Below are positions 1 through 64,000 of a stretch of DNA of 64,000 nt, piece after piece. Source of the DNA: an uncultured Gemmatimonadota bacterium. GTDB taxonomy: Bacteria > Gemmatimonadota > Gemmatimonadetes > Gemmatimonadales > Gemmatimonadaceae. Location of the stretch: contig CADEDA010000001.1 in NCBI GenBank assembly GCA_902825965.1, positions 124,001 through 188,000 on the forward strand, read 5' to 3'. Numbering within the stretch: the stretch's first letter is position 1; each line of letters starts with the position of its first letter. The notes below the pieces were generated by a model. It did no database searches. It was not told the origin of the DNA and was given only the letters and a program-made list of their open reading frames with translations. A program made the position numbers and the translations under genes.

Positions 1-79
1 TGGGGTGCATCGTCATGGTGACCAGCGAGGCCAACGTGCCGCCGATGAGCATCCAGCCGCTTTCCCGATCCTGCTCCAT
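1..79 (-). CDS. N-terminus of an unrecognised membrane protein (truncated by window edge)
   Basis: Only the first 26 codons are in the window; the rest lies beyond base 1. The ATG at 79-77 follows a strong Shine-Dalgarno (GGAGG on the minus strand, about 6 nt upstream). The visible peptide starts MEQDRESGWMLIGGTLASLV, a short charged head followed by a hydrophobic stretch typical of a first membrane helix. It diverges from the TetR gene at 146, so the two may share a control region. No family can be named from so little sequence. Confidence 0.6.
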   Translation of the reverse strand, partial: MEQDRESGWMLIGGTLASLVTMTMHP

Positions 80-145
80 TGAAGTTCCTCCGGTTGGAGC
101 GCAGAATGCAGGGCTCCCACCGCCCCTGCCATCCGTCCCCCCGAG

Positions 146-763
146 ATGCCGAACAAGCGCCCCCCGAAAGTCCGGGAACGCGGCCGTCCGCCGCGCCTCG
201 ACGCGCGCGCCGCGCGCTCGCAACTCGCGCTCGGGCGTGCGCTGGTCGCGCTCATGACGGACACCGCGTTCGACGCGATCACCGTGCAGCAGGTGCTCGA
301 CCGCGCCGGCGTGGGGCGGGCGACGTTCTACGCGCACTTCCGGAACAAGGACGACCTGCTGTTGAGCGACGCCGATCGGTTCATCAGCATGCTCGGTCGG
401 CACTTCGCGGGCGTCGCGGCGGGGACCACGCGGGTCGCACCGATCGTCGAGCTGTTCACGCACGTCGAGGACGTCGCGCGGTTCATCGATGCGCTGGCCC
501 GGTCGGGGCGGCAGGAGGCCGTGCACGACCTGCTGATGGCCCACCTCGCGCAGATGATCGAGCAGCGGCTGACAGTGCTCGTGCCGCCCGCGGTGGCACC
601 GCCGCTCGGCCTCGACGTCAGCGCGCGCATCTGCGCGGCGATGGCGATGGAGCTGCTGCGCTGGTTCCACGAGCATCGACACGAGACCACGCCGCGGGCG
701 ATGGAGCAGCGCTTCCACGCCATGGTCTGGCGCGGTCTGCCCGGCGTGGTGCCGTCCGCGTGA
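146..763 (+). CDS. TetR/AcrR family transcriptional regulator
   Basis: A 205-residue protein of normal TetR length. A basic N-terminal tail precedes a TetR-type helix-turn-helix at about residues 45-65, with the characteristic GVGRATFYAHFRNKDDLL stretch. The C-terminal 140 residues are helical and should form the dimer and ligand domain; the ligand cannot be read from sequence. It diverges from the membrane-protein start at 79, a common layout for a regulator and its target. Its stop overlaps the GTG start of the downstream transglycosylase, so that gene is probably co-translated. Confidence 0.9.
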   Translation: MPNKRPPKVRERGRPPRLDARAARSQLALGRALVALMTDTAFDAITVQQVLDRAGVGRATFYAHFRNKDDLLLSDADRFISMLGRHFAGVAAGTTRVAPIVELFTHVEDVARFIDALARSGRQEAVHDLLMAHLAQMIEQRLTVLVPPAVAPPLGLDVSARICAAMAMELLRWFHEHRHETTPRAMEQRFHAMVWRGLPGVVPSA

Positions 764-1488
764 GCGCCGCCGCCTCGCGGGGCACGCGGCTGCGTGCGGC
801 GATCCCGGGCCTCCTGCGACGGCTGCGCCGCTGGGCGCTGGTGACACTGGGGGTCGCCGTCGTCGCGCCCTGGCTGCTGATCCTCCCGCTCAACTTCGTG
901 GAGCCCGCGACCACGATGGTGATGCTGCGGCGCAGCGTGCAGCGGCTGCGCGCCGGCAAGTCGCCGGCCTACCCGAGGCGCGACGTCGTGCGCCGCGACG
1001 AGATCTCCCCGTACCTGCGCCGCGCAGTGCTCGCGTCGGAGGACGATCGCTTCTACCTGCACTTCGGATTCGACCTCGAGGAGATCGAGAACGCGATCGA
1101 ACGCGCGCGGGCCGGTCGCCGCCTGCGCGGGGCCTCCACCATCACGCAGCAGGTGGCCAAGAACCTGTTCCTCTGGGAGGGTCGCTCGTTCGTGCGCAAA
1201 GGCTACGAGGCCTACCTCACGCTCGTGCTCGAGGTCTGCCTGCCCAAGGAGCGCATCCTCGACATCTATCTGAACCTCGCCGAGTGGGGCGACGGCGTGT
1301 TCGGCGCGGAGATGGCGGCCCGACGCCACTTCGGGAAACCCGCGAAGTCGCTGACCCGTGATGAAGCGGCCCGGCTGGCGGCCGTGCTCCCCAGCCCCCT
1401 GCGCTGGCCGCCCTCGGGCGCCGTCGCGTCGCGACGCGCACCGATCATCCTGGAGAAGATGCGCTACGCGGCCCCCAAGAAGCTCTGA
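760..1488 (+). CDS. mtgA: Monofunctional biosynthetic peptidoglycan transglycosylase
   Basis: This GT51 enzyme polymerises lipid II into glycan strands at the cytoplasmic membrane. The 242-residue length equals the usual MtgA length. One membrane helix lies at about residues 26-45. The GT51 motifs are all visible: EDDRFYLHFGFD with catalytic Glu94, STITQQVAKNLF (126-137) and KERILDIYLNLAEWG (163 on). There is no transpeptidase domain, so it is not a bifunctional PBP. I chose GTG at 760 because it overlaps the upstream TetR stop (GTGA) and gives the standard N-terminus. Control of a wall polymerase by a coupled TetR gene is unusual but only positional evidence. Confidence 0.93.
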   Translation: MSAAASRGTRLRAAIPGLLRRLRRWALVTLGVAVVAPWLLILPLNFVEPATTMVMLRRSVQRLRAGKSPAYPRRDVVRRDEISPYLRRAVLASEDDRFYLHFGFDLEEIENAIERARAGRRLRGASTITQQVAKNLFLWEGRSFVRKGYEAYLTLVLEVCLPKERILDIYLNLAEWGDGVFGAEMAARRHFGKPAKSLTRDEAARLAAVLPSPLRWPPSGAVASRRAPIILEKMRYAAPKKL

Positions 1489-1506
1489 CGGGGGTTGTGA
1501 CGGAGC

Positions 1507-1552
1507 GGATACTGGACAGGTACTGTATCCGGAGATTTCGGTAATCCGAAAT
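1507..1552. repeat. Two consecutive inverted repeats between mtgA and the Ig-like lipoprotein
   Basis: GGATAC (1507-1512) pairs with GTATCC (1525-1530) across a 12-nt loop. Immediately downstream ATTTCGG (1535-1541) pairs perfectly with CCGAAAT (1546-1552) across TAAT. The region is noticeably AT-richer than its surroundings. It could be a weak terminator for mtgA or an operator/UTR structure for the lipoprotein gene that starts at 1592; there is no T-tract to favour termination. Confidence 0.5.
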
Positions 1553-1591
1553 TCCGTCAGTCCCACCAACCCCCAACGCTTCGAGCTTTCC

Positions 1592-3037
1592 ATGCGCCGG
1601 ATCCCCACCGCTCGCGCTCGCGTGTTGTCCGTGTTGACGCTGCTGCTGACCTCGGCCGCCTGCGGGGGCGGGGGCGGCGACGGTGGTACCGAGCCACCGA
1701 CGGTCGCCTCGGTCGCGATCACCGCGCCAGCGGCGCCACCGAGCTTCCAGACCCTGACCCGCACCGTGCAGTTCAGCGCCGTCGCGCGGGACGCGGCGGC
1801 GGCGGCCGTCGCCGGTGCCACCATCACCTGGAACTCGAGCAACACCGGCGTCGCGACCGTCAGCGGGACCGGACTCGTGACCGCCGTGGGGAACGGGACC
1901 ACCAACATCACCGCCTCGTCGTCGGGCATCACGTCGCCGGCGGTGGTCGTCACCGTGGCGCAGGTGGTGAACACCGTGACCGCGACTCCGGCGGCCGTCG
2001 CGTTCGGGGCGATCGGCGCCACGCGGCAACTCGCCGCGGCCGCGGTGGACTCCTCGGGTGCGCCGGTGGCCGGTGCCGCGGCCGCGACGTGGACGCGGGT
2101 GGGGCCGGGCACGGTCGCATCGGTGAGCGCGGGGGGACTGGCCACCGCACTCGCGGTCGGCGTCGGCGACACCGCAGTCGCGACGATCGGCGCGCGCACG
2201 GCACGGGTGCCCATCACGGTGACGCAGGTCGTGGCGTCGATCCTCGTCAACAGCACCGGCTCCGACACGCTCAAGACCACCGGGCGCACCAAGACCTACA
2301 CCGCCGTGGTGCGCGACTCGCAACTCAACACCATGGCCGGCACCGCCGTGACCTGGTCGTCGAGCCAGACCGCGGTGGCCACGGTGAGCGGTGCCGGGGT
2401 GGCGACCGCCGTGGCGGACGGCAACAGCAACATCACCGCGACGGCCGGCGGCGTGAACGGCGTCCGGGCGCTCACGGTGCGCCGCTACGCCGACACCTTC
2501 ACGCTCACGCCAGGCTCCGGCAACATCACCACGCCGCTCGGCACCAACATCCTGCTCGGCCTCGCGCGCGACAGCGTGAACACCAACCTGCCCATCAGCT
2601 GGACCTCGCGGACGACGACGGTGATCACCGTGAACCCCGCGACGGGCACCCAGACCACGGCGACGGCCGCCGGCAACGGCGCGACCTACGTGGTGATGAG
2701 CGCCGGCACCCGCAACGACTCGACGCTGATCACCGTGACCGGCCAGCCCACCGCGCCGCTCACGGCCGGCGTCGGCGTCGGCATCGGCAACATCTTCACC
2801 AGCACCCAGAACGGCACGGTGAACCCCGCGGTCGACACCATCGGCGTGGGCGGCACCGTCACCTGGACCTTCAACGGCGGCATCCACTCGGTGCAGTCGC
2901 AGGGCTCGCCGAGCTTCACCAGCAGCGCCAACCAGGGCAACGGCACGTACGCGTTCACCTTCAACGCCGTGGGCACGTACCTCTACAACTGTTCCGTGCA
3001 CGGTGACCTGATGACCGGTCGCGTGGTGGTGCGCTGA
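1592..3037 (+). CDS. Exported lipoprotein with bacterial Ig-like (Big_2) repeats and a C-terminal cupredoxin domain
   Basis: A 481-residue exported protein. The N-terminal signal ends in a probable lipobox (TSAAC) followed by a Gly-rich linker. Three to four Big_2-type Ig repeats of about 85 residues follow, each with the TWSSS..VATVSG.G..TAV..G...ITA pattern. The last ~85 residues are plastocyanin-like: an IHSV histidine and a CSVHGDLM stretch provide the His, Cys, His and Met expected of a type 1 copper centre. It probably sits on the outer membrane or periplasmic face and may carry copper-based electron transfer or a binding role. The ATG at 1592 gives the best signal peptide; no clear ribosome-binding site is visible. 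Confidence 0.85.
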   Translation: MRRIPTARARVLSVLTLLLTSAACGGGGGDGGTEPPTVASVAITAPAAPPSFQTLTRTVQFSAVARDAAAAAVAGATITWNSSNTGVATVSGTGLVTAVGNGTTNITASSSGITSPAVVVTVAQVVNTVTATPAAVAFGAIGATRQLAAAAVDSSGAPVAGAAAATWTRVGPGTVASVSAGGLATALAVGVGDTAVATIGARTARVPITVTQVVASILVNSTGSDTLKTTGRTKTYTAVVRDSQLNTMAGTAVTWSSSQTAVATVSGAGVATAVADGNSNITATAGGVNGVRALTVRRYADTFTLTPGSGNITTPLGTNILLGLARDSVNTNLPISWTSRTTTVITVNPATGTQTTATAAGNGATYVVMSAGTRNDSTLITVTGQPTAPLTAGVGVGIGNIFTSTQNGTVNPAVDTIGVGGTVTWTFNGGIHSVQSQGSPSFTSSANQGNGTYAFTFNAVGTYLYNCSVHGDLMTGRVVVR

Positions 3038-3131
3038 GCCGCGACCGAACGGAGGGCTGGCCCCGGGCGTAGTTCGACGGTCAATTGTGCGGCAGTCCCT
3101 GCACCGCCCCCACCCCGTCGAGCACGTGCCC

Positions 3132-6100
3132 ATGCGCTCCCAGCCGACCCTCCGTTCGCCGCGCGGCCGTTCCGCGCGCCTCACGTCCCTCGTTGCCGTC
3201 GCACTCGCGGCGGTCGCGGCCCTCGACCTCGGCGCCCAGACGGGGCCGCCGGTCGCGCGCAGCGTCGCGACCACCGCGCGCGAATCGGCGTTCAACCAGC
3301 TCCGCTGGCGCATGGTGGGCCCTGCCCGCGGCGGCCGCGTCACCACGGTGACGGGTGTGGACCAGGAACCGCACACGTTCTACTTCGGCTCCACCGGCGG
3401 CGGCGTCTGGAAGACCACCGACGCCGGCGCGAACTGGTCCAACATCTCCGACGGACAGATCACCGTCGGCTCGATGGGTGACATGGACGTCGCCAACTCC
3501 GACCCTAACATCATCTACGTCGGCACCGGCTCCGACGGCTACCGTTCGAACGTCTCCATCGGCAAGGGCGTCTGGAAGTCCGCCGATGCGGGCAAGACGT
3601 GGAAGCACGTCGGGCTCAAGGAGGTGGGCAACATCGGCGGCGTGCGGGTGCACCCGAGCAATCCCGATGTCGCCTTCGTCGCCGCGATCGGCGACCCGTT
3701 CCGGCCCACGAACGCGCGCGGCATCTACCGCACCACCGACGGCGGTGCGACCTGGGCCCGCACGCTCTACGTGAGTGACTCCACCGGTGCCGTGGACGTG
3801 GAGTTCCACCCCGGCGACCCCAACACGCTCTACGCCGCCATGTGGCGCGCCGAGCGCAAGCCCTGGACGATCATCTCCGGCGCCATGGAAGGCGGCATCT
3901 ACAAGAGCACGGATGGCGGCGCGACGTGGACCAAACTCGGCAACGGCTTGCCGAACGGTCTCGTGGGCAAGGCCAACATCGCGGTCAGCCGGGCGAACCC
4001 CTCCCGCGTGTACGTGCTCATCGAGGCCAAACCGGGCATGGGGCTCTACCGCTCCGACGATGCGGGGGCCTCGTTCACGATGGTCTCCAACAACCCGCAG
4101 CTGTCCACGCGTTCCTTCTACTACACGACCATCACCGCGGACCCCACCAACGCGGACGTGGTGTACGCGGGCGCCGAGGGCTACTTCAAGAGCACCGACG
4201 GCGGACGCAGCTGGCAGACCATGCGCACGCCGCACGGCGACAACCATGACCTCTGGATCAACCCGACCAACGGGCAGATCATGATCCAGGCGAACGACGG
4301 CGGCGTGAACGTCTCGCTCAACGGCGGCCGCACGTGGAGCACGCAGTACAACCAGCCGACCGCCGAGATCTACCAGGTGTACGTGGACAACCAGTTCCCG
4401 TACCGCATCTACGGCGCGCAGCAGGACAACTCCACGCTGATCCTGCCCTCGCTGCCGGTGGGCGCGGGTGGATTCGACGATCCCATCCAGGGCTGGCGCT
4501 CGGGACCGGGCTGCGAGACCGGCCCGATCATGCCGCACCCGACCAATCCCGACACGGTGTACGGCTCCTGCAAGGGCCAGTACTCGCGGATGTCGCTCAA
4601 GACGGGCCAGGAGAAGCACTACTGGGTGGGCGCGCAGTCGCTGTACGGCAACGCCACCAAGGACATGCTCTACCGCTTCCAGCGCGTGTCCCCGATGGAG
4701 GTCTCGCCGCACGATCCGTCGGTGCTCTACTACGGCTCGCAGGTGGTGCACCGCACGCGCGATGAGGGGGTCACCTGGGAGGCGATCTCGCCGGACCTCA
4801 CCTGGAACCCCGAGGACAAGCGCGCGAACTACTCCGGCGGACCGATCACGGTGGACAACACGGGCGAGGAGTTCTTCTCCACGCTCTACGCCATCCGTGA
4901 GTCGCCGCTCGAGCGCGGCGTGATCTGGGTGGGCGCCAACGACGGTCCCTTCCATATCACGCGCGACAACGGCAAGACCTGGCAGAAGATCACGCCGCCG
5001 GGCCTCGAGATGGGCGGGCGCGTGCAGAACATCGAACCGTCGCCGCACCGGAAGGGATCGGCCTACTACACGGTCCTCCGCTACCTGCTCGGCGACCACC
5101 GGCCGTACATCTACAAGACCGACGACTACGGCAAGTCGTGGACGCTGCTCACCGACGGCCGCAACGGCATCCCCGCGGACGAACCCACCCGCGTCGTCCG
5201 CGAGGATCCCAGCCGCGAGGGCCTGCTCTACGCCGGCACCGAGTTCGGCATGTACGTGTCGTTCAACGGTGGGCGGCAGTGGCAGTCGTTCCAGCGGAAC
5301 CTGCCCAACACGCCGATCACCGACCTGAAGGTGCACCAGAAGGACATCGTCATCTCCACGCAGGGCCGGTCGTTCTGGATCATGCACAACATCACGCCGC
5401 TGCATGAGGTGGCGGACGCGATGGCGGACGTGGTGCTCTACACGCCGCGCGAGGCCTATCGCAACCGCTACCGGGCCGGCTTCGGCGGGCTCGAGAGTGC
5501 CCGCGATGCGGACTCGGATCCGGAGTACCCGCCGGCCGGTGCGACCATCGACTACTACTTCGCCACCGCGCCGCGCGGGGAGGTGACACTCGAGGTGCGC
5601 GACGCCAAGGGCGTGGTGGTGCGCCGCTTCTCGAGCCTCGCTGCCGGCGAGCAGCGCGTGGAGCCGAGTGAGCCCTCGATGCGTGGCCCGATGTGGGAGC
5701 GCATCGGCACCCCGCGGCTGCCTGCGGCGGCGGGCCACAACCGCTTCATCTGGGACATGACACTCGCGGGGCCCTCGGACCCCAACCCCGTGCGCAGTGG
5801 CCGCAACGGCCCGGCGGTGCTGCCCGGCAGTTACACGTTGCGCCTCACCGCCGGCGCGACGACGCTCGAGAAGCCGCTCGTGATCAAGCCCGATCCGCGC
5901 ATGGTGCAGGACGGCGTGACGCTCGCGGTGATGCAGGAGCAGCTCGCGCACAACCTGGCGGTGCGGGACCTGGTGAGCGAGATGAACGCCCTCAGCGCGG
6001 ACGTCGAGACCGCGTATCGCGCCGCGACGGGGGAGAAGAAGGCCGCGCTGGGCGCCGTGCGCGAGATCATCCAGAGCGAGGCCTGGCGCTACGGCCGGCC

Positions 6101-6251
6101 GGGACTCGCCGCACACGTGCAGTACCTCTACGGCGCCATGATGCGGGCGGACCAGAAGGTCGGCAACGACGCGAAGCAGCGTCTGGTGCAGTTGCGCAAG
6201 GAATTCGAGGACGTGAAGGCGCGCTTCGCGCGGGCCAACACGACGATGTGA
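3132..6251 (+). CDS. Large exported BNR/Asp-box repeat (VPS10/sortilin-like beta-propeller) protein
   Basis: A 1,039-residue protein with a signal peptide ending near LDLGAQ. The body carries many BNR/Asp-box motifs (S-x-DGG-x-x-W type, for example STDGGATW, STDGGRSW, RDNGKTW, DYGKSW), expected to fold as one or two beta-propellers. The C-terminal ~250 residues form a separate beta/helical region. Proteins of this architecture are often labelled glycosyl hydrolase, but Asp-boxes are structural and no catalytic acid can be assigned, so the activity is open. ATG 3132 is preferred over an in-frame GTG at 3087 because it places the signal peptide at the N-terminus. Its 3' end faces the convergent lytic transglycosylase gene across a long hairpin. 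Confidence 0.88.
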   Translation: MRSQPTLRSPRGRSARLTSLVAVALAAVAALDLGAQTGPPVARSVATTARESAFNQLRWRMVGPARGGRVTTVTGVDQEPHTFYFGSTGGGVWKTTDAGANWSNISDGQITVGSMGDMDVANSDPNIIYVGTGSDGYRSNVSIGKGVWKSADAGKTWKHVGLKEVGNIGGVRVHPSNPDVAFVAAIGDPFRPTNARGIYRTTDGGATWARTLYVSDSTGAVDVEFHPGDPNTLYAAMWRAERKPWTIISGAMEGGIYKSTDGGATWTKLGNGLPNGLVGKANIAVSRANPSRVYVLIEAKPGMGLYRSDDAGASFTMVSNNPQLSTRSFYYTTITADPTNADVVYAGAEGYFKSTDGGRSWQTMRTPHGDNHDLWINPTNGQIMIQANDGGVNVSLNGGRTWSTQYNQPTAEIYQVYVDNQFPYRIYGAQQDNSTLILPSLPVGAGGFDDPIQGWRSGPGCETGPIMPHPTNPDTVYGSCKGQYSRMSLKTGQEKHYWVGAQSLYGNATKDMLYRFQRVSPMEVSPHDPSVLYYGSQVVHRTRDEGVTWEAISPDLTWNPEDKRANYSGGPITVDNTGEEFFSTLYAIRESPLERGVIWVGANDGPFHITRDNGKTWQKITPPGLEMGGRVQNIEPSPHRKGSAYYTVLRYLLGDHRPYIYKTDDYGKSWTLLTDGRNGIPADEPTRVVREDPSREGLLYAGTEFGMYVSFNGGRQWQSFQRNLPNTPITDLKVHQKDIVISTQGRSFWIMHNITPLHEVADAMADVVLYTPREAYRNRYRAGFGGLESARDADSDPEYPPAGATIDYYFATAPRGEVTLEVRDAKGVVVRRFSSLAAGEQRVEPSEPSMRGPMWERIGTPRLPAAAGHNRFIWDMTLAGPSDPNPVRSGRNGPAVLPGSYTLRLTAGATTLEKPLVIKPDPRMVQDGVTLAVMQEQLAHNLAVRDLVSEMNALSADVETAYRAATGEKKAALGAVREIIQSEAWRYGRPGLAAHVQYLYGAMMRADQKVGNDAKQRLVQLRKEFEDVKARFARANTTM

Positions 6252-6257
6252 CCGGGG

Positions 6258-6286
6258 GCGGCGGCAGCGCTCAGCGCTGCCGCCGC
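6258..6286. terminator. Perfect 13-bp-arm hairpin between convergent genes
   Basis: GCGGCGGCAGCGC (6258-6270) and GCGCTGCCGCCGC (6274-6286) are exact reverse complements separated by TCA. It lies just after the BNR-protein stop and covers the end of the convergent transglycosylase gene; the 3-nt loop is exactly that gene's TGA stop read on the minus strand. No T-run follows on either strand, so it is at best a structure-dependent bidirectional terminator or 3'-end stabiliser. Confidence 0.6.
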
Positions 6287-6930
6287 AGCCTCGCGTAGTT
6301 GGCGTCGATCTTCTTCACGTAGCCGAGCGTCTCGCGATAGCGCCAGCGCGGGACCCGGGGCGCGACCTGCTCCACGTGGGTCCAGCTGGGCGCGCCGCCG
6401 GCGATCACCCGCGCCGAGTCCGCCGCGCGGCCGATCGTGCCCTCGCCGGCGTTGTAGCTCCCGAACATGAACGCGAAGCGCTCCTCGGCCGTGATCTTGT
6501 TCTCCCAGAGCTTCCAGAGATACCGGTCGTGCATGATCCCGGCCGCGATGTTCCACTCGGGGTCGTCGATCGAGCCGAACTCGGGCCGCCGGGACTGGAT
6601 GAAGCCGTACGTGCTCGGCATGAGCTGCATCACCCCGCGCGCCCCGACCCGACTGCGCGCCGCGGAGTCGAGGTTGCTCTCGGCCATCCCCTGCGCCTTG
6701 AACCAGCGCCAGTCGAACGCGCTGCCGAAGTAGCGCTTGCTGTAGCGCCGGAACGTGTCGTCGTAGCGCTGCTCGGCCTTGAGCGCCTCGCGACGCTGCT
6801 GCACACGTCCGATCGCGCCCGGCTCCGGTGCGGCCGGCGTCGCCACCTGCGCCTGCAGAGTGGCACTCAGTGGCGCGAGCAACGTCGCGAGCAACGGCAC
6901 GAGCGGCGCAACGACGCTAGTTGAGCGCAT
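6271..6930 (-). CDS. Lytic transglycosylase (SLT domain), exported
   Basis: A 219-residue enzyme that cleaves peptidoglycan glycan strands with 1,6-anhydro end formation. The signal peptide ends near residue 28. The SLT domain covers about 70-185, with catalytic Glu84 in QGMAESNLDS, then GARGVMQLMPSTYGF and the SYNAGEGTI motif of family 1 lytic transglycosylases. It overlaps the upstream DUF350 gene by 14 bp, so the two are co-translated. It may partner in wall remodelling with the mtgA product encoded 5 kb away, though nothing in the sequence proves this. Confidence 0.9.
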   Translation of the reverse strand: MRSTSVVAPLVPLLATLLAPLSATLQAQVATPAAPEPGAIGRVQQRREALKAEQRYDDTFRRYSKRYFGSAFDWRWFKAQGMAESNLDSAARSRVGARGVMQLMPSTYGFIQSRRPEFGSIDDPEWNIAAGIMHDRYLWKLWENKITAEERFAFMFGSYNAGEGTIGRAADSARVIAGGAPSWTHVEQVAPRVPRWRYRETLGYVKKIDANYARLRRQR

Positions 6931-7120
6931 TCCCCACGACCATCGCGATCGCGATGAACAGCGCGCCGATGAAGATCGCCACCGCGATGTTCCCCTTCTT
7001 GAGCTCCTCGGGGAAGTTCACCTGCGGCGTGAGGTGGTCGAACGCACGGTAACTCAACCACATGAGGACGACGCCCAGGATGGCGTAGCCGAAGTTGAGC
7101 GCGAGGATCTCGAGGTCCAC
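6917..7120 (-). CDS. Small DUF350-type membrane protein
   Basis: A 67-residue protein with two hydrophobic segments (about 8-25 and 45-65) separated by a short loop containing NFPEELKKGN, the pattern of DUF350 (YjfL-like) proteins. The GTG start at 7120-7118 has a GGAG about 8 nt upstream. Family function is unknown. Its end overlaps the start of the lytic transglycosylase gene, so expression is coupled. Confidence 0.8.
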   Translation of the reverse strand: MDLEILALNFGYAILGVVLMWLSYRAFDHLTPQVNFPEELKKGNIAVAIFIGALFIAIAMVVGNALN

Positions 7121-7243
7121 GATGGGCTCCAGGGGGAGGTGGGCCGCCCAGGGCGGCGCTGAACACTACGCGCGCACCCGGCGCGGGGCTACAGCACCGG
7201 GTGCGGCATGGGGGCCACTCCGTCCCTGCGCCTCAGACTGACG

Positions 7244-8308
7244 TCAGGGATCCTCGATCTCCGCCAACGCCTCCACCGCCGAGCGCCGGACCTCGGCGTT
7301 CGGGTCCCGCAGGGCCTTGGTGATCGCCGGGATCGCCGCCGTCGCGCGCAGCTCGCCGAGCGCCTGGATCGCCCGGCTGCGCCACTCCGGCGACGGGTCC
7401 GACACCAGCGGCAGCAGCACCGGCACCAGGGACTCATCCTCGATGTCGATCAGTACCTCGAGCGCCGCCTCCCGCAGCCCGGCATCGGTACCCTTCGCCA
7501 GCCGGACGAGCACGTCCGGCGCCGTCTGCAGCACGTCGAGGTCGGCCAGCGCATGGATCGCCGCCAAGCGCACACGACGGTCCGTGTCGCTGGCGATGCG
7601 CCGCTCGAGATCCGGCGCCACCGAGGGATCCTCGATGTTGCCCAGCGCCCAGGCGGCATGCATGCGCACCTCCGCGGCGTCGTGCGTGAGCACACGCTTG
7701 AGCGCCGGCACCGACCCGCGCTGCTCGATCTCGCCGAGGGCGAACGCCGCCATCGCGACGACGGGCGCCTCGCGTGCCGCGAGCATGCGCTCGATGCGCT
7801 CCCGCATCGCGGGACGCTCGCGGGCCGCGGCGGCGCGGAGCGCCGCCTCCCGCACCCGCGGGGACGCGTCGTCGAACAACGTCGCGATGCTCTGATCGCT
7901 CGCCTGGCTCTCGCCGAGCATCTTCGCGGCCACCAGGCGTACGCAGGGATTGTCGCTCGCGAGCGTGGCGACGAGCAACCGGATGGCGCGTGCATCGCGG
8001 ACCGGTGCGTTGAGGGAGTCCTTCGCGAGGCGCGCGGCGGCGCGCCGGTCACTGAGTTGGCCGATCGGCATGCTGCCGTCGTTCCACCAGAAGTTGCCCA
8101 CCTGGTCGGATACGAACTCGCAGAACACCGGCTCGGCGCTGCCGAGCGTCCGCAGCAACGAGGCCACGCGTGCGGAATCGGGACCCGGACGTGAGTCCGC
8201 CTGCGCCGCGAGCGTCCCCGCCGGCAGGATCATGAGGCCGAGCAGCCATGCGCGGCGACGCAGCCGCCGGGCCGAGGCGCGGTGATCGCGCGGTGTGAGG
8301 CGGCTCAT
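7244..8308 (-). CDS. Exported HEAT-repeat protein
   Basis: A 354-residue protein with a signal peptide (positive RRLRRRAWLL, hydrophobic core, cleavage near TLAAQ). Residues from about 85 to the end are HEAT/PBS-lyase-like helical repeats of about 30 residues (for example D..VR..A..ALGEI). A short region with FWWNDGSMP near residue 75 is not part of the repeats. No enzyme motif is present, so a protein-binding scaffold is likely. It overlaps by 4 bp the end of the M56/HEAT gene, and the two C-terminal HEAT regions are similar in style, suggesting that the products interact or respond to the same stimulus. Confidence 0.85.
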   Translation of the reverse strand: MSRLTPRDHRASARRLRRRAWLLGLMILPAGTLAAQADSRPGPDSARVASLLRTLGSAEPVFCEFVSDQVGNFWWNDGSMPIGQLSDRRAAARLAKDSLNAPVRDARAIRLLVATLASDNPCVRLVAAKMLGESQASDQSIATLFDDASPRVREAALRAAAARERPAMRERIERMLAAREAPVVAMAAFALGEIEQRGSVPALKRVLTHDAAEVRMHAAWALGNIEDPSVAPDLERRIASDTDRRVRLAAIHALADLDVLQTAPDVLVRLAKGTDAGLREAALEVLIDIEDESLVPVLLPLVSDPSPEWRSRAIQALGELRATAAIPAITKALRDPNAEVRRSAVEALAEIEDP

Positions 8309-10188
8309 TTGTCGTGCTCCTCGCCGAAGTACTCCACCGCCACGCGACGCACCTCGGGATCCTTGTGCGTCATCGCCTTCTTGAGGGCGTTGTGCGCGGT
8401 CTCGGTGCGCATCTCGGTCAACGCTTCCGCTGCCATCACCCGCACGTCACTCGAGCGGTCGTCGAGCAGGCGCACCAGCATGGGCACCGTGGCGAGGACC
8501 TGTCGCTCCCCCGCGATGCTCACCGCATGCGAGCGCACGTCCGACGACCGGTCCTCCATGGCGCGCAACAACAGGTCGTCGCTGATCGCGGCCTCGAGGT
8601 CGTCGAGCGTGCTCAGCGCGGCTTGGCGCACCTCGGGATCCAGGTCCATCAGCAGCTGCGTGATGGTCGGGATCGAGGTGCGGTCGCGCAGTTCCCCGAG
8701 CAGGCGGACGGCCTGTGCACGCGACTCCGCGTCGTCCGCGGCGAGTTGCTTCCGGATGGGCGCCGCCGGGACGCGGAGGCGCTCGTAGTTGCCGAGCGCA
8801 TGCAGCGCGGCCCGACGCACCTCGCGGTCCTCGTCGTCGAGCGCCTTCACCAGGGGGTCGACCGCCATCTGGTGCTGCATCCGTCCCAGTGCGTCCGCGG
8901 CGGCACGCCGTACCTCGGCGTCCTCGTCCGAGAGCCGGGCGATCACGGCGCGCACGATGGTGGTGTCCGTGGGCCGGCGGCCCTCCTCGCCGCGCATGGC
9001 CGGCACGTCGGACTCCGATTGCCCGGCGTCGGGTGCCGCCACGAGCCCCGACGCCGATTCGGTCGCCGGTGCGGACGAGGCGCGGGCCCGCACGCCCGGC
9101 GCGAACGCGGCGGTGAGCATGAGCACGCTAGCCGCGGCACCCACCGCGACCGCACGCGTCACACCGGATCCCGCGCCGCTACCCGCAGCGCCATCGAGCA
9201 GGCGCGTCACGCGCACGGTGAGCTGCGAGCGCTCCTCGGCGAATCCAGCGACCGGCACGCCGAGCGGCGACGCCTGGATCCACTCCGCGACCTTCACCAG
9301 TGCCTTGGCGAGCGGGACACCGCCTGTGTGCCGCACGGCCCACTCGTCGGCGAGGTACTCCGCCGACTCCTGCATGCCGGCGCGGGCGAAACGGTTGAGT
9401 GGCTGGAAGAAGAAGATGCGCTCGATGATGCACGCGAACGCGAGCCACTGCGGGTCGCGACGCTCGATGTGTGCGAGTTCGTGCGCAAGCATCGCCCGCT
9501 GCTGCGCGGCGTCGAGGTCGACGAGGGCGACCTCGGGGAGGCAGATCTCGCCCGCGAGTGCGACCGGCGACGAGATGGACGGCGACGCGGTGAGCCGCAC
9601 CGGCACGCGCGCCTGCGACTCGAGGCGCAGCGTCGCGAGCAGCGTGGGCAGCGGCCCGGCCGCGACCGCGCGGCGGTCCCCGAGACGGCCCACGAGGATC
9701 AGCCGTCGACCGACGTACCACGCCACGAACACCACGGCGGCCAGCAACCAACCCAGTGCCAGCATCGGCACCAGCGTCGCCGACGGACGCGGCGCGCGCT
9801 CCGTCGCCGCCGACTCGGACCCGCCGCGGAGATCACCCGCCGCCTCGCCGAGCGAGACCGTGCTGGGCGTCGTCGCGGTGGGCGCAGGTGCTGATGCGAG
9901 TTCGGTCAGCGCGTGCTCGGCCGTGGGATCGCTGGGGACGGCGCTTGCGGCCGGCGACACCTCGGCACCGCCGAGCGCGAACGACCCCGCCGGTCGGCGA
10001 TCGAGCAGCGACTGTGTGCTCGCCGAGAGGATGGCCCCCACCAGGGCCGCCTTCCACATCACGTCCGAGACGGCCGGCGCCACGCGGCGCGTCCGCAGCA
10101 CGAGCAGCGTGACCCCGAGCAGCACCGTCGAGTGCAGTGCGTAGGTGAGCAGCCAGGCGAGCATCACCTGCGGGAACGTGTCGGTCAT
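8305..10188 (-). CDS. BlaR1/MecR1-like M56 membrane metallopeptidase with C-terminal HEAT repeats
   Basis: A 627-residue membrane protein. Hydrophobic segments lie near 8-32, 43-60, 138-160 and 345-365. The M56 zinc motif HELAH is at 236-240, with a downstream AEYLADEWA glutamate near 277. After the last membrane segment a linker leads to six or more HEAT repeats (about 410-620). In classical BlaR1 this position holds a penicillin-binding sensor domain; here HEAT repeats replace it. It overlaps the BlaI-like gene by 4 bp and the HEAT-protein gene by 4 bp. By analogy it should sense an envelope signal and trigger proteolytic inactivation of the adjacent repressor; this is inference. Confidence 0.9.
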   Translation of the reverse strand: MTDTFPQVMLAWLLTYALHSTVLLGVTLLVLRTRRVAPAVSDVMWKAALVGAILSASTQSLLDRRPAGSFALGGAEVSPAASAVPSDPTAEHALTELASAPAPTATTPSTVSLGEAAGDLRGGSESAATERAPRPSATLVPMLALGWLLAAVVFVAWYVGRRLILVGRLGDRRAVAAGPLPTLLATLRLESQARVPVRLTASPSISSPVALAGEICLPEVALVDLDAAQQRAMLAHELAHIERRDPQWLAFACIIERIFFFQPLNRFARAGMQESAEYLADEWAVRHTGGVPLAKALVKVAEWIQASPLGVPVAGFAEERSQLTVRVTRLLDGAAGSGAGSGVTRAVAVGAAASVLMLTAAFAPGVRARASSAPATESASGLVAAPDAGQSESDVPAMRGEEGRRPTDTTIVRAVIARLSDEDAEVRRAAADALGRMQHQMAVDPLVKALDDEDREVRRAALHALGNYERLRVPAAPIRKQLAADDAESRAQAVRLLGELRDRTSIPTITQLLMDLDPEVRQAALSTLDDLEAAISDDLLLRAMEDRSSDVRSHAVSIAGERQVLATVPMLVRLLDDRSSDVRVMAAEALTEMRTETAHNALKKAMTHKDPEVRRVAVEYFGEEHDK

Positions 10189-10604
10189 GACTCCTCCGAA
10201 GAACGCGTTTCCGCCTGCGCGATCATCGTGCGCAACCGGGCGAGATCGCCGGGTGCGATCTCCTGTGAGGTGAGCAGGTGGTTGACGAGCGCGGTCACGT
10301 CGCCTTCGAAGAGCCGCTCGGTGAGCTCACTCACCATCGAGCGGCGCACCTCGGCCTCGCTGACCAGCGCGCGATACAGGTACTGGCGCTGGGCCGCACG
10401 CCGCGCGACGATGCCGCGCTTCTCGAGGCGCGACACGATGGTCGCGACCGTCGTCTGTGCGAGCCCGCGTTCGGCGTGCAGCGCCTCCCAGAGCTCGGCG
10501 ACGGTCGCTTCGCCGTGCGCCCACAGGAGGCGGAGGATGGTGATCTGCAGCTCGGTGAGCTCGATCTGGTCGGACGTGTCGGGCACGTTCGGATGGGCGG
10601 TCAC
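10185..10604 (-). CDS. BlaI/MecI/CopY-family transcriptional repressor
   Basis: A 139-residue repressor. The winged helix lies at about 15-80 (LTELQITILRLLWAHGEATV, then TTVATIVSRLEKRG and the QYLYRA wing). The C-terminal ~55 helical residues should dimerise. The GTG start at 10604 has GGAG upstream. Two BlaI-type operator palindromes overlap the predicted promoter, indicating autoregulation of the three-gene operon. The next gene is a BlaR1-like peptidase, the usual antirepressor partner. No beta-lactamase gene is present, so the target is not simply resistance. Confidence 0.93.
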   Translation of the reverse strand: MTAHPNVPDTSDQIELTELQITILRLLWAHGEATVAELWEALHAERGLAQTTVATIVSRLEKRGIVARRAAQRQYLYRALVSEAEVRRSMVSELTERLFEGDVTALVNHLLTSQEIAPGDLARLRTMIAQAETRSSEES

Positions 10605-10619
10605 GGGGTCTCCGGTTGA

Positions 10620-10633
10620 ACTACGGTTGTAGA
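10620..10633 (-). promoter_or_regulatory. BlaI-type operator, promoter-distal copy
   Basis: ACTACGGTTGTAGA is an imperfect palindrome with ACTAC/GTAG half-sites, matching the known BlaI/MecI consensus built from TACA and TGTA half-sites. It directly abuts the second copy and covers the predicted transcription start of the repressor operon. Confidence 0.7.
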
Positions 10634-10660
10634 ACTACACCTGTAGTACGCACCTGTCAA
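10632..10660 (-). promoter_or_regulatory. Predicted sigma-70-type promoter of the blaI-like operon
   Basis: On the minus strand a perfect -35 TTGACA (10660-10655) is followed by a 17-bp spacer and a weak -10 TAGTTC (10637-10632). Both operator palindromes overlap the spacer, the -10 and the start region, so a bound repressor would block polymerase. Confidence 0.65.
10634..10647 (-). promoter_or_regulatory. BlaI-type operator, promoter-proximal copy
   Basis: ACTACACCTGTAGT is a near-perfect 14-bp palindrome (only the two central bases break symmetry). It sits between the -35 and -10 elements of the repressor operon promoter, immediately next to the other copy. Confidence 0.8.
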
Positions 10661-10703
10661 TGGCGGGTTTCAGCCGCCCGTGCCCGGACCCCGGGGGCGC
10701 ATC

Positions 10704-10709
10704 TATAGT
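10704..10709 (+). promoter_or_regulatory. Extended -10 element of a likely leaderless transcript (GNAT gene)
   Basis: TATAGT lies six bases upstream of the ATG at 10716, and there is no Shine-Dalgarno between them. That spacing would place transcription start at or next to the A of the start codon. No convincing -35 is visible. Confidence 0.55.
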
Positions 10710-10715
10710 TAGCCC

Positions 10716-11258
10716 ATGCTGTCCGTGCGCCCGGCCACCCCTGCCGACCTTCCGGCACTGGAACTCCTGATCCGACGCTCCGTGCGCGAGCTGAGTGTCG
10801 GGTTCTATGATGCGCGGCAGATCGAGTCGGGTCTCCGGTATGTGTTCGGGGCAGACACGCAGCTGATCGCGGACGGGACCTACTTCGTCGTCTGCGACGC
10901 CCACGGGACCCTGGCGGCGGCCGGGGGGTGGTCGCGCCGTCGCACACTCTATGGCGGTGACCAGGCGAAGCTCGGGCCGGATAACCTGCTCGACCCCGCA
11001 CACGAGGCGGCGCGCATCCGCGCGTTCTTCGTGAGCCCCGACTTCGCGCGACAGGGCTTGGGCCGGCGACTCTTCACGCACTGCCGCGACGCGGCACGGG
11101 CCGAGGGATTCGGTGCGCTCGAGTTGATGGCAACGCTGCCCGGCGTGCCGCTCTACCGTGCGCTGGGGTTCGAGGCGCTCGCACCTGGCGATGCGACCTT
11201 GCCGGATGGCGTGGTGCTGCCGATGGTGCGGATGCGCGTGGTGATCCGCGCCCTGTGA
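10716..11258 (+). CDS. GNAT family N-acetyltransferase
   Basis: A 180-residue protein covering one GNAT domain: N-terminal MLSVRPATPADLPALELLIR, a central strand AAGGWSRR, then IRAFFVSPDFARQGLGRRLF with the R-x-x-G-x-G/A acetyl-CoA pyrophosphate-binding signature (RQGLGR), and a C-terminal YRALGFEAL strand typical of the fold. It should transfer an acetyl group from acetyl-CoA to an amine; the substrate is not evident. It diverges from the BlaI-like operon with about 110 bp between starts. Confidence 0.9.
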   Translation: MLSVRPATPADLPALELLIRRSVRELSVGFYDARQIESGLRYVFGADTQLIADGTYFVVCDAHGTLAAAGGWSRRRTLYGGDQAKLGPDNLLDPAHEAARIRAFFVSPDFARQGLGRRLFTHCRDAARAEGFGALELMATLPGVPLYRALGFEALAPGDATLPDGVVLPMVRMRVVIRAL

Positions 11259-11375
11259 CATTACGCGATGTTTGCACGACCGTGACAGCCAGGGAATGGC
11301 CACGGCGACGGGTGCGGACCGAAGTTCACGGCCCGGCTGGTCGCCCGCCCCGTTCCCTGCTCTCCGCGGTGATGT

Positions 11376-11918
11376 ATGCGCATTCTCGTCGGCCCCGTCC
11401 TTGTCGGTGATCGCATCTGCCGGATCGTGTCGCCGATCGAGTCGTTGCTCGAGGTCGAGGAGTGGGTGGGCGAATGGTGGGAGCCGAGTCAGGTCACGCT
11501 GACGCTGGCGAGCCAATCGCCGACCGCGACCGCCGCGGAACTCGCTGCCCGTGGCGTCCCGGGCGAGGACTGCGCGCCGGATGCGCCGCGCGCGACGGAG
11601 GCGACGGTGCAGCGACTGCTGCTGGCGTCGCCGAGCAGCGCGGCGGAGACACCGGGGATCGACGGTCAGCCCCACACGCGTGCGCACGGCAAGCGGCGCA
11701 AGGTGTATCCGGGCAACGCGCGCTTCCGGCAGCTGCGGATGGGACGCCGCGCGGGGCGTGCGACCGCCGTTGCAGACGAGCGCCGCAGCGAGACGCCGGT
11801 GGCGTGGACAGGGCCATGGCGGCGCGCGACCGACCACGCCGCGCCGGCGGCGCCGGACCTCGCGGTCGAGATACCGGTGCGTGACGCCATCGGTACGAGG
11901 CGGTCAACGGAATCGTAA
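11376..11918 (+). CDS. Hypothetical protein with Trp-rich N-terminal segment
   Basis: A 180-residue reading frame with high third-position GC like its neighbours. Residues 1-45 (MRILVGPVLVGDRICRIVSP, then EVEEWVGEWWEP) look like a small ordered domain. The rest is low-complexity, rich in Ala, Arg and Pro, with a basic patch HGKRRKVYPGNARFRQLRMG near 104-123. No signal peptide or membrane segment is visible and I recognise no family. The start is uncertain because no clear Shine-Dalgarno precedes it. It is the only plus-strand frame between the acetyltransferase and the TonB receptor. Confidence 0.5.
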   Translation: MRILVGPVLVGDRICRIVSPIESLLEVEEWVGEWWEPSQVTLTLASQSPTATAAELAARGVPGEDCAPDAPRATEATVQRLLLASPSSAAETPGIDGQPHTRAHGKRRKVYPGNARFRQLRMGRRAGRATAVADERRSETPVAWTGPWRRATDHAAPAAPDLAVEIPVRDAIGTRRSTES

Positions 11919-11941
11919 GGGCGGCGGGGAGCTTGTTGCGC

Positions 11942-14818
11942 ATGTTCCCCATTCTCCGTCTGTTCCTCTTCCGTGCGTCGGCGCGTGTGCGCACGGCGGC
12001 GTCCGGGTGCGTGCTGCTCCTGCTCGGCGCCCCCGCGCTCGCGGCGCAGGCCTCCGCCCCGGCCTCCGCCCCGGCCTCCGGCCAGGCCACCGGCCAGGCC
12101 CCGGCGCCTGCCGGGGCGCGCGGTTTCGTCGCCGGGCAGGTCCTCGACAAGGAGAGCGGACGCCCGCTCGATGCGACGAATGTGATCGCGGTCGGCACCG
12201 CGTTCCGCACGGCGACCGATCTCGACGGGCGGTATCGCCTGGCGCTGCCGGTGGGTGTCTACAGCATCCGCGCCTTCCGCCTGGGCAGCGCGCCGACCCA
12301 GGTCGACAGCGTGCGTGTCACCGCCGGGACGACCAGCACGGCGAACTTCGCGCTCGGCAGCATCGCGCTGCAGCTGCAGTCCGTGGCCGTCACGGCCGGC
12401 CCGGTGCGCGCCACGTCCGAGGACGCGCTCCTCGCGATGCAGAAGGCGGCGCCCCGGGTCTCCGACGGCATCAGCGCCGAGGCGATCCGCCGCGCGCCCG
12501 GCGCCGACGCGAGTGATGCGATCGTGCGCGTGACAGGCGTGTCCGTGGTGGACAACAAGTTCGCGGTGGTGCGCGGCCTCGCCGAACGGTACAGCAACAC
12601 GCTGCTGAACGGCGTGGAACTGCCGAGCCCGGAACCGCTCAAGAAGATCGTCCCGCTCGACCTGTTCCCATCGTCGTTGCTCGAATCGATCGTCGTCAGC
12701 AAGACGGCGACTCCCGACCGACCGGGCGACTTCGCGGGCGGGTCGGTGGAGGTGACCACGAAGGAGTTCCCCGAGGAACGCGTCGCGGAGGGCAGCCTCT
12801 CCGTCGGGTACGGCTCGCAAGCGACCTTCCGGTCGCTGGCACAGCTGCCGCAGCGCGGCATCGACTGGCTCGGTTTCGATGCGGCGCAGCGGCGGCAGAT
12901 GCCGAGCAGCGCGGGCGTCGACTTCGGGTCGGGCACGGCGGCGAGCGAGCGGTTCGCGGAGCGCCTCCGCAACGTCTGGACGCCGGCGCCGACGCAGGTG
13001 CTGCCGGACGTCGGCGCCACCATGAACCTCGGGGGACGCTTCGGCGGCGCCGAGGCGCCGTTCGGGTATGCCCTGTCGGGCACGTACAGCCGGCAGGTCG
13101 ATGCGACACCGAACCGGCTGGCCCAGATCGTGTTCGACGCCGAGAACGGCATCCCGGACCAGGGCTACACGTCGAGCGAAGCGACGACCACCGTGGACGT
13201 GGGCCTGATCGCGAACCTCGCCGCGCGCATCGGCACCACGCACAAGGTCGGGCTGAAGAACCTGTTCACCCGCAATGCGGACGAGCGCCTGTCGCGCACG
13301 ACGGGCTTCGAGACCTACAACGGCAACGCCGAGCGCCTGATCCACCAGGCGCGGTTCATCACGCGGCAGCTGTACCAGACACAGCTCACCGGCGACCACC
13401 TCATCCGGCCCTTGCTCGACTCGCGCATCGAGTGGCGGTTGACCCGCGCGGCATCGTCGCGCGATGAACCGGAGAACCGCTCGCTGATCTACTTCAAGAC
13501 GCCCACCGAGTCGGCGTTCCGGCTCTCGCCCTCGAACCCCAGCCCGTTCTGGTTCCGCTTCCTCGACGACGACGTGTCGTCCGCGCAGCTGGACTGGGCG
13601 CTCCCCATCCCGCGGCTCTTCGCGGACGGCGCGCAGGTGAAGTTCGGCGGGATGTATCGCGAGAGGAACCGCGCGTTCGATGCGAGCTTCTTCCGCGCCT
13701 GGGCGAGTCCGGATCCGAGCCTGCTGCCGATCCTCCGCCTGGCACCGGAGCAGGTCTTCTCCGGCGAGATCCTCGGCCGCGCGCTCGAGATGCGCCGCGA
13801 AGGCGAGGGCACGCTGCCGTACGAGTCCGACGATGACACGCGCGCCTACTACGGCATGGTCGACCTGCCGCTGACGGGCTGGCTCCGCTTCGTCGGCGGG
13901 CTGCGACATGAGGACTGGAAGCTGAACCTCTACCAGGGCACGCGGACCGCGCCGATCGGCGCGGTCACGCAGAAGCGCACCGCGGACGACCTGGTCTCCG
14001 GCAACCTCACGATCTCGCTGAGCGACCGGCAGAACCTCAGGCTCGCCTACTACAACACCGTCGCGCGGCCCGATCCGCGCGAGGTCTCGGCCGACTACTA
14101 CGTCGCGATCACCGGCGATTGCGGCAACCGCGGCAATCCGGCGCTCCGGTCCAGCCGGATCCAGAACGGCGACGTCCGCTGGGAGCGGTATCCCCGCGCG
14201 GGCGAGCTGTTCTCGGTGAGCGGGTTCTACAAGCGGTTCACCGATCCCATCGGCGAGTTGTTGAGCTTCCCCGGCTCCTCGCAGTGCACGACCGAGTACT
14301 TCAACCTCGAGTCGGCGACCATCCTCGGCGCCGAACTCGAACTGCGGCGCGCGCTGGACTTCCTGCCCGGTCCGCTCGCCCGCCTCGCCTTCGGACTGAA
14401 TCTCACGGTGGTGGACTCCCGGGCCGTCCAGCGGGTCGACTCCGCGCTGACGCGCGAGTTCGCGCTCCAGGGCCAGTCCGACTACCTCGCCAACCTCAAC
14501 CTGCTGTACGCCGACGAGCACGGCTTCGATGCGAGTGTGCTGCTCAACTACTTCAGCGACCGCATCGTGCGCTACGGCATCGCGGACATCTCCGACGGCC
14601 GCATCGAGGCGGTGCCCAACGTCATGGAGCAATCGCGCATCAGCGTGGACGCCAAGCTGCGCAAGAAGGTCGGGGCGAGCACGCTCTCGCTCTCGGCGCG
14701 CAACCTCACGGACAATGAGACCATCTACTATCAGGAGAGCGAGGCCGGCCGCACCCGCACCGGGTACCTCCGGCCCGGTGTCTCGATCTCGCTGGGGATC
14801 GGCTATGCGTTCCGTTGA
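11942..14818 (+). CDS. TonB-dependent outer-membrane receptor with N-terminal carboxypeptidase-regulatory-like domain
   Basis: A 958-residue outer-membrane receptor. The signal peptide ends near PALAAQ (35). An Ala/Ser/Pro repeat linker (36-58) leads to a CarboxypepD_reg-like beta domain (about 62-140). The plug (about 160-290) includes APRVSDGISAEAIRRAPG and VVRGLAERYSNTLLNGVELP. The remaining ~650 residues are the beta-barrel, ending LGIGYAFR. It should import or bind a large substrate using TonB energy; specificity cannot be read. ATG 11942 is preferred over in-frame TTGs at 11933 and 11936, with GGGGAG upstream. The next lipoprotein gene starts inside its 3' end. Confidence 0.92.
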   Translation: MFPILRLFLFRASARVRTAASGCVLLLLGAPALAAQASAPASAPASGQATGQAPAPAGARGFVAGQVLDKESGRPLDATNVIAVGTAFRTATDLDGRYRLALPVGVYSIRAFRLGSAPTQVDSVRVTAGTTSTANFALGSIALQLQSVAVTAGPVRATSEDALLAMQKAAPRVSDGISAEAIRRAPGADASDAIVRVTGVSVVDNKFAVVRGLAERYSNTLLNGVELPSPEPLKKIVPLDLFPSSLLESIVVSKTATPDRPGDFAGGSVEVTTKEFPEERVAEGSLSVGYGSQATFRSLAQLPQRGIDWLGFDAAQRRQMPSSAGVDFGSGTAASERFAERLRNVWTPAPTQVLPDVGATMNLGGRFGGAEAPFGYALSGTYSRQVDATPNRLAQIVFDAENGIPDQGYTSSEATTTVDVGLIANLAARIGTTHKVGLKNLFTRNADERLSRTTGFETYNGNAERLIHQARFITRQLYQTQLTGDHLIRPLLDSRIEWRLTRAASSRDEPENRSLIYFKTPTESAFRLSPSNPSPFWFRFLDDDVSSAQLDWALPIPRLFADGAQVKFGGMYRERNRAFDASFFRAWASPDPSLLPILRLAPEQVFSGEILGRALEMRREGEGTLPYESDDDTRAYYGMVDLPLTGWLRFVGGLRHEDWKLNLYQGTRTAPIGAVTQKRTADDLVSGNLTISLSDRQNLRLAYYNTVARPDPREVSADYYVAITGDCGNRGNPALRSSRIQNGDVRWERYPRAGELFSVSGFYKRFTDPIGELLSFPGSSQCTTEYFNLESATILGAELELRRALDFLPGPLARLAFGLNLTVVDSRAVQRVDSALTREFALQGQSDYLANLNLLYADEHGFDASVLLNYFSDRIVRYGIADISDGRIEAVPNVMEQSRISVDAKLRKKVGASTLSLSARNLTDNETIYYQESEAGRTRTGYLRPGVSISLGIGYAFR
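12050..12097 (+). repeat. In-frame 12-bp minisatellite in the TonB receptor gene
   Basis: Four tandem 12-bp units of the form GCCTCCGCCCCG / GCCTCCGGCCAG encode repeating A-S-A-P and A-x-G-Q tetrapeptides directly after the signal peptide. Each unit keeps the frame, so copy-number change would lengthen or shorten a linker without breaking the gene. Confidence 0.75.
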
Positions 14819-17210
14819 GCGGCGACTGCGTGCCGTGCTGGCCGTGCTCCTCGTCGGCGGCCTTGCCGGTTGCGCGGACGGATTCGCCCCGCTCTCCGTC
14901 GCTTCCGCCCCAGAGTCCGTCACCGCCACGGCGGTGCGCGTCGATGCGGTGCGCCTGACCTGGGATCCCGTGCGCGACGCCGATGTCGTGGCCTACGTGA
15001 TCGAGCGCCGCCGGGACCTGACAGGACGGTTCGCGGAAGTCGCGCAGGTACCGCAGTCGAATCTCGGCACCGAGTTCTGGATCGACACGGACGTCGAGCC
15101 CGAGACGTTCTACGGCTACCGTGTGCGGTCGGTCACCGGAGTGGGCGACCGCTCCGGACCGTCGACAGTCGGCGGGGCACTCACGCCGCCGCGGCCCGGG
15201 ATCGAACTGACGACCAGTTCGGTCGTCACGTCCACCGACGCACTCGATCCCGACGGCTACGAGGTGCTGATCGAGGGTCCGGATACGGTGCGTGCGAGCG
15301 TCGGGGTGTCCACCACGCGGCGTTTCTCGCCGCTGCGCCCGGGCGCCTACACGGTGACGCTCAGCGGGATCATCGCGCGCTGCGCCGTGAGCGGCTCGGT
15401 GTCGCAGCAGGTGGTGGTCACGGACACCTCGGCCAACACCATCGCGCCGATCGGCTTCCAGGTCAGCTGTCGCGACCCGCGCCGCGGCGACATCTCGGTC
15501 TCGCTCGCGGTGACCGGCGCTGAACGCGACCCGGACTACACCATCGACGTGCTCGGTGAGGCGTCGGATGCGACGCTGCCGGCGGCCGAGCGCGTCTACT
15601 CCGCCTCGCGGTCCGTGCCGCTGGCGAACCCCCAGACGGTCTTCACCAACCTCCGTCCGGGCACCTACGACGTGGCGATCAGCGGCATCGCGCCCAACTG
15701 CACGTTGCAGGGCAGCGCCACGCGCACCGTGACTGTCACCGCGTTGGGTGTCGCGAGCGTCAACTTCGCCCTCAGCTGCCTCGGGTCGGGCCCGCCGCCG
15801 AGCACGGCGCCGTTCGTCTGGCGCAACACCTGGGCCCCGCAGACCGCGGCCAACGGCGCGAGTGTGACGCTGCAGCTGAGTCTCGACCTCACGGCGCGCA
15901 GTGCGCAGCGCGTGCAGGGCGTCCAGGCGAGCGTGTTCTACGATCCGGCCGTGCTGCGGTTCGAGGAGGAGGTCGCGCAACAGCTGCCGATCCTGACCGT
16001 GAACGGCAACGTGCCGGGCCAGATCTCCTTCATCGCGTCTGCGACCACGCTGCGCAGCGGCCTCGTGCGGCTCGCGGACTTCCGCTTCACCGTCCTCGGG
16101 ACGTCCGGCGCGACGGTGGTGACGACGACGCAGAACGTGAAGGCGGGAGCACCGGCGGCGTTCCAGGATTCGATCCAGGTGCAGGAGGATACCTTCACGG
16201 TCGTCGCGGGCGGTGGCGGTTCGGGGGCGAACGCGGCCCCGGTCGCGGAGGCCAACGGTCCGTATGCGGGCACGGCCGGGACGCCGGTCAGCCTGTCGGC
16301 GGCGGGCTCGTCGGACAGCGACGGCAGCATCGCGAGTTACGCGTGGAGCTTCGGGGACGGCACCACCGGCAGCGGCGCGACCGTGAGCAAGACGTACAGT
16401 GCCGCCGGCACCTACACCGCGACACTCACCGTGACCGACGACGACGGGGCCACGGCTTCCGATCAGGCGACCGTGACGATCGGCTCGTCGGGGTCGAGCA
16501 ACACGCCGCCGATCGCCAACGCAAACGGACCGTACGCCGGCACCGCCGGCGTCGCCCTGACGCTCTCGGCGGCGGGATCGTCGGATCCCAACGGGACGAT
16601 CGTCTCGTACGCCTGGTCGCTCGGCAACGGCCAGAACGCGACCGGGCCGACGCCGACCGTCACGTACGCGGCACCGGGCAACTACATCGCCTCGTTGACC
16701 GTGACGGATAACCAAGGCGCGACCGCGACGTCGCAGGCGAGTGTGACCATCGCCGCCCCGCCCGCGGCGCTGCCGCTGACCTGGCGCTCGACCTTCGGTC
16801 CGCTCGACGTCGGCAACAACCTCGTCGCCATCACCATCAGCTACGACCTGCGCACCAACCTCACGGAGACGCCGAGTGTCGAGGCGCTGCAGACGTTCAC
16901 GCTCGATTCGCTCCAGTGGGATCCGACCGTGCTGCAGTTCCACTCCGTGAGTCTGGGACCCAACATCGTCGGCAACTCCAATCAGGCGGGCGTGGGCGCG
17001 GGGCGCCTGGGCCTGTCGGGCACGATCAGCGGCGCGCAGCAACAGGGGCTGATCACGATCGCGACCATCCGGTTCCGGCCGGTGGGGGCCTCGGGGCGGT
17101 CGACCACCACCCGGACGTCGCTGGGTCCGCTCATCGGCCCGTCGAGCACGAACTTCTTCGTCTACAACTCGCGCACGGCCATCGTCGAGGGGCAGTTCAG
17201 CGTGCCCTGA
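14805..17210 (+). CDS. Multi-domain lipoprotein: FN3, two Cys-paired beta modules, cohesin-like, two PKD, cohesin-like
   Basis: An 801-residue lipoprotein with a textbook lipobox (LAGC). An FN3 domain lies at about 35-130. Two beta modules (about 140-235 and 240-335) each contain a PG-x-Y-x-V-x-[LI]-SGI motif and two cysteines. A cohesin-like module (about 345-475, FVWRNTW...VFYDPAVLRFEEEV) follows. Two PKD domains (about 485-655) share the NGPYAGTAG start. A second cohesin-like module ends the protein (WRSTFGPLD...LQWDPTVLQF). It starts 14 bp inside the TonB receptor gene, so the two are co-translated. The product is probably a surface or periplasmic scaffold. Confidence 0.85.
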   Translation: MRSVERRLRAVLAVLLVGGLAGCADGFAPLSVASAPESVTATAVRVDAVRLTWDPVRDADVVAYVIERRRDLTGRFAEVAQVPQSNLGTEFWIDTDVEPETFYGYRVRSVTGVGDRSGPSTVGGALTPPRPGIELTTSSVVTSTDALDPDGYEVLIEGPDTVRASVGVSTTRRFSPLRPGAYTVTLSGIIARCAVSGSVSQQVVVTDTSANTIAPIGFQVSCRDPRRGDISVSLAVTGAERDPDYTIDVLGEASDATLPAAERVYSASRSVPLANPQTVFTNLRPGTYDVAISGIAPNCTLQGSATRTVTVTALGVASVNFALSCLGSGPPPSTAPFVWRNTWAPQTAANGASVTLQLSLDLTARSAQRVQGVQASVFYDPAVLRFEEEVAQQLPILTVNGNVPGQISFIASATTLRSGLVRLADFRFTVLGTSGATVVTTTQNVKAGAPAAFQDSIQVQEDTFTVVAGGGGSGANAAPVAEANGPYAGTAGTPVSLSAAGSSDSDGSIASYAWSFGDGTTGSGATVSKTYSAAGTYTATLTVTDDDGATASDQATVTIGSSGSSNTPPIANANGPYAGTAGVALTLSAAGSSDPNGTIVSYAWSLGNGQNATGPTPTVTYAAPGNYIASLTVTDNQGATATSQASVTIAAPPAALPLTWRSTFGPLDVGNNLVAITISYDLRTNLTETPSVEALQTFTLDSLQWDPTVLQFHSVSLGPNIVGNSNQAGVGAGRLGLSGTISGAQQQGLITIATIRFRPVGASGRSTTTRTSLGPLIGPSSTNFFVYNSRTAIVEGQFSVP

Positions 17211-17430
17211 CGATGGCACGAGCGGGGCGTACCGGCTGCAGTCCGGACGCTGCCCGGACGCTCCGTGACACTCCCTGAGCCGCGTGACGGGACGCGGACC
17301 ACGCTGATACACGCGGGACCGTTGGGACGTGACTGGCGGCGGTGAAGTTCTGCCCCGACTCCACGCGGAGTCACGCGCTCCCCGTCAGAGTGCGGCCACC
17401 ACCGCTTCGCCATCACCCTTCGGAGGTTCC

Positions 17431-19203
17431 ATGGCAGTCCTCGCATCGCGTCATCCGTTGACGCGTCGCTTCACCACCGCCGTCGCGACGCTTGCGGCGC
17501 TCGTCACCGCCGCGTGCGCCGGCGAGAAGTCGCCGGTCACCCCGGAACTGCCGGGCACCGGCCCGGTGTCGACGTTCCGCCCGAACGCGTTCATCGCCGA
17601 CGTGAACCTGCGCACGGGGCAGGTCCGCATCACCGCGCCGAACGCCAGCACCGCCGAACGTCCTTCGCTGTCGCTCGGCGGCATCGAGCGCCCGGCCCTC
17701 TCGCTGCTCGGCGGCGAAGCCGTCCGCCTCATCCCGTCGAACTACCAGGCCTCGGCCGTCGGCGCCTTCACGCCCGGCCGCATCCGCGTCACCTTCGACG
17801 TCGTCATCGAGAACAAGCTCCCGGGCATCCGCTTCATCACGCCGACCTGGCCGGTGTCGCCGGCCGCGGGCGTGATCCTGTTCCCGCTCGAGCAGACGGT
17901 GACCACGACGCCCGGCGGCGTCACCGGCGGCGACGGCAACGACATCATCGTCGAGCAGCCGAGCTATGGTTCGATCGTGCCGAGCATCGACTGGAACGGC
18001 ACCGGCGCCGCGGGCTCCGGCGCGCCGTACAGCTTCTTCAATGACGCGGATTGCGGGCTCGCGACATCGAATGACTGCTTCCGCTGGGAAGCCTACGACC
18101 TCGAAGTCCTCCCGGCGCCGGCGACGTCGTCGGTCCGCACGATCGGCTTCGACATCGACCCCACGGTCGGGCAGTTCCGCGCCCGCATGGTGGTGGCCGC
18201 CGACCTCGCGCCGGCCGGCGCGGTGTTGCCGGGCACGATCGCCGGCACGGTGACTTCGCCGGCGCGCGGGGCGCTCTCGGGCGTGACCGTGAACGTGAGC
18301 GGTGGCGCGACGGGCACGACCAGCGCGACCGGTGCGTACTCGATCACCACCGTGGCGCCGGGCACGCGCACCGTCACACTCTCCACGCTGCCGGCCGGTT
18401 GCACCGCGCCCGCCGCGCAGACGATCGGCGTCGCCTCGGGCAGCACCAACACCGTCAACTTCACCGTCGATTGCACCGGACTCCCCGGCTCGATCGCGGG
18501 TGTCGTGACGCGTTCCAATGACGGCTCGCCGCTCGCCGGCGTGACCGTGGCCGCCTCGGGCGGCGGGTCCGATGTGACCGATGCCGCCGGTGCGTACAGC
18601 ATCGCCGGGGTCGCCGCTGGTGCGGGCACGCTCACGGTGACCGGTGCGCCGGCCGAGTGCACGCCGGCGCCGGAAGCCTACACGCTGGCGAGCGCCGGCA
18701 GCATCACGGAGGACATCACCGTGACCTGCACGGCCCCGCCGACGCCCGGCTATCAGTACAACACCACGTGGGTGGACCTCGGTGGCGGCCAGATCGCGGT
18801 CGACCTCCGCATCGACATGCGCACGTTCAACCGCGCCGACATCGTCGACGTGACCACGAGCGGCGTGACGGGTGACCCGCTCACCGGCGCGCAGCTCTCG
18901 TTCACCTATGACGCCAGCAAGCTGACCTTCGTCGAAGGCATCGGCACCTCGGCGCCCAACATCACCGCGGCCCCGACGGTCAACGGCGCGGTGCCCGGCA
19001 CGGTCAGCGTCCTCAACGGCGCGACCACGCTCCGGACGGGCAACGTCGGCATCGTGCGCGTCGTGTTCGCCCGCGTCGCGGGGGCCACGGGCCTCGTCGG
19101 CACCACGACGACGCTCACGGCCGTCTCGAGCCGCACCGGCACGACCACGCTCAGCATCCTCGCGAACGTGATCAACACCGAAGGGACCTTCGTCCTCCCG
19201 TAA
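17431..19203 (+). CDS. Lipoprotein with two carboxypeptidase-regulatory-like domains and C-terminal cohesin-like module
   Basis: A 590-residue exported protein with a probable lipobox (VTAAC). Residues ~30-260 form an unassigned beta-rich region with a Cys pair (ADCGLATSNDC). Two CarboxypepD_reg-like domains follow (GTIAGTVTSPARGALSGVTV and GSIAGVVTRSNDGSPLAGVT), each ending with a Cys-containing PAGC/PAEC motif and a later V-x-C. The C-terminal ~150 residues (YQYNTTWVDLGGGQIAVDLR...LSFTYDASKLTFVEG) resemble the cohesin-like modules of the preceding gene. ATG 17431 has GGAGG seven bases upstream. The 220-bp gap before it has no clear feature. Confidence 0.82.
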   Translation: MAVLASRHPLTRRFTTAVATLAALVTAACAGEKSPVTPELPGTGPVSTFRPNAFIADVNLRTGQVRITAPNASTAERPSLSLGGIERPALSLLGGEAVRLIPSNYQASAVGAFTPGRIRVTFDVVIENKLPGIRFITPTWPVSPAAGVILFPLEQTVTTTPGGVTGGDGNDIIVEQPSYGSIVPSIDWNGTGAAGSGAPYSFFNDADCGLATSNDCFRWEAYDLEVLPAPATSSVRTIGFDIDPTVGQFRARMVVAADLAPAGAVLPGTIAGTVTSPARGALSGVTVNVSGGATGTTSATGAYSITTVAPGTRTVTLSTLPAGCTAPAAQTIGVASGSTNTVNFTVDCTGLPGSIAGVVTRSNDGSPLAGVTVAASGGGSDVTDAAGAYSIAGVAAGAGTLTVTGAPAECTPAPEAYTLASAGSITEDITVTCTAPPTPGYQYNTTWVDLGGGQIAVDLRIDMRTFNRADIVDVTTSGVTGDPLTGAQLSFTYDASKLTFVEGIGTSAPNITAAPTVNGAVPGTVSVLNGATTLRTGNVGIVRVVFARVAGATGLVGTTTTLTAVSSRTGTTTLSILANVINTEGTFVLP

Positions 19204-19299
19204 TCCGCTTCCCTCGGCATCGCAGGGCGGGTCGGCGTCATCCCGGCGCCGGCCCCACCTGCCCGAGGACCCAATCCTTCTCTCGGAGTCTCGATCCCC

Positions 19300-21528
19300 A
19301 TGCAGTTCTCCCGCACACTCTCCCGGCTCCCGCTGCTCGGTCTCGCCGCGGCGCTCGGTCTCACGGCCTGCGCCGATGAGCCCATGAGCGCCTTCGGTCG
19401 CCCGGGCACCGCGCTGCCGATCGGCGTGGAACTCTCGTCGGCGTCCGCACGCGCGGGCAGCCGCGTCGCCGTGGCCGTCACGCTCGGCGAGGTCGCCGGC
19501 GCCACCGGTGGCATCCAGGGCGACCTCGAGTTCGATGCGTCGCGCCTCAAGTACATCGGGCAGTCGCCGGTCGGCGATGCCATCACCATCGTGAACGACG
19601 ACGCCGCTGCGCGCGGCGAGCTGGTCTTCACGTCCTTCAACCCGCGCGGCATCGACGGCCGCGTGGCGGTGTTCGTGTTCGAGGCGATGGCCCCGGACTA
19701 CGCGGCCTCGCTGCGCTACGACCACAAGCTCGCGGTGGCCGGCAACGGCGAACTCCGCAAGCTCCCGGTGCAGGTGCGCCAGGGTGTCACCGCCGACGGC
19801 TCGCTGATCGTGCCGACCGACGCACGCGATCTCTCGATCGCCGATTGGGCGGCGATGGTGGGCGCCGAGGGCACGGGCGCGCCGATCGCCCTGCGTCCGG
19901 GCGAGTATCGGCTCAACCTCGTCTACGGTGACGTCGACTTCGACGGTGCGGTGGGCCTGTTCGACTACCTCGGCGTCGCGAACGCCGCCGTAGGCAACGA
20001 CCCGATCATCGTGAACACCGACGGCCCGGCGACCGACGTCGACCTCGTCATCGCCGGCAACGTGTTCCCCGAGAACACCGCCGGCGCCTGCGGCATCGAA
20101 GCGGACGGCAGCCGCATCCTCGACCTGTTCGACTACCTCGCGATCGCCAACGAAGCCGTCGGCCTGGACGAGGCCTGCGTCGGCAACGTGATCCCGGGAC
20201 GCACTGCGCTGCCGACCACGCGCCAGAGCCTCACGGCGACCTCGACGCCCGACCTGATCGTCGGATCCGGCGAGACGCTGACGCTCACCAACGACCGCGT
20301 GTGGCAGCTCGAGGGTATCCTGCGCGTGCAGAACGGCGGTGTGCTCAACATCCAGGCGGGCACCCGCGTGGAAGGCCTCACCAACGCGGGCGAGACGCAG
20401 GCGATCTTCGTCGAACGCGGCGGGCAGATCTTCGCGACGGGCACGCTGCACCAGCCGATCGTGTTCACCTGCACCGCCGAACCGAAGTTCAAGGGCTGCT
20501 GGGGCGGCATCTTCATCGCCGGCCGTGGCACGGTCAATCGCGGTGACGCCACCCTCGGACCCTCACCGGACGGCTGCAACCAGCGCGTGGGTGAAGGCAA
20601 CGCCCCGCTGTACGGCGGCTGCAACCCGGCGGACAACAGCGGCGTGATCCGGTACGCCGTCGTCGAGTACGGCGGCCGCATCATCGGCTCCGACAACGAA
20701 CTCAACAACCTCACCCTCGCGGGCGTCGGCTCCGGCACCGTCGTCGAGTACGTGCAGACACACGGCGGCTCGGACGACGGCTTCGAGTTCTTCGGCGGCG
20801 ACCTCTCCACACGCTACCTGGTCGCCACGGGCAACGACGACGACCAGTTCGACGTCTCCTTCGGCCTCCGCGGCGACCACCAGTTCGTGATCACCCAGTC
20901 CGACGCCGGGGCGGCGAACAACGACTCCAAGGCGATCGAAGCCGACGGCAACGAGCCGGCCCCGGGGTCCAACGACCTGCCGCGCACCGCGCCGCGCCTG
21001 TGGAACTTCACCATCATCGGCAACCTCGCGGCCCGCACGCAGAACGCGGCCATCCACATCCGCCGCGCCAACGGCCTCAAGCTGTACAACTCGCTCGTGG
21101 CCGGCTACGAGATCGGTGTGGACTTCGATGATCCCCTCACCTGCAACACGTTCGGCTCCGGCATCCCGGAGATCCTGAACACCACGTTCATCGACGTGCC
21201 GAACCTCGGACAGAACGATGCCTCCGACCCGCTCTGCGGCTCGGCGACCAGCGCCACCGAAGGCGAGGAGGAGTACATCCGCTCGTTCGCGTCCAACCGT
21301 GAGCGCAGCGGCATCGCCAGCGTCCTCGTGAACGCGTTCGACACCAACCTCCCCGACTGGCGCATGCTGATCGTGGGCGGAGCCCCGGCCGAAGGCGGCA
21401 CGTTCGCCGCGACCGGTGGTGCCGTGGCGACGAACTACCGTGGCGCGGTCGCGCCGGTCAACACCGCCGGCGACATCCCGTGGTATGCGGGGTGGACCCG
21501 TCCGTTCCAGACGGCCACCGCGCCGTAA
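19300..21528 (+). CDS. Lipoprotein with cohesin-like domain, dockerin-like pair and C-terminal beta-helix region
   Basis: A 742-residue lipoprotein with lipobox LTAC. A cohesin-like domain lies at about 40-160 (IGVELSSASARAGSRVAVAV...LEFDASRLKYIG). Residues 211-231 (DVDFDGAVGLFDYLGVANAA) and about 267-288 (EADGSRILDLFDYLAIANEA) look like the two calcium-binding segments of a type I dockerin; the first keeps Asp at positions 1, 3, 5 and 12, the second is degenerate. Residues ~310-742 form a repetitive region with VLNIQAGTRVEG, FTCTAEPKFKGCWGGIFI and HIRRANGLKLYNSLVAGYEIG, like right-handed beta-helix lipoproteins. Its stop overlaps the next gene's ATG (TAATG). Confidence 0.85.
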   Translation: MQFSRTLSRLPLLGLAAALGLTACADEPMSAFGRPGTALPIGVELSSASARAGSRVAVAVTLGEVAGATGGIQGDLEFDASRLKYIGQSPVGDAITIVNDDAAARGELVFTSFNPRGIDGRVAVFVFEAMAPDYAASLRYDHKLAVAGNGELRKLPVQVRQGVTADGSLIVPTDARDLSIADWAAMVGAEGTGAPIALRPGEYRLNLVYGDVDFDGAVGLFDYLGVANAAVGNDPIIVNTDGPATDVDLVIAGNVFPENTAGACGIEADGSRILDLFDYLAIANEAVGLDEACVGNVIPGRTALPTTRQSLTATSTPDLIVGSGETLTLTNDRVWQLEGILRVQNGGVLNIQAGTRVEGLTNAGETQAIFVERGGQIFATGTLHQPIVFTCTAEPKFKGCWGGIFIAGRGTVNRGDATLGPSPDGCNQRVGEGNAPLYGGCNPADNSGVIRYAVVEYGGRIIGSDNELNNLTLAGVGSGTVVEYVQTHGGSDDGFEFFGGDLSTRYLVATGNDDDQFDVSFGLRGDHQFVITQSDAGAANNDSKAIEADGNEPAPGSNDLPRTAPRLWNFTIIGNLAARTQNAAIHIRRANGLKLYNSLVAGYEIGVDFDDPLTCNTFGSGIPEILNTTFIDVPNLGQNDASDPLCGSATSATEGEEEYIRSFASNRERSGIASVLVNAFDTNLPDWRMLIVGGAPAEGGTFAATGGAVATNYRGAVAPVNTAGDIPWYAGWTRPFQTATAP

Positions 21529-22892
21529 TGCAGCAGACCGACTCGTTGGGGCGTCGATGGCCGACGCCCCGCCGATCCCTGATCGCCGCCGCGCGGAACC
21601 GCGCGGCGGCGGTCTTGCTGTGCGCACTCCCCCTCCTCGGCGGCTGTCAGGACGCCACCGAGCCGCCCGGCCCGCCGTATCTCGCGATCGTCACCGACCT
21701 GAGCACCTGGCCCGGCGCGGTCGCGCCGGCCACCATCGCGTACCGCGTGCGGGAGCTGTCGGGTTCGCTCGCCTTCGATGAGCGCCTGCGGATCCCACCG
21801 CAGGACACGATCATCATCCCGGTCCCGCCGGCGTCGTATCTCATCGAGGCCGTCGATCTCCCCACGCACTGCATCCCCCGCAACGGCACGGACCGCGGCA
21901 TCGTGCTCGGCGAGGCGGACAACACCGGCGTCGTGCGCTACCAGATCACCTGCCGGGGGGTCCTGAGCCTCGCCGCCGTGGTCGATGGTTGGGACGTCGA
22001 CGCCAGCTACATCTACCGCGTCCGCGACCTGAACGGTGGCGAGTGGACGGGGATCCTGCCCGCGAACGACACCCTCGTACTCAACGAGATCCCGCCGGGC
22101 ACCCTCGACATCCAACTCGGTGGCGTCGCCCCCAACTGCCTCGTGAGCAGCGACGGCGGTCCCCGTCGACGCCTCGACGTCGACCCCGCCGGAGGCGCCG
22201 CGATCGAGTTCCGCATCAACTGTTCCTCCGTCGCGCGACGCCCGCGCCTGCTCGAACTCGCGAGTGGCGCGTCCTTCGGCGCCAGCATCTTCCAGTTCCG
22301 CGTCTTCGACCCGGACGCCGACCTCGACGGCTACACCTGGGACATCACCGACTGCCTCGGCAACAGCATCCTGCCCGACCGCCGCGAGCGCATCCGCCGC
22401 GGCCTGCGCGGTGGCCGCGGCGCACTGAGCGACACGCTCACGGTCGTCGGCGCCTACGAGGTCGGCCTGCCCCAGTCCGTGCTGCGCGGGGCCTGCACCG
22501 AGATCCGCGTCTTCGACCAGCAGGGCAACTCGAGCGAGATCGCCACGCATCGGATCGGCAGCGCCACCGGCTTCGCCCCTTCGGTGCGCTTCTTCAATGC
22601 GCGGCTCGACGGCACCACCGCCGTGCGCAGCATCCTCGAGGTCAGCGACCCGGAGCAGGACATCGTCGGCCACTTCGTGGCGGTCCGACTGCGTGATGGG
22701 GCGCTCAGCGGCATCCCGGATGGCACGCCCGACCTGGGCATCATGGATCCGCTCGGCTATCTCGGCACCACCGTGGTCGACATCCCGACCACCGGGCGTA
22801 TCCGCTGGGACGATGTCTACGCGGTCATCGTGTACGTGATCGATCGCACCGGCAACGTGATCCGCGTGGAGGATGCCGATGTCTTCCGGTGA
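21528..22892 (+). CDS. Lipoprotein with repeated Cys-paired beta modules
   Basis: A 454-residue protein with a long N-terminal basic stretch and lipobox LGGC near residue 40. Two related beta modules (about 50-150 and 155-240) carry PP-x-[ST]-Y/L and APNC/PTHC cysteine motifs and finish in [YF]-x-I-x-C, like those of the lipoproteins upstream. The C-terminal half (about 240-454) is a further beta-rich region without recognised motifs. Start ATG 21528 shares its A with the previous stop, implying translational coupling. I recognise no enzyme. Confidence 0.78.
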   Translation: MQQTDSLGRRWPTPRRSLIAAARNRAAAVLLCALPLLGGCQDATEPPGPPYLAIVTDLSTWPGAVAPATIAYRVRELSGSLAFDERLRIPPQDTIIIPVPPASYLIEAVDLPTHCIPRNGTDRGIVLGEADNTGVVRYQITCRGVLSLAAVVDGWDVDASYIYRVRDLNGGEWTGILPANDTLVLNEIPPGTLDIQLGGVAPNCLVSSDGGPRRRLDVDPAGGAAIEFRINCSSVARRPRLLELASGASFGASIFQFRVFDPDADLDGYTWDITDCLGNSILPDRRERIRRGLRGGRGALSDTLTVVGAYEVGLPQSVLRGACTEIRVFDQQGNSSEIATHRIGSATGFAPSVRFFNARLDGTTAVRSILEVSDPEQDIVGHFVAVRLRDGALSGIPDGTPDLGIMDPLGYLGTTVVDIPTTGRIRWDDVYAVIVYVIDRTGNVIRVEDADVFR

Positions 22893-24615
22893 GACCCGGC
22901 GACGCGGCCGTGCGATCGGCGCACTCGGGGCGTTGGCGCTCGTCGCGGCCTGCAGTTCGGACGGGCCCGTCCGCCCGCCGGCCGATGTCGAGTGTGACGG
23001 TGCGACGATCGCCGTGCGCAACCTCGATCCCGGTGACGGGGTGACCATAGACGGTGCTGCGATCGGCTGCGTCGCGCTCGCCGGCGCGGGGGCGCGGTAC
23101 TTGGTCGCGCCACAGCTCACCGGACCGAGCCTGCCCTACGGGGGCTACGGATTCCGCCTGGGCGACCCGGAGGCGATCGCCGCCGGCAGTGGCGCCCTGC
23201 GCCTCGCCGAGTCCGCCGCACTGCCCTGGCTCCGGTCGTCGGACCCCGCCGACGCCCAGCACCGGCTCGATGCCTTGTTGCGCGATCGGGAGCGGTCGCT
23301 GCCGCGTCCCAGCGGCCGCGCGCGGACGGTACGATCGCCTGTGGATGCGGGCCGCCCGGACGCACCGCAGGCGGCCGATCCGTTGCGCACGTTCAGCGTG
23401 CTCAACTCCCTCGACGCGACGCCACGGTTCAGCGCGGTGGCCGCCGCGCTCGCGTTCGAGGGCGCCACGGTGCTCCTGTACCTCGACACAGTCGCCAACG
23501 CCGCGTTCGCGCCCGCCGAACTCGCGGCCCTCGGGCAGCTGCTCGACGGGCAACTGATCCCGGCCATGCACGGCCAGTTCGGCCGCGGGTCGGACATCGA
23601 CGCGAACGGACGCGTGGTCTTCCTGCTCACACCCACCGTCAACGCGATGGTCACGGCAGCCGAGTGTGCCACGAGCGGGTTCGTGCGCGGCTTCTTCTAT
23701 GGCCACGACCTCACGAGCGACGCGCCGACGTCCAATCGCGGCGAGGTCTTCTACGCGTACGTGCCCGACCCGACCGGGCGCTGGAGCTGCGCCCACGGCA
23801 AGTCGGACGTCCTCGCGAATCTGGCCCCGACCTTCATGCACGAGCTGCAGCACATGATCTCGTTCGGGGAGCACGCGATCGCGCGCGGCGGACCTTCGGA
23901 GGAACCGTGGCTCAACGAAGGACTGAGCCATATCGCCGAGGAGCTCGGTGCGCGGGTGTTCGAGGCACGCTATCCGCCGCCCACCGGGCGGTCCGTAGCC
24001 ACGCAGATCTTCCCCGATTCCGCCAGCCCGTACATCACGCCAAACCTGCTGTACTCGTACCGCTTCCTGCTCAACAGCGGCTTCTATTCGCTCACGACCT
24101 GCGCGCCCGGCACGTTCTGCTCGCTCTCCGAGCGCGGTGGCGCCTGGCTCCTGCTCCGCTACATCGCGGATCAGCGGGGCGAATCCGTGCTGCGCCAGCT
24201 GGTCGAGACGCCACTGGCCGGCCGGGCGAACCTCGAGGCCGTGACCGGCCGCAGCACCGCCGCATGGCTCGGCGACTTCGCACTCGCCGTCTCGGCCGAC
24301 AGCATCGAAGGCCGGCCACGGAGCAGCACCTCACCGCTGCGATTTCAGTCGCGGAATCTCCGGCGGCTCTACAAGGCGCTGTTCGACGCCTACGGTCTGG
24401 CCGGCGGTGTGGGGCGGCCGTTCCCGATCGCGCCACTCGAACTTCCCGCGAGCGGGTCGTTCGTCACCGGCACCATCCGTCCCGGCACGTTTGCGACCTA
24501 TCGCGTCACTGCGGGCTCCGGTGATGCGGTACTGCGTTTGGGCCTGTTCGGCGCGGACGCGCAACCGTTCGCGGCCTCGGCAGGTGCGCAGCTGTCGATC
24601 CTCCGACTGCCCTGA
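22879..24615 (+). CDS. Lipoprotein metallopeptidase, M30 (hyicolysin)-like HExxH protein
   Basis: A 578-residue exported protein with lipobox VAAC (Cys25). A zinc-metallopeptidase core lies at about 175-470: HELQH at 321-325, then NEGLSHIAEEL with the likely third ligand Glu347, spacing and context like family M30. An N-terminal domain (25-170) and a C-terminal beta domain (about 495-578) flank it. ATG 22879 is chosen over ATG 22873 because GGAGG at 22868-22872 is correctly spaced only for 22879. It overlaps the preceding lipoprotein gene by 14 bp, making it the last gene of the TonB-receptor locus. It is probably a surface protease. Confidence 0.82.
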   Translation: MSSGETRRRGRAIGALGALALVAACSSDGPVRPPADVECDGATIAVRNLDPGDGVTIDGAAIGCVALAGAGARYLVAPQLTGPSLPYGGYGFRLGDPEAIAAGSGALRLAESAALPWLRSSDPADAQHRLDALLRDRERSLPRPSGRARTVRSPVDAGRPDAPQAADPLRTFSVLNSLDATPRFSAVAAALAFEGATVLLYLDTVANAAFAPAELAALGQLLDGQLIPAMHGQFGRGSDIDANGRVVFLLTPTVNAMVTAAECATSGFVRGFFYGHDLTSDAPTSNRGEVFYAYVPDPTGRWSCAHGKSDVLANLAPTFMHELQHMISFGEHAIARGGPSEEPWLNEGLSHIAEELGARVFEARYPPPTGRSVATQIFPDSASPYITPNLLYSYRFLLNSGFYSLTTCAPGTFCSLSERGGAWLLLRYIADQRGESVLRQLVETPLAGRANLEAVTGRSTAAWLGDFALAVSADSIEGRPRSSTSPLRFQSRNLRRLYKALFDAYGLAGGVGRPFPIAPLELPASGSFVTGTIRPGTFATYRVTAGSGDAVLRLGLFGADAQPFAASAGAQLSILRLP

Positions 24616-24776
24616 CCGACCGTTCACTGGAAGCTCGGATAACAGTGTCGCTTCCCTGCGCAAAGGAATCGCTGACTGGTGTGAAAAACACTCGACTGGC
24701 GCAGTAACCCGACACGCTGTCCGTGCGTCAATGCGTCGGCACGGGACACGCCCGAGCCACCGCCTCCCACCACGCG

Positions 24777-26777
24777 ATGGCTTCTCCCTTGCTGATCCTC
24801 AGTGGCGCGACCGTCGCAGCGGCCGGCATCACGGCCCTCGTGTGGCGCAACCGTGTGTTGGCCCGCGAACTCCGCTCGACGCGCGAGATGCTCGCCGTGG
24901 GCCCCACCGCGACGCAGACGTTCGCCACCTCCGTCACCTCGTCCGTCCCCTCGTCCGTCGCCACGGCGGCCGCTGCGGTCGACACGTCCACGACGACCAC
25001 ACCGTCGGATGACTGGCTGGCCCTGCCCGCCCGCTCCGCGCTGGACGCGCTGTGGGACTGGGATGTGATCGGCGACCGCATCCGCTTCTCGTCGCGCTGG
25101 CGCGAGCTGCTCGGGCACCCGGCGGAGGAAGTCCATCGCGCCTCGGCCGAGTGGTGGAACCGCGTGCACCCCTCCGATCGCACCCAGCTCGAAGTGGACG
25201 TGCTGGCACAGCTCAGCGGCGGCGACGCGCGATTCGCCGCCGAACATCGCGTGCGCCACGAGGATGGACGCTGGCTCACGCTGCAGTGGGCCGGGACCAT
25301 CCGCCGCGATGCGAACGGTCGTGCGGTCCGCGTGACCGGCTCCGTGCGTGACATCACGCTGCAGCGGTCGAGCGAGGAACGGCAGCGCCGGGAGTCGCTC
25401 TACGATGCGCTCACCGGGCTGCCGAACCGCGCGCTGGCCATCGATCTCATCCGGCGCGCAGTCGCCCGCACCCGGCGCCAGCCGGAGCGCCGTTTCGCCG
25501 CGCTGTACGTGGACCTCGACCGCTTCAACATCCTCAACGATTCGCTCGGCCATGCGGCCGGGGACGCGTTGCTCCGCGGCGTCGCGCAGCGGCTCGCCAC
25601 CGCGATCCGGCCCGGCGACGCCGCGGCCCGCTTGGGCGGCGACGAGTTCCTGCTGCTGCTCGATGAGATCACCGACATCGCCGACGCCGAAGGGGTCGCC
25701 GACCGCGTGAAGCTCGTGCTCACGGAGCCGATCCGCGTCTTCACGCACGAGGTCGTCGTCACCTCGAGCATCGGGATCGTCATGCACGATCCGCAGCGGA
25801 CCGAGCCCACGGACTACCTGCGCGACGCCGAACTCGCGATGCACGGCGCCAAGCGCGGGGGCCGGGCACGGCATGAGTGCTTCCAGCCGGAGATGCGCGA
25901 CGGCGTGCGCCGGCGCATGTCCTTGGAGCAGGACCTCCGCGGCGCACTGGATCGCGGGGAGTTCTCGCTGCTCTACCAACCCGTGTGGGAGACGCGCGAG
26001 GGCGTGGAGCGGCTCAGCGGATTCGAGGCCCTGCTCCGCTGGAACCACCCGCAGCGCGGCACCCTCGCGCCGGGTGACTTCGTCCCGGTCGCCGAGGAGT
26101 CCGCGATGATCGTCGGACTCGGCGCCTGGGCGCTCACCAAGGCCTGCGTCGACCTGGCCGAGCTCGCCCCCAACGGCGACGACGCACCCTGGGTGAGCGT
26201 GAACGTCGCGGCGCGGCAGCTCGCGGACCGCGGCTTGATCGCCACCGTCGACACGGCGCTCCGCGAATCGGGGCTCGGGGCGACGCGGCTCAAGCTGGAG
26301 GTCACCGAGAACGTCATCCTGCACGACGAGCAGGCCGCGCGCGTGGTCCTCGAGACCCTCCGCGACCGCGGCATCCGCTCGCTCATGGATGACTTCGGCA
26401 CCGGCCACGCCTCACTGAGCTACCTGCACCGCCTGCCGATCGGCGCCATCAAGATCGACCGCTACTTCGTCGGCCGCATGGACGTGAGCATGGAGTGCCG
26501 CGAGATCGTGCGCTCGATCATCGCCCTCGGCCGCAGTCTCGGCATGGATGTGGTGGCCGAGGGCGTCGAGCATGAGGCGCAGCTCGCGCTGCTGCGCGAA
26601 ATGGAATGCCATGCGACCCAGGGCTTCCTGCTCGCGCGGCCGCTCATGCTCGAGGAGGCGCAGGCCCTCGTGGCCGCCCTGGGCCCGCTCGGGGCGGCCT
26701 GTCCGCGGGGCGTGTTGCGGGAACTGGGCCTAGCCGGCGGCCATCGCCCCACCCCGGTGCGGATCGACGTCGTCTGA
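24777..26777 (+). CDS. Membrane-anchored PAS-GGDEF-EAL cyclic-di-GMP enzyme
   Basis: A 666-residue signalling protein. One N-terminal membrane helix (about 4-23), a PAS_3-type domain with PAC (about 85-195), GGDEF (about 205-365) and EAL (about 380-640). The cyclase motif GGDEF (287-291) is intact, preceded by an RPGD inhibitory site (278-281). The phosphodiesterase motifs are also present: EALLRW (417 on), DDFGTG, IKID and AEGVE. It may therefore both make and degrade c-di-GMP, with the PAS domain tuning the balance. ATG 24777 is preferred to GTG 24723. Its stop abuts the stop of the convergent kinase gene. Confidence 0.95.
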   Translation: MASPLLILSGATVAAAGITALVWRNRVLARELRSTREMLAVGPTATQTFATSVTSSVPSSVATAAAAVDTSTTTTPSDDWLALPARSALDALWDWDVIGDRIRFSSRWRELLGHPAEEVHRASAEWWNRVHPSDRTQLEVDVLAQLSGGDARFAAEHRVRHEDGRWLTLQWAGTIRRDANGRAVRVTGSVRDITLQRSSEERQRRESLYDALTGLPNRALAIDLIRRAVARTRRQPERRFAALYVDLDRFNILNDSLGHAAGDALLRGVAQRLATAIRPGDAAARLGGDEFLLLLDEITDIADAEGVADRVKLVLTEPIRVFTHEVVVTSSIGIVMHDPQRTEPTDYLRDAELAMHGAKRGGRARHECFQPEMRDGVRRRMSLEQDLRGALDRGEFSLLYQPVWETREGVERLSGFEALLRWNHPQRGTLAPGDFVPVAEESAMIVGLGAWALTKACVDLAELAPNGDDAPWVSVNVAARQLADRGLIATVDTALRESGLGATRLKLEVTENVILHDEQAARVVLETLRDRGIRSLMDDFGTGHASLSYLHRLPIGAIKIDRYFVGRMDVSMECREIVRSIIALGRSLGMDVVAEGVEHEAQLALLREMECHATQGFLLARPLMLEEAQALVAALGPLGAACPRGVLRELGLAGGHRPTPVRIDVV

Positions 26778-27671
26778 CTAGAAGCGCGCGCCCAGGGCGT
26801 CCCGGAACGCCCCGGCGTCGCGCCAGCGCTCCTGCGGTTCCTTCGCGAGGCCCTGGTCGAGCACCTGCGCGACGCCCACCGAGACCTCCTCGCGGAGCGA
26901 ACTCGCCAGCGGCGGATGCTCGGTGAAATGCGCCACCATGAGCCGTGCGCCACGGTACTGCGAGAACGGCGCCTGGCCGGTGAGCATCTCGTATCCCAGC
27001 ATGGCGAGCGAGTACACGTCGGCGCGCGCATCCGCGGGATCGTCGCCGATGAACTGTTCCGGCGCCATGTAGCCCGGCGTCCCCACGGCGAAGCCGTGCT
27101 GCGTGAGCCGGCCGTTGCTCAGCGCGATGCTGCGCCGCATCTCGCCCATCGGCACACCGGAGCTGCGGCGCAGCCCCTCCAGCCGCGCGTGCGCCACGCC
27201 GAAATCGGCGAGCATCGCGTGCCCGGACTGGAAGAGCACGTTCTCCGGCTTGATGTCCCGGTGCACGATGCCCTCCTTGTGCGCGGTCGCGAGCGCGTCG
27301 GCGACCTCGTACAGCGCCCGCAGGGCGTCCGGGATGGGCAACGCCCCCTCGGCCTTGAGTCGCGCCGCGAGCGAGTCCCCGCGGATGAAGGGCATGATGT
27401 ACCACAGCAGGTCGTCCACGTGCCCCGTGCCCAGCAGCGGAACGATGTGCGGATGCTGCAGCACGCCGAGCACCTTGATCTCGCGCTTGAATCGCTCGGC
27501 CTCGATCGCGCCCGCGAGCTCCGGCGGCAGCAGCTTGATGACGACCTTGCGCGGCAGTTGGGTGTCGGACGCGAGGAAGAGCCGGCTCTGCCCACCCGAG
27601 GCGAACTCACGCTCGATCTCGTAGGCGCTGCCGATCGCGTGCTGGAGCCGGGCGATCAGTTCATCGGACAC
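26778..27671 (-). CDS. Serine/threonine protein kinase (cytosolic, kinase domain only)
   Basis: A 297-residue Hanks-type kinase. ATP-binding Lys46 lies in KVVIKLLPPE, catalytic HRDIKPENV begins at 138, DFG is at 156-158, and TPGYMAPEQ closes the activation segment. No transmembrane or extracellular sensor domain follows, unlike PknB-type kinases, so the protein is probably soluble. The glycine-rich loop is short (EFASGGQSRLFLA). It is the last gene of a long minus-strand run and is 9 bp downstream of the peroxiredoxin. The substrate is unknown. Confidence 0.92.
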   Translation of the reverse strand: MSDELIARLQHAIGSAYEIEREFASGGQSRLFLASDTQLPRKVVIKLLPPELAGAIEAERFKREIKVLGVLQHPHIVPLLGTGHVDDLLWYIMPFIRGDSLAARLKAEGALPIPDALRALYEVADALATAHKEGIVHRDIKPENVLFQSGHAMLADFGVAHARLEGLRRSSGVPMGEMRRSIALSNGRLTQHGFAVGTPGYMAPEQFIGDDPADARADVYSLAMLGYEMLTGQAPFSQYRGARLMVAHFTEHPPLASSLREEVSVGVAQVLDQGLAKEPQERWRDAGAFRDALGARF

Positions 27672-27680
27672 GCGTGGAAG

Positions 27681-28295
27681 CTACCGCGAACCGGACCCTT
27701 CGGCGAGCCATGCCGCGACGTCGGCGGCGTGCCCGTCGTGGTGCACGTCGCGCCAGACCTGCTCCAGCACCCCGTCGGGGCCGATGAGGAACGTCGACCG
27801 GACCACGCCCATGTAGTACTGCCCCCAGAACAGCTTCTGGTGCCAGACGTCGTAGGCCTGGCAGGTCAGGGCGTCCTTGTCGGCCAGCAACGGGTACGGC
27901 AGCCGCTCCTTGGCCTTGAACTTGGCATGGCGGCGCCAGGTGTCCGGCGAGACGCCCAGCACGTGGACCCCCGTCGCGCGGAACCGGGGCATCTCGTCCC
28001 GGAACCCGCAGGCCTCCACCGTACACCCCGGCGTACTCGCCTTCTGGAAGAAGAACAACAGCACGCGCCGTCCGGCGAAGTCCGCCAACGACACCGGCGA
28101 TCCGGTCTCGTCGAGCAGCGTGAAGTCCGGTGCCCGCACCCCGGGCACGATCGTGCTCGGCCGCGGCCGCGTGGACGGCTTGCGCACCTTGGCCGGCTTG
28201 GTGGCCTTGCCGGCCGACTTCACCCCTCGCGCCGTCTTCCCCTTCGACGCCTTGGCCGCCCGCTTCGTCGCAGGCGCGCGCTTCCGTTCCGTCAC
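27681..28295 (-). CDS. BCP-type peroxiredoxin with a 48-residue Lys/Ala-rich N-terminal tail
   Basis: A 204-residue thiol peroxidase that reduces peroxides. The peroxiredoxin domain covers about 50-200, with the atypical 2-Cys BCP motif STPGCTVEACGFRD (peroxidatic Cys91, resolving Cys96). Residues 1-48 are basic and low-complexity (TERKRAPATKRAAKASKGK and so on), resembling a histone H1-like tail. GTG 28295 overlaps the upstream epimerase stop (GTGA), which supports the long form. A shorter protein cannot easily start elsewhere because no Met lies between the tail and the domain. Confidence 0.9.
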   Translation of the reverse strand: MTERKRAPATKRAAKASKGKTARGVKSAGKATKPAKVRKPSTRPRPSTIVPGVRAPDFTLLDETGSPVSLADFAGRRVLLFFFQKASTPGCTVEACGFRDEMPRFRATGVHVLGVSPDTWRRHAKFKAKERLPYPLLADKDALTCQAYDVWHQKLFWGQYYMGVVRSTFLIGPDGVLEQVWRDVHHDGHAADVAAWLAEGSGSR

Positions 28296-29242
28296 GTGAT
28301 GGCCCCGCTCGCGCGTGCGGCCGCGAGGTAATAGGTGAACACCTCGGCCGTCGTCTTCTGCGGCCGATACCCGAACTCCTCGATCAAGCGGCGATTCGAC
28401 AGCACCGGTCGGTAGCGCAGGAAATCCACCTGCTCCGGTCCATAACGCCCCAGCCCCAGGGTCCGTGCCGCGCGGAGCACCGCCGCCAGCAACCACGCCG
28501 GGAGCGTCACCGTCGGCTTCCCCAGCGCCCGTGCGATCTCATGGATGGTCATGCGCCCCGTGCCCGCCACGTTGTACACCCCCGTCGCCGAGCCCGTCAC
28601 CCCGCGCACGATGATCGCCGCGACGTCCTCGTCCCACACGAACACGAACGGCGAGTCGCTGCCGCGGATGACGATCAGGCGGTCCCGCTCGAAGAGCGCC
28701 GTGATCTGGTTGCGCGTCCGCGCGCCGAGCACGGTGCCGATGCGGAGCACGAGCTGCGCGAGCCCCGGATGCCGCGTCCGGTACTCCGCGAGCAGCTCCT
28801 CCACGAGGCGCTTGTGGTACGCGTAGGCGAACCGGTCGCTGGCGCGCAGTGGCCGGTCCTCGTCGATCCACGGCGGGTGGTCCGCGAGATAGCCGTATGC
28901 CGCGCCGGAACTCGACACGGTCACGTGCCGCACACCGGCCGCGAGGCACGCGTCGAGCACCGTCCGCGTGCCATTGACATCGATGTCGAAGTCCCGCGCC
29001 CGGTCGCCGCTGCTCTCCAGCACGGATGCGAGGTGGACGACGTGCGAGATCCGCTCCGAGCGCAGCACGTCCACGAGCGCGGCGTCGCGCACATCGAGTA
29101 CGACCACGGGGAACGGCAGGTCCGCGCGCGCCCGCAGGTCGGTGGCGACGACGTAGGCACCCGCACGCTGCAACTGTGCACCGACCACCGCGCCGAGGTA
29201 CCCTGCCCCGCCGGTGATCAGGACGCGTGGGGCACCGCTCAT
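28292..29242 (-). CDS. NAD-dependent epimerase/dehydratase (extended SDR)
   Basis: A 316-residue extended short-chain dehydrogenase. The nucleotide-binding GGAGYLG begins at residue 11, DVRD follows the third strand, the serine region is TVSSSGAAYGYL, and YAYHK supplies the YxxxK catalytic pair. The family acts on nucleotide sugars or other NAD-linked substrates; the exact one is not evident. ATG 29242 overlaps the upstream transporter stop (ATGA) and its own stop overlaps the peroxiredoxin start, so translation is coupled on both sides. Confidence 0.9.
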   Translation of the reverse strand: MSGAPRVLITGGAGYLGAVVGAQLQRAGAYVVATDLRARADLPFPVVVLDVRDAALVDVLRSERISHVVHLASVLESSGDRARDFDIDVNGTRTVLDACLAAGVRHVTVSSSGAAYGYLADHPPWIDEDRPLRASDRFAYAYHKRLVEELLAEYRTRHPGLAQLVLRIGTVLGARTRNQITALFERDRLIVIRGSDSPFVFVWDEDVAAIIVRGVTGSATGVYNVAGTGRMTIHEIARALGKPTVTLPAWLLAAVLRAARTLGLGRYGPEQVDFLRYRPVLSNRRLIEEFGYRPQKTTAEVFTYYLAAARASGAIT

Positions 29243-30138
29243 GCGGGCAGCGGGGGCCGTCGGCCCCACCAGGCCGTGAGCGCCAGGCCCGAGACCAGGT
29301 GCCAGACGCCCCAGAACGCGGTGATCAGCATCATGGAGCCCGCGGCGGGGAAGAACGTGAAGAGGATCGCGAGGCCGAGCCCCGAGTTGTGGATCCCCAC
29401 CTCGATGATCACGGCGCGGCGATCCGCGTCGCCGAGTCCGGCCAGGCGCGCCACCAACGCACCGATCGCGAGCGCCATCGCGTTCTGCCCGACGACGAGC
29501 CAGAAGAAGTCGTCGAACCGCGACACGAAGAGCCCGCGATTCTCCCAGAACGCCAGGCTGATGAAGGCGAGCAGCACCAGCAGCGATGCCGTGCGCAACG
29601 GCTGTTCCGCGCGCTTGGCGAAGGCGGGCGCACGCGTCCCCACGAGCATCCCGAGCAGCATGGGCAGCGCGAGCACCAATGCCACCTGCGCGAGGATCCC
29701 GCCGACGGGGATGCGGATCTCCTGCAGCAGTTCGCGCGTCCGCGGATTCAGCCAACCGTAGAGCGCGAAGTTGAACGGCGTGAGCACCGTGGCCGCGAGG
29801 CTCGACACGGCGGTGAGGCTCACCGACAGGGCCACCGTGCCCCGCGCCCGCCAGGTGAGGATGTTCGACAGTGCACCGCTGGGGCAGGCTGCCACCAGCA
29901 TCATGCCCAGCGCGAGCGCCGGCTCCACGTCGAGCACCCAGGTGAGCAGGCAGGTGAGCGCCGGCGTGAGCACCGCCTGCGCGAGCAACCCCGCCACGGC
30001 ACCGGACGGCGCGCGGAGCACCCGTGCGAAGTCCGTGGCGCGCAGGTCCAGCGACACCCCGAACATCATGCACGCGATGATCGCGTTCAGCAGCAGCAGT
30101 CCGGAGGGATCGAACGCGAGCGGCAGGGCGTCGTTCAC
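29239..30138 (-). CDS. Bile acid:sodium symporter (BASS)-family membrane carrier
   Basis: A 299-residue membrane protein with about nine or ten hydrophobic segments. LVAACPSGALSNILTWRARG and IEVGIHNSGLGLAI match the crossover regions that bind sodium in the BASS/SBF family. Bacterial members carry organic anions, so bile acid need not be the substrate. It is in a run of 4-bp overlaps between a flavin monooxygenase and an epimerase, which may make or use the same organic acid. Confidence 0.88.
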   Translation of the reverse strand: MNDALPLAFDPSGLLLLNAIIACMMFGVSLDLRATDFARVLRAPSGAVAGLLAQAVLTPALTCLLTWVLDVEPALALGMMLVAACPSGALSNILTWRARGTVALSVSLTAVSSLAATVLTPFNFALYGWLNPRTRELLQEIRIPVGGILAQVALVLALPMLLGMLVGTRAPAFAKRAEQPLRTASLLVLLAFISLAFWENRGLFVSRFDDFFWLVVGQNAMALAIGALVARLAGLGDADRRAVIIEVGIHNSGLGLAILFTFFPAAGSMMLITAFWGVWHLVSGLALTAWWGRRPPLPA

Positions 30139-31445
30139 GGCTGCCGCGACCCGGGGCTGCCGCCGAGCGCGGCGGTCTGCGCCTTCACGGCCGCGCGATA
30201 GCTGTCCTTGTGCACGTAGTACGCCATGCGGTCGAGCGGCAGGTAGTGCATGCCGCCGAGCAGCCGTTCGCCGGCGCGTTGCTGCACCGTGCGGTCGAGC
30301 GCCGCCGCGGCCGGTGCACCCGACGAGCGCGCGCGCAGGTATGCCGCCACCATGCGCGCCTGTTCGGCCCGTCCTTCCCAGCCCAGCCCCGCCGCCTCCA
30401 CCATCCCCATCACGAACAGCGTGGGCGACAGCGGCGTGAAGACGTTCAGGTACAGCCGCGGGGCGGCCGCGTCGACCGGCCAGTTGAGCAGGGCGCGGTC
30501 GATGTACGGGTAGTCGAGTGCGTAGCCCGTCGCCTGGAGGATCAGGTCGTACTCGGCCGACGCGCCGTCGGCGAAGGTGACGCGCCGGCCATCCACGGCG
30601 CGGAGGTCGCCGCGCGCGCGGATGTCGCCGTGCCCGAGGTGGTGCAGCACCAGCGAGTTCACCACCGGGTGCGACTCGTAGAGCCGATGGTCGGGGTCCG
30701 GCAGCCCGTAGTCCGACGGCCTGCCCATGAGCAGGCGGATGAGTGCGGCGTCCACCCGCTGCTTGAGCGCCCGTGGCAACCGGATGCGCCCGCCGATCGC
30801 GTCGGCCGGGCGTCCGCGTACGAACTTGGGCACGAACCAGTAGCCGCGGCGGACGGAGAGGTCCACCGCCCGCGCGTGGTGCACCGCATCCACCGCGATG
30901 TCCGCACCGGAGTTCCCGCAGCCCACGACCAGCACGCGCTGTCCATCGAACACGCTCGGCGACTTGTACTCGGCCGAGTGCATGAGGCGTCCGGTGAACG
31001 GGCCCGGGAGTGCGGGGCGGTGCGGATGGTGCAGCGTCCCGCTCGCGAGCAGGACACCCGCCACGCGCTCCTCGACGCGGCGACCCGCGGTCTCGAGCGC
31101 GAGCCGCCAGCCGTCTCCGTCGGGCGTGACCTGCTGCACCCGCGTGTCGAACGCGATGTGCGGCCGCAGGGCGAAGTGGTCGGCGAACGCCTGGAAGTAC
31201 GTGCGCAGTTCGCGATGGTGCGGGTACGGCGCGACCGTGTCCGCCATGGGGAACTCGGCGAACTCCGTCATCCGCTTGGACGAGATCAGGTGGGCGCTCT
31301 CGTAGACCGTGCTGTGCGGGTTCTCGATGTCCCAGAGCCCGCCGACACCGTGGTGCGCCTCGTACACCCGGAACGGCAGGCCGGCCGCCTGCAGGGCGCG
31401 AGCGGACGCGAGCCCCATCGGTCCCGCGCCGATCACGGCGTACAT
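30135..31445 (-). CDS. Flavin-containing monooxygenase (class B, FMO/BVMO-like)
   Basis: A 436-residue FAD/NADPH oxygenase. The FAD Rossmann motif GAGPMG (7-12 region), the FMO fingerprint FTGRLMHSAEYK at 150-161 (F-x-G-x-x-x-H-x-x-x-Y) and a second Rossmann motif GCGNSG (175-180) for NADPH are all present, with a late QATGY motif. It should oxygenate soft nucleophiles or ketones. It overlaps the transporter gene by 4 bp and is 4 bp downstream of argF, so it belongs to the same transcript. Confidence 0.9.
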   Translation of the reverse strand: MYAVIGAGPMGLASARALQAAGLPFRVYEAHHGVGGLWDIENPHSTVYESAHLISSKRMTEFAEFPMADTVAPYPHHRELRTYFQAFADHFALRPHIAFDTRVQQVTPDGDGWRLALETAGRRVEERVAGVLLASGTLHHPHRPALPGPFTGRLMHSAEYKSPSVFDGQRVLVVGCGNSGADIAVDAVHHARAVDLSVRRGYWFVPKFVRGRPADAIGGRIRLPRALKQRVDAALIRLLMGRPSDYGLPDPDHRLYESHPVVNSLVLHHLGHGDIRARGDLRAVDGRRVTFADGASAEYDLILQATGYALDYPYIDRALLNWPVDAAAPRLYLNVFTPLSPTLFVMGMVEAAGLGWEGRAEQARMVAAYLRARSSGAPAAAALDRTVQQRAGERLLGGMHYLPLDRMAYYVHKDSYRAAVKAQTAALGGSPGSRQP

Positions 31446-31449
31446 CGCG

Positions 31450-32367
31450 TCAGCCGAGCGGTTCGCCGCCCATCAACGTCGCCATGACCGCCTTCTGCAC
31501 GTGCAGGCGGTTCTCGGCTTCGTCCCATACGCGGCTCTGCGCGCCATCGATCACTTCGGCCGTCACTTCCTCGCCGCGATGCGCCGGCAGGCAGTGCAGG
31601 AAGATCGCGTCGCGCCGCGCGCGCTGCATCAGCGCCGCATTCACCTGGAAGTCCCGGAACGCCGCCGCGCGCACCGCCTGCTCCTCCTCCTGGCCCATCG
31701 ATGCCCAGACATCGGTGGTGACCACGTCGGCCCCGGCCGCGGCCTCCGCCGGGTCGCGCAGCAGCGTCACGCGCCCGCTCGCCACCGCGCGCGCGAGGAT
31801 CTCGGGATCGGGGTCGTAGCCCACCGGACAGGCGAGGCGCAGCGAGAAGTCCAGCCGGTACGCGGCGTCACACCAGGAGTTGGCCATGTTGTTGCCGTCG
31901 CCGATCCACGCGATCGTGCGGCCGTCGATGCCGCCCAGGTGCTGCTGCACCGTGAGCAGGTCGGCGAGGATCTGGCAGGGATGCTGCAGGTCGGTGAGCC
32001 CGTTGATCACCGGCGCCTTGGCGTAGCGCGCGAACTCCTCCACGTCCGCGTGGGCGAACGTGCGGATCATGATGCCGTCCACCATGCGGTCGAGCACGCG
32101 CGCCGTGTCGTTCACCGCCTCGCCGCGCCCGAGTTGCACGTCGCGCGGCGTGAGGAACAGCGGGTGCGCCCCCAGCTGCCAGGCGCCCACCTCGAAGCTC
32201 ACGCGCGTGCGGGTGGAGGACTTCATGAAGATCATCGCCAGCGACTTCCCCGTGAGGGGCTTCGCCGTGTACGCGCCACGGCGCATCCGGTCCGCGAGGG
32301 CGAGCAGCGCGTGCAGCTCGCGCGTCGAGAAGTCCGGGATCGCGAGGAAGTCGCGGCCGCTGGTCAT
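31450..32367 (-). CDS. argF: Ornithine carbamoyltransferase
   Basis: A 305-residue enzyme converting ornithine and carbamoyl phosphate to citrulline in arginine synthesis. Carbamoyl-phosphate site STRTR is at 51-55, HPCQ at 129-132, the ornithine loop SMG at 223-225 and HCLPAHRG at 258-265. These match true ornithine transcarbamylase rather than the acetyl- or succinylornithine variants. Its ATG overlaps the stop of the upstream lipoprotein gene (ATGA). No other arginine genes are nearby. Confidence 0.96.
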   Translation of the reverse strand: MTSGRDFLAIPDFSTRELHALLALADRMRRGAYTAKPLTGKSLAMIFMKSSTRTRVSFEVGAWQLGAHPLFLTPRDVQLGRGEAVNDTARVLDRMVDGIMIRTFAHADVEEFARYAKAPVINGLTDLQHPCQILADLLTVQQHLGGIDGRTIAWIGDGNNMANSWCDAAYRLDFSLRLACPVGYDPDPEILARAVASGRVTLLRDPAEAAAGADVVTTDVWASMGQEEEQAVRAAAFRDFQVNAALMQRARRDAIFLHCLPAHRGEEVTAEVIDGAQSRVWDEAENRLHVQKAVMATLMGGEPLG

Positions 32368-33023
32368 GGCTGCTCCGACGCGCAGTCGCGGCGCGCCCAG
32401 GTGGGGAGGGACTTCGGGTTGGCCGCGCCGCTCTCGGGGTACTGCACCGTGAGCGCGCGCCGACGGATGGCGATGCTGTGCAGCGCGTTGAGCAGGGTGT
32501 CGCGCCCGACGATCACCACCGGCGCCAGGGAGCTCGACAGTGACCAGCCGTCGCCGCGGTCCCATTCGGCGACGAGCAGCGTGAACGACTTGCCGCTGAA
32601 ACGCACGCAGATGGGATCCACTGCCAGGCCGGCCTTGATCTCGCGCAGTGCCGCGCGCCAGGCGATCATCGCGGTGGAGTCGGTGGGCCAGGCCCGGGAC
32701 GCCTCGATGAACTGCACCGGCGCGTCCTCCTGCGGCCAGCTCCCGTCGCTGCCGTCGTAGCCCACGAGCCCGTACAGCACGTCGTACGAGCCGATCGTCT
32801 CGCGCAGGCCCTCGAACGGCGCCGGCCGCACCTGCGAGCGGAAGGCCCGCACGCCGCCGGACCGCAGCGCCGCCACATTCACGCCGCGCAGCTCCTCGAA
32901 CGGCGCGACCCCCACCGCCATGTCCGCCGCATCGCGCCGGTCGCCGCAGGCCTGCGCGAGCGTCGCCACCGCCACCAGCCCCACCAGCATCAGGATCGGA
33001 GTCCGTCCCACCGTGCCTCGCAT
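32364..33023 (-). CDS. Hypothetical lipoprotein
   Basis: A 219-residue protein with a hydrophobic leader and a probable lipobox ending in AQAC (residue ~26). The mature part has no motif I recognise; it is a mixed alpha/beta sequence with VRFSGKSFTLLVAEW and APVVIVGRDTLLNAL strands. It lies between hslU (14 bp gap) and argF (4 bp overlap), so it is expressed with them. Confidence 0.72.
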   Translation of the reverse strand: MRGTVGRTPILMLVGLVAVATLAQACGDRRDAADMAVGVAPFEELRGVNVAALRSGGVRAFRSQVRPAPFEGLRETIGSYDVLYGLVGYDGSDGSWPQEDAPVQFIEASRAWPTDSTAMIAWRAALREIKAGLAVDPICVRFSGKSFTLLVAEWDRGDGWSLSSSLAPVVIVGRDTLLNALHSIAIRRRALTVQYPESGAANPKSLPTWARRDCASEQP

Positions 33024-33037
33024 CGCCTGCCCTCGAC

Positions 33038-34483
33038 TCAGAGGATGTACTTGCGGAGGTCCTCGTCCTCGGCGATCGCGCTCAGCCGTGCGCGCACGAC
33101 CTTCGCATCGACCACCTCGGCTGCCGTGCCCCGCTCCGGCAGCTCGTACAATACTTCCTCGAGCAGCGTCGTCATCACCGTGTGCAGCCGCCGCGCGCCG
33201 ATGTTCTCCATGCGGGCGTTCACCCGCGCGGCGATGCGCGCGATCTCCTCGATGCCGTCCGCCGTGAAGGTGAGCGTCGCCCCCTCCGCCGCCACCAGCG
33301 CCGCGTATTGCTTGGTGAGCGCGTGCTCCGGCTCCGTCATGATCCGCACGAAGTCCGCCTCGGTGAGCGGCTTGAGCTCCACGCGGATCGGGAACCGGCC
33401 CTGCAGCTCCGGGATCAGGTCGCTGGGCTTGGACACGTGGAACGCGCCCGCCGCGATGAACAGCACGTGGTCCGTCTTCACCATGCCGTACTTCGTCTGC
33501 ACGTTCGACCCCTCGACGATCGGCAGCAGGTCGCGCTGCACACCCTCGCGCGAGACGTCGGGGCCGCCGAAGTCGCCCTTGCCGCCGGCGATCTTGTCGA
33601 TCTCGTCGAGGAAGATGATCCCCATCGACTCCACCCGCTCGAGGGCGTCGGCCACGACGTCGTCGAGGTTGATCAGCTTGTCGAACTCCTGGTCGAGCAG
33701 GATCCGCCGCGCCTCCGAGACCGGCACTGTGCGCTTCTTGGTCTTCTTCGGCAGCAGCTCCGAGAGCATCTCGGCGAAGTTGTTCATGCCCTCGGGGGCA
33801 CCCTGCTGGCCCATCGCGTCCATCATCGGCGCCGTGGGCTGCGTGACCTCCACCTCCACCTCGCGCTGCTCGAGCTGCCCGTCGCGCAGCAGCTGCTTGA
33901 GCTTCTCGCGCGTGCGCTTGTGCCGCTCGCGCGCCAGCTCCTGCTCCTGCGTCACGTTGCCCTCGGCACTCGCCACGAACACGCGCTGCGCGTCGCCGGA
34001 GGGGGACAGCCCGGGCACCGGGTCCGGCGGCGGGGGCGGCAGCAGCAGGTCGAGCAGCCGCTCGTCCACGCGGTCGTTCGCGAGGTCCTCCACCTCGGCC
34101 TCGCGCTCGGTGCGCATCATGTCGATGGCGCTCTCCACGAGGTCGCGCACCATGCCCTCGACGTCGCGCCCCACGTAGCCCACCTCGGTGAACTTCGACG
34201 CCTCCACCTTGATGAACGGCGCCCCCGAGAGCTTCGCGAGACGGCGCGCGATCTCCGTCTTGCCGACGCCCGTGGGCCCGATCAGGATGATGTTGTTGGG
34301 CGTCATCTCCTCGCGGATGCCCTCGGGCGCCCGCTGCCGCCGCCAGCGGTTGCGCAGCGCGATCGCGACCGACTTCTTCGCCTCCGACTGCCCCACGATG
34401 TGGCGGTCGAGCTCGGCGACGATCTTGCGCGGGGACAGGTCGGCGAGGCGCGCGAGCGCCTGTTCCGTACGGGGCGAGGCCAT
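33038..34483 (-). CDS. hslU: ATP-dependent protease ATPase subunit HslU
   Basis: A 481-residue AAA+ unfoldase that feeds substrates to HslV. Walker A GPTGVGKT is at 69-76, Walker B is IIFLDEIDK, and the pore-loop region and the C-terminal DEDLRKYIL tail that docks into HslV are present. It is about 40 residues longer than the E. coli protein because of a larger I-domain containing a PPPPPDP stretch and a Met/Gln-rich segment. It overlaps hslV by 1 bp (TGATG). Confidence 0.97.
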   Translation of the reverse strand: MASPRTEQALARLADLSPRKIVAELDRHIVGQSEAKKSVAIALRNRWRRQRAPEGIREEMTPNNIILIGPTGVGKTEIARRLAKLSGAPFIKVEASKFTEVGYVGRDVEGMVRDLVESAIDMMRTEREAEVEDLANDRVDERLLDLLLPPPPPDPVPGLSPSGDAQRVFVASAEGNVTQEQELARERHKRTREKLKQLLRDGQLEQREVEVEVTQPTAPMMDAMGQQGAPEGMNNFAEMLSELLPKKTKKRTVPVSEARRILLDQEFDKLINLDDVVADALERVESMGIIFLDEIDKIAGGKGDFGGPDVSREGVQRDLLPIVEGSNVQTKYGMVKTDHVLFIAAGAFHVSKPSDLIPELQGRFPIRVELKPLTEADFVRIMTEPEHALTKQYAALVAAEGATLTFTADGIEEIARIAARVNARMENIGARRLHTVMTTLLEEVLYELPERGTAAEVVDAKVVRARLSAIAEDEDLRKYIL

Positions 34484-35028
34484 CAGTCCGTGGGTTCGAC
34501 GACGGTGATCTGCGTGTTGGTGTACACGCAGATCTCCCCCGCGATCGTCATGGCGCGCTTCACGATCTCCGCCGGCGGCAGCGTGGTCTCGCGGGCCAGC
34601 GCCCGGGCCGCCGCCAGCGCGTACGATCCGCCGGAGCCGATCGCGAGGATCCCGTCATCCGGCTCGATGAGTTCGCCGTTGCCGGAGAGCACGAAGCCGT
34701 GGTGCCGGTCGACCACGATCAGCAGTGCCTCGAGCCGGCGCAGCGCCCGGTCCGAGCGCCACTCCTTGGCCAGCTCCACCGCCGCCTTCGGCAGGTTGCC
34801 CGGATGCCGCTCGAGCTTCTCCTCGAACTTCTCGAACAGCGTCAGGGCGTCGGCCGCCGCCCCGGCGAAGCCGGCAAGCACCCGCCCGCCCTTGAGCGCC
34901 CGCACCTTCACGGCGCCGGACTTCATGACGGTGTCGCCGACGGACACCTGGCCGTCGCCGCCGATGGCGACGCGCCCGTCACGGCGGACGGCCAGGATGG
35001 TGGTGGCGTGGAAGGTCGGGAGGGCCAT
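34483..35028 (-). CDS. hslV: ATP-dependent protease peptidase subunit HslV
   Basis: A 181-residue N-terminal nucleophile peptidase forming the HslUV core. The sequence begins [18 protein letters not shown]: the active-site TT pair is preceded by an eight-residue segment (as in Bacillus ClpQ, MSSFHATT) rather than directly by Met, so a propeptide must be removed. GSGG and GEICVYTN motifs of the family follow. The ATG lies 7 bp from an AT-rich -10 element with no Shine-Dalgarno between, suggesting a leaderless message. It is divergent from the GT-C gene with only 17 bp between starts. Confidence 0.96.
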
Positions 35029-35033
35029 TGGCG

Positions 35034-35041
35034 TAATATAT
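35034..35041. promoter_or_regulatory. Shared AT-rich bidirectional -10 element between hslV and the GT-C gene
   Basis: TAATATAT is the only AT-rich run here. On the plus strand TAATAT (35034-35039) ends 6 nt before the GTG at 35046. On the minus strand TATATT (35041-35036) ends 7 nt before the ATG at 35028. Both spacings would start transcription at the start codon. No -35 match is seen in either direction. Confidence 0.6.
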
Positions 35042-35045
35042 AGGC

Positions 35046-36476
35046 GTGAAAACCCCCACCGCGCCGTCGCCCGCCGACCGCAGCACACGCTGGGCCCCGC
35101 TCATCCTGCTCGGCCTGACGGCGCTCGCCGCACTGCAACGGCTCCCCGCGCGCGGCCTCGAGGGCCTCTGGTTCGACGAGGTCTTCACGGTGGTCCTGGC
35201 CGCCCAGGACCTGCCCGAACTCCTCCGGCGCGCGCTCGCCGACGAGACCAACCCGCCCGGCTTCTACCTCCTCACCTGGCTCTGGGCGCGCCTCGGCGGC
35301 TTCGACCTCGTCTGGCTGCGCACCCTGCCCGCCCTCGCCGGCATCCTCGCCGTGCCGGCCACGGCACTCTTCGCCCGGCGACTCGGCAGCTCCTGGCGAA
35401 GCGCGCTGCTCGCCGCCGCCGCGATCGACGCCAGCCCGCTCATGCTCGCCATGTCACTCGAGGTGCGCGCCTACGCGTTGCTGGCGCTGCTCGCAGCCTG
35501 GTCGAGCAGCCTCGTGCTCGCACCCCGCACGCGCCCGCGCGCGCAGGCCATCACCCTCGCCGTCACGCAGGTCGCCCTCGTCGCACTGCATTACTTCGGC
35601 GCCCTCGTGGTCCTCGGCCACTGCGTCGCCGTGTTCTGGACCGACCGCGCGCGACTCGGCGCCACGATCCGTGCGGCACTGCCGGCCGCCCTCGTCACCA
35701 TGGCCTGGATCGCCGTGGTCGTCGCCTCCTCCACCGACGCGAGCGTGGGAAGCAATGCGAGCTGGATCGTGCCGCCCGACCTCGCGCGCCTGCGCGGTTT
35801 CGCGCCCTCCGTGCTCGGCACGCTCGGCAGCCCCGGCGGTGCCATGGTCGCCATGGGCTTGCTCGCCGCAGCCATCCTGCTCGCGGGGCGCCGCGCCCTC
35901 GGCACGGACGACGCGGCGACCCGCGCACGCTGGCTCCTCGCCGTCGGCGTGCTCCCGCTCGCGATCGTCTTCGTGGCCAGCACGGTGGGCCCGCGCTCGC
36001 TCTGGGTGCCGCGGTACCTGATCATCGCGCTCCCCGCGCTCTGCGTGCTCGTCGCCGAGCTGCCGGAGCTGCTCGCGAGCCACGCGCGCCTCGCGGCCGT
36101 GACCGCGCTCGCCACCTGGCTGCTGCTCGCCGGCACGCACGACGCCGCGGCGCGGCCGCAGAAGCCGGACTGGGCCGTCATCGTCCGCACGATGGCGGGC
36201 ACGCGCCCGGCAGTCGTCTGCGTCAACGAGGCCTACGTCGCCCTGCCACTGCGCTACCACGCCGTGAGCGAGCGGCTCCCGCTCACGGTGCTCGACTTCG
36301 CCGAGTGTGCCGCGCAGCGCCGGGGCGACTGGGCCGTGCTGCGCGCCGAGACCCTCACCTCGATCCCGCAGCTGATCGCCGCGCAGGCGATGGTCGGTGC
36401 CGGGCGCCCGCTCACGGACGCGCGCCCGGTGCTCGCGATCCGCTGGTTACGCTGGCCGGGCGCCGAGCGGCGGTAG
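35046..36476 (+). CDS. Polytopic GT-C (GT39/ArnT-like) glycosyltransferase-family membrane protein
   Basis: A 476-residue protein with about ten membrane segments. After the first helix a loop with GLWFDEVFT holds the acidic pair expected of GT-C enzymes that use polyprenyl-phosphate sugars. A large hydrophilic C-terminal domain (about 380-476) follows. The GTG start at 35046 has no Shine-Dalgarno but follows a -10-like element. It is the only plus-strand gene in this region and interrupts the otherwise collinear topA-trmFO-xerC-hslVU block. Its last 30 bp overlap the convergent gene that ends at 36447. Confidence 0.82.
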
Positions 36477-37127
36477 CAGCGAAACGGCGCTGAGGCCTTC
36501 GATCGCACGCGCGGCCTCGGGATGCGCGGCCATGAGTTCGCGGTAGCGCGACTCGCTGCGCCGGAACGCCGTCGGCTCGGGTGACAGGTCCGCGAACGTG
36601 CGCCCCATGCCGGTGACGTAGGCCCGCAGTTCCTGCTCCAGCGCCATCCCCAGCCAGAAGCGGTGCTCCTCGAGGCGGTTCCGCGTCTGCTCGGCGTAGG
36701 TCAGCAGCACGGTCGCGTTCGGCTCCACGTCCTTGCGGATGCGCTGGTGCGCGGCCTCGTCGAGCGGCTTGGAGACGAGCCCCACCAGCGCGGCCATCGC
36801 GGCCTCGAGGTCGTTGGGGGCCGTGTCCGGCACGTCCCCGTGTCCTGCCTTCCGCGCCTCGGCGATCATGAGCTCGCAGAGGCGGCGCGCATGCGCGAGG
36901 CAGGCCCGCTCGAACACCTGGATCTCCTCGGCCATGTCGGCCAGCACCGCGACCTGCCGCTTGGCGATCTCGCCCGCCACGGCCTGGTACGCGCGGAAGT
37001 CGTCGGCACGCCCGGGGCGCGGGCCGGTCGCCGGACGCGCGGCGATCGCGGCGCGCAGCCAGACGGCCACGCCGAGTTGGCCAACCACGATCACGGCGGC
37101 GGCGAGCACGAGCTCCGATCCGGTCAT
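36447..37127 (-). CDS. Hypothetical membrane-anchored helical protein
   Basis: A 226-residue protein. One N-terminal hydrophobic helix (about 5-28) is followed by a mostly helical, charged region that looks partly coiled-coil (AKRQVAVLADMAEEIQVFERACLAHARRLCEL). No family is recognised. A strong GGAGG Shine-Dalgarno sits about 9 nt upstream of ATG 37127, supporting the start. It is 10 bp downstream of xerC and its 3' end overlaps the opposite-strand GT-C gene. Confidence 0.75.
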   Translation of the reverse strand: MTGSELVLAAAVIVVGQLGVAVWLRAAIAARPATGPRPGRADDFRAYQAVAGEIAKRQVAVLADMAEEIQVFERACLAHARRLCELMIAEARKAGHGDVPDTAPNDLEAAMAALVGLVSKPLDEAAHQRIRKDVEPNATVLLTYAEQTRNRLEEHRFWLGMALEQELRAYVTGMGRTFADLSPEPTAFRRSESRYRELMAAHPEAARAIEGLSAVSLLPPLGARPA

Positions 37128-37137
37128 CCTGAGCCTC

Positions 37138-38067
37138 CTAGGCGCGGGGGTGGCTTGCGCGATGTACCTGCTTGAGCCGTTCCACGGACGTGTGGGTGTA
37201 GATCTGCGTCGTCGAGATCGACGCGTGGCCCAGCAGTTCCTGCACGGCGCGGAGGTCGGCGCCATGGTCCAGCAGGTGCGTGGCGAACGTGTGGCGCAGC
37301 GCGTGGGCGCTGAGTCCCGCGCCCTCGTCCACCTCGCGCAGGCGTGCCACCACGGCGTTGTGCAGCGCCTTGGGACTGAGCCGCTTGCCGCGCGCGCTCA
37401 GGAACCACGCCGCACGGTCCGCACCCGGCCCCTGCGCGGCGAGCAGTGCGTCCCGCGCGCGCTCGTACTCGCGCAGCGCCCGCTGCGCGGGCGCCCCCAC
37501 CGGCACGATGCGTTCCTTGCGCCCCTTGCCGCGCACCTTCACGAGGCCACCCAGCAGGTCGAGGTCGGCGCGGTTGATGCCCACCAGCTCCGCACGCCGC
37601 AACCCAGCCGTGTAGAACAGCTCCAGGATCGCCCGGTCACGCAGGTCGACGAACCGCCCCGACTGCGCCCGCGTCTCGGCGGCGGTCAGCAGGGTCGTCA
37701 TCTGCCCGGCATCGAGGTGCCCGGGCAGGTAGCGCTCGAGCTTGGGGGCGCCCACCGCGCGCGCGGGGTTGGTCTCCACGAGGTCTGCACGATGCAGGAA
37801 GCGATAGAAACTCCGCACGGCCGACAACGCCCGCGCACTCGACCGCTTGGAGAGTCCGCGCCGCGCGAGGTGCGCCAGCCAGGCCCGCATCGCCAAGCGG
37901 TCCACGCGCTCCCAGGCGATCGCCCCCGTCCCGAGGTGCTGTGTGAGGAACCGGCGGAAGCCGTCGAGGTCGCGTCCGTACGCACTCACCGTGTGCGGCG
38001 AGACGTCGCGCTCCTTCTCGAGGTGCCGCAGGAACTCGCCGACGAGGTCCTCCGCGACGCGCACCAT
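37138..38067 (-). CDS. xerC: Tyrosine recombinase XerC/XerD-type
   Basis: A 309-residue site-specific recombinase. The N-terminal SAM-like DNA-binding domain covers 5-95, the catalytic domain about 115-305. The catalytic set is complete: Arg157 (AGLRRAEL), Lys in the GKGRKER hairpin (180-186), HALRH (His255, Arg258), His281 (LGHASISTTQIYTH) and Tyr290. It probably resolves chromosome dimers at dif. I call it xerC rather than xerD from its place in a topA-trmFO-xerC-hslVU block, as codV in Bacillus; sequence alone does not separate the two. Confidence 0.92.
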   Translation of the reverse strand: MVRVAEDLVGEFLRHLEKERDVSPHTVSAYGRDLDGFRRFLTQHLGTGAIAWERVDRLAMRAWLAHLARRGLSKRSSARALSAVRSFYRFLHRADLVETNPARAVGAPKLERYLPGHLDAGQMTTLLTAAETRAQSGRFVDLRDRAILELFYTAGLRRAELVGINRADLDLLGGLVKVRGKGRKERIVPVGAPAQRALREYERARDALLAAQGPGADRAAWFLSARGKRLSPKALHNAVVARLREVDEGAGLSAHALRHTFATHLLDHGADLRAVQELLGHASISTTQIYTHTSVERLKQVHRASHPRA

Positions 38068-38069
38068 GC

Positions 38070-38603
38070 TCAACGCGCGTGGCGCGGCGTGACGGTCTCC
38101 CCGAAGTGCGCGCCGAGCGAACTCAGGAAGGAGTCCACGGTGCGATGGGTGCCGCGCAGCTTGAAGAAGATCCGCAGGAACGGGGCCTCGACGAAGCGCT
38201 CCTCGGTGAGCCGGACCTCGGTGCCGGACCCGCTCTCGAGGATCTCCGCAGTGAGTGTCCCGCCCCAGGCACGCGGCGCGTCGCCCTCGGAGTTGATGAC
38301 GCGCAACTGGACCTTCCGCGGCGGGATCGACTGCGTCACCTCGACCGCCACCAGGCCGTCGGCGCCCATGTTCTGCTCCCAGCTCTCGCGCCGCTTGCCG
38401 CGCAGCGGTCGCACCGCGCGGACCTCCGTCCACCAGGACGGATAGTTGTCCACCTTCCGCGCCACCTGGAACACGCTGTCATCCGCCGCCACGAGCACGA
38501 TCGAGCTCGTGGCTACCGTCTCGCGCGGCAGGCCACGGCCATAGTAATACGCCCCGCCGCCCAGGAGCACGGCAAGGATGATCAGCTTCTTGAGGAACCC
38601 CAC
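38070..38603 (-). CDS. Membrane-anchored SRPBCC (START/polyketide-cyclase-like) protein
   Basis: A 177-residue protein. An N-terminal membrane helix (about 4-22) is followed by an SRPBCC fold: SSIVLVAADDSVFQVARKVDNYPSWW is the typical first strand-helix region, and the end helix lies near TVDSFLSSLGAHF. Such domains hold hydrophobic ligands. It lies 2 bp upstream of xerC and 9 bp downstream of trmFO. No catalytic motif is apparent. Confidence 0.82.
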   Translation of the reverse strand: MGFLKKLIILAVLLGGGAYYYGRGLPRETVATSSIVLVAADDSVFQVARKVDNYPSWWTEVRAVRPLRGKRRESWEQNMGADGLVAVEVTQSIPPRKVQLRVINSEGDAPRAWGGTLTAEILESGSGTEVRLTEERFVEAPFLRIFFKLRGTHRTVDSFLSSLGAHFGETVTPRHAR

Positions 38604-38612
38604 GGGTCAGCC

Positions 38613-39959
38613 TCAGGGCACAAGGGGACGGACCACGACATACCTCTGACGCCAGTCCTCCAGCTCCTGTAACGCCCGGTCGGCGTAGCGCTCGCGCTTC
38701 ACCTGCTTGTCCCGCGGCGGGTCGGCCAGCTCCTCCAGCAGCCCGAAATTGGCGTTCATGGGCTGGAAGTGCGCCGGTTCGGCCTCGCGCAGGTAGCGGT
38801 ACAGCGCCCCCAGCATGGTCGTGGGGGGCGGAACCACCGGGTCCTGGCCCCGGAGCAGCCGGTCGAGGTTCACGGCCGCCAGGAGCCCCGTGGCGGTGCT
38901 CTCGGTGTACCCCTCCACCCCGGTGAGCTGCCCCGCGAACAGTGTCGTCGGTTCGTCCCGCAACGAGAGGTGCGGCGTGAGCGTGGCCGGGGCGTTGAGG
39001 TACGAGTTCCGGTGGATGCTGCCGTACCGCAGGAACTCGGCGTTCGCGAGGCCCGGGATCATGCGGAACACGCGCGCCTGCTCCGGCATGCGCAACCGCG
39101 TCTGGAAGCCCACCAGGTTCCACATGCGTCCGGCGCGGTCCTCGCGACGCAGCTGGACCACCGCCCAGGGCCGCCGTCCCGTGCGCGGATCCTTGAGGCC
39201 CACCGGCTTCATCGGGCCGAAGCGCAGCGTGTCATGCCCGCGGCGTGCCATCTCCTCGGCCGGCATGCAGCCCTCGAAGTACGGCACGGCATCGAACTCA
39301 TGCGCCGTGAACTGGTCGGCGGTGGTGAGTGCGGCCATGAAGGCCTCGTACTCCGCCTTGTCCATCGGGCAGTTGAGGTACGCCCCGCCGTCCGCGTCCC
39401 CACCGTCCATCGTCTCCTTGTCCCAGCGCGCGGCCCGGAACGCGATCGACTGGTCGATCGACTCCACCGAGACGATCGGCGCGATGGCATCGTAGAACGC
39501 CAGCGCGGCGAGCCCGAGCCGCGTGCGGATCGCCTCGGCGAGCGCCGAGCTCGTGAGCGGCCCCGTCGCGACGATGCCCGCCGCGGGCAACGCCGTCACC
39601 TCGCCGCGGACGACGCGGACGTTGGGGTGCGCGAGCAGGCGCTCGTGCACCACGCCGCTGAACACCTCGCGGTCCACCGCCAGTGCCGAGCCGGCCGGCA
39701 CCCGTGCGGCATCCGCCGCCTCCAGGATCAGGCAGCCGAGCGCACGCATCTCGGCCTTCAGCAGACCGTGTGCGTTGGTGACTTCGGTGCTCTTGAACGT
39801 GTTGCTGCACACCAGCTCGGCCAGCCGGTCCGTCTGGTGCGCCGCCGTGCGCTGCACGGGGCGCATCTCGTGCAACACGACCGTGTGCCCGCGCTCGGCC
39901 AACTGAAAGGCGGCCTCGCTGCCGGCGAGGCCGCCTCCGACGACATGGACCTCGGCCAT
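38613..39959 (-). CDS. trmFO: Methylenetetrahydrofolate-tRNA-(uracil-5-)-methyltransferase TrmFO
   Basis: A 448-residue folate/FAD-dependent enzyme that makes 5-methyluridine at tRNA position 54. The FAD motif GGGLAGSEAA begins at residue 8; ELVCSNTFKS and the SVESIDQS..FRAARWDKET region are diagnostic of TrmFO/Gid. A late GQLTGVEGYTESTATGLLA motif matches GidA-family proteins. It is 4 bp downstream of topA, the same order as in Firmicutes. Confidence 0.96.
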   Translation of the reverse strand: MAEVHVVGGGLAGSEAAFQLAERGHTVVLHEMRPVQRTAAHQTDRLAELVCSNTFKSTEVTNAHGLLKAEMRALGCLILEAADAARVPAGSALAVDREVFSGVVHERLLAHPNVRVVRGEVTALPAAGIVATGPLTSSALAEAIRTRLGLAALAFYDAIAPIVSVESIDQSIAFRAARWDKETMDGGDADGGAYLNCPMDKAEYEAFMAALTTADQFTAHEFDAVPYFEGCMPAEEMARRGHDTLRFGPMKPVGLKDPRTGRRPWAVVQLRREDRAGRMWNLVGFQTRLRMPEQARVFRMIPGLANAEFLRYGSIHRNSYLNAPATLTPHLSLRDEPTTLFAGQLTGVEGYTESTATGLLAAVNLDRLLRGQDPVVPPPTTMLGALYRYLREAEPAHFQPMNANFGLLEELADPPRDKQVKRERYADRALQELEDWRQRYVVVRPLVP

Positions 39960-39963
39960 CGCC

Positions 39964-42399
<2,436 letters not shown>

Positions 42400-42409
42400 A
42401 AGGACGGCT

Positions 42410-42438
42410 ATCCTAGTCCCCGATTTCCCGTGAAGCAA
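42410..42438 (-). promoter_or_regulatory. Predicted sigma-70-type promoter of topA inside the aroK 3' end
   Basis: On the minus strand -35 TTGCTT (42438-42433), a 17-bp spacer and -10 TAGGAT (42415-42410). The first three bases of the -10 are the TAG stop of aroK. Predicted start is 3-4 nt before the topA ATG, so the leader is almost absent. Confidence 0.6.
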
Positions 42439-42943
42439 GCGCAACTATATAAGAGACCACCTGGTCAGCAGTCATCGAATCGACGCTAACCGTATGCTGG
42501 CATTGCAGATACAGCGCTCGGCGCCGATTCGCAATTTCTGACAGTTTTTTCACGGCGTCACCCCCCGCCAGCAGCGGACGGGCCTCGGCGGCAGGCCCCA
42601 TCCGGGCCACCGCCACCGCGGGCGAAACGTCCAGATGCACCCCCAGCACGGCACCCCCCAGCAGGCTCCGGTGCCCGGAATCCTCGATCCACCCGCCCCC
42701 CGGAGCCAGGACGATCGGCCTGGCGCCAGGGGCCAGCAGCGCGGCGGACGCGGCGCGCTCCAGCGCCCGGAAGGCCGGCTCGCCGTCGCGCGCAAAGATC
42801 TCGGCGACGCCGCGGCCGGCCGCCCGCTCGATCTCCGTGTCGAGGTCGTGGAACGCGCGCCCCAGCGCGGTGGCGACCCTCGGACCGACCGTCGACTTCC
42901 CCGCCCCCGGCAGCCCCACGAGGACCAGGTGTCGCTCAGGCAT
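42413..42943 (-). CDS. aroK: Shikimate kinase
   Basis: A 176-residue P-loop kinase that phosphorylates shikimate. Walker A GLPGAGKS is at 10-17, the shikimate-binding Asp35 (HDLDTEIE) and Arg59 (EPAFRALE) are present, followed by the GGG motif (LAPGGGWIE) and the lid arginine (EARPLLAG). It overlaps the aroC 3' end by 8 bp, so the two chorismate-pathway genes are co-translated. ATG 42943 gives the standard N-terminus. Confidence 0.95.
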   Translation of the reverse strand: MPERHLVLVGLPGAGKSTVGPRVATALGRAFHDLDTEIERAAGRGVAEIFARDGEPAFRALERAASAALLAPGARPIVLAPGGGWIEDSGHRSLLGGAVLGVHLDVSPAVAVARMGPAAEARPLLAGGDAVKKLSEIANRRRALYLQCQHTVSVDSMTADQVVSYIVALASREIGD

Positions 42944-44183
42944 CGGCAGCGTCGCCCGCGACGGCCCCGCGTCGCTCGGCGATCCGCGCGAGATACGCCG
43001 CCAGGTTGCGACGCGTCTCGCCCAGCGAATCGCCACCGAACTTCTCCAGCATCGCGTCCGCGAGCACCAGTGCCGTCATCGCCTCGGCGATCACGCCCAT
43101 CGCCGGCACCGCCGTGACATCGCTGCGCTCCGCGGCCGCGCTGGCCTTGGCGCCCGTGCGCACGTCCACCGTGCCCAGCGGCTTCATGAGGGTGGCGATC
43201 GGCTTCATCACCACGCGCAGCAGCAGCGGCTCGCCGGTGGTCATTCCGCCCTCGAGACCGCCGGCGCGATTGCTGAGGCGCTGCACGAGGCCTCGGCGCA
43301 CCGCGCCTTCGTGCAACGGCGCGCCGGCCGGCAACGGTTCGATCGGGTCATGCACCTGCGAACCCGGCAAGCGTGCCGCCGCGAATCCGATCCCCATCTC
43401 CACCCCCTTCACCGCGGGGATGGAACAGATTGCCTGCGCGAGCCGCCCGTCGAGCTTGCGGTCCCACGCGACGTGCGCGCCCAGGCCCACGGGGAGCCCG
43501 CGCACCACCACCTCGCTGATGCCGCCGAGCGTATCGCCCTCCGCCTTGGCAGCGTCGATACGCGCGATCATGGCCGTCTCCGCTGCGGGATCGAGACAAC
43601 GCAGCACCGACCGGTCGGCGGCCGCATTCAGGTCCTCGGGCCAGATGCTGCGCGGCGCGGCATCGATGCCGCCGAGGTGCACGAGATGGCTACCCACGCG
43701 GACCCCGAGTTCCTCGAGCAGCCGGCGCGCGACCGCACCGGCCGCCACGCGGGCCGTGGTCTCGCGGGCCGAGGCACGCTCGAGGATGTCACGGGCATCC
43801 TCGCGATCGAACTTGAGCACGCCGGTGAGGTCCGCATGGCCCGGGCGCACGCGGGTGAGCTGCCGCTTCCGTCCCTCCGCCGTCGCATCCTCCGGGCGAG
43901 GCGCGGGGTCCATCGTGGCGCTCCAGTTCGCCCAGTCCTTGTTCCGGACGAGCATCGCGATGGGCGAGCCGAGCGTCTCACCCGCGCGGACCCCGGAAAG
44001 GAACTCGATCCGGTCGGTCTCGATCTGCATGCGCCGCCCGCGTCCGTAGCCTTGCTGGCGTCGGGCGAGCTGGGCGTCGATGGATTCGGCGAGGAGCGGC
44101 AGGCCGGCCGGGGTGCCTTCGACGAGGGCCACGAGGCCGGGCCCGTGGGATTCGCCGGCGGTGCGGAAGGTGAGGTGCGGCAT
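42936..44183 (-). CDS. aroC: Chorismate synthase
   Basis: A 415-residue FMN-dependent enzyme that converts EPSP to chorismate, the last shared step of aromatic synthesis. N-terminal LTFRTAGESHGPGLVALVEG, central RVRPGHADLTGVLKF and ILERASARETTARVAAGAVA, and C-terminal SNRAGGLEGGMTTGEPLLLR and AVPAMGVIAEAM motifs are all present. ATG 44183 gives the canonical start; an upstream in-frame ATG adds only a non-conserved tail. It heads aroC-aroK. Confidence 0.97.
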   Translation of the reverse strand: MPHLTFRTAGESHGPGLVALVEGTPAGLPLLAESIDAQLARRQQGYGRGRRMQIETDRIEFLSGVRAGETLGSPIAMLVRNKDWANWSATMDPAPRPEDATAEGRKRQLTRVRPGHADLTGVLKFDREDARDILERASARETTARVAAGAVARRLLEELGVRVGSHLVHLGGIDAAPRSIWPEDLNAAADRSVLRCLDPAAETAMIARIDAAKAEGDTLGGISEVVVRGLPVGLGAHVAWDRKLDGRLAQAICSIPAVKGVEMGIGFAAARLPGSQVHDPIEPLPAGAPLHEGAVRRGLVQRLSNRAGGLEGGMTTGEPLLLRVVMKPIATLMKPLGTVDVRTGAKASAAAERSDVTAVPAMGVIAEAMTALVLADAMLEKFGGDSLGETRRNLAAYLARIAERRGAVAGDAADA

Positions 44184-44286
44184 GGCGGAGGAAGGTAACC
44201 GGAACGACGCGGGCGGTGCGCGGGGAGACCCGTGCACCGCCCGGAGTCAGCCTGGAGGACCCAGGCCGGACATCGATCGCCGTGCC

Positions 44287-46254
44287 TTACGGACGCACCG
44301 CCCGCACCACCTCGCCCTCATCGACGATGTGCGGCGTGACGAGGATGAGCAGGTCCTGCTTCCGCTCGTCCGTGCGCGTCTGGCTGAAGAGGCGTCCCAC
44401 GTACGGGAGGTTCATCAGGTACGGGATGCCCGACTTGGTCTTGATGACCTGTGTCTGCGTGAGGCCCGCGATGACCGCCGTCTCGCCGTCGGCCACGAGC
44501 ACCTCGTTCTGCGCGCGCCGCTCGTTGATGGACGGGCCGGCCTGCGTGATGCCGATCAGCGACTGCTGCACCGCGAGGATCTCCATGGAGATCTGGCGGT
44601 TGGCCGTCACGTGCGGGGTCACCTCGAGCGTGATGCCGACTTCCTGGCGCGAGATCGTCGCCTGGGCCTGCGTGATCTGCCCCGGCACCGGCGGCGGCGT
44701 CAGGAGGAAGCCGAAGTCCTGTCCGGCGAACAGCGTCGCCTTGCGGTTGTCGATCGTGGTCGTGCTCGGCTCGGCCTGCACGTCCGACAGTTCCTGCGAG
44801 GAGAGCGCGTCGAGGAACGAGTTGATCGCGTAGTTCCCCTGCACGATGCGGAACACCATGTTGAGCGCGCCGGTGGTCCCGAACTGCCGGTTGGAGTTGG
44901 CGACACCGAAGAAGCCCTCACCGCCGAGCTGCAGTTCGACGTTGTCCTGCGGCTGGGTCGGATCGCTGGGGTCCGGGCAGAACTCGAGGCGGCAGAACGA
45001 ACCGGCGCTGGTCGCGAGGTTGTACGAGAGGCCGAGTGCTTCCGTGCCCGTGCGGTCCACCGAGATGATCTTGGCGCGGATGGCGATCTGCGGCGTGCGC
45101 ACATCGAGGTCCTTCACGTAGCGGACCAGCTCGGGCAGCCGCGAGACGGACTCGGTGATGATGATCGTGTTGGTCTTGCTGTCGATCGCGACCGTGCCGC
45201 GGCCGCAGTTGCTGGCCGGCGCCGGCGTGTTGCCGGCCCCTGCCGCGGCCGGCGCCGTCGGCGCGGCTTCCGCCCCGGCATCCGGCGGCGGTGCCGACAC
45301 GTCAACGACGTCCGTCGCCACACCGGCCGCACCCGACGAGCAGGCGGCCATGATCTGGCGGATGGTCACGGCGAGTTCGCTCGCCTTCGCGTAGTTGACC
45401 GGGATGACCTCGGTGACCAGCGGCTCCGACGCCACGCGGGCGGCGAGGTTGCGATAGCTGTCGACCGTGATGATGCCGGTGGAGTCCTCGACCGCGGAGA
45501 GGCCATAGGACTGGAGGATCTTGGAGAGCGCGATGTCCCAGGGCTGCCCCACGATCTCGGCCGTCACCGTGCCGGTGACGGTCGAGCCGGTGACGAACGA
45601 GCGGCCGGAGGCGGTGGAGAAGAACGAGATGACTTCGCGGATCGGCACCGCGACGAACGAGAAGGTCACCCGCGGTTCCTGCGACTGCTGCGGCGCGAAG
45701 GTGCGCGAGGCCGAGCGCGGCTGCGCGGTCGACTCGAAGCGCGCGACCGGCGCCTCGCGGACGACCTCGGGGGCCGGCGGGGCATCGGCGACGACCGCGG
45801 CGGCGCCACCGCCCCAGGGGGCGAAGGCATCCGGACCGGTCACACTCACGCGGATCTCGCCGTCGCCGGAGACGACCGTGTACTCCCGGGCGGCGTCGAG
45901 GTCCAGCACGAGGCGCACGACGTCGGCCTTGTACTGGGCGAGCCGCACGTTCGTGATGCCGGCGCGCGAGACGCGGTCGTAGGCCGGCGCGCGCAGCTGC
46001 ATGGTCGCGCCTGCGATGTCGACCACGATCCGGTGCGGACCGGTCAGCGTGAAGTCGGTCACCTGGATGGCGCCGTCGAACGACAGCACCACGTCGGCGC
46101 GTCCGGCTCCCGGGACCACGCGCACGGCGGTGACCGCCGCATCGCGGGCTGCTCCGCGCGCGGTCACGAGCTCGACCGGCGTGGCGTCGGCGCGCTGGGC
46201 GCCGCTCAGGAGAGTGCTGACCGCGAGGGCGATCAGCGAGATGTTGCGCCTCAT
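44287..46254 (-). CDS. pilQ: Type IV pilus secretin PilQ
   Basis: A 655-residue outer-membrane secretin through which the pilus passes. A signal peptide is followed by an AMIN domain (about 45-135), a Pro/Ala linker, secretin/TonB short N-domain (about 205-270), an N1-type domain with a long Pro/Ala/Gly insert (VSAPPPDAGAEAAPTAPAAA), and the secretin core (about 400-645) ending GIPYLMNLPYVGRLFSQTRT and LLILVTPHIV. It is last in pilMNOPQ and overlaps pilP by 4 bp. Confidence 0.95.
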   Translation of the reverse strand: MRRNISLIALAVSTLLSGAQRADATPVELVTARGAARDAAVTAVRVVPGAGRADVVLSFDGAIQVTDFTLTGPHRIVVDIAGATMQLRAPAYDRVSRAGITNVRLAQYKADVVRLVLDLDAAREYTVVSGDGEIRVSVTGPDAFAPWGGGAAAVVADAPPAPEVVREAPVARFESTAQPRSASRTFAPQQSQEPRVTFSFVAVPIREVISFFSTASGRSFVTGSTVTGTVTAEIVGQPWDIALSKILQSYGLSAVEDSTGIITVDSYRNLAARVASEPLVTEVIPVNYAKASELAVTIRQIMAACSSGAAGVATDVVDVSAPPPDAGAEAAPTAPAAAGAGNTPAPASNCGRGTVAIDSKTNTIIITESVSRLPELVRYVKDLDVRTPQIAIRAKIISVDRTGTEALGLSYNLATSAGSFCRLEFCPDPSDPTQPQDNVELQLGGEGFFGVANSNRQFGTTGALNMVFRIVQGNYAINSFLDALSSQELSDVQAEPSTTTIDNRKATLFAGQDFGFLLTPPPVPGQITQAQATISRQEVGITLEVTPHVTANRQISMEILAVQQSLIGITQAGPSINERRAQNEVLVADGETAVIAGLTQTQVIKTKSGIPYLMNLPYVGRLFSQTRTDERKQDLLILVTPHIVDEGEVVRAVRP

Positions 46255-46715
46255 GGAGTCCTTCCTCCGCTGGGTACGTTGAGCGTCAGCTCTTCCTGAC
46301 GGGTGAATCCGAATTCGTCGATCGCGACGCCCACCACGCCGGACCGGATGTACGTGATGCGATTGCGGCCGGCGACCGACCCCACGCGCACCTTGTAGAC
46401 TTCGTTGGTGGAGATGTCCTTCAGCATGGCCAGCGACGTCCGACCGGTCGGGTCGTACATCACCGAGGTGAGGCGCAGGTCATCGAACAGCGGGCGGATG
46501 TCGCCCGTCGCGATCAGCGACGCGAACGGGTCGCGGCGCCCATCGCGCGGATAGTTGTAGACCTCGCGCGCGAACACGATCTTGCCGCTCGAGTCGGTCG
46601 GGAACTCCATCTTCGGGATCACGACCTTCTTCTCGGCCTTCTTCTTCTCCTGCGCCTCGCCCACCGACGCGGTGAGGCCGAGAGCGAGGATGCAGAGCAG
46701 GGCACGGCGCATCAT
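46251..46715 (-). CDS. pilP: PilP-like type IV pilus assembly protein
   Basis: A 154-residue exported protein with a plain signal peptide (ending near SVGEAQ) and no lipobox, unlike classical PilP lipoproteins. The DGRRDPFASL motif and a C-terminal beta domain (GRTSLAMLKDISTNEVYKVR) are PilP-like. It should link the inner-membrane PilNO complex to PilQ. It overlaps pilO and pilQ by 4 bp each. Confidence 0.85.
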   Translation of the reverse strand: MMRRALLCILALGLTASVGEAQEKKKAEKKVVIPKMEFPTDSSGKIVFAREVYNYPRDGRRDPFASLIATGDIRPLFDDLRLTSVMYDPTGRTSLAMLKDISTNEVYKVRVGSVAGRNRITYIRSGVVGVAIDEFGFTRQEELTLNVPSGGRTP

Positions 46716-47335
46716 TTGTCATCCTCCGTCGCGGTCCGGAGGACGTAGGTCTGCACGTCGAAGTTCGCGGTCAGCACCCGTTCCTCGGCCGCCCGACGGC
46801 TGGCGGCGGTGTTCGCGTTGGCCCCGCGTGCCTGCCCACCGCCGCTGGCGGTGAGGGTCACGTTGGTCGGCACGATGATGCGGCGCAGCGACCCGATCGA
46901 GGCGAGCAGCTCGCCCACCCGGTGGTACGGCCCCTGGATCGAGATCCGGTACCGCATCGTGTCGAAGGTCTCGCCCTGCACCGTGGCGTTCGGGGAGAAG
47001 TTCGTGAACTCGAGCCCCGTGCGGCGCGCCGCGCCCAGGATCTGGTCGAGCAGCGCCGGCACTTCGTTGGAGTTCGGGATCAGCGTCCGCATCAGGTCGA
47101 GGTTGTCGCTCAGCGTCTTCGACTCGGCCCGGAGCTTGGTCTCGTTGCCGCGCGCGGCCAACGACGCGGCGCGCTGGTTGGATTCGTTGAGCTTCTCGAC
47201 GCGCTCGCGCTTGGTGGCGAGCACGGCCTCCGCGTCGCGCGTGCGGAAGTACCAGAATCCGATCGCGATGGCGATCCCGAGGACTCCGATGATCATCATG
47301 CGCTGGTCGCGCTGGTTGGTCGGCATTCCGGCCAT
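46712..47335 (-). CDS. pilO: Type IV pilus inner-membrane protein PilO
   Basis: A 207-residue protein. One membrane helix (about 13-30), a coiled-coil segment (about 35-90) and a C-terminal ferredoxin-like domain (about 90-200) fit PilO. A low-complexity insert GGGQARGANANTAAS lies near 160-180. It pairs with PilN in the periplasm to align the pilus machine. It lies 3 bp downstream of pilN and overlaps pilP. Confidence 0.9.
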   Translation of the reverse strand: MAGMPTNQRDQRMMIIGVLGIAIAIGFWYFRTRDAEAVLATKRERVEKLNESNQRAASLAARGNETKLRAESKTLSDNLDLMRTLIPNSNEVPALLDQILGAARRTGLEFTNFSPNATVQGETFDTMRYRISIQGPYHRVGELLASIGSLRRIIVPTNVTLTASGGGQARGANANTAASRRAAEERVLTANFDVQTYVLRTATEDDK

Positions 47336-47338
47336 GGC

Positions 47339-48031
47339 TTACCTCACCGCGATCGTCAAGGGAACCGTGCGGATCGCGGACGCTTCCGGCTTGACGTAGT
47401 TCATGTCGAACGTGAACTCGATCACGTCCTTGCCTTCCTGGCGCTCCGTCTTGGTCCCCTGGATCACGACGTTCTCAAGGAAGGGCGACGCTTCGAGCTG
47501 CTTGGCGAAGATCGTCACCGCCTGCACGTCCACCGTGATGCCGATGATGCGGATCGCCATCTTGGGCGCGAGGCCGGCCGCGACCTGCTCCGGCGTCACC
47601 GTCTGGCCGCCGCCGGACTGCGTCACCGACCGCAGCCACATGTAGGTCGGCAGGGCACGCGAGATCTCATCCATGATGTGCGGCCACACGAAGCGCTCGC
47701 CGTCGATCGCGGCGATCACCGCCATCTGCCGCACGATCGAGTCGCGCTGCGCCTCGAGCTTGCGGAACTCCTTGACCGTCACGTCGAACTTGGCGCTGTC
47801 CTGCACCGCGATGCGCTCCGCTTCCTCGAGCTGCGTGGTCTCGCGGCGCTGCGACCACTCGAGGTAGCCGATCGCCAGTGCCCCGATCGTCACGCCGCCG
47901 ATGGCGAAGCCGAGCCAGGGGTCCTTGAACCGCTCGGCGAACGAGCCGAACATCGCGCGGACGTCGACCGACGACGATCCGCTCGATTTCGTCTTCTTGC
48001 GCGCGCCGGGGAGGAGATTGATCTCGATCAT
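47339..48031 (-). CDS. pilN: Type IV pilus inner-membrane protein PilN
   Basis: A 230-residue protein starting MIEINLLPG, the conserved PilN motif that binds the groove of PilM. A membrane helix lies at about 40-60, followed by a coiled coil and a ferredoxin-like periplasmic domain. The cytoplasmic N-terminal part is about 20 residues longer than usual. It is 13 bp downstream of pilM. Confidence 0.92.
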   Translation of the reverse strand: MIEINLLPGARKKTKSSGSSSVDVRAMFGSFAERFKDPWLGFAIGGVTIGALAIGYLEWSQRRETTQLEEAERIAVQDSAKFDVTVKEFRKLEAQRDSIVRQMAVIAAIDGERFVWPHIMDEISRALPTYMWLRSVTQSGGGQTVTPEQVAAGLAPKMAIRIIGITVDVQAVTIFAKQLEASPFLENVVIQGTKTERQEGKDVIEFTFDMNYVKPEASAIRTVPLTIAVR

Positions 48032-48044
48032 CTGGGGTCCGGGC

Positions 48045-49088
48045 TCAGGCCGGCTGGCGAAGCGCCAGGCCGATGGGCAACATCATCAGGGGCGCGACCT
48101 CATCTGTGACGAGCGACTCGAAAGCACCGTCACGCACCACGAGGTTCGCCAGCGGGCTCGCCGGCTCCACCGGGAGGCGCAACCGCGCCGCCAGGGCATC
48201 GATGAGGCCCGGGGCCCGGGACCCACCGCCGCACACGTAGACCGCGCTCACCTGCGCGCCCGAGCGCGACGACGAGGCCAGGAAGGCCGCCGCACGCTCC
48301 ACGCCCACCGCGATCTCCTCGGCCCGCGTCTCGAACACCGCGTTCAGGTGCTCCGACTGGTCGTAGCCCTGCAACAGCGCCGCCGCCTCCTCCGCCCCGA
48401 GCCCGCGGTCACGCTGCAGGTCCTCGCGGAACCGACGCGTGCCGACCGTCAGGTCGCGCGTGAGGATCGGCACGCCGTCCTCGACGATGTTGATGTTGGT
48501 CACTTCATGACCGACGTTCACCAGCGCCACGATCCCGTTCATCGCTTCGGGATGGTTGCGCTCGAACGCGTTGTGCAGCGCGAACGCGTCCACGTCCACC
48601 GCGGCGGCCGAGAGGCCGGCATCGGTCAGGACGCGCACCTTCGCCTCGACCAGCTCGCGCTTCGCCGCCACCAGCAGCACGCTCATCTGGTCGTCCGTGC
48701 CGTTGGGGTCGAGGATCTGGAAGTCCAGCTCCACGGACTCCATGTCGAACGGCACGTGCTGCTCGGCTTCCCAGCGCATCAGCTCGCGCGCCTGCTGCTC
48801 CTTCACGCGCTCGATCTGGATCTTCTTGATGATGACGTCGCGGCCGCCCACCGCCGTGACCACGGCCTTCGCCGACACCCCGGCCTGCGCGAGGCAGGAC
48901 GAGATCGCGTCGGCGACGATGCCGGGATCCATGATCTCGCCTTCGACGATCGCGTCGGCGAGCAGCGGCGTCATCGCGACGCGCACGAGTTCCGGCTGCG
49001 ACTTGCCATGATCGATCACCGCGACCTTGATCAGGCCGGAGCCGATGTCGAGACCGATCGATGTCTTCTTGCGTCCAAAGAGCGCCAT
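48045..49088 (-). CDS. pilM: Type IV pilus actin-like ATPase PilM
   Basis: A 347-residue actin/FtsA-fold protein. SIGLDIGSGLIKVAVIDHGK is the first phosphate-binding loop, ALVNVGHEVTNINIVEDG the second, and VYVCGGGSRAPGL the adenosine motif. It binds PilN on the cytoplasmic side. It heads pilMNOPQ; the 296 bp upstream must contain the operon's promoter. Confidence 0.95.
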   Translation of the reverse strand: MALFGRKKTSIGLDIGSGLIKVAVIDHGKSQPELVRVAMTPLLADAIVEGEIMDPGIVADAISSCLAQAGVSAKAVVTAVGGRDVIIKKIQIERVKEQQARELMRWEAEQHVPFDMESVELDFQILDPNGTDDQMSVLLVAAKRELVEAKVRVLTDAGLSAAAVDVDAFALHNAFERNHPEAMNGIVALVNVGHEVTNINIVEDGVPILTRDLTVGTRRFREDLQRDRGLGAEEAAALLQGYDQSEHLNAVFETRAEEIAVGVERAAAFLASSSRSGAQVSAVYVCGGGSRAPGLIDALAARLRLPVEPASPLANLVVRDGAFESLVTDEVAPLMMLPIGLALRQPA

Positions 49089-49384
49089 AGGGTACCCGTG
49101 TGGCGACCAGCGAGTCGATTGCGCGTGGGGGCGAAGAACTTGTGACTCGCCCTCCGCAGGGTCAATACAGCACGGAACTTGTGGTCTCCGTACCGCTTGC
49201 CAGAGCTACACGAACGGCGGTCACAGGAAGTAACGACGCCCCCCGAGCCGCCGGGCCGCACGCCGGCGGCCGCCCGGCCGCAGCCCGGCCGCAGCCCCGC
49301 CGCAGCCCGGGCGCAACCCGGGCGCCGCCCCCGGCCCCGCCGCGCGCCTCTCCCCGGCCGCCCAAGACCCGGAGCCGGCCGCCG
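49089..49384. other. Intergenic region upstream of pilM
   Basis: No convincing gene is present. On the minus strand an isolated TTGACC near 49160-49165 has no well-placed -10. No sigma-54 match was found. The distal half is extremely GC-rich and carries the 11-bp tandem repeat described separately. The pilM promoter should lie here but I cannot place it. Confidence 0.5.
49276..49320. repeat. 11-bp GC-rich tandem repeat
   Basis: About four degenerate copies of GGCCGCAGCCC occur in a row (49276, 49287, 49299 and 49310). They lie between the pilM start and the 3' end of the minor prepilin cluster. Strong structure is likely; no function can be assigned. Confidence 0.65.
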
Positions 49385-49849
49385 TCAGCCCTCCGGGTGC
49401 CCCTCCCGCCACGCCGGGCCCGACGGCAGCAGCCGGGTCGCCTCAGGACACCCGTACAGGCCGCCCACCAGCCGGCCGCTGTCCGGCCGCAGCAACAGCC
49501 GATCGCGCTCGCGCCCACCCGTTCGCCCCCGGCCCTCCACCTCCGCCAGCACCAGACCAGACCCGAGATGACGCCAGGTGACGACGTAGCGCCCGCCGTC
49601 CAGCGCCTGGCCCGTCGCCACCACCTCGGCCAGCGGCGGACGGACGCACAGGCTGGCGAGTGCGGCGGGGCGTGCGGCCCGGCGATGTCCCTCGAGCCGC
49701 GCCGCGTGCGCGCGCAGCCGATCCGCCGCGAGCATCGCCACTCGCCACTCCTGCACCGCGTCGAACAGCGCGAGCCCCGAGAGGAGGCCGAGCGCGGTCA
49801 TCGCCGCGAGTGCGATCGGCAGCGCGATCCCGCGTCTACGGCTCACCAT
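49385..49849 (-). CDS. PilX/GspK-like minor prepilin
   Basis: A 154-residue protein with a type III-like leader: VSRRRG followed by the hydrophobic helix IALPIALAAMTALGLLSGLALF. The residue five after the cleavage Gly is not Glu, as in PilX/GspK-class minor pilins. The C-terminal part is short, with two Cys residues that might pair. It overlaps the PilW-like gene by 14 bp and is last in the minor-pilin operon. Confidence 0.75.
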   Translation of the reverse strand: MVSRRRGIALPIALAAMTALGLLSGLALFDAVQEWRVAMLAADRLRAHAARLEGHRRAARPAALASLCVRPPLAEVVATGQALDGGRYVVTWRHLGSGLVLAEVEGRGRTGGRERDRLLLRPDSGRLVGGLYGCPEATRLLPSGPAWREGHPEG

Positions 49850-50642
49850 CGATGTCCCTCGCGATGCGGCGGCGGAGTGGCGGACGGGTGCGGTCGTATC
49901 GGACCTCCAGACCCACCCCGCCGCTGTCCACCTGCACCCGGAACCCGCCGTGCGCGGCCGAGAGCAGCGGACCGGCGATCGGCTGGACCACACCGCAGAG
50001 TCCGCCCGCACAGCGACGCCAGCCGAGCATCCACTCTCCGGCTGAGCGATACAGCACCAGTCGCCCGGGGCGATGGACCCGCACCGGCGTCCCGGCCGAC
50101 GGTGACGCGCTGCCGTCCAGCCGCAGGCCCGTCCTGGCACGCGCGCCGTCGGTCGCCGCCACGTACAGCCCCACCGGGCAGGCCGCCCCGGCAGCGACCG
50201 AGAACACCGAATCGATGCGCGCCTCACGCCACGCCACGACACCCGTGAGGGAATCGACGGCACGCCAACGCAGCAGGTCCCCGGGCTCGACGCGTTGCGC
50301 GGCACTCATGAAACCGCTGCTGAACGGCGACTCCGGAGGCAACACGGCATCGCCGGCGATGCGGTCGCAGCTCACGCCCGTCGCGATGGGCAGCCGGAAA
50401 TCGATCGCGGTGTCACCGACGGCGGTCGGCTGCGAGGCGTCCTGCACCATGGCGGTGGCGATCGCGATCGCCTCGCGCGCACCGCGCGCCGCCCGCGCCT
50501 CACGCTCCGTCGTCAGCATGGTCTGCTGTGCGCGTCGGAGGGCGCTGGCCGCCGCGACCGCCAGCACGCTCATCAGCGCGAGCGCGCAGAGCGCTTCCAC
50601 GAGCAGGTGCCCGCGTCTCCTGGGCACGCGCGTCTCACTCAC
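49836..50642 (-). CDS. PilW-like minor prepilin
   Basis: A 268-residue protein. The leader peptide VSETRVPRRRG is followed by HLLVEALCALALMSVLAVAA, a prepilin helix with Glu at position 5. The long C-terminal beta domain with several Cys residues fits PilW-class minor pilins. GTG 50642 overlaps the PilV-like stop and keeps a short leader; a second in-frame GTG at 50627 is possible. Confidence 0.78.
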   Translation of the reverse strand: MSETRVPRRRGHLLVEALCALALMSVLAVAAASALRRAQQTMLTTEREARAARGAREAIAIATAMVQDASQPTAVGDTAIDFRLPIATGVSCDRIAGDAVLPPESPFSSGFMSAAQRVEPGDLLRWRAVDSLTGVVAWREARIDSVFSVAAGAACPVGLYVAATDGARARTGLRLDGSASPSAGTPVRVHRPGRLVLYRSAGEWMLGWRRCAGGLCGVVQPIAGPLLSAAHGGFRVQVDSGGVGLEVRYDRTRPPLRRRIARDIDGEP

Positions 50643-50982
50643 ACGCACGGCGCGCGGCGAACACCACACGCTCCTCGCCGGCGAACGTCCGCACCACTGC
50701 GCGGCCGCGCAGCGTGGCACCCGTGGAGTCCCGGCGGACGGTCCACCGCTCGCGCGCGGCAAGCGAGTCGACGAGGAGCACCGTGTCGCGCAGCGGACAG
50801 CTCCCGCGCCCGAACCAGCGCAGCCGCTCCTCCGCACGCTCGGCGGCCGACTCCAGCGCATCCGCGCGCAACCGCAGCCGCGTCGCGGCCACGAACGCCG
50901 ACATCGCACCACCGATCCCGACGGCCAACAGCACCGCCGCGACCAACACTTCGATGAGTGTCACTCCTTGGCGCAGTCGCAT
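50635..50982 (-). CDS. PilV-like minor prepilin
   Basis: A 115-residue prepilin. The leader MRLRQG is followed by VTLIEVLVAAVLLAVGIG, with the conserved Glu5. A helical stem and a short Cys-containing head follow. It is first in the three-gene minor-pilin operon, overlapping the PilW-like gene by 8 bp. Minor pilins prime pilus assembly. Confidence 0.82.
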   Translation of the reverse strand: MRLRQGVTLIEVLVAAVLLAVGIGGAMSAFVAATRLRLRADALESAAERAEERLRWFGRGSCPLRDTVLLVDSLAARERWTVRRDSTGATLRGRAVVRTFAGEERVVFAARRACE

Positions 50983-51050
50983 GCCCGATGATCACACCCG
51001 GCAGCGGATCCCTGCGCCCATCCCATCGCGCGCCGTCCCATTTCCCCGCT

Positions 51051-51073
51051 CCACCATCCACCATCCACCATCC
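51051..51073. repeat. 7-bp tandem repeat
   Basis: Three exact copies of CCACCAT (51051-51071) plus two extra bases lie between the minor pilin operon and the pilA terminator. It is non-coding and too short to assign a role. Confidence 0.7.
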
Positions 51074-51081
51074 CCGAACGG

Positions 51082-51112
51082 AAAACGGGCCGGGCGATCT
51101 CTCGCCCGACCC
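51082..51112 (-). terminator. Intrinsic terminator of pilA
   Basis: On the minus strand an 11-bp stem (GGGTCGGGCGA with TCGCCCGGCCC, one T-G wobble, loop GAGA) is followed by CGTTTTCC. It lies 28 bp after the pilA stop, so the pilin message should end here, separating it from the minor-pilin operon. Confidence 0.85.
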
Positions 51113-51139
51113 GTCTCCCCGTCAGAGCTGACGTCTAGC

Positions 51140-51508
51140 TTACGCGTCGCAAACCGGCTCGCCGTCGCGCGTGCCCGAGCCCACCGTGATCTGGCAGGTC
51201 TTGGTCGTGCCACCCGGGTACGACACCGAGGCCGAGAAGCCACCGGTCGTCGGGGTGATCGTGCCGAGGGTCACGCCCGTCGAGGTGCGGAAGGCGTTCG
51301 ACGAGAGCGTCGAGGTGTACTGCGCCCACTCGGCGAAGTAGGCCTCTTCGGCCGTCACGAGGTTGCGAAGGTCGGACTTCATGGCGGTCAGGTACGCCTT
51401 CTCCTTCGTGTTCGCGAACTTCGGGATCGCGATCGCGGCCAGGATGCCGATGATGACGACGACGATCAGAAGTTCGATCAGGGTGAAGCCCTTCTTGTTG
51501 CTCAGCAT
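51140..51508 (-). CDS. pilA: Major type IV pilin
   Basis: A 122-residue type IVa prepilin. The leader MLSNKKG is cleaved before [20 protein letters not shown], with Glu5. The head domain is Ser/Thr-rich ([15 protein letters not shown]) and ends with a Cys-bounded loop ([16 protein letters not shown]), the usual D-region disulphide. It is monocistronic: a sigma-54-type promoter lies upstream and an intrinsic terminator downstream. GGAG is about 9 nt before the ATG. Confidence 0.95.
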
Positions 51509-51568
51509 TGTTGTCTACTCCGCGGGAGGGATGGATGGTGGCGGGTGTCTTGCCGAATGCATGAAAGG

Positions 51569-51583
51569 GCAAGAACCCTGCCA
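51569..51583 (-). promoter_or_regulatory. Sigma-54 (-24/-12) promoter of pilA
   Basis: On the minus strand TGGCA-N6-TTGC (51583-51569) matches the -24/-12 consensus with exact spacing. The predicted start is near 51557, giving a leader of about 49 nt. The PilR-type sigma-54 activator is encoded 4 kb upstream. Confidence 0.8.
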
Positions 51584-51586
51584 AGG

Positions 51587-51602
51587 TTGGCCAAGAGGCC
51601 AA
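51587..51602. promoter_or_regulatory. Inverted repeat just upstream of the pilA -24 element
   Basis: TTGGCC-AAGA-GGCCAA is a perfect 6-bp-arm inverted repeat starting four bases upstream of the -24 box. It could bind a regulator, or be a 3' structure of the upstream gene that ends at 51634. It is close to the promoter for a classical enhancer-binding site. Confidence 0.4.
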
Positions 51603-51633
51603 GGTGCTGCCGCGCAAAGACTTGCGAGGGGTT

Positions 51634-53454
51634 CTACTGGTCACGCCCCGGGCCCGACCCCGGTTCCGGCACCGATTCTGGCATTCTGCGGCTGGTCAGA
51701 CTGGCCGGCGGCTTCAATAGAAAGACCGGGACCCTCAGCCGGGCATCCGACTTGGACCACGGCTTCCCTTCCCGGTACCACCGGTTTCGAGCATCCACAG
51801 TATCGGTCGCCACCAACGAAGATTCAGCCTTCTGGAGGATGAGCCCGAAGCTCCCCGAAGAGAAGCCGCTCGCCAGTCCCTTGAGCGCTTCGCTGCGTGC
51901 GTCGCTGAGCCGACGCACCTCGATGAGGCAGGCCGCACGTCCGATCGACGCCACCTCCGCGTCCTTCCGCGCCTTGAGCACCTTCTCGTAGTAGCCCAGG
52001 GCCTCGGGGCAGCGATCCTCGAAGTGCAGGACGCGTGCGAGCGAGAGTTCCAGCAGGTCGTACCCCGGATACAGCGAATCGGCGATCCGCAGGTGGTGCT
52101 CGGCCCGCTCCCACGACGCTGAGGCCCCGAAGAGTTCGCCGAGCGCATGATGGGCCTTGTAGTTGTTCGGCGCATCCACCACCAGCGTCGAGAACACGGT
52201 CGCGTTGTCCTCCCAGGCGCGCTGCCGATCCGCGCTCTGCACCACCGCCGCCAGCAGCAGCGCGCCCGCCGCGAAGGCCATGAGGCGCTGCACCGATGGC
52301 TTCGCCTCGGTCGCCGCCCAGGCGCGTACGCGCACCGCGAGATGTGCGAGCACGAGCACCGCCGCGAGGCTCGGCAGGAACAGCGTGCGCTCCGCGACCA
52401 GCAACCCGGTGGCGATCAGGATGTTGGACGTGGGCCCGAGCGTGAGCGCGAACCAGCCGAACGCGAACGCGATCACGCGGTCGCGGCGCCAGGCCCAGAA
52501 CGCCACGGCGGCCAGCACGAGCAGCCAGCAGGCCCCGACCACGTGCCGCAGGTCCGGCGACGTGAGCACGGGGATCATCGGCGGCGAGTAGTCGGCATAG
52601 AGCTTCGCCGGCCAGAACAGCAGCCGCAGGAACTCCGGCACGAGGGCGAGCATCACCCACAGCCGCTGCCCCATCGCAAGGCCCTCGAGCGCCGGATGCG
52701 GTGCATCGCCCGCGAAGCCCGAGAGGATCGACATGCGCAGCACGACGTACGCCCCGATCAGCACCACCAGCAGCCGCACCAGCGTGCGCTGACGCGTGCG
52801 CAGGAGCGCGGTCGTCGCCGCATCGGACGCAGGGAAGCGCCCACCACGGAACATCACCTCGGCGAGCAGCAGCAGCGTGGGCAGCACGATGCCGTGTTCC
52901 TTGGAGAGCAACGCCGCGACCTGGCAGCCGACGATCGTCGCGATACCGCCGACGGTGAGCGTGCCGCGCGTGCGGTCGCGCAGGTACACGGTCACGGCGA
53001 TCAACATCGGCAGGCCGGCCAGCATCTCCGACTGGCCCACGACGTTCGCCACCGCCTCCACATGCACAGGGTGTGCGGCGAACACCAGCGCGCCGAGCAG
53101 GGCGGCCCAGGCGGGCAGCAACTGGCGCAGCAGGGCCAGCACCGCGAGGGCACAGCAGAGGTACAGCAGCACGTTCGCGAGGTGGAACGGCCAGGGTGCG
53201 CCGCCGCCGATCACGCGTTCGATGGCGAAGGCGATGACGGTGAGCGGCCGATAGAGCGAGTTGCCGCGGTTCTGGCCCCAATAGGTGCCCGTGAGGTAGT
53301 CCCAGAAGCCCTGGAACTCCTGCACCATCGGGTTCTCGACGATGATCGGGATGTCATCGTACGCGAAGCCATTGCCGAGCCCCGTGGCCGAGGACGCCAG
53401 CGCGACGGCCGCGACCAGGGCGATGCTCCACCACGCCGACCGCGTCGCGGTCAT
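51634..53454 (-). CDS. TMTC-like polytopic membrane protein with C-terminal TPR region
   Basis: A 606-residue protein. About ten to eleven membrane helices fill residues 8-410. The first loop has the GFAYDDIPIIVENPMV motif of TMTC/DUF1736 GT-C proteins, with the acidic pair DD. TPR-like helices follow (about 425-590, NNYKAHHALGELFGASASWERAE). Eukaryotic TMTC proteins O-mannosylate targets; a glycosyltransferase role here is inference. It overlaps the GT2 gene by 4 bp and is the last gene before pilA. Confidence 0.85.
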   Translation of the reverse strand: MTATRSAWWSIALVAAVALASSATGLGNGFAYDDIPIIVENPMVQEFQGFWDYLTGTYWGQNRGNSLYRPLTVIAFAIERVIGGGAPWPFHLANVLLYLCCALAVLALLRQLLPAWAALLGALVFAAHPVHVEAVANVVGQSEMLAGLPMLIAVTVYLRDRTRGTLTVGGIATIVGCQVAALLSKEHGIVLPTLLLLAEVMFRGGRFPASDAATTALLRTRQRTLVRLLVVLIGAYVVLRMSILSGFAGDAPHPALEGLAMGQRLWVMLALVPEFLRLLFWPAKLYADYSPPMIPVLTSPDLRHVVGACWLLVLAAVAFWAWRRDRVIAFAFGWFALTLGPTSNILIATGLLVAERTLFLPSLAAVLVLAHLAVRVRAWAATEAKPSVQRLMAFAAGALLLAAVVQSADRQRAWEDNATVFSTLVVDAPNNYKAHHALGELFGASASWERAEHHLRIADSLYPGYDLLELSLARVLHFEDRCPEALGYYEKVLKARKDAEVASIGRAACLIEVRRLSDARSEALKGLASGFSSGSFGLILQKAESSLVATDTVDARNRWYREGKPWSKSDARLRVPVFLLKPPASLTSRRMPESVPEPGSGPGRDQ

Positions 53455-54212
53455 CGCGAGAAGTTGTAGCGGATGATGTGCCCGATGGCCGCGACACCGT
53501 CCTTCCAGCCGATCTTCTTGCCCTCGGCGTAGGTGCGGCCCGAGTACGAGATCGGCACCTCGTAGATGCGCGCCTTGGCCTGCGCCAGCCGCGCCGTCAC
53601 CTCCGGCTCGAAACCAAAGCGGTTCGACGTGAGGTGCAACGACCGCGCCAGCTCGCCACGGATCGCCTTGTAGCAGGTCTCCATGTCGGTCAGGTTGAGG
53701 TTCGTCAGCATGTTGCTGAACGTCGTCAGCACGGTGTTGCCCACCGAGTGCCAGAAGTAGAGCACGCGATGCGGGCCGCCGAGGAAGCGCGAGCCGAACA
53801 CCGCGTCGGCGCGGCCGTCGATGATCGGCTGCAACAGCACCGGCCAGTCGGCCGGATCGTACTCGAGGTCGGCGTCCTGCACGATCACGACATTGCCCGT
53901 GCTGGCCGCGAGGGCGGTGCGGATGGCCGCGCCCTTGCCACGGTTGACGGCGTGGAACTCGAGCACGTCGATCCGCCCGGCGGCCTTGAGCTGCTCGAGC
54001 CGCTCCCGCGTGCCGTCGCTCGAGCAGTCGTCCACGCAGATCACCTGCTTGCGCACCGGGACCGAGTGCACCTCGTCGAGGATGCGGTCGATCGTGTTGC
54101 GCTCGTTGTACACCGGGATCAGCACTGAGAGGATGAGCTCCTCGGCGGGCAACGGCGTGCGCCCGCGGACGCGGGCGATGGCGGCGGTGGAGTTGGGGGT
54201 CAGCGTGTTCAT
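53451..54212 (-). CDS. Family 2 glycosyltransferase, polyprenyl-phosphate mannose/glucose synthase-like
   Basis: A 253-residue GT2 enzyme: LSVLIPVYNERNTIDRIL start, VDDCSSDGT, and the DxD-type motif QDADLEYDPAD, then METCYKAIRGELARSL typical of DPM1-like synthases. It lacks C-terminal membrane helices. It should transfer a sugar from a nucleotide donor to polyprenyl phosphate. It lies between two GT-C membrane proteins with 4-bp overlaps, suggesting that it charges the lipid carrier they use. Confidence 0.9.
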   Translation of the reverse strand: MNTLTPNSTAAIARVRGRTPLPAEELILSVLIPVYNERNTIDRILDEVHSVPVRKQVICVDDCSSDGTRERLEQLKAAGRIDVLEFHAVNRGKGAAIRTALAASTGNVVIVQDADLEYDPADWPVLLQPIIDGRADAVFGSRFLGGPHRVLYFWHSVGNTVLTTFSNMLTNLNLTDMETCYKAIRGELARSLHLTSNRFGFEPEVTARLAQAKARIYEVPISYSGRTYAEGKKIGWKDGVAAIGHIIRYNFSR

Positions 54213-55800
54213 GGGGTGATCACCTTGAGCGTGCGCACGGGGAGTCCGGGGGGCGATACATCGACGAGACGACGTCCCTCGCCGAGCCTGGCGGCGAGCA
54301 GGGGTTGGTAGAAGGGGCCGGCCTGCATCACCACGTAGGCCGCCGGACGGAACCGGCGGTCGATCCGCTCCAGCTCGTCCTGATGGTCGGCCGGCGACTT
54401 GTCCCGCACGTGTTCCTGCGGCGTGAGGATCTCCACCGGGAGCACGTGCAGGCCGGAGTACAGGGCGACGAGTGGCGCGAGTTCGGCGGCGATGACCTTG
54501 TCATCGAGTGACGCATCGAGGTTCACGTGGCGCACGAACGGCACCGCCGCGGAGGTCATGCTCGCGGAGGCGCTGGACTCCCAGCCCTTGGCGAGCCCGC
54601 GCAGCGAGTAGGACGTGTGCCCGGCGGCGACGAGCACCGCGACGGCGGTGACCACCTGCGCCAGCGCCCGGCGGTCCGCCCGCATCGCCCACTGCCAGAG
54701 CGTCACGAGTCCGGCGGCCGCGATCACCAGCAGCAGCGGCCACATGACCCAGAGGAACCGATCCACCCAGAACGGCCAGACGACGACCACGAACAGGTAG
54801 CCCCCGAGTCCGAGCACGGTCACCGGCGCCCGTCCGCGCCTCGCCAGCACGACCATGCCGGCGGCGAAGCTCGCCAGCGCCAGCCCCGCCGACAGGTGCC
54901 GCCAGATGCCCTCCGTGGTCGGCGAGGTGAGCACGCCGATCATCCGCCAGGTCGCCTCGATGTTCTTGGCCAGCACCGCCTGCGCGAACGACCAGCCGCT
55001 GTCGCGGTACCCGCCGACGACCCACTCGAGGTACGGCCCGTACGACCCACGGAGCTCGTCCGGGAACCCCGGGGAGGCCTGCCAGACGAACCATTGCCAC
55101 GGAAGGAGCAGCAGCACGGTCACCACCGCGAACACCGCGCACTCCTTCCAGCGCCGCTCCCACACCAACAGCATCACCCCGGCGACGAGCACCACGCCGC
55201 CGAGCGTGCGCACGAGCACCAACAGCGCGACCAGCACCGCCGCGAGCACGGCGACCCGCACCCCGCCCTCGCGCACCATCCGTTCGGCCACCACCAGCGT
55301 GGGGAGCAGCAGCGCGAGGAAGAGCGGCTCGGAGAGCAGCAGGTTGGTGAGCAGCAGCATCGGAACGCTCACCGTCGCCGCCACCGCGACCGACGTCGCG
55401 ACCCACCACGGCAGGCCGAACTGGCGCCGCCCCACCTGCACGGTGAGGGCGGCCGCGGCGGCGAGGATGAAGGGGTTGATCAGCTTGAGCCACGAGATGT
55501 TCGCCGGGAACGCCGGCCCCACCTTCCACACGGCCGCGAGCAGCATCGGCCACACGGGGGGATAGTGGATGGCCGGCGGCGTACCCGGCAGGTGCGGATA
55601 CACGTAGCCCTGCCCTTCCGCCAGCGCCTTGGCGGTGAGCAGGTAGATGCCGTCGTCGTTGAACACGCCGATCGGATCCGAGGTCATCGTCATCAGCGCG
55701 GCGAGCAGCGCGACGAGGGCCGCGATCCAGGGCGCACGCTGCTCCACCACCGCCCAACGCGAGGACGGCGCAGCCGCGGGCGGGGCGGGGGTCGGCGAGG

Positions 55801-55804
<4 letters not shown>
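54209..55804 (-). CDS. GT-C (GT39/ArnT-like) membrane glycosyltransferase
   Basis: A 531-residue protein with about eleven membrane segments (25-425). The first loop contains IGVFNDDGIYLLTAKALAEG with the acidic DD pair and HYPPVWPMLLA, as in PMT/ArnT-like enzymes. A soluble C-terminal domain (about 430-531) follows. GTG 55804 overlaps the PilR-like stop (GTGA). It probably uses polyprenyl-phosphate sugar made by the next gene. Confidence 0.85.
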
Positions 55805-57173
<1,369 letters not shown>

Positions 57174-57177
<4 letters not shown>

Positions 57178-58853
57178 GCGAGTTCTCCGAGCGTGATGGG
57201 GTCTTGGGGAAGGAGCACGGTGAATCGCGTGCCCCCGGTGTCAGTATCGACGAGGATCACGCCGCGATGCGCCTCGATCGCGCGGTGGACGATGGCGAGG
57301 CCGAGTCCGCTGCCGCCGGGTTTGGTCGTGGCGAAGGGCTCGAACATGCGATCGGCGATCTCCGCCGGGATGCCGCTGCCGGTGTCCCGCACCTCGAGGG
57401 CGTACGAGGCCCCCGGCGTGGTCAGGCCCGCCGGGCGCGCGTCGGCGGGCACCGCGCGCAACGACACGAAGACCTCGCCGTCGGGGGGACTCGCCTGGAA
57501 CGCGTTCAGGATCAGGTTGAACATCGCGCGGTGCAGCAGGTCCTCGTCGCCCGTGATGGGCGCGGGGTCGTCCGGCAGCGCCAGCGAGAGCCGCACGTGC
57601 TCGCCGCGGTCCGGATGCGTGCCGGCGAGGGCCGCCGCGCCCTGCACCACCGTGCGCAGGTCCACACGGTCGCGGCGGGCCACCTGCACACGCGCGAAGT
57701 CGAGGAACTCCGACAGGAGGCGGGAGAGCCGCCCCGACTCCCGCACGATCAGCGCGGCGAGTGTGCGCTCGTCCGGCGACGCCTGCGGCCGCTGGCCGAT
57801 CTGCTCCACCGCGCTCTGGATGCTCGCCAACGGGTTCTTGATCTCGTGCGCGAGCGAGGCACTGAGCTCCGCCACGGCCTCGAGGCGCTGTGCGCGCAGG
57901 TTGAGCGCGTCGATCCGCTTCTGGTCCGAGATGTCCTGGAAGATCGCCGTCGTGGCCCGCGCTTCCGCGCGCAGGTCCCCGCTCACGGAGGTCGTCGTGA
58001 TCCCGAGCGGCACCGTGCGCCCGCTGCGCCGCAGGATGCCTTCCTTGCGGTTGGTGACCTTGCCCTCGGCCATGTGCTCCGTGAGCGCGTCGGCCACGCC
58101 GGGCGAGTTCTCGCGCAGCGTCTCCAGCACCGGCTGCCCGATCAGGCGGTCGAGGGGGATGGAGAGCAGCGCCGAGGCGCCGGGGTTCGCGTAGAGCAGG
58201 CGACCGCGCTCGTCGACGGTGATGATGCCCGCGCGGATGTTCGCGAGGATGTCCGCCGCCCGCAGCTGCATGCGCGCCAGCTCGGCCTGCAACTGCGCGC
58301 GGCCGAGCCCGGCCTCCTGCAGGCGCGCGGCGATGTAGCCCGTGCCGACGGCCACCAGCGTGAAGACCACCAGCTGCAGCACCAGCGAGCCCGAGAGGTC
58401 GCCCTCGCTCACGAAGAACGCGTCACCCACGAACAGCACGCTGCCCAGCATGGCGAGCAGCAGCGAGCTGCCGATCGGCAGCAGGATCGCCGCCGCCGCG
58501 AACACCAGGATGTAGAGGGCCGAGAACTGCGACTCGGCGCCGCCGGTGAGGTGCACCACCGACGTGATCAGCAGCAGGTCGTGCACCAGCTGCAGGTAGA
58601 GGAACGCCGGCGACGGCTCGATCCGGTTAACTTCCGTCCGCACGAACGAGAGGGCGGTGAGCGCCATCGCCGTCACGAAGAACACCGTCGCGATGAAGGT
58701 GCTGAGCGGATCGCTGAACAGCGTGAGCAGCAGCGCCGCGCCGAAGCTCGCCGTCGCGACGGCGATGCGGACCAGGTAGATCCAACGCAGCAGCCGGCGC
58801 GGTGCGAGCACCACGTAGGCCTCTTCGTCTGCCGCGCTGGGGAGTGGACTCAC
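57174..58853 (-). CDS. pilS: PAS-containing membrane sensor histidine kinase (PilS-like)
   Basis: A 559-residue kinase. About six membrane helices fill residues 20-178, as in PilS, followed by a PAS domain (about 198-310), the dimerisation box LAHEIKNPLAS with phospho-acceptor His336, and an ATPase domain with NLILNAFQASP, DTGSGIP and GSGLGLAI. GTG 58853 has AGGAG about 10 nt upstream. It heads the operon continuing into pilR and three glycosyltransferase-like genes. What it senses is not evident; in other species PilS reads pilin levels in the membrane. Confidence 0.92.
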
Positions 58854-58954
58854 CGACCTGCTCCTATATGGAGGCGCTGCCCGCGCGGTGTTGCATTGCG
58901 CAAGGACCCCACAAGGACGACCGCCGTGGCATTTTGCAACGAGTGGATGGGACC

Positions 58955-59407
58955 GTGAACGACTCCTCGCTCTGGACCGACGCCGGTCGGCTGCGCGTCA
59001 ACGCGCGCCTCTCGATCCCCGCCGACGAACTCGAGGTCCGCGCCACGCGCGCCGGGGGACCCGGCGGACAGCACGTGAACACCTCCTCCACGCGGATCGA
59101 GGTGGTCTGGAATCCCATGACCTCGAGCGCACTCGACGAGCCCACGCGCGAGCGTCTGCGCGAGCGCCTCGCCACCCGACTCGATTCCCGCGGTGCACTG
59201 CGCATGGTCGCCGCCGACACGCGGTCGCAGGCGCGCAATCGCGAGCTGGCCTTCGAGCGGCTCGCGGCGCTGCTGCGTCAGGCGCTCGTGATCCCCAAGG
59301 TGCGGCGCGCCACCAAGCCCACCCGCGCCTCCAAGCAGGCGCGCCTCGACACGAAGAAGCGGCGGTCGCAGCAGAAGCGCGACCGCCGCTCGTTCGGCGA
59401 CGACTGA
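58955..59407 (+). CDS. arfB: Peptidyl-tRNA hydrolase ArfB (ribosome rescue)
   Basis: A 150-residue release-factor-like protein that frees stalled ribosomes. The catalytic GGQ is at 37-39 in RAGGPGGQHVNTSSTRIEV. The Lys/Arg-rich C-terminal tail (RRATKPTRASKQARLDTKKR) enters the empty mRNA channel. GTG 58955 with GGATGGG upstream gives the standard length near 140-150. It diverges from the pilS operon and converges on the outer-membrane protein gene. Confidence 0.93.
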   Translation: MNDSSLWTDAGRLRVNARLSIPADELEVRATRAGGPGGQHVNTSSTRIEVVWNPMTSSALDEPTRERLRERLATRLDSRGALRMVAADTRSQARNRELAFERLAALLRQALVIPKVRRATKPTRASKQARLDTKKRRSQQKRDRRSFGDD

Positions 59408-59410
59408 GGG

Positions 59411-59426
59411 CGGCGCGGCCGCGCCG
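59411..59426. terminator. 16-bp perfect GC palindrome between convergent genes
   Basis: CGGCGCGGCCGCGCCG is its own reverse complement. It lies in the 25-bp gap between the arfB stop and the convergent gene ending at 59433. With no spacer it forms only a loop-strained hairpin, and there is no T-run, so it is a weak bidirectional terminator candidate. Confidence 0.4.
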
Positions 59427-59432
59427 TCGGGG

Positions 59433-60167
59433 CTACTTCCGACGCGACAGCGACGGCCGGAACGTGACCCCGATGAAGATCGTGAGCAGGTCCGCGCGTG
59501 TCTCGCGCGGCGTGACGATCAGGTCGCCGTTGCTGTCCTCGACGATGTCACCTTCGGTGAGGTACCGCACCTTCTCGCCGTTCCAGGTGTAGCGCGCACC
59601 GAGGTCGAGCATGGCGCGGCCGCTCGCGATGGGGATGTAGAACCCGCCCAGCACGGTCTTGGCGAAGGTGCCGTCGTTGGAGTTGGTGGACGACGCGAAC
59701 GGCACGTTGCTCGAGTTGGACCCTTCCACCGACGACGTGGTGGTGAAGGCCGAGAAGCCGATCATGCCGCCGAGATACGGCTTGGCGGTCGGGCCGGGGA
59801 GCCCGACCTGTGCGCCGATATTGCCGCCGAAGATCGAGTTCGTGGTGGTGACGTCCACGTTGATGAGGCCGAGTGCACCGCCGCCGAGCGGCACGCGCCG
59901 CCGCTCGGAGCCGTAGATCATCACGCCGAGGTCAGTGCGCAGCCCCACCACGCCGTTCATCGCGTAGATGAGTCCGCCGCCGAACCCGCCGGCGACCTTC
60001 ACGCCCTGCGCGAACTCGCCCTGCGGGATGCCGATCTGCAGACCCACCGGGATGGAGATGGGACCGGGGACCATCGCCGGGGCGGTCTCCTGCGCCGCCA
60101 GCGGATGCGTCGCAACGAGAGAGGTGGCAAGCAACAGGGCGACGTGGCGTGCGGCGTGCGGGGACAT
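59433..60167 (-). CDS. Small outer-membrane beta-barrel protein
   Basis: A 244-residue protein with signal peptide ending near LAAQ (26). Alternating hydrophobic strands with Gly-rich turns (GGFGGGLIYAMNGVVGLRTDLGVMIYG, split over several strands) fit an eight-stranded OmpA/OmpW-like barrel. The last strand is LLTIFIGVTFRPS. A Ser/Asn-rich loop (EGSNSSNVPFASSTNSND) is probably surface-exposed. No specific family is recognised. Confidence 0.8.
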   Translation of the reverse strand: MSPHAARHVALLLATSLVATHPLAAQETAPAMVPGPISIPVGLQIGIPQGEFAQGVKVAGGFGGGLIYAMNGVVGLRTDLGVMIYGSERRRVPLGGGALGLINVDVTTTNSIFGGNIGAQVGLPGPTAKPYLGGMIGFSAFTTTSSVEGSNSSNVPFASSTNSNDGTFAKTVLGGFYIPIASGRAMLDLGARYTWNGEKVRYLTEGDIVEDSNGDLIVTPRETRADLLTIFIGVTFRPSLSRRK

Positions 60168-60206
60168 GGGCGGGTGTGGTGGTGTCGTGGGGAACTGGTG
60201 GCGGTA

Positions 60207-61673
60207 CTACCGTGAGGACGACTCGCCTGTTTCACCCGTAAGCACCCGAACCGTTCCCATCGCCGCCGCGAGAGCGCCCCACGCGGCCGTACGCCGCGCG
60301 GCGATGCTCGCCTGCCGCAACCGCTCGTCGAGCACCGCCCGCTCTCGGAGGTTCACGAGCAGCAAGGAGCTCTCCCCCGCCTCGAACCGCCGCAACTCGG
60401 CGTCGAGCAGGGTCTGCGAAGCGGTCACCACGCGCGCCTGCCGCGCCGATTGCTCCTCCACCGCCCGCAGGTCCACGAGTGCGCGTTCCACCGACAGGCG
60501 CACCTCGTTCTGCACACGATCACGCTCCCAACCCAGGGCCTCGGCCCGCTGCGTGGCCGCGCGCCAGCGCCCGAGCTCGCGCCGCGCGAGCAGCGGCACG
60601 CGGATCGATGCGCCAGCCTTGTGTTCGTCCAACACCGAGTCGAACCCCGGCAGGTCGCTGAACCGGCGGCCCGCCGCGAGCGCGCTCACGTCCACACTCG
60701 CGCTGGGCAGCACCTGCAGCGCCACCAGGCGCCGCTGCGCGTCGGCCTGCAGCCAGCGTGCGCGCGCGCTCTGCACGTTGGGATGCGTCGCGATCGCGCG
60801 CGCGATCGCTGCCTCGCCCACGTGGAACGCCTCATCCGCGTCCGACGGATCCGCCGGGCGTGGCACCTCGGTCGCAGCGAGCGGTGTGCCGTCCGGGCGC
60901 CAGAGATACCCGGCCACGGTCAAGCGAGCCGCCGTCGCGCTCGCGCGCGCCTCACTTTCCGCGACCGCGCGGCGCTCCAGCTCCGCCAGCGCCTCGGTGC
61001 TGTCGATGGGCGCAGCGTCCCCCGTCTCCACCCGACGGCGCATGGCATCGTAGCGGAACCGCGCGAGCGCGACACCGTCACGCGCGATCGTCGAGCGCAG
61101 CTCGGCTTCGTACCACGCACCCCAGTCCCGCGCCGCCGCCTGGAGCAGCCGCACCAGGGTGCCCTCGCGCTCCGCCTCGGCCGCCGCCTCCGCGAGCTCC
61201 GCCTGACGCCGCTGCGTGCGCCGTTCGTCCGTGAGCACGCGCGGACCGATCGGCAGGCTGAATCCGGCCGACAGCAGGCCCTCGCCGGGCGTCGCGCGCT
61301 CGGGGTTGATGATCTGCCCGGCCGCGCGCTCCCAGCCGACCTTGAAGTCCACGCCCCACGGCGTCGGCACCACGACCCGCGCGTCGAGTTCGTCGTAGTA
61401 GCCGATGCCCTTGAAGCGCTTGATGTCCCAGGTCGCACTGAGGTACGGATCGAACGCCCCGCGCGCCGCCTGCGCCTCGGCGCGCACCTGACGCTCCGCA
61501 AGCAGCGCCTGCCGCGCGAGCGGATGGTGCAGCCGCACCCGTTCGAGGAAGGCGCCGAGGGACAGCGTGGCATCGGGCGGTGCGACCGGCTGGGCGTGCA
61601 GCGGCGCCGCGGCGAACAGCGACACGGTGCACATCGCGACACCCAGCGCGCCGAGGCGCTGACGTACGCTCAC
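60207..61673 (-). CDS. TolC-family outer-membrane efflux/secretion channel
   Basis: A 488-residue TolC-like protein. Signal peptide ends near LHAQP (28). The first helical hairpin starts LSLGAFLERVRLHHPLARQA, and long coiled-coil helices run through the protein with a repeat around residue 290 (AIARAIATHPNVQSARARW). GTG 61673 overlaps the HlyD-like stop (GTGA). It forms the exit duct of a type I system with the two upstream genes. Confidence 0.9.
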   Translation of the reverse strand: MSVRQRLGALGVAMCTVSLFAAAPLHAQPVAPPDATLSLGAFLERVRLHHPLARQALLAERQVRAEAQAARGAFDPYLSATWDIKRFKGIGYYDELDARVVVPTPWGVDFKVGWERAAGQIINPERATPGEGLLSAGFSLPIGPRVLTDERRTQRRQAELAEAAAEAEREGTLVRLLQAAARDWGAWYEAELRSTIARDGVALARFRYDAMRRRVETGDAAPIDSTEALAELERRAVAESEARASATAARLTVAGYLWRPDGTPLAATEVPRPADPSDADEAFHVGEAAIARAIATHPNVQSARARWLQADAQRRLVALQVLPSASVDVSALAAGRRFSDLPGFDSVLDEHKAGASIRVPLLARRELGRWRAATQRAEALGWERDRVQNEVRLSVERALVDLRAVEEQSARQARVVTASQTLLDAELRRFEAGESSLLLVNLRERAVLDERLRQASIAARRTAAWGALAAAMGTVRVLTGETGESSSR

Positions 61674-62956
61674 GGCTTCTTCGCCGCCGCATCCTGCGGC
61701 AGCGCCGGCGGGAACCCGTTCATCATGCGCCAGAGCTCGAACCACACGCGCACCTCGCGCAGCAACGCCCAGCCGCGCGCACCGGAGCCGAGGCGAAGTT
61801 CCGCCGGCCAGGGCTGGTCGGCCGGGTCGGCGCTCACCAGCACGCGATACGTCCCGTCCGGCGCGGCGAACTGGTCGATCACCGCCACCCGGCCGCCGAA
61901 GGTACCCACCGCCACGCTGGGCCAGCCGCTGAACTGCACGGCGGGCCATCCTTCGAACTCCAGGCGCACGGGGTCGCCGATCCGCACGAGCGGGACGTCG
62001 CGGGCGCTCACGCGGAGGGCCACGGCGAGTTGCGGCGTCAGGGGCTGCACACTCGCCACCGCCTCGCCGTCCTTCACGATCTCGCCGGTGCCGCCACGCA
62101 GCGCACGGACGACGATGCCATCGCGTGGCGCCCGCACGATCAGCAGGCCCTGCCGCTCGGAGAGGTTGTCGAGTCCCATCGCGAGTTTGGCGACCTCCGC
62201 CTCGCCCTCCGCCACCTCCGCCAGCGTCGCACTGCGGTCACCCTCGACCTTGGCGATCTTCTCGCGATAGTCCGCGTCGACGCCGTTGCGCTCCGCCCGC
62301 GCGGTGCCGAGCGCTGCAGCCTGCTCGGTGGCGAGCGCGGACGCACGCTGCGCGCGCTGCCGCGCGGCCTCGAGTTCCGCCCGCGACCGCAGCCCGTCCG
62401 CGAACAGCGCCTGCGCCCGCGCCAGCTGCAGCGTCGCCAGCGAGTCCTCCAGCTGGGCCGCCGCGAGGGTCGCCGTGAGCTGCGCGATCCGATTGTCCGC
62501 CTTCTGCACCGCGAACACCCAGGCCGAGTCCAGCGCACTGCGCTGGCGCGCCAGCGCCGCCGCCTTCTCCGCCTTGCTCGACACCGCCATGCGCTTCTGC
62601 CGCAGTTGCTGGCCGGTGCGGTCGAGCGCGCGCGGATCGAGGTAGGTCTCCTTCACTTCGCCGAGCGCGACGAGCGGGTCGCCGGCGGACACCTGCGCGC
62701 CCTCCTCGACGAACCACTCGATCACCCGCCCGCCCACCGTCGCCACCGCCTGCTGCGGCCGTTCGTCCGGGCGCAGCGCCGTCACGTCGCCCATGGCCTG
62801 CACGTTCTGCTGCCAGGGCAGGAACAGTACCACCAGCACGGTCGCGGCGACGGCGAGCAGCCAGCGGCGCAGCGTGCGGAACGAGGCCGGGCGCGCGAGC
62901 AGCCGCACCGCCTCGAGGCGCGGACCGCGCGCCAGGGGATCCAGGAGGTCCGCCAT
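61670..62956 (-). CDS. HlyD-family periplasmic adaptor (membrane fusion protein)
   Basis: A 428-residue adaptor. A membrane helix lies at about 32-48 (LLAVAATVLVVLFLPW); a split biotinyl-lipoyl domain (TVGGRVIEWFVEEGAQVSAGDPL and later IVRAPRDGIVVRAL) flanks a coiled-coil hairpin (about 115-265); a beta-barrel domain follows (VSARDVPLVRIGDPVRLEF). Its ATG overlaps the ABC gene stop by 1 bp. It links the ABC exporter to the TolC-like channel. Confidence 0.92.
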   Translation of the reverse strand: MADLLDPLARGPRLEAVRLLARPASFRTLRRWLLAVAATVLVVLFLPWQQNVQAMGDVTALRPDERPQQAVATVGGRVIEWFVEEGAQVSAGDPLVALGEVKETYLDPRALDRTGQQLRQKRMAVSSKAEKAAALARQRSALDSAWVFAVQKADNRIAQLTATLAAAQLEDSLATLQLARAQALFADGLRSRAELEAARQRAQRASALATEQAAALGTARAERNGVDADYREKIAKVEGDRSATLAEVAEGEAEVAKLAMGLDNLSERQGLLIVRAPRDGIVVRALRGGTGEIVKDGEAVASVQPLTPQLAVALRVSARDVPLVRIGDPVRLEFEGWPAVQFSGWPSVAVGTFGGRVAVIDQFAAPDGTYRVLVSADPADQPWPAELRLGSGARGWALLREVRVWFELWRMMNGFPPALPQDAAAKKP

Positions 62957-64000
62957 CACGGCCTCCCGCCGTTGCCCGGCACCATCGCCGCGACGAACGG
63001 ATCGCGCGCCACGTCGCGCCACGGACCGATCGCGCGCACGGTTCCCGCGTCGAGCACCAGCACCCGGTCGCAGCGCTCCAGGAGCTCGCGAGCGTGCGAG
63101 ACCATGATCAAGGTCCACGGCGCCGCGCGGTCGGTGAGCACCGCCGCCAGTTCGCGCCGCGTGTCGGGCTCCACGTTCATCAGCCACTCGTCGACGAGCA
63201 GCAGCCGCGGCCGCGTGACGATCGCGCGCGCCACCAGCAGCCGCACCCGCAGCGACGACGGGAGGCCGCGCCCGTCGCTGCCGAGCAGCGTCTGCGCGCC
63301 CTGTGCCATCGCCTGCACCTCGGCGGCCGCCCCCACGCGCTCGAGCGCGGCGCGCACCTCCACCGGTCCGATGCCGGCGCGCCCGAGCGCGATGTTCTCC
63401 TCGACCGTGCCGTCGAAGAACGGCGCCGTGGCGAGGATCAGTCCCGTGCGATCGCGCAGCGAGGCCGCATCGATGTCCCGCTGCGTGATGCCGTCGTACG
63501 TGACCACGCCGTGACAGCTGGGCAGCAAGCCGGCGAGGACCGCGAGCAGCGTCGACTCACCCGAACCATCGGAGCCGACGATGCCGAGCCGCTCCCCGGA
63601 CGCCACCTCCAGGGTCACCCCGTGCAAGGCATCGCGCGGCGCGTCGGCGTAGCGGTAGCCCACGTCCTGCAGCGCGACGGCCATGCCCGGGCCCGCGCGC
63701 AACGCCTGCCCCACCGCGCGCTCGAGCGGCAGATCGGTCACGTGGCCGAGCTTCACCACCGAGGTGATGACGTCGTACACCTCGGCGATCGAGTTCACCA
63801 GCTTCTCGATGCCCGCCAGCACCGTGACGATCACCAGCTCCGCAGCGACGAACTGCCCCAGCGTGATCTGTCGGTCGATCACCAGCGCGCTGCCGAGGAT
63901 GAGCAACGCACCGGTCACGACCACCTTGAAGCCGATCGCCGCCATCGCCTGCGTCACGAGCACCCGGAAGTGCCGCTGCCGGTACCGCAGGTAGCCGCTC
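62956..64000 (-). CDS. ABC exporter (transmembrane plus ATPase domain), truncated by window edge; degenerate ATP site
   Basis: The visible 348 codons cover the last membrane helices (VVVTGALLILGSALVI, FVAAELVIVTVLAGIEKLV) and the full nucleotide-binding domain; the N-terminus lies beyond 64000. The Walker A reads GSDGSGEST: the essential Lys is replaced by Glu. The Q-loop glutamine is absent (ILATAPFFDGT) and the signature LSGGQ is replaced by GLPSSL. Walker B (LLLVDEWL) and the H-loop histidine (IMVSHA) remain. It is first of the type I set with HlyD- and TolC-like genes. It may not hydrolyse ATP normally. Confidence 0.88.
   Translation of the reverse strand, partial: SGYLRYRQRHFRVLVTQAMAAIGFKVVVTGALLILGSALVIDRQITLGQFVAAELVIVTVLAGIEKLVNSIAEVYDVITSVVKLGHVTDLPLERAVGQALRAGPGMAVALQDVGYRYADAPRDALHGVTLEVASGERLGIVGSDGSGESTLLAVLAGLLPSCHGVVTYDGITQRDIDAASLRDRTGLILATAPFFDGTVEENIALGRAGIGPVEVRAALERVGAAAEVQAMAQGAQTLLGSDGRGLPSSLRVRLLVARAIVTRPRLLLVDEWLMNVEPDTRRELAAVLTDRAAPWTLIMVSHARELLERCDRVLVLDAGTVRAIGPWRDVARDPFVAAMVPGNGGRP

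Follow-up and report, generated by a model that had tools for sequence, protein, structure and literature searches.

Cohesin-dockerin pairs are best known from Gram-positive cellulolytic bacteria, in which they serve as clips for assembling enzymes. The locus described here raises the question of what such modules do in a diderm bacterium, where they are encoded together with a TonB-dependent receptor. It lies in the 4.07 Mb genome (G000) of a soil-type Gemmatimonadota bacterium of the Gemmatimonadaceae, within a window of 64,000 nucleotides that comprises positions 124001-188000 of contig C1. A first-pass annotation had read it as six plus-strand genes, several of them overlapping, for a receptor and five lipoproteins. 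The open reading frames are as described there and form one plus-strand run at window positions 11942-24615, in which the following features are distinguished:

11942-14818, plus strand: g1, TonB-dependent receptor of 958 aa with CarboxypepD_reg, Plug and beta-barrel domains (Pfam, NCBIfam, tree).
14805-17210, plus strand: g2, predicted lipoprotein of 801 aa with FN3, two Ig-like repeats, cohesin, two PKD domains and cohesin, in this order (Pfam).
About 15810-16208, plus strand: first cohesin module of g2, putative (PF00963 match and hhalign).
About 16770-17207, plus strand: second, cohesin-like module of g2, on weaker evidence (hhalign).
17431-19203, plus strand: g3, predicted lipoprotein of 590 aa with a conserved N-domain of ~210 aa, two CarboxypepD_reg domains and a C-terminal cohesin (Pfam, AF2, Foldseek).
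About 18742-19200, plus strand: cohesin module of g3, by predicted fold (PF00963 and Foldseek).
19300-21528, plus strand: g4, predicted lipoprotein of 742 aa with cohesin, dockerin and right-handed beta-helix (domain searches).
About 19405-19815, plus strand: cohesin module of g4, by predicted fold (AF2, Foldseek, profile against the PDB).
19915-20176, plus strand: dockerin-like segment of g4, residues 206-292 (profile against the PDB).
About 20275-21525, plus strand: beta-helix part of g4, ElpS / F-lipoprotein type (homologues; weak Pfam Beta_helix matches in relatives).
21528-22892, plus strand: g5, predicted lipoprotein of 454 aa with Ig/TTR-like repeats (no named family).
22873-24615, plus strand: g6, predicted lipoprotein of 580 aa and M30-type metalloprotease (phmmer to lugdulysin).

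Neighboring genes overlap by 14 bp (g1-g2), 1 bp (g4-g5, with the g5 start at ATG 21528) and 20 bp (g5-g6), and gaps of 220 bp and 96 bp separate g2 from g3 and g3 from g4. Searches for sigma-70 promoters and terminators returned none above chance. Each of g2 to g6 has a signal peptide and a lipobox (LAGC, TAAC, LTAC, LGGC and VAAC, respectively), and by these motifs the five products are predicted bacterial lipoproteins. The receptor is matched by three Pfam families (PF00593, E 7e-20; PF13620, 9e-15; PF07715, 4e-9) and by NCBIfam TIGR01782 at 1.8e-69, a match under the cut-off of that model. The PKD and FN3 domains reported in the first-pass annotation are present in g2 at Pfam scores over the cut-off (PKD_4, 8.7e-44; fn3, 2.8e-8). 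In addition, carboxypeptidase-regulatory-like domains, on which that annotation was silent, occur at the N-terminus of g1 and in g3. No sequence homologues of g1, of full g4 or of full g3 were found in the PDB.

Four cohesin-like modules had been proposed, and the identification of cohesins in the cluster is solid. On the window proteins, Pfam Cohesin reaches E-values of 0.0025 (g3) and 0.0043 (g4), below the curated cut-off; the bit scores of the window modules against PF00963 are 21.0-22.7 (first g2 module, 21.3 bits at G000:C1:139843-140136, which is window 15843-16136; g3, 22.7 bits) against a cut-off of 24.1, whereas the modules of several relatives score 25.7-32.2. E-values in relatives are 6.6e-7 for g4, 1.1e-5 for g2 and 8.7e-4 for g3. 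When 16 genomes were searched with PF00963 in six frames, all nine matches fell inside the cluster, three of them in the host genome (g2, g3, g4).

Structure prediction points the same way. The cohesin-dockerin region of g4 was modeled with AF2 from four sequences, with a pLDDT mostly of 63-90 across the cohesin domain and about 30 in the dockerin part; the best 50 Foldseek matches of this model in the PDB were all cohesins (top, 4wi0, E 9.2e-8). A profile of the g4 cohesin searched against the PDB also returned cohesins as top matches (best, 1.3e-4). The g3 model, which consists mostly of pilin-like Ig/TTR domains, matched the cohesins 4ums (TMt 0.61), 5nrm (TMt 0.63) and 2jh2 (TMt 0.61-0.64). 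In these models, the g4 and g3 modules have the cohesin jelly-roll fold. Generic Ig folds, the outcome against which the first-pass annotation had suggested checking the modules, are ruled out for these two by the Foldseek matches to cohesins.

The two g2 modules are probable cohesins as judged from profiles. The first aligned by hhalign with the other three modules at a probability of 95.5-97.5% (97.5% for the second g2 module), and the g3 module with that of g4 at 77%; controls made from PKD and the g3 N-domain stayed under 1% to the cohesin modules. The second g2 module had no direct PDB match by sequence and aligned with the g4 module at only 21%. Its 99.5% match to the g3 module, as well as the matches of both to a TTR control, partly reflects repeats, since TTR repeats of some genomes entered both alignments. 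The count of four stands for g4 and g3 by modeled fold and for the first g2 module by family match and profile, while the second g2 module is included on profile similarity.

The paired dockerin-like calcium motif claimed for g4 held up. Loop 1 is DVDFDGAVGLFD, at about 19930-19965, and loop 2 is EADGSRILDLFD, at 20098-20133. When a profile of nine sequences was compared with all PDB chains, the nine best matches were all dockerins of dockerin-cohesin entries, with E-values from 0.0014 (4uyp) to 0.31, and Dockerin_1 matched one relative at 0.0024. Compared with the two F-hand calcium loops of a type I dockerin, loop 1 is canonical or nearly so: nine homologues keep the calcium-ligand pattern apart from a few exceptions, and three of these have one residue inserted. 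Loop 2 conforms less closely, being acceptable in the window and degenerate in one locus (L071) and others. Among the fetched loci, no plain beta-helix relative showed the loop-1 pattern, and every g4 long enough to judge carries both cohesin and dockerin. A PKD/Ig protein of the host genome (G000:C7) ends in the one other dockerin match found there. A canonical dockerin was also seen on a beta-propeller-like protein of another genome (G344). As these cases are too few, no external dockerin partners are claimed.

The cohesin- and dockerin-like modules could instead be old, non-binding remnants that act as spacers in ordinary adhesins, in which case the cluster would be an attachment system and the cargo of the receptor unrelated to it. 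The sub-threshold Pfam scores in the window, the loss of the second dockerin loop in one relative and the many Ig and PKD domains agree with such a history. Against it stand the calcium ligands of loop 1, which are kept across two families, the retention of all modules together and their conserved pairing with the receptor; we regard it as distinctly improbable.

Conservation of gene order outside this strain was the other check suggested in the first-pass annotation. The same order is seen in about ten genomes, which belong to two families (f1 and f2) of Gemmatimonadales; a strain-specific oddity is thereby ruled out. The cluster is rare: of 395 genomes sampled from across the phylum, 8 gave a full-length or long match to g3. 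The pairs g1-g2, g2-g3, g3-g4 and g4-g5 are adjacent in every contiguous locus examined. All six genes occur in the same order in ES-bin-51 (L022, and L069 by overlapping sequence), and in ES-bin-29 the contig breaks off after g1-g4. The run g1-g5 is found in JARIEX (L063), where g6 is encoded on the opposite strand, and in G226, which also has a second g4 and an upstream g6 on the other strand; G260 carries g2-g5, again along with a second g4. Such a second copy of g4 was seen in three genomes, all of the other family. Partial clusters were found in G203, G396 and G172, as well as in a near relative (L057, g1-g4) and a member of the same genus (G447, g4-g6). In relatives, free-standing copies of the g3 N-domain adjoin the cluster. 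g5 has no Pfam or NCBIfam match (queried span 21567-22892, from 13 residues past ATG 21528); its full-length or long matches are confined to cluster-carrying genomes, and the weaker matches in other genomes cover single Ig-like repeats.

The first-pass annotation had overlooked a beta-helix that makes up the C-terminal 60% of g4. Pfam Beta_helix matches are weak in relatives. Matches to g4 occur in 74 of 148 genomes of the family, nearly all of them covering just the beta-helix part. In 26 of 27 opened Gemmatimonadaceae loci, which were chosen from the listed matches and are mostly high-scoring rather than random, the beta-helix gene comes after a TonB receptor homologous to g1, in a phosphate-starvation (Pho) operon with phoB, phoR, pstS, pstA, phoU, ppx or ppk. 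By tblastn, the pair is also carried on plasmids of Pseudomonadota and Bacteroidota (Sphingomonas, Indioceanicola, Pseudoalteromonas, Hymenobacter, Parabacteroides); in Sphingomonas and Indioceanicola, gspN and gspD come after it. The neighborhood of elpS (cc0170) and cc0171 in Caulobacter likewise includes gspN/gspD (PMC2996285), and homologues of the g4 beta-helix lie in ElpS-like loci in the same arrangement as elpS/cc0171. Through these homologues, rather than through the sequence of ElpS itself, g1 and the g4 beta-helix are assigned as an ElpS-type pair of TonB receptor and beta-helix, with g2 and g3 between them.

In trees, the receptors of the cluster form one well-supported (starred) clade and its beta-helices another, both apart from the Pho pairs, a pattern of co-divergence. 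No Pho genes are present in the fetched cluster loci. The cluster is a separate clade of the ElpS-type pair, with cohesin and dockerin and without the Pho neighborhood. The genome also has a plain pair in a Pho operon (G000:C23), with about 31% identity in the receptor and about 34% in the beta-helix; it sits amid phoB-phoR-pstS-ppx-ppk and, unlike the cluster, is without cohesin, dockerin, g2, g3, g5 and g6. A PHO-box search gave no signal at the cluster but is uninformative, as the E. coli consensus also missed a real Pho operon.

Two published systems resemble the pair. ElpS of Caulobacter crescentus, encoded beside the TonB-dependent receptor CC0171, is a lipoprotein of the cell surface that is produced in phosphate-starved cells, and a protease appears to be required for its release (PMC2996285); the cluster also encodes a protease, g6. 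No cohesin or dockerin is described for ElpS, which is induced by phosphate starvation and encoded beside a type II secretion locus, whereas the cluster is without such neighbors. In Flavobacterium, relatives of the Caulobacter protein, the low-phosphate lipoproteins FI and FII, adjoin TonB receptors; FII is encoded in a phoBR operon, and the PUSIII locus includes an outer-membrane protease (PMC8115612). PUSIII and PUSIV of F. johnsoniae combine a TBDT with FI/FII lipoproteins (FII annotated IPR011050), a pairing of receptor and lipoprotein also seen in the cluster, but no cohesin or dockerin modules and no additional cohesin lipoproteins are reported there (PMC8115612). The proposal that cargo is delivered to the TonB receptor is strengthened by this finding, in that the g4 beta-helix and g1 together belong to a known outer-membrane pair type (ElpS/CC0171; FI/FII with TBDT).

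As g4 holds both modules, the cohesin-dockerin contact could be intramolecular or between g4 molecules. In that case it would act as a calcium-stabilized hinge or build an oligomer, g2 and g3 would be independent accessories, and uptake would proceed as for ElpS/CC0171 with no wider scaffold. The co-occurrence of both modules in every g4 long enough to judge would suit this, as would the presence of one dockerin for several cohesins and the second g4 copy in the other family. It fits less well with the position of the cohesin-bearing g2 and g3, which lie between g1 and g4 in every locus covering this stretch, and with the plain beta-helix relatives examined, which are without dockerins, so that all modules appear together. 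We consider a purely g4-based contact rather unlikely.

The HExxH protease of the first-pass annotation, described there as M30-like, was confirmed as such. g6 carries HELQH at 23839 with WLNEGLSHIAEE downstream, and phmmer aligns it with lugdulysin 7bb8 at E 6.3e-11, including the HExxH and WLNExLS..E motifs. With HExxH and a downstream glutamate, it is a predicted member of Peptidase M30 (hyicolysin/lugdulysin). M30 relatives are widespread, with matches in 255 of 288 genomes from the order, so g6 does not mark out the cluster. The same ubiquity counts against the idea that the cluster scavenges peptide or protein, with g6 cutting extracellular protein and the receptor importing the peptides. 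The intact M30 motifs speak for this, and so does the finding, in two relatives, of an alpha/beta-hydrolase (Abhydrolase_1; serine-aminopeptidase S33 matches are weaker) next to the cluster or in its vicinity. However, two relatives encode g6 on the opposite strand, and the release of the published ElpS by a protease suggests that g6 may act on the assembly itself. Protein scavenging is, in our estimate, unlikely.

The cluster shares cohesin folds and calcium-loop dockerins with the cellulosomes of Clostridia, but has no scaffoldin with a long array, is predicted to be lipid-anchored in a diderm cell, and is encoded with a TonB receptor. A cellulosome was rejected because Pfam and NCBIfam give no GH or CBM domain in g1-g6. 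The non-cellulosomal cohesins of Archaeoglobus (2xdh) and of Clostridium perfringens NagJ (2jh2) are both among the Foldseek matches of g4; to our knowledge, neither is linked to a TonB receptor. The SusCD utilisomes of Bacteroidota, like the cluster, join a TonB receptor with lipoprotein partners, whereas the partner in the cluster is a beta-helix, and we know of no calcium-clip modules in them. SusCD was also rejected, as none of g2-g6 has a SusD match in Pfam or NCBIfam. In the open-licence PMC literature, no papers were found that link cohesin or dockerin with TonB systems or that report such a cluster in Gemmatimonadota. The parts are of known kinds; their combination, as far as this literature shows, is new.

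From the observed composition and conservation, we infer binding, surface exposure and a substrate as follows. The lipoprotein of an ElpS-type pair would have gained an N-terminal cohesin and dockerin, and cohesin lipoproteins would have joined the operon; the direction of this rebuilding is presumed, since the trees give no polarity. The calcium-loaded dockerin of g4 would clip onto cohesins in g2, g3 or both, or onto the cohesin of a further g4 molecule, and the clip would tether the lipoproteins as a surface scaffold round g1. The beta-helix and the Ig, PKD and TTR domains may bind a large or particle-bound nutrient, of which the receptor would import a small product. g6 may cut protein in the substrate, or may act on the lipoproteins by trimming and releasing them, in the manner of the protease that acts on ElpS. 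That an ElpS-type uptake pair has been rebuilt in this way as a calcium-clipped surface assembly has, in our view, about an even chance of being right. That the substrate contains phosphate is no more than a lead, since the cluster lies outside a Pho neighborhood and the same genome keeps a separate plain pair in a Pho operon. No enzyme for polysaccharides or phosphate esters is encoded in the cluster.

The first-pass annotation had itself proposed a calcium-dependent surface assembly that captures or degrades a polymer and passes it to the receptor. This reading is supported in part: its cohesins and dockerin, M30-like protease, lipoproteins and gene order have been substantiated, while the binding of the dockerin to these cohesins, the surface position, a polymer as the substrate and its degradation by g6, rather than trimming of the assembly, are putative. 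A bolder form of this reading is a TonB-coupled cohesin-dockerin machine, in which a calcium-clipped lipoprotein scaffold on the outer face hands its cargo directly to the receptor, making it an outer-membrane counterpart of the cellulosome derived from an ElpS-type pair. We put this forward tentatively, as a possibility somewhat short of likely.

If true, the cluster would represent a new use of the cohesin-dockerin clip, in an outer-membrane uptake unit, and may provide new cohesin-dockerin pairs for engineering. It would also point to a concrete way of finding out what the widespread ElpS/F-lipoprotein family does, and would tie a poorly known phylum to a testable mechanism of nutrient capture.

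Several further genes adjoin the TonB receptor and lipoprotein cluster in its relatives (locus L063, JARIEX; L069, ES-bin-51). Stand-alone or short copies of the N-terminal domain of the third gene (g3; about 210 aa, no family) flank it in three relatives. An Ig-like lipoprotein of about 1030 aa, partly Big_2, likewise adjoins the cluster in three; elsewhere in the window's genome it has partial matches only.

Genes adjoining the cluster in relatives
L069:3326-4123 and 1814-3133, g3 N-domain copies
L063:17870-18658, g3 N-domain copy
L023:10049-10825, g3 N-domain copy
L063:14437-17532, L071:10818-12000 and L067:228-3320, Ig-like lipoprotein

In two second-family relatives, an alpha/beta-hydrolase lies close by (L066:7327-8436; L067:5252-6229).

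Within the window, the stretch 7244-10604 encodes, on the minus strand, a HEAT-repeat protein together with the two proteins listed next (translations judged by eye).

8305-10188, minus, M56 BlaR1-like protein with HEAT repeats
10185-10604, minus, BlaI-like regulator

The secretin gene at 44287-46254, matched by the GspD model over 44296-45426, probably codes for PilQ within a type IV pilus locus.

Dockerin ends also occur outside the cluster, on a PKD/Ig protein of the window's own genome (L093:2744-5971; G000:C7) and, in full canonical form, on a beta-propeller-like protein of genome G344 (L094:4852-6729; G344:C131). Both proteins are possible outside partners for the cluster.

The phoB-phoR-pst-ppx-ppk region of Gemmatimonadaceae holds a plain TonB receptor/beta-helix lipoprotein pair, accompanied by a conserved small lipoprotein without a family assignment (L024-L026, L028, L029, L031, L073-L092). 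Together, these three are likely to constitute an outer-membrane phosphate-acquisition system.
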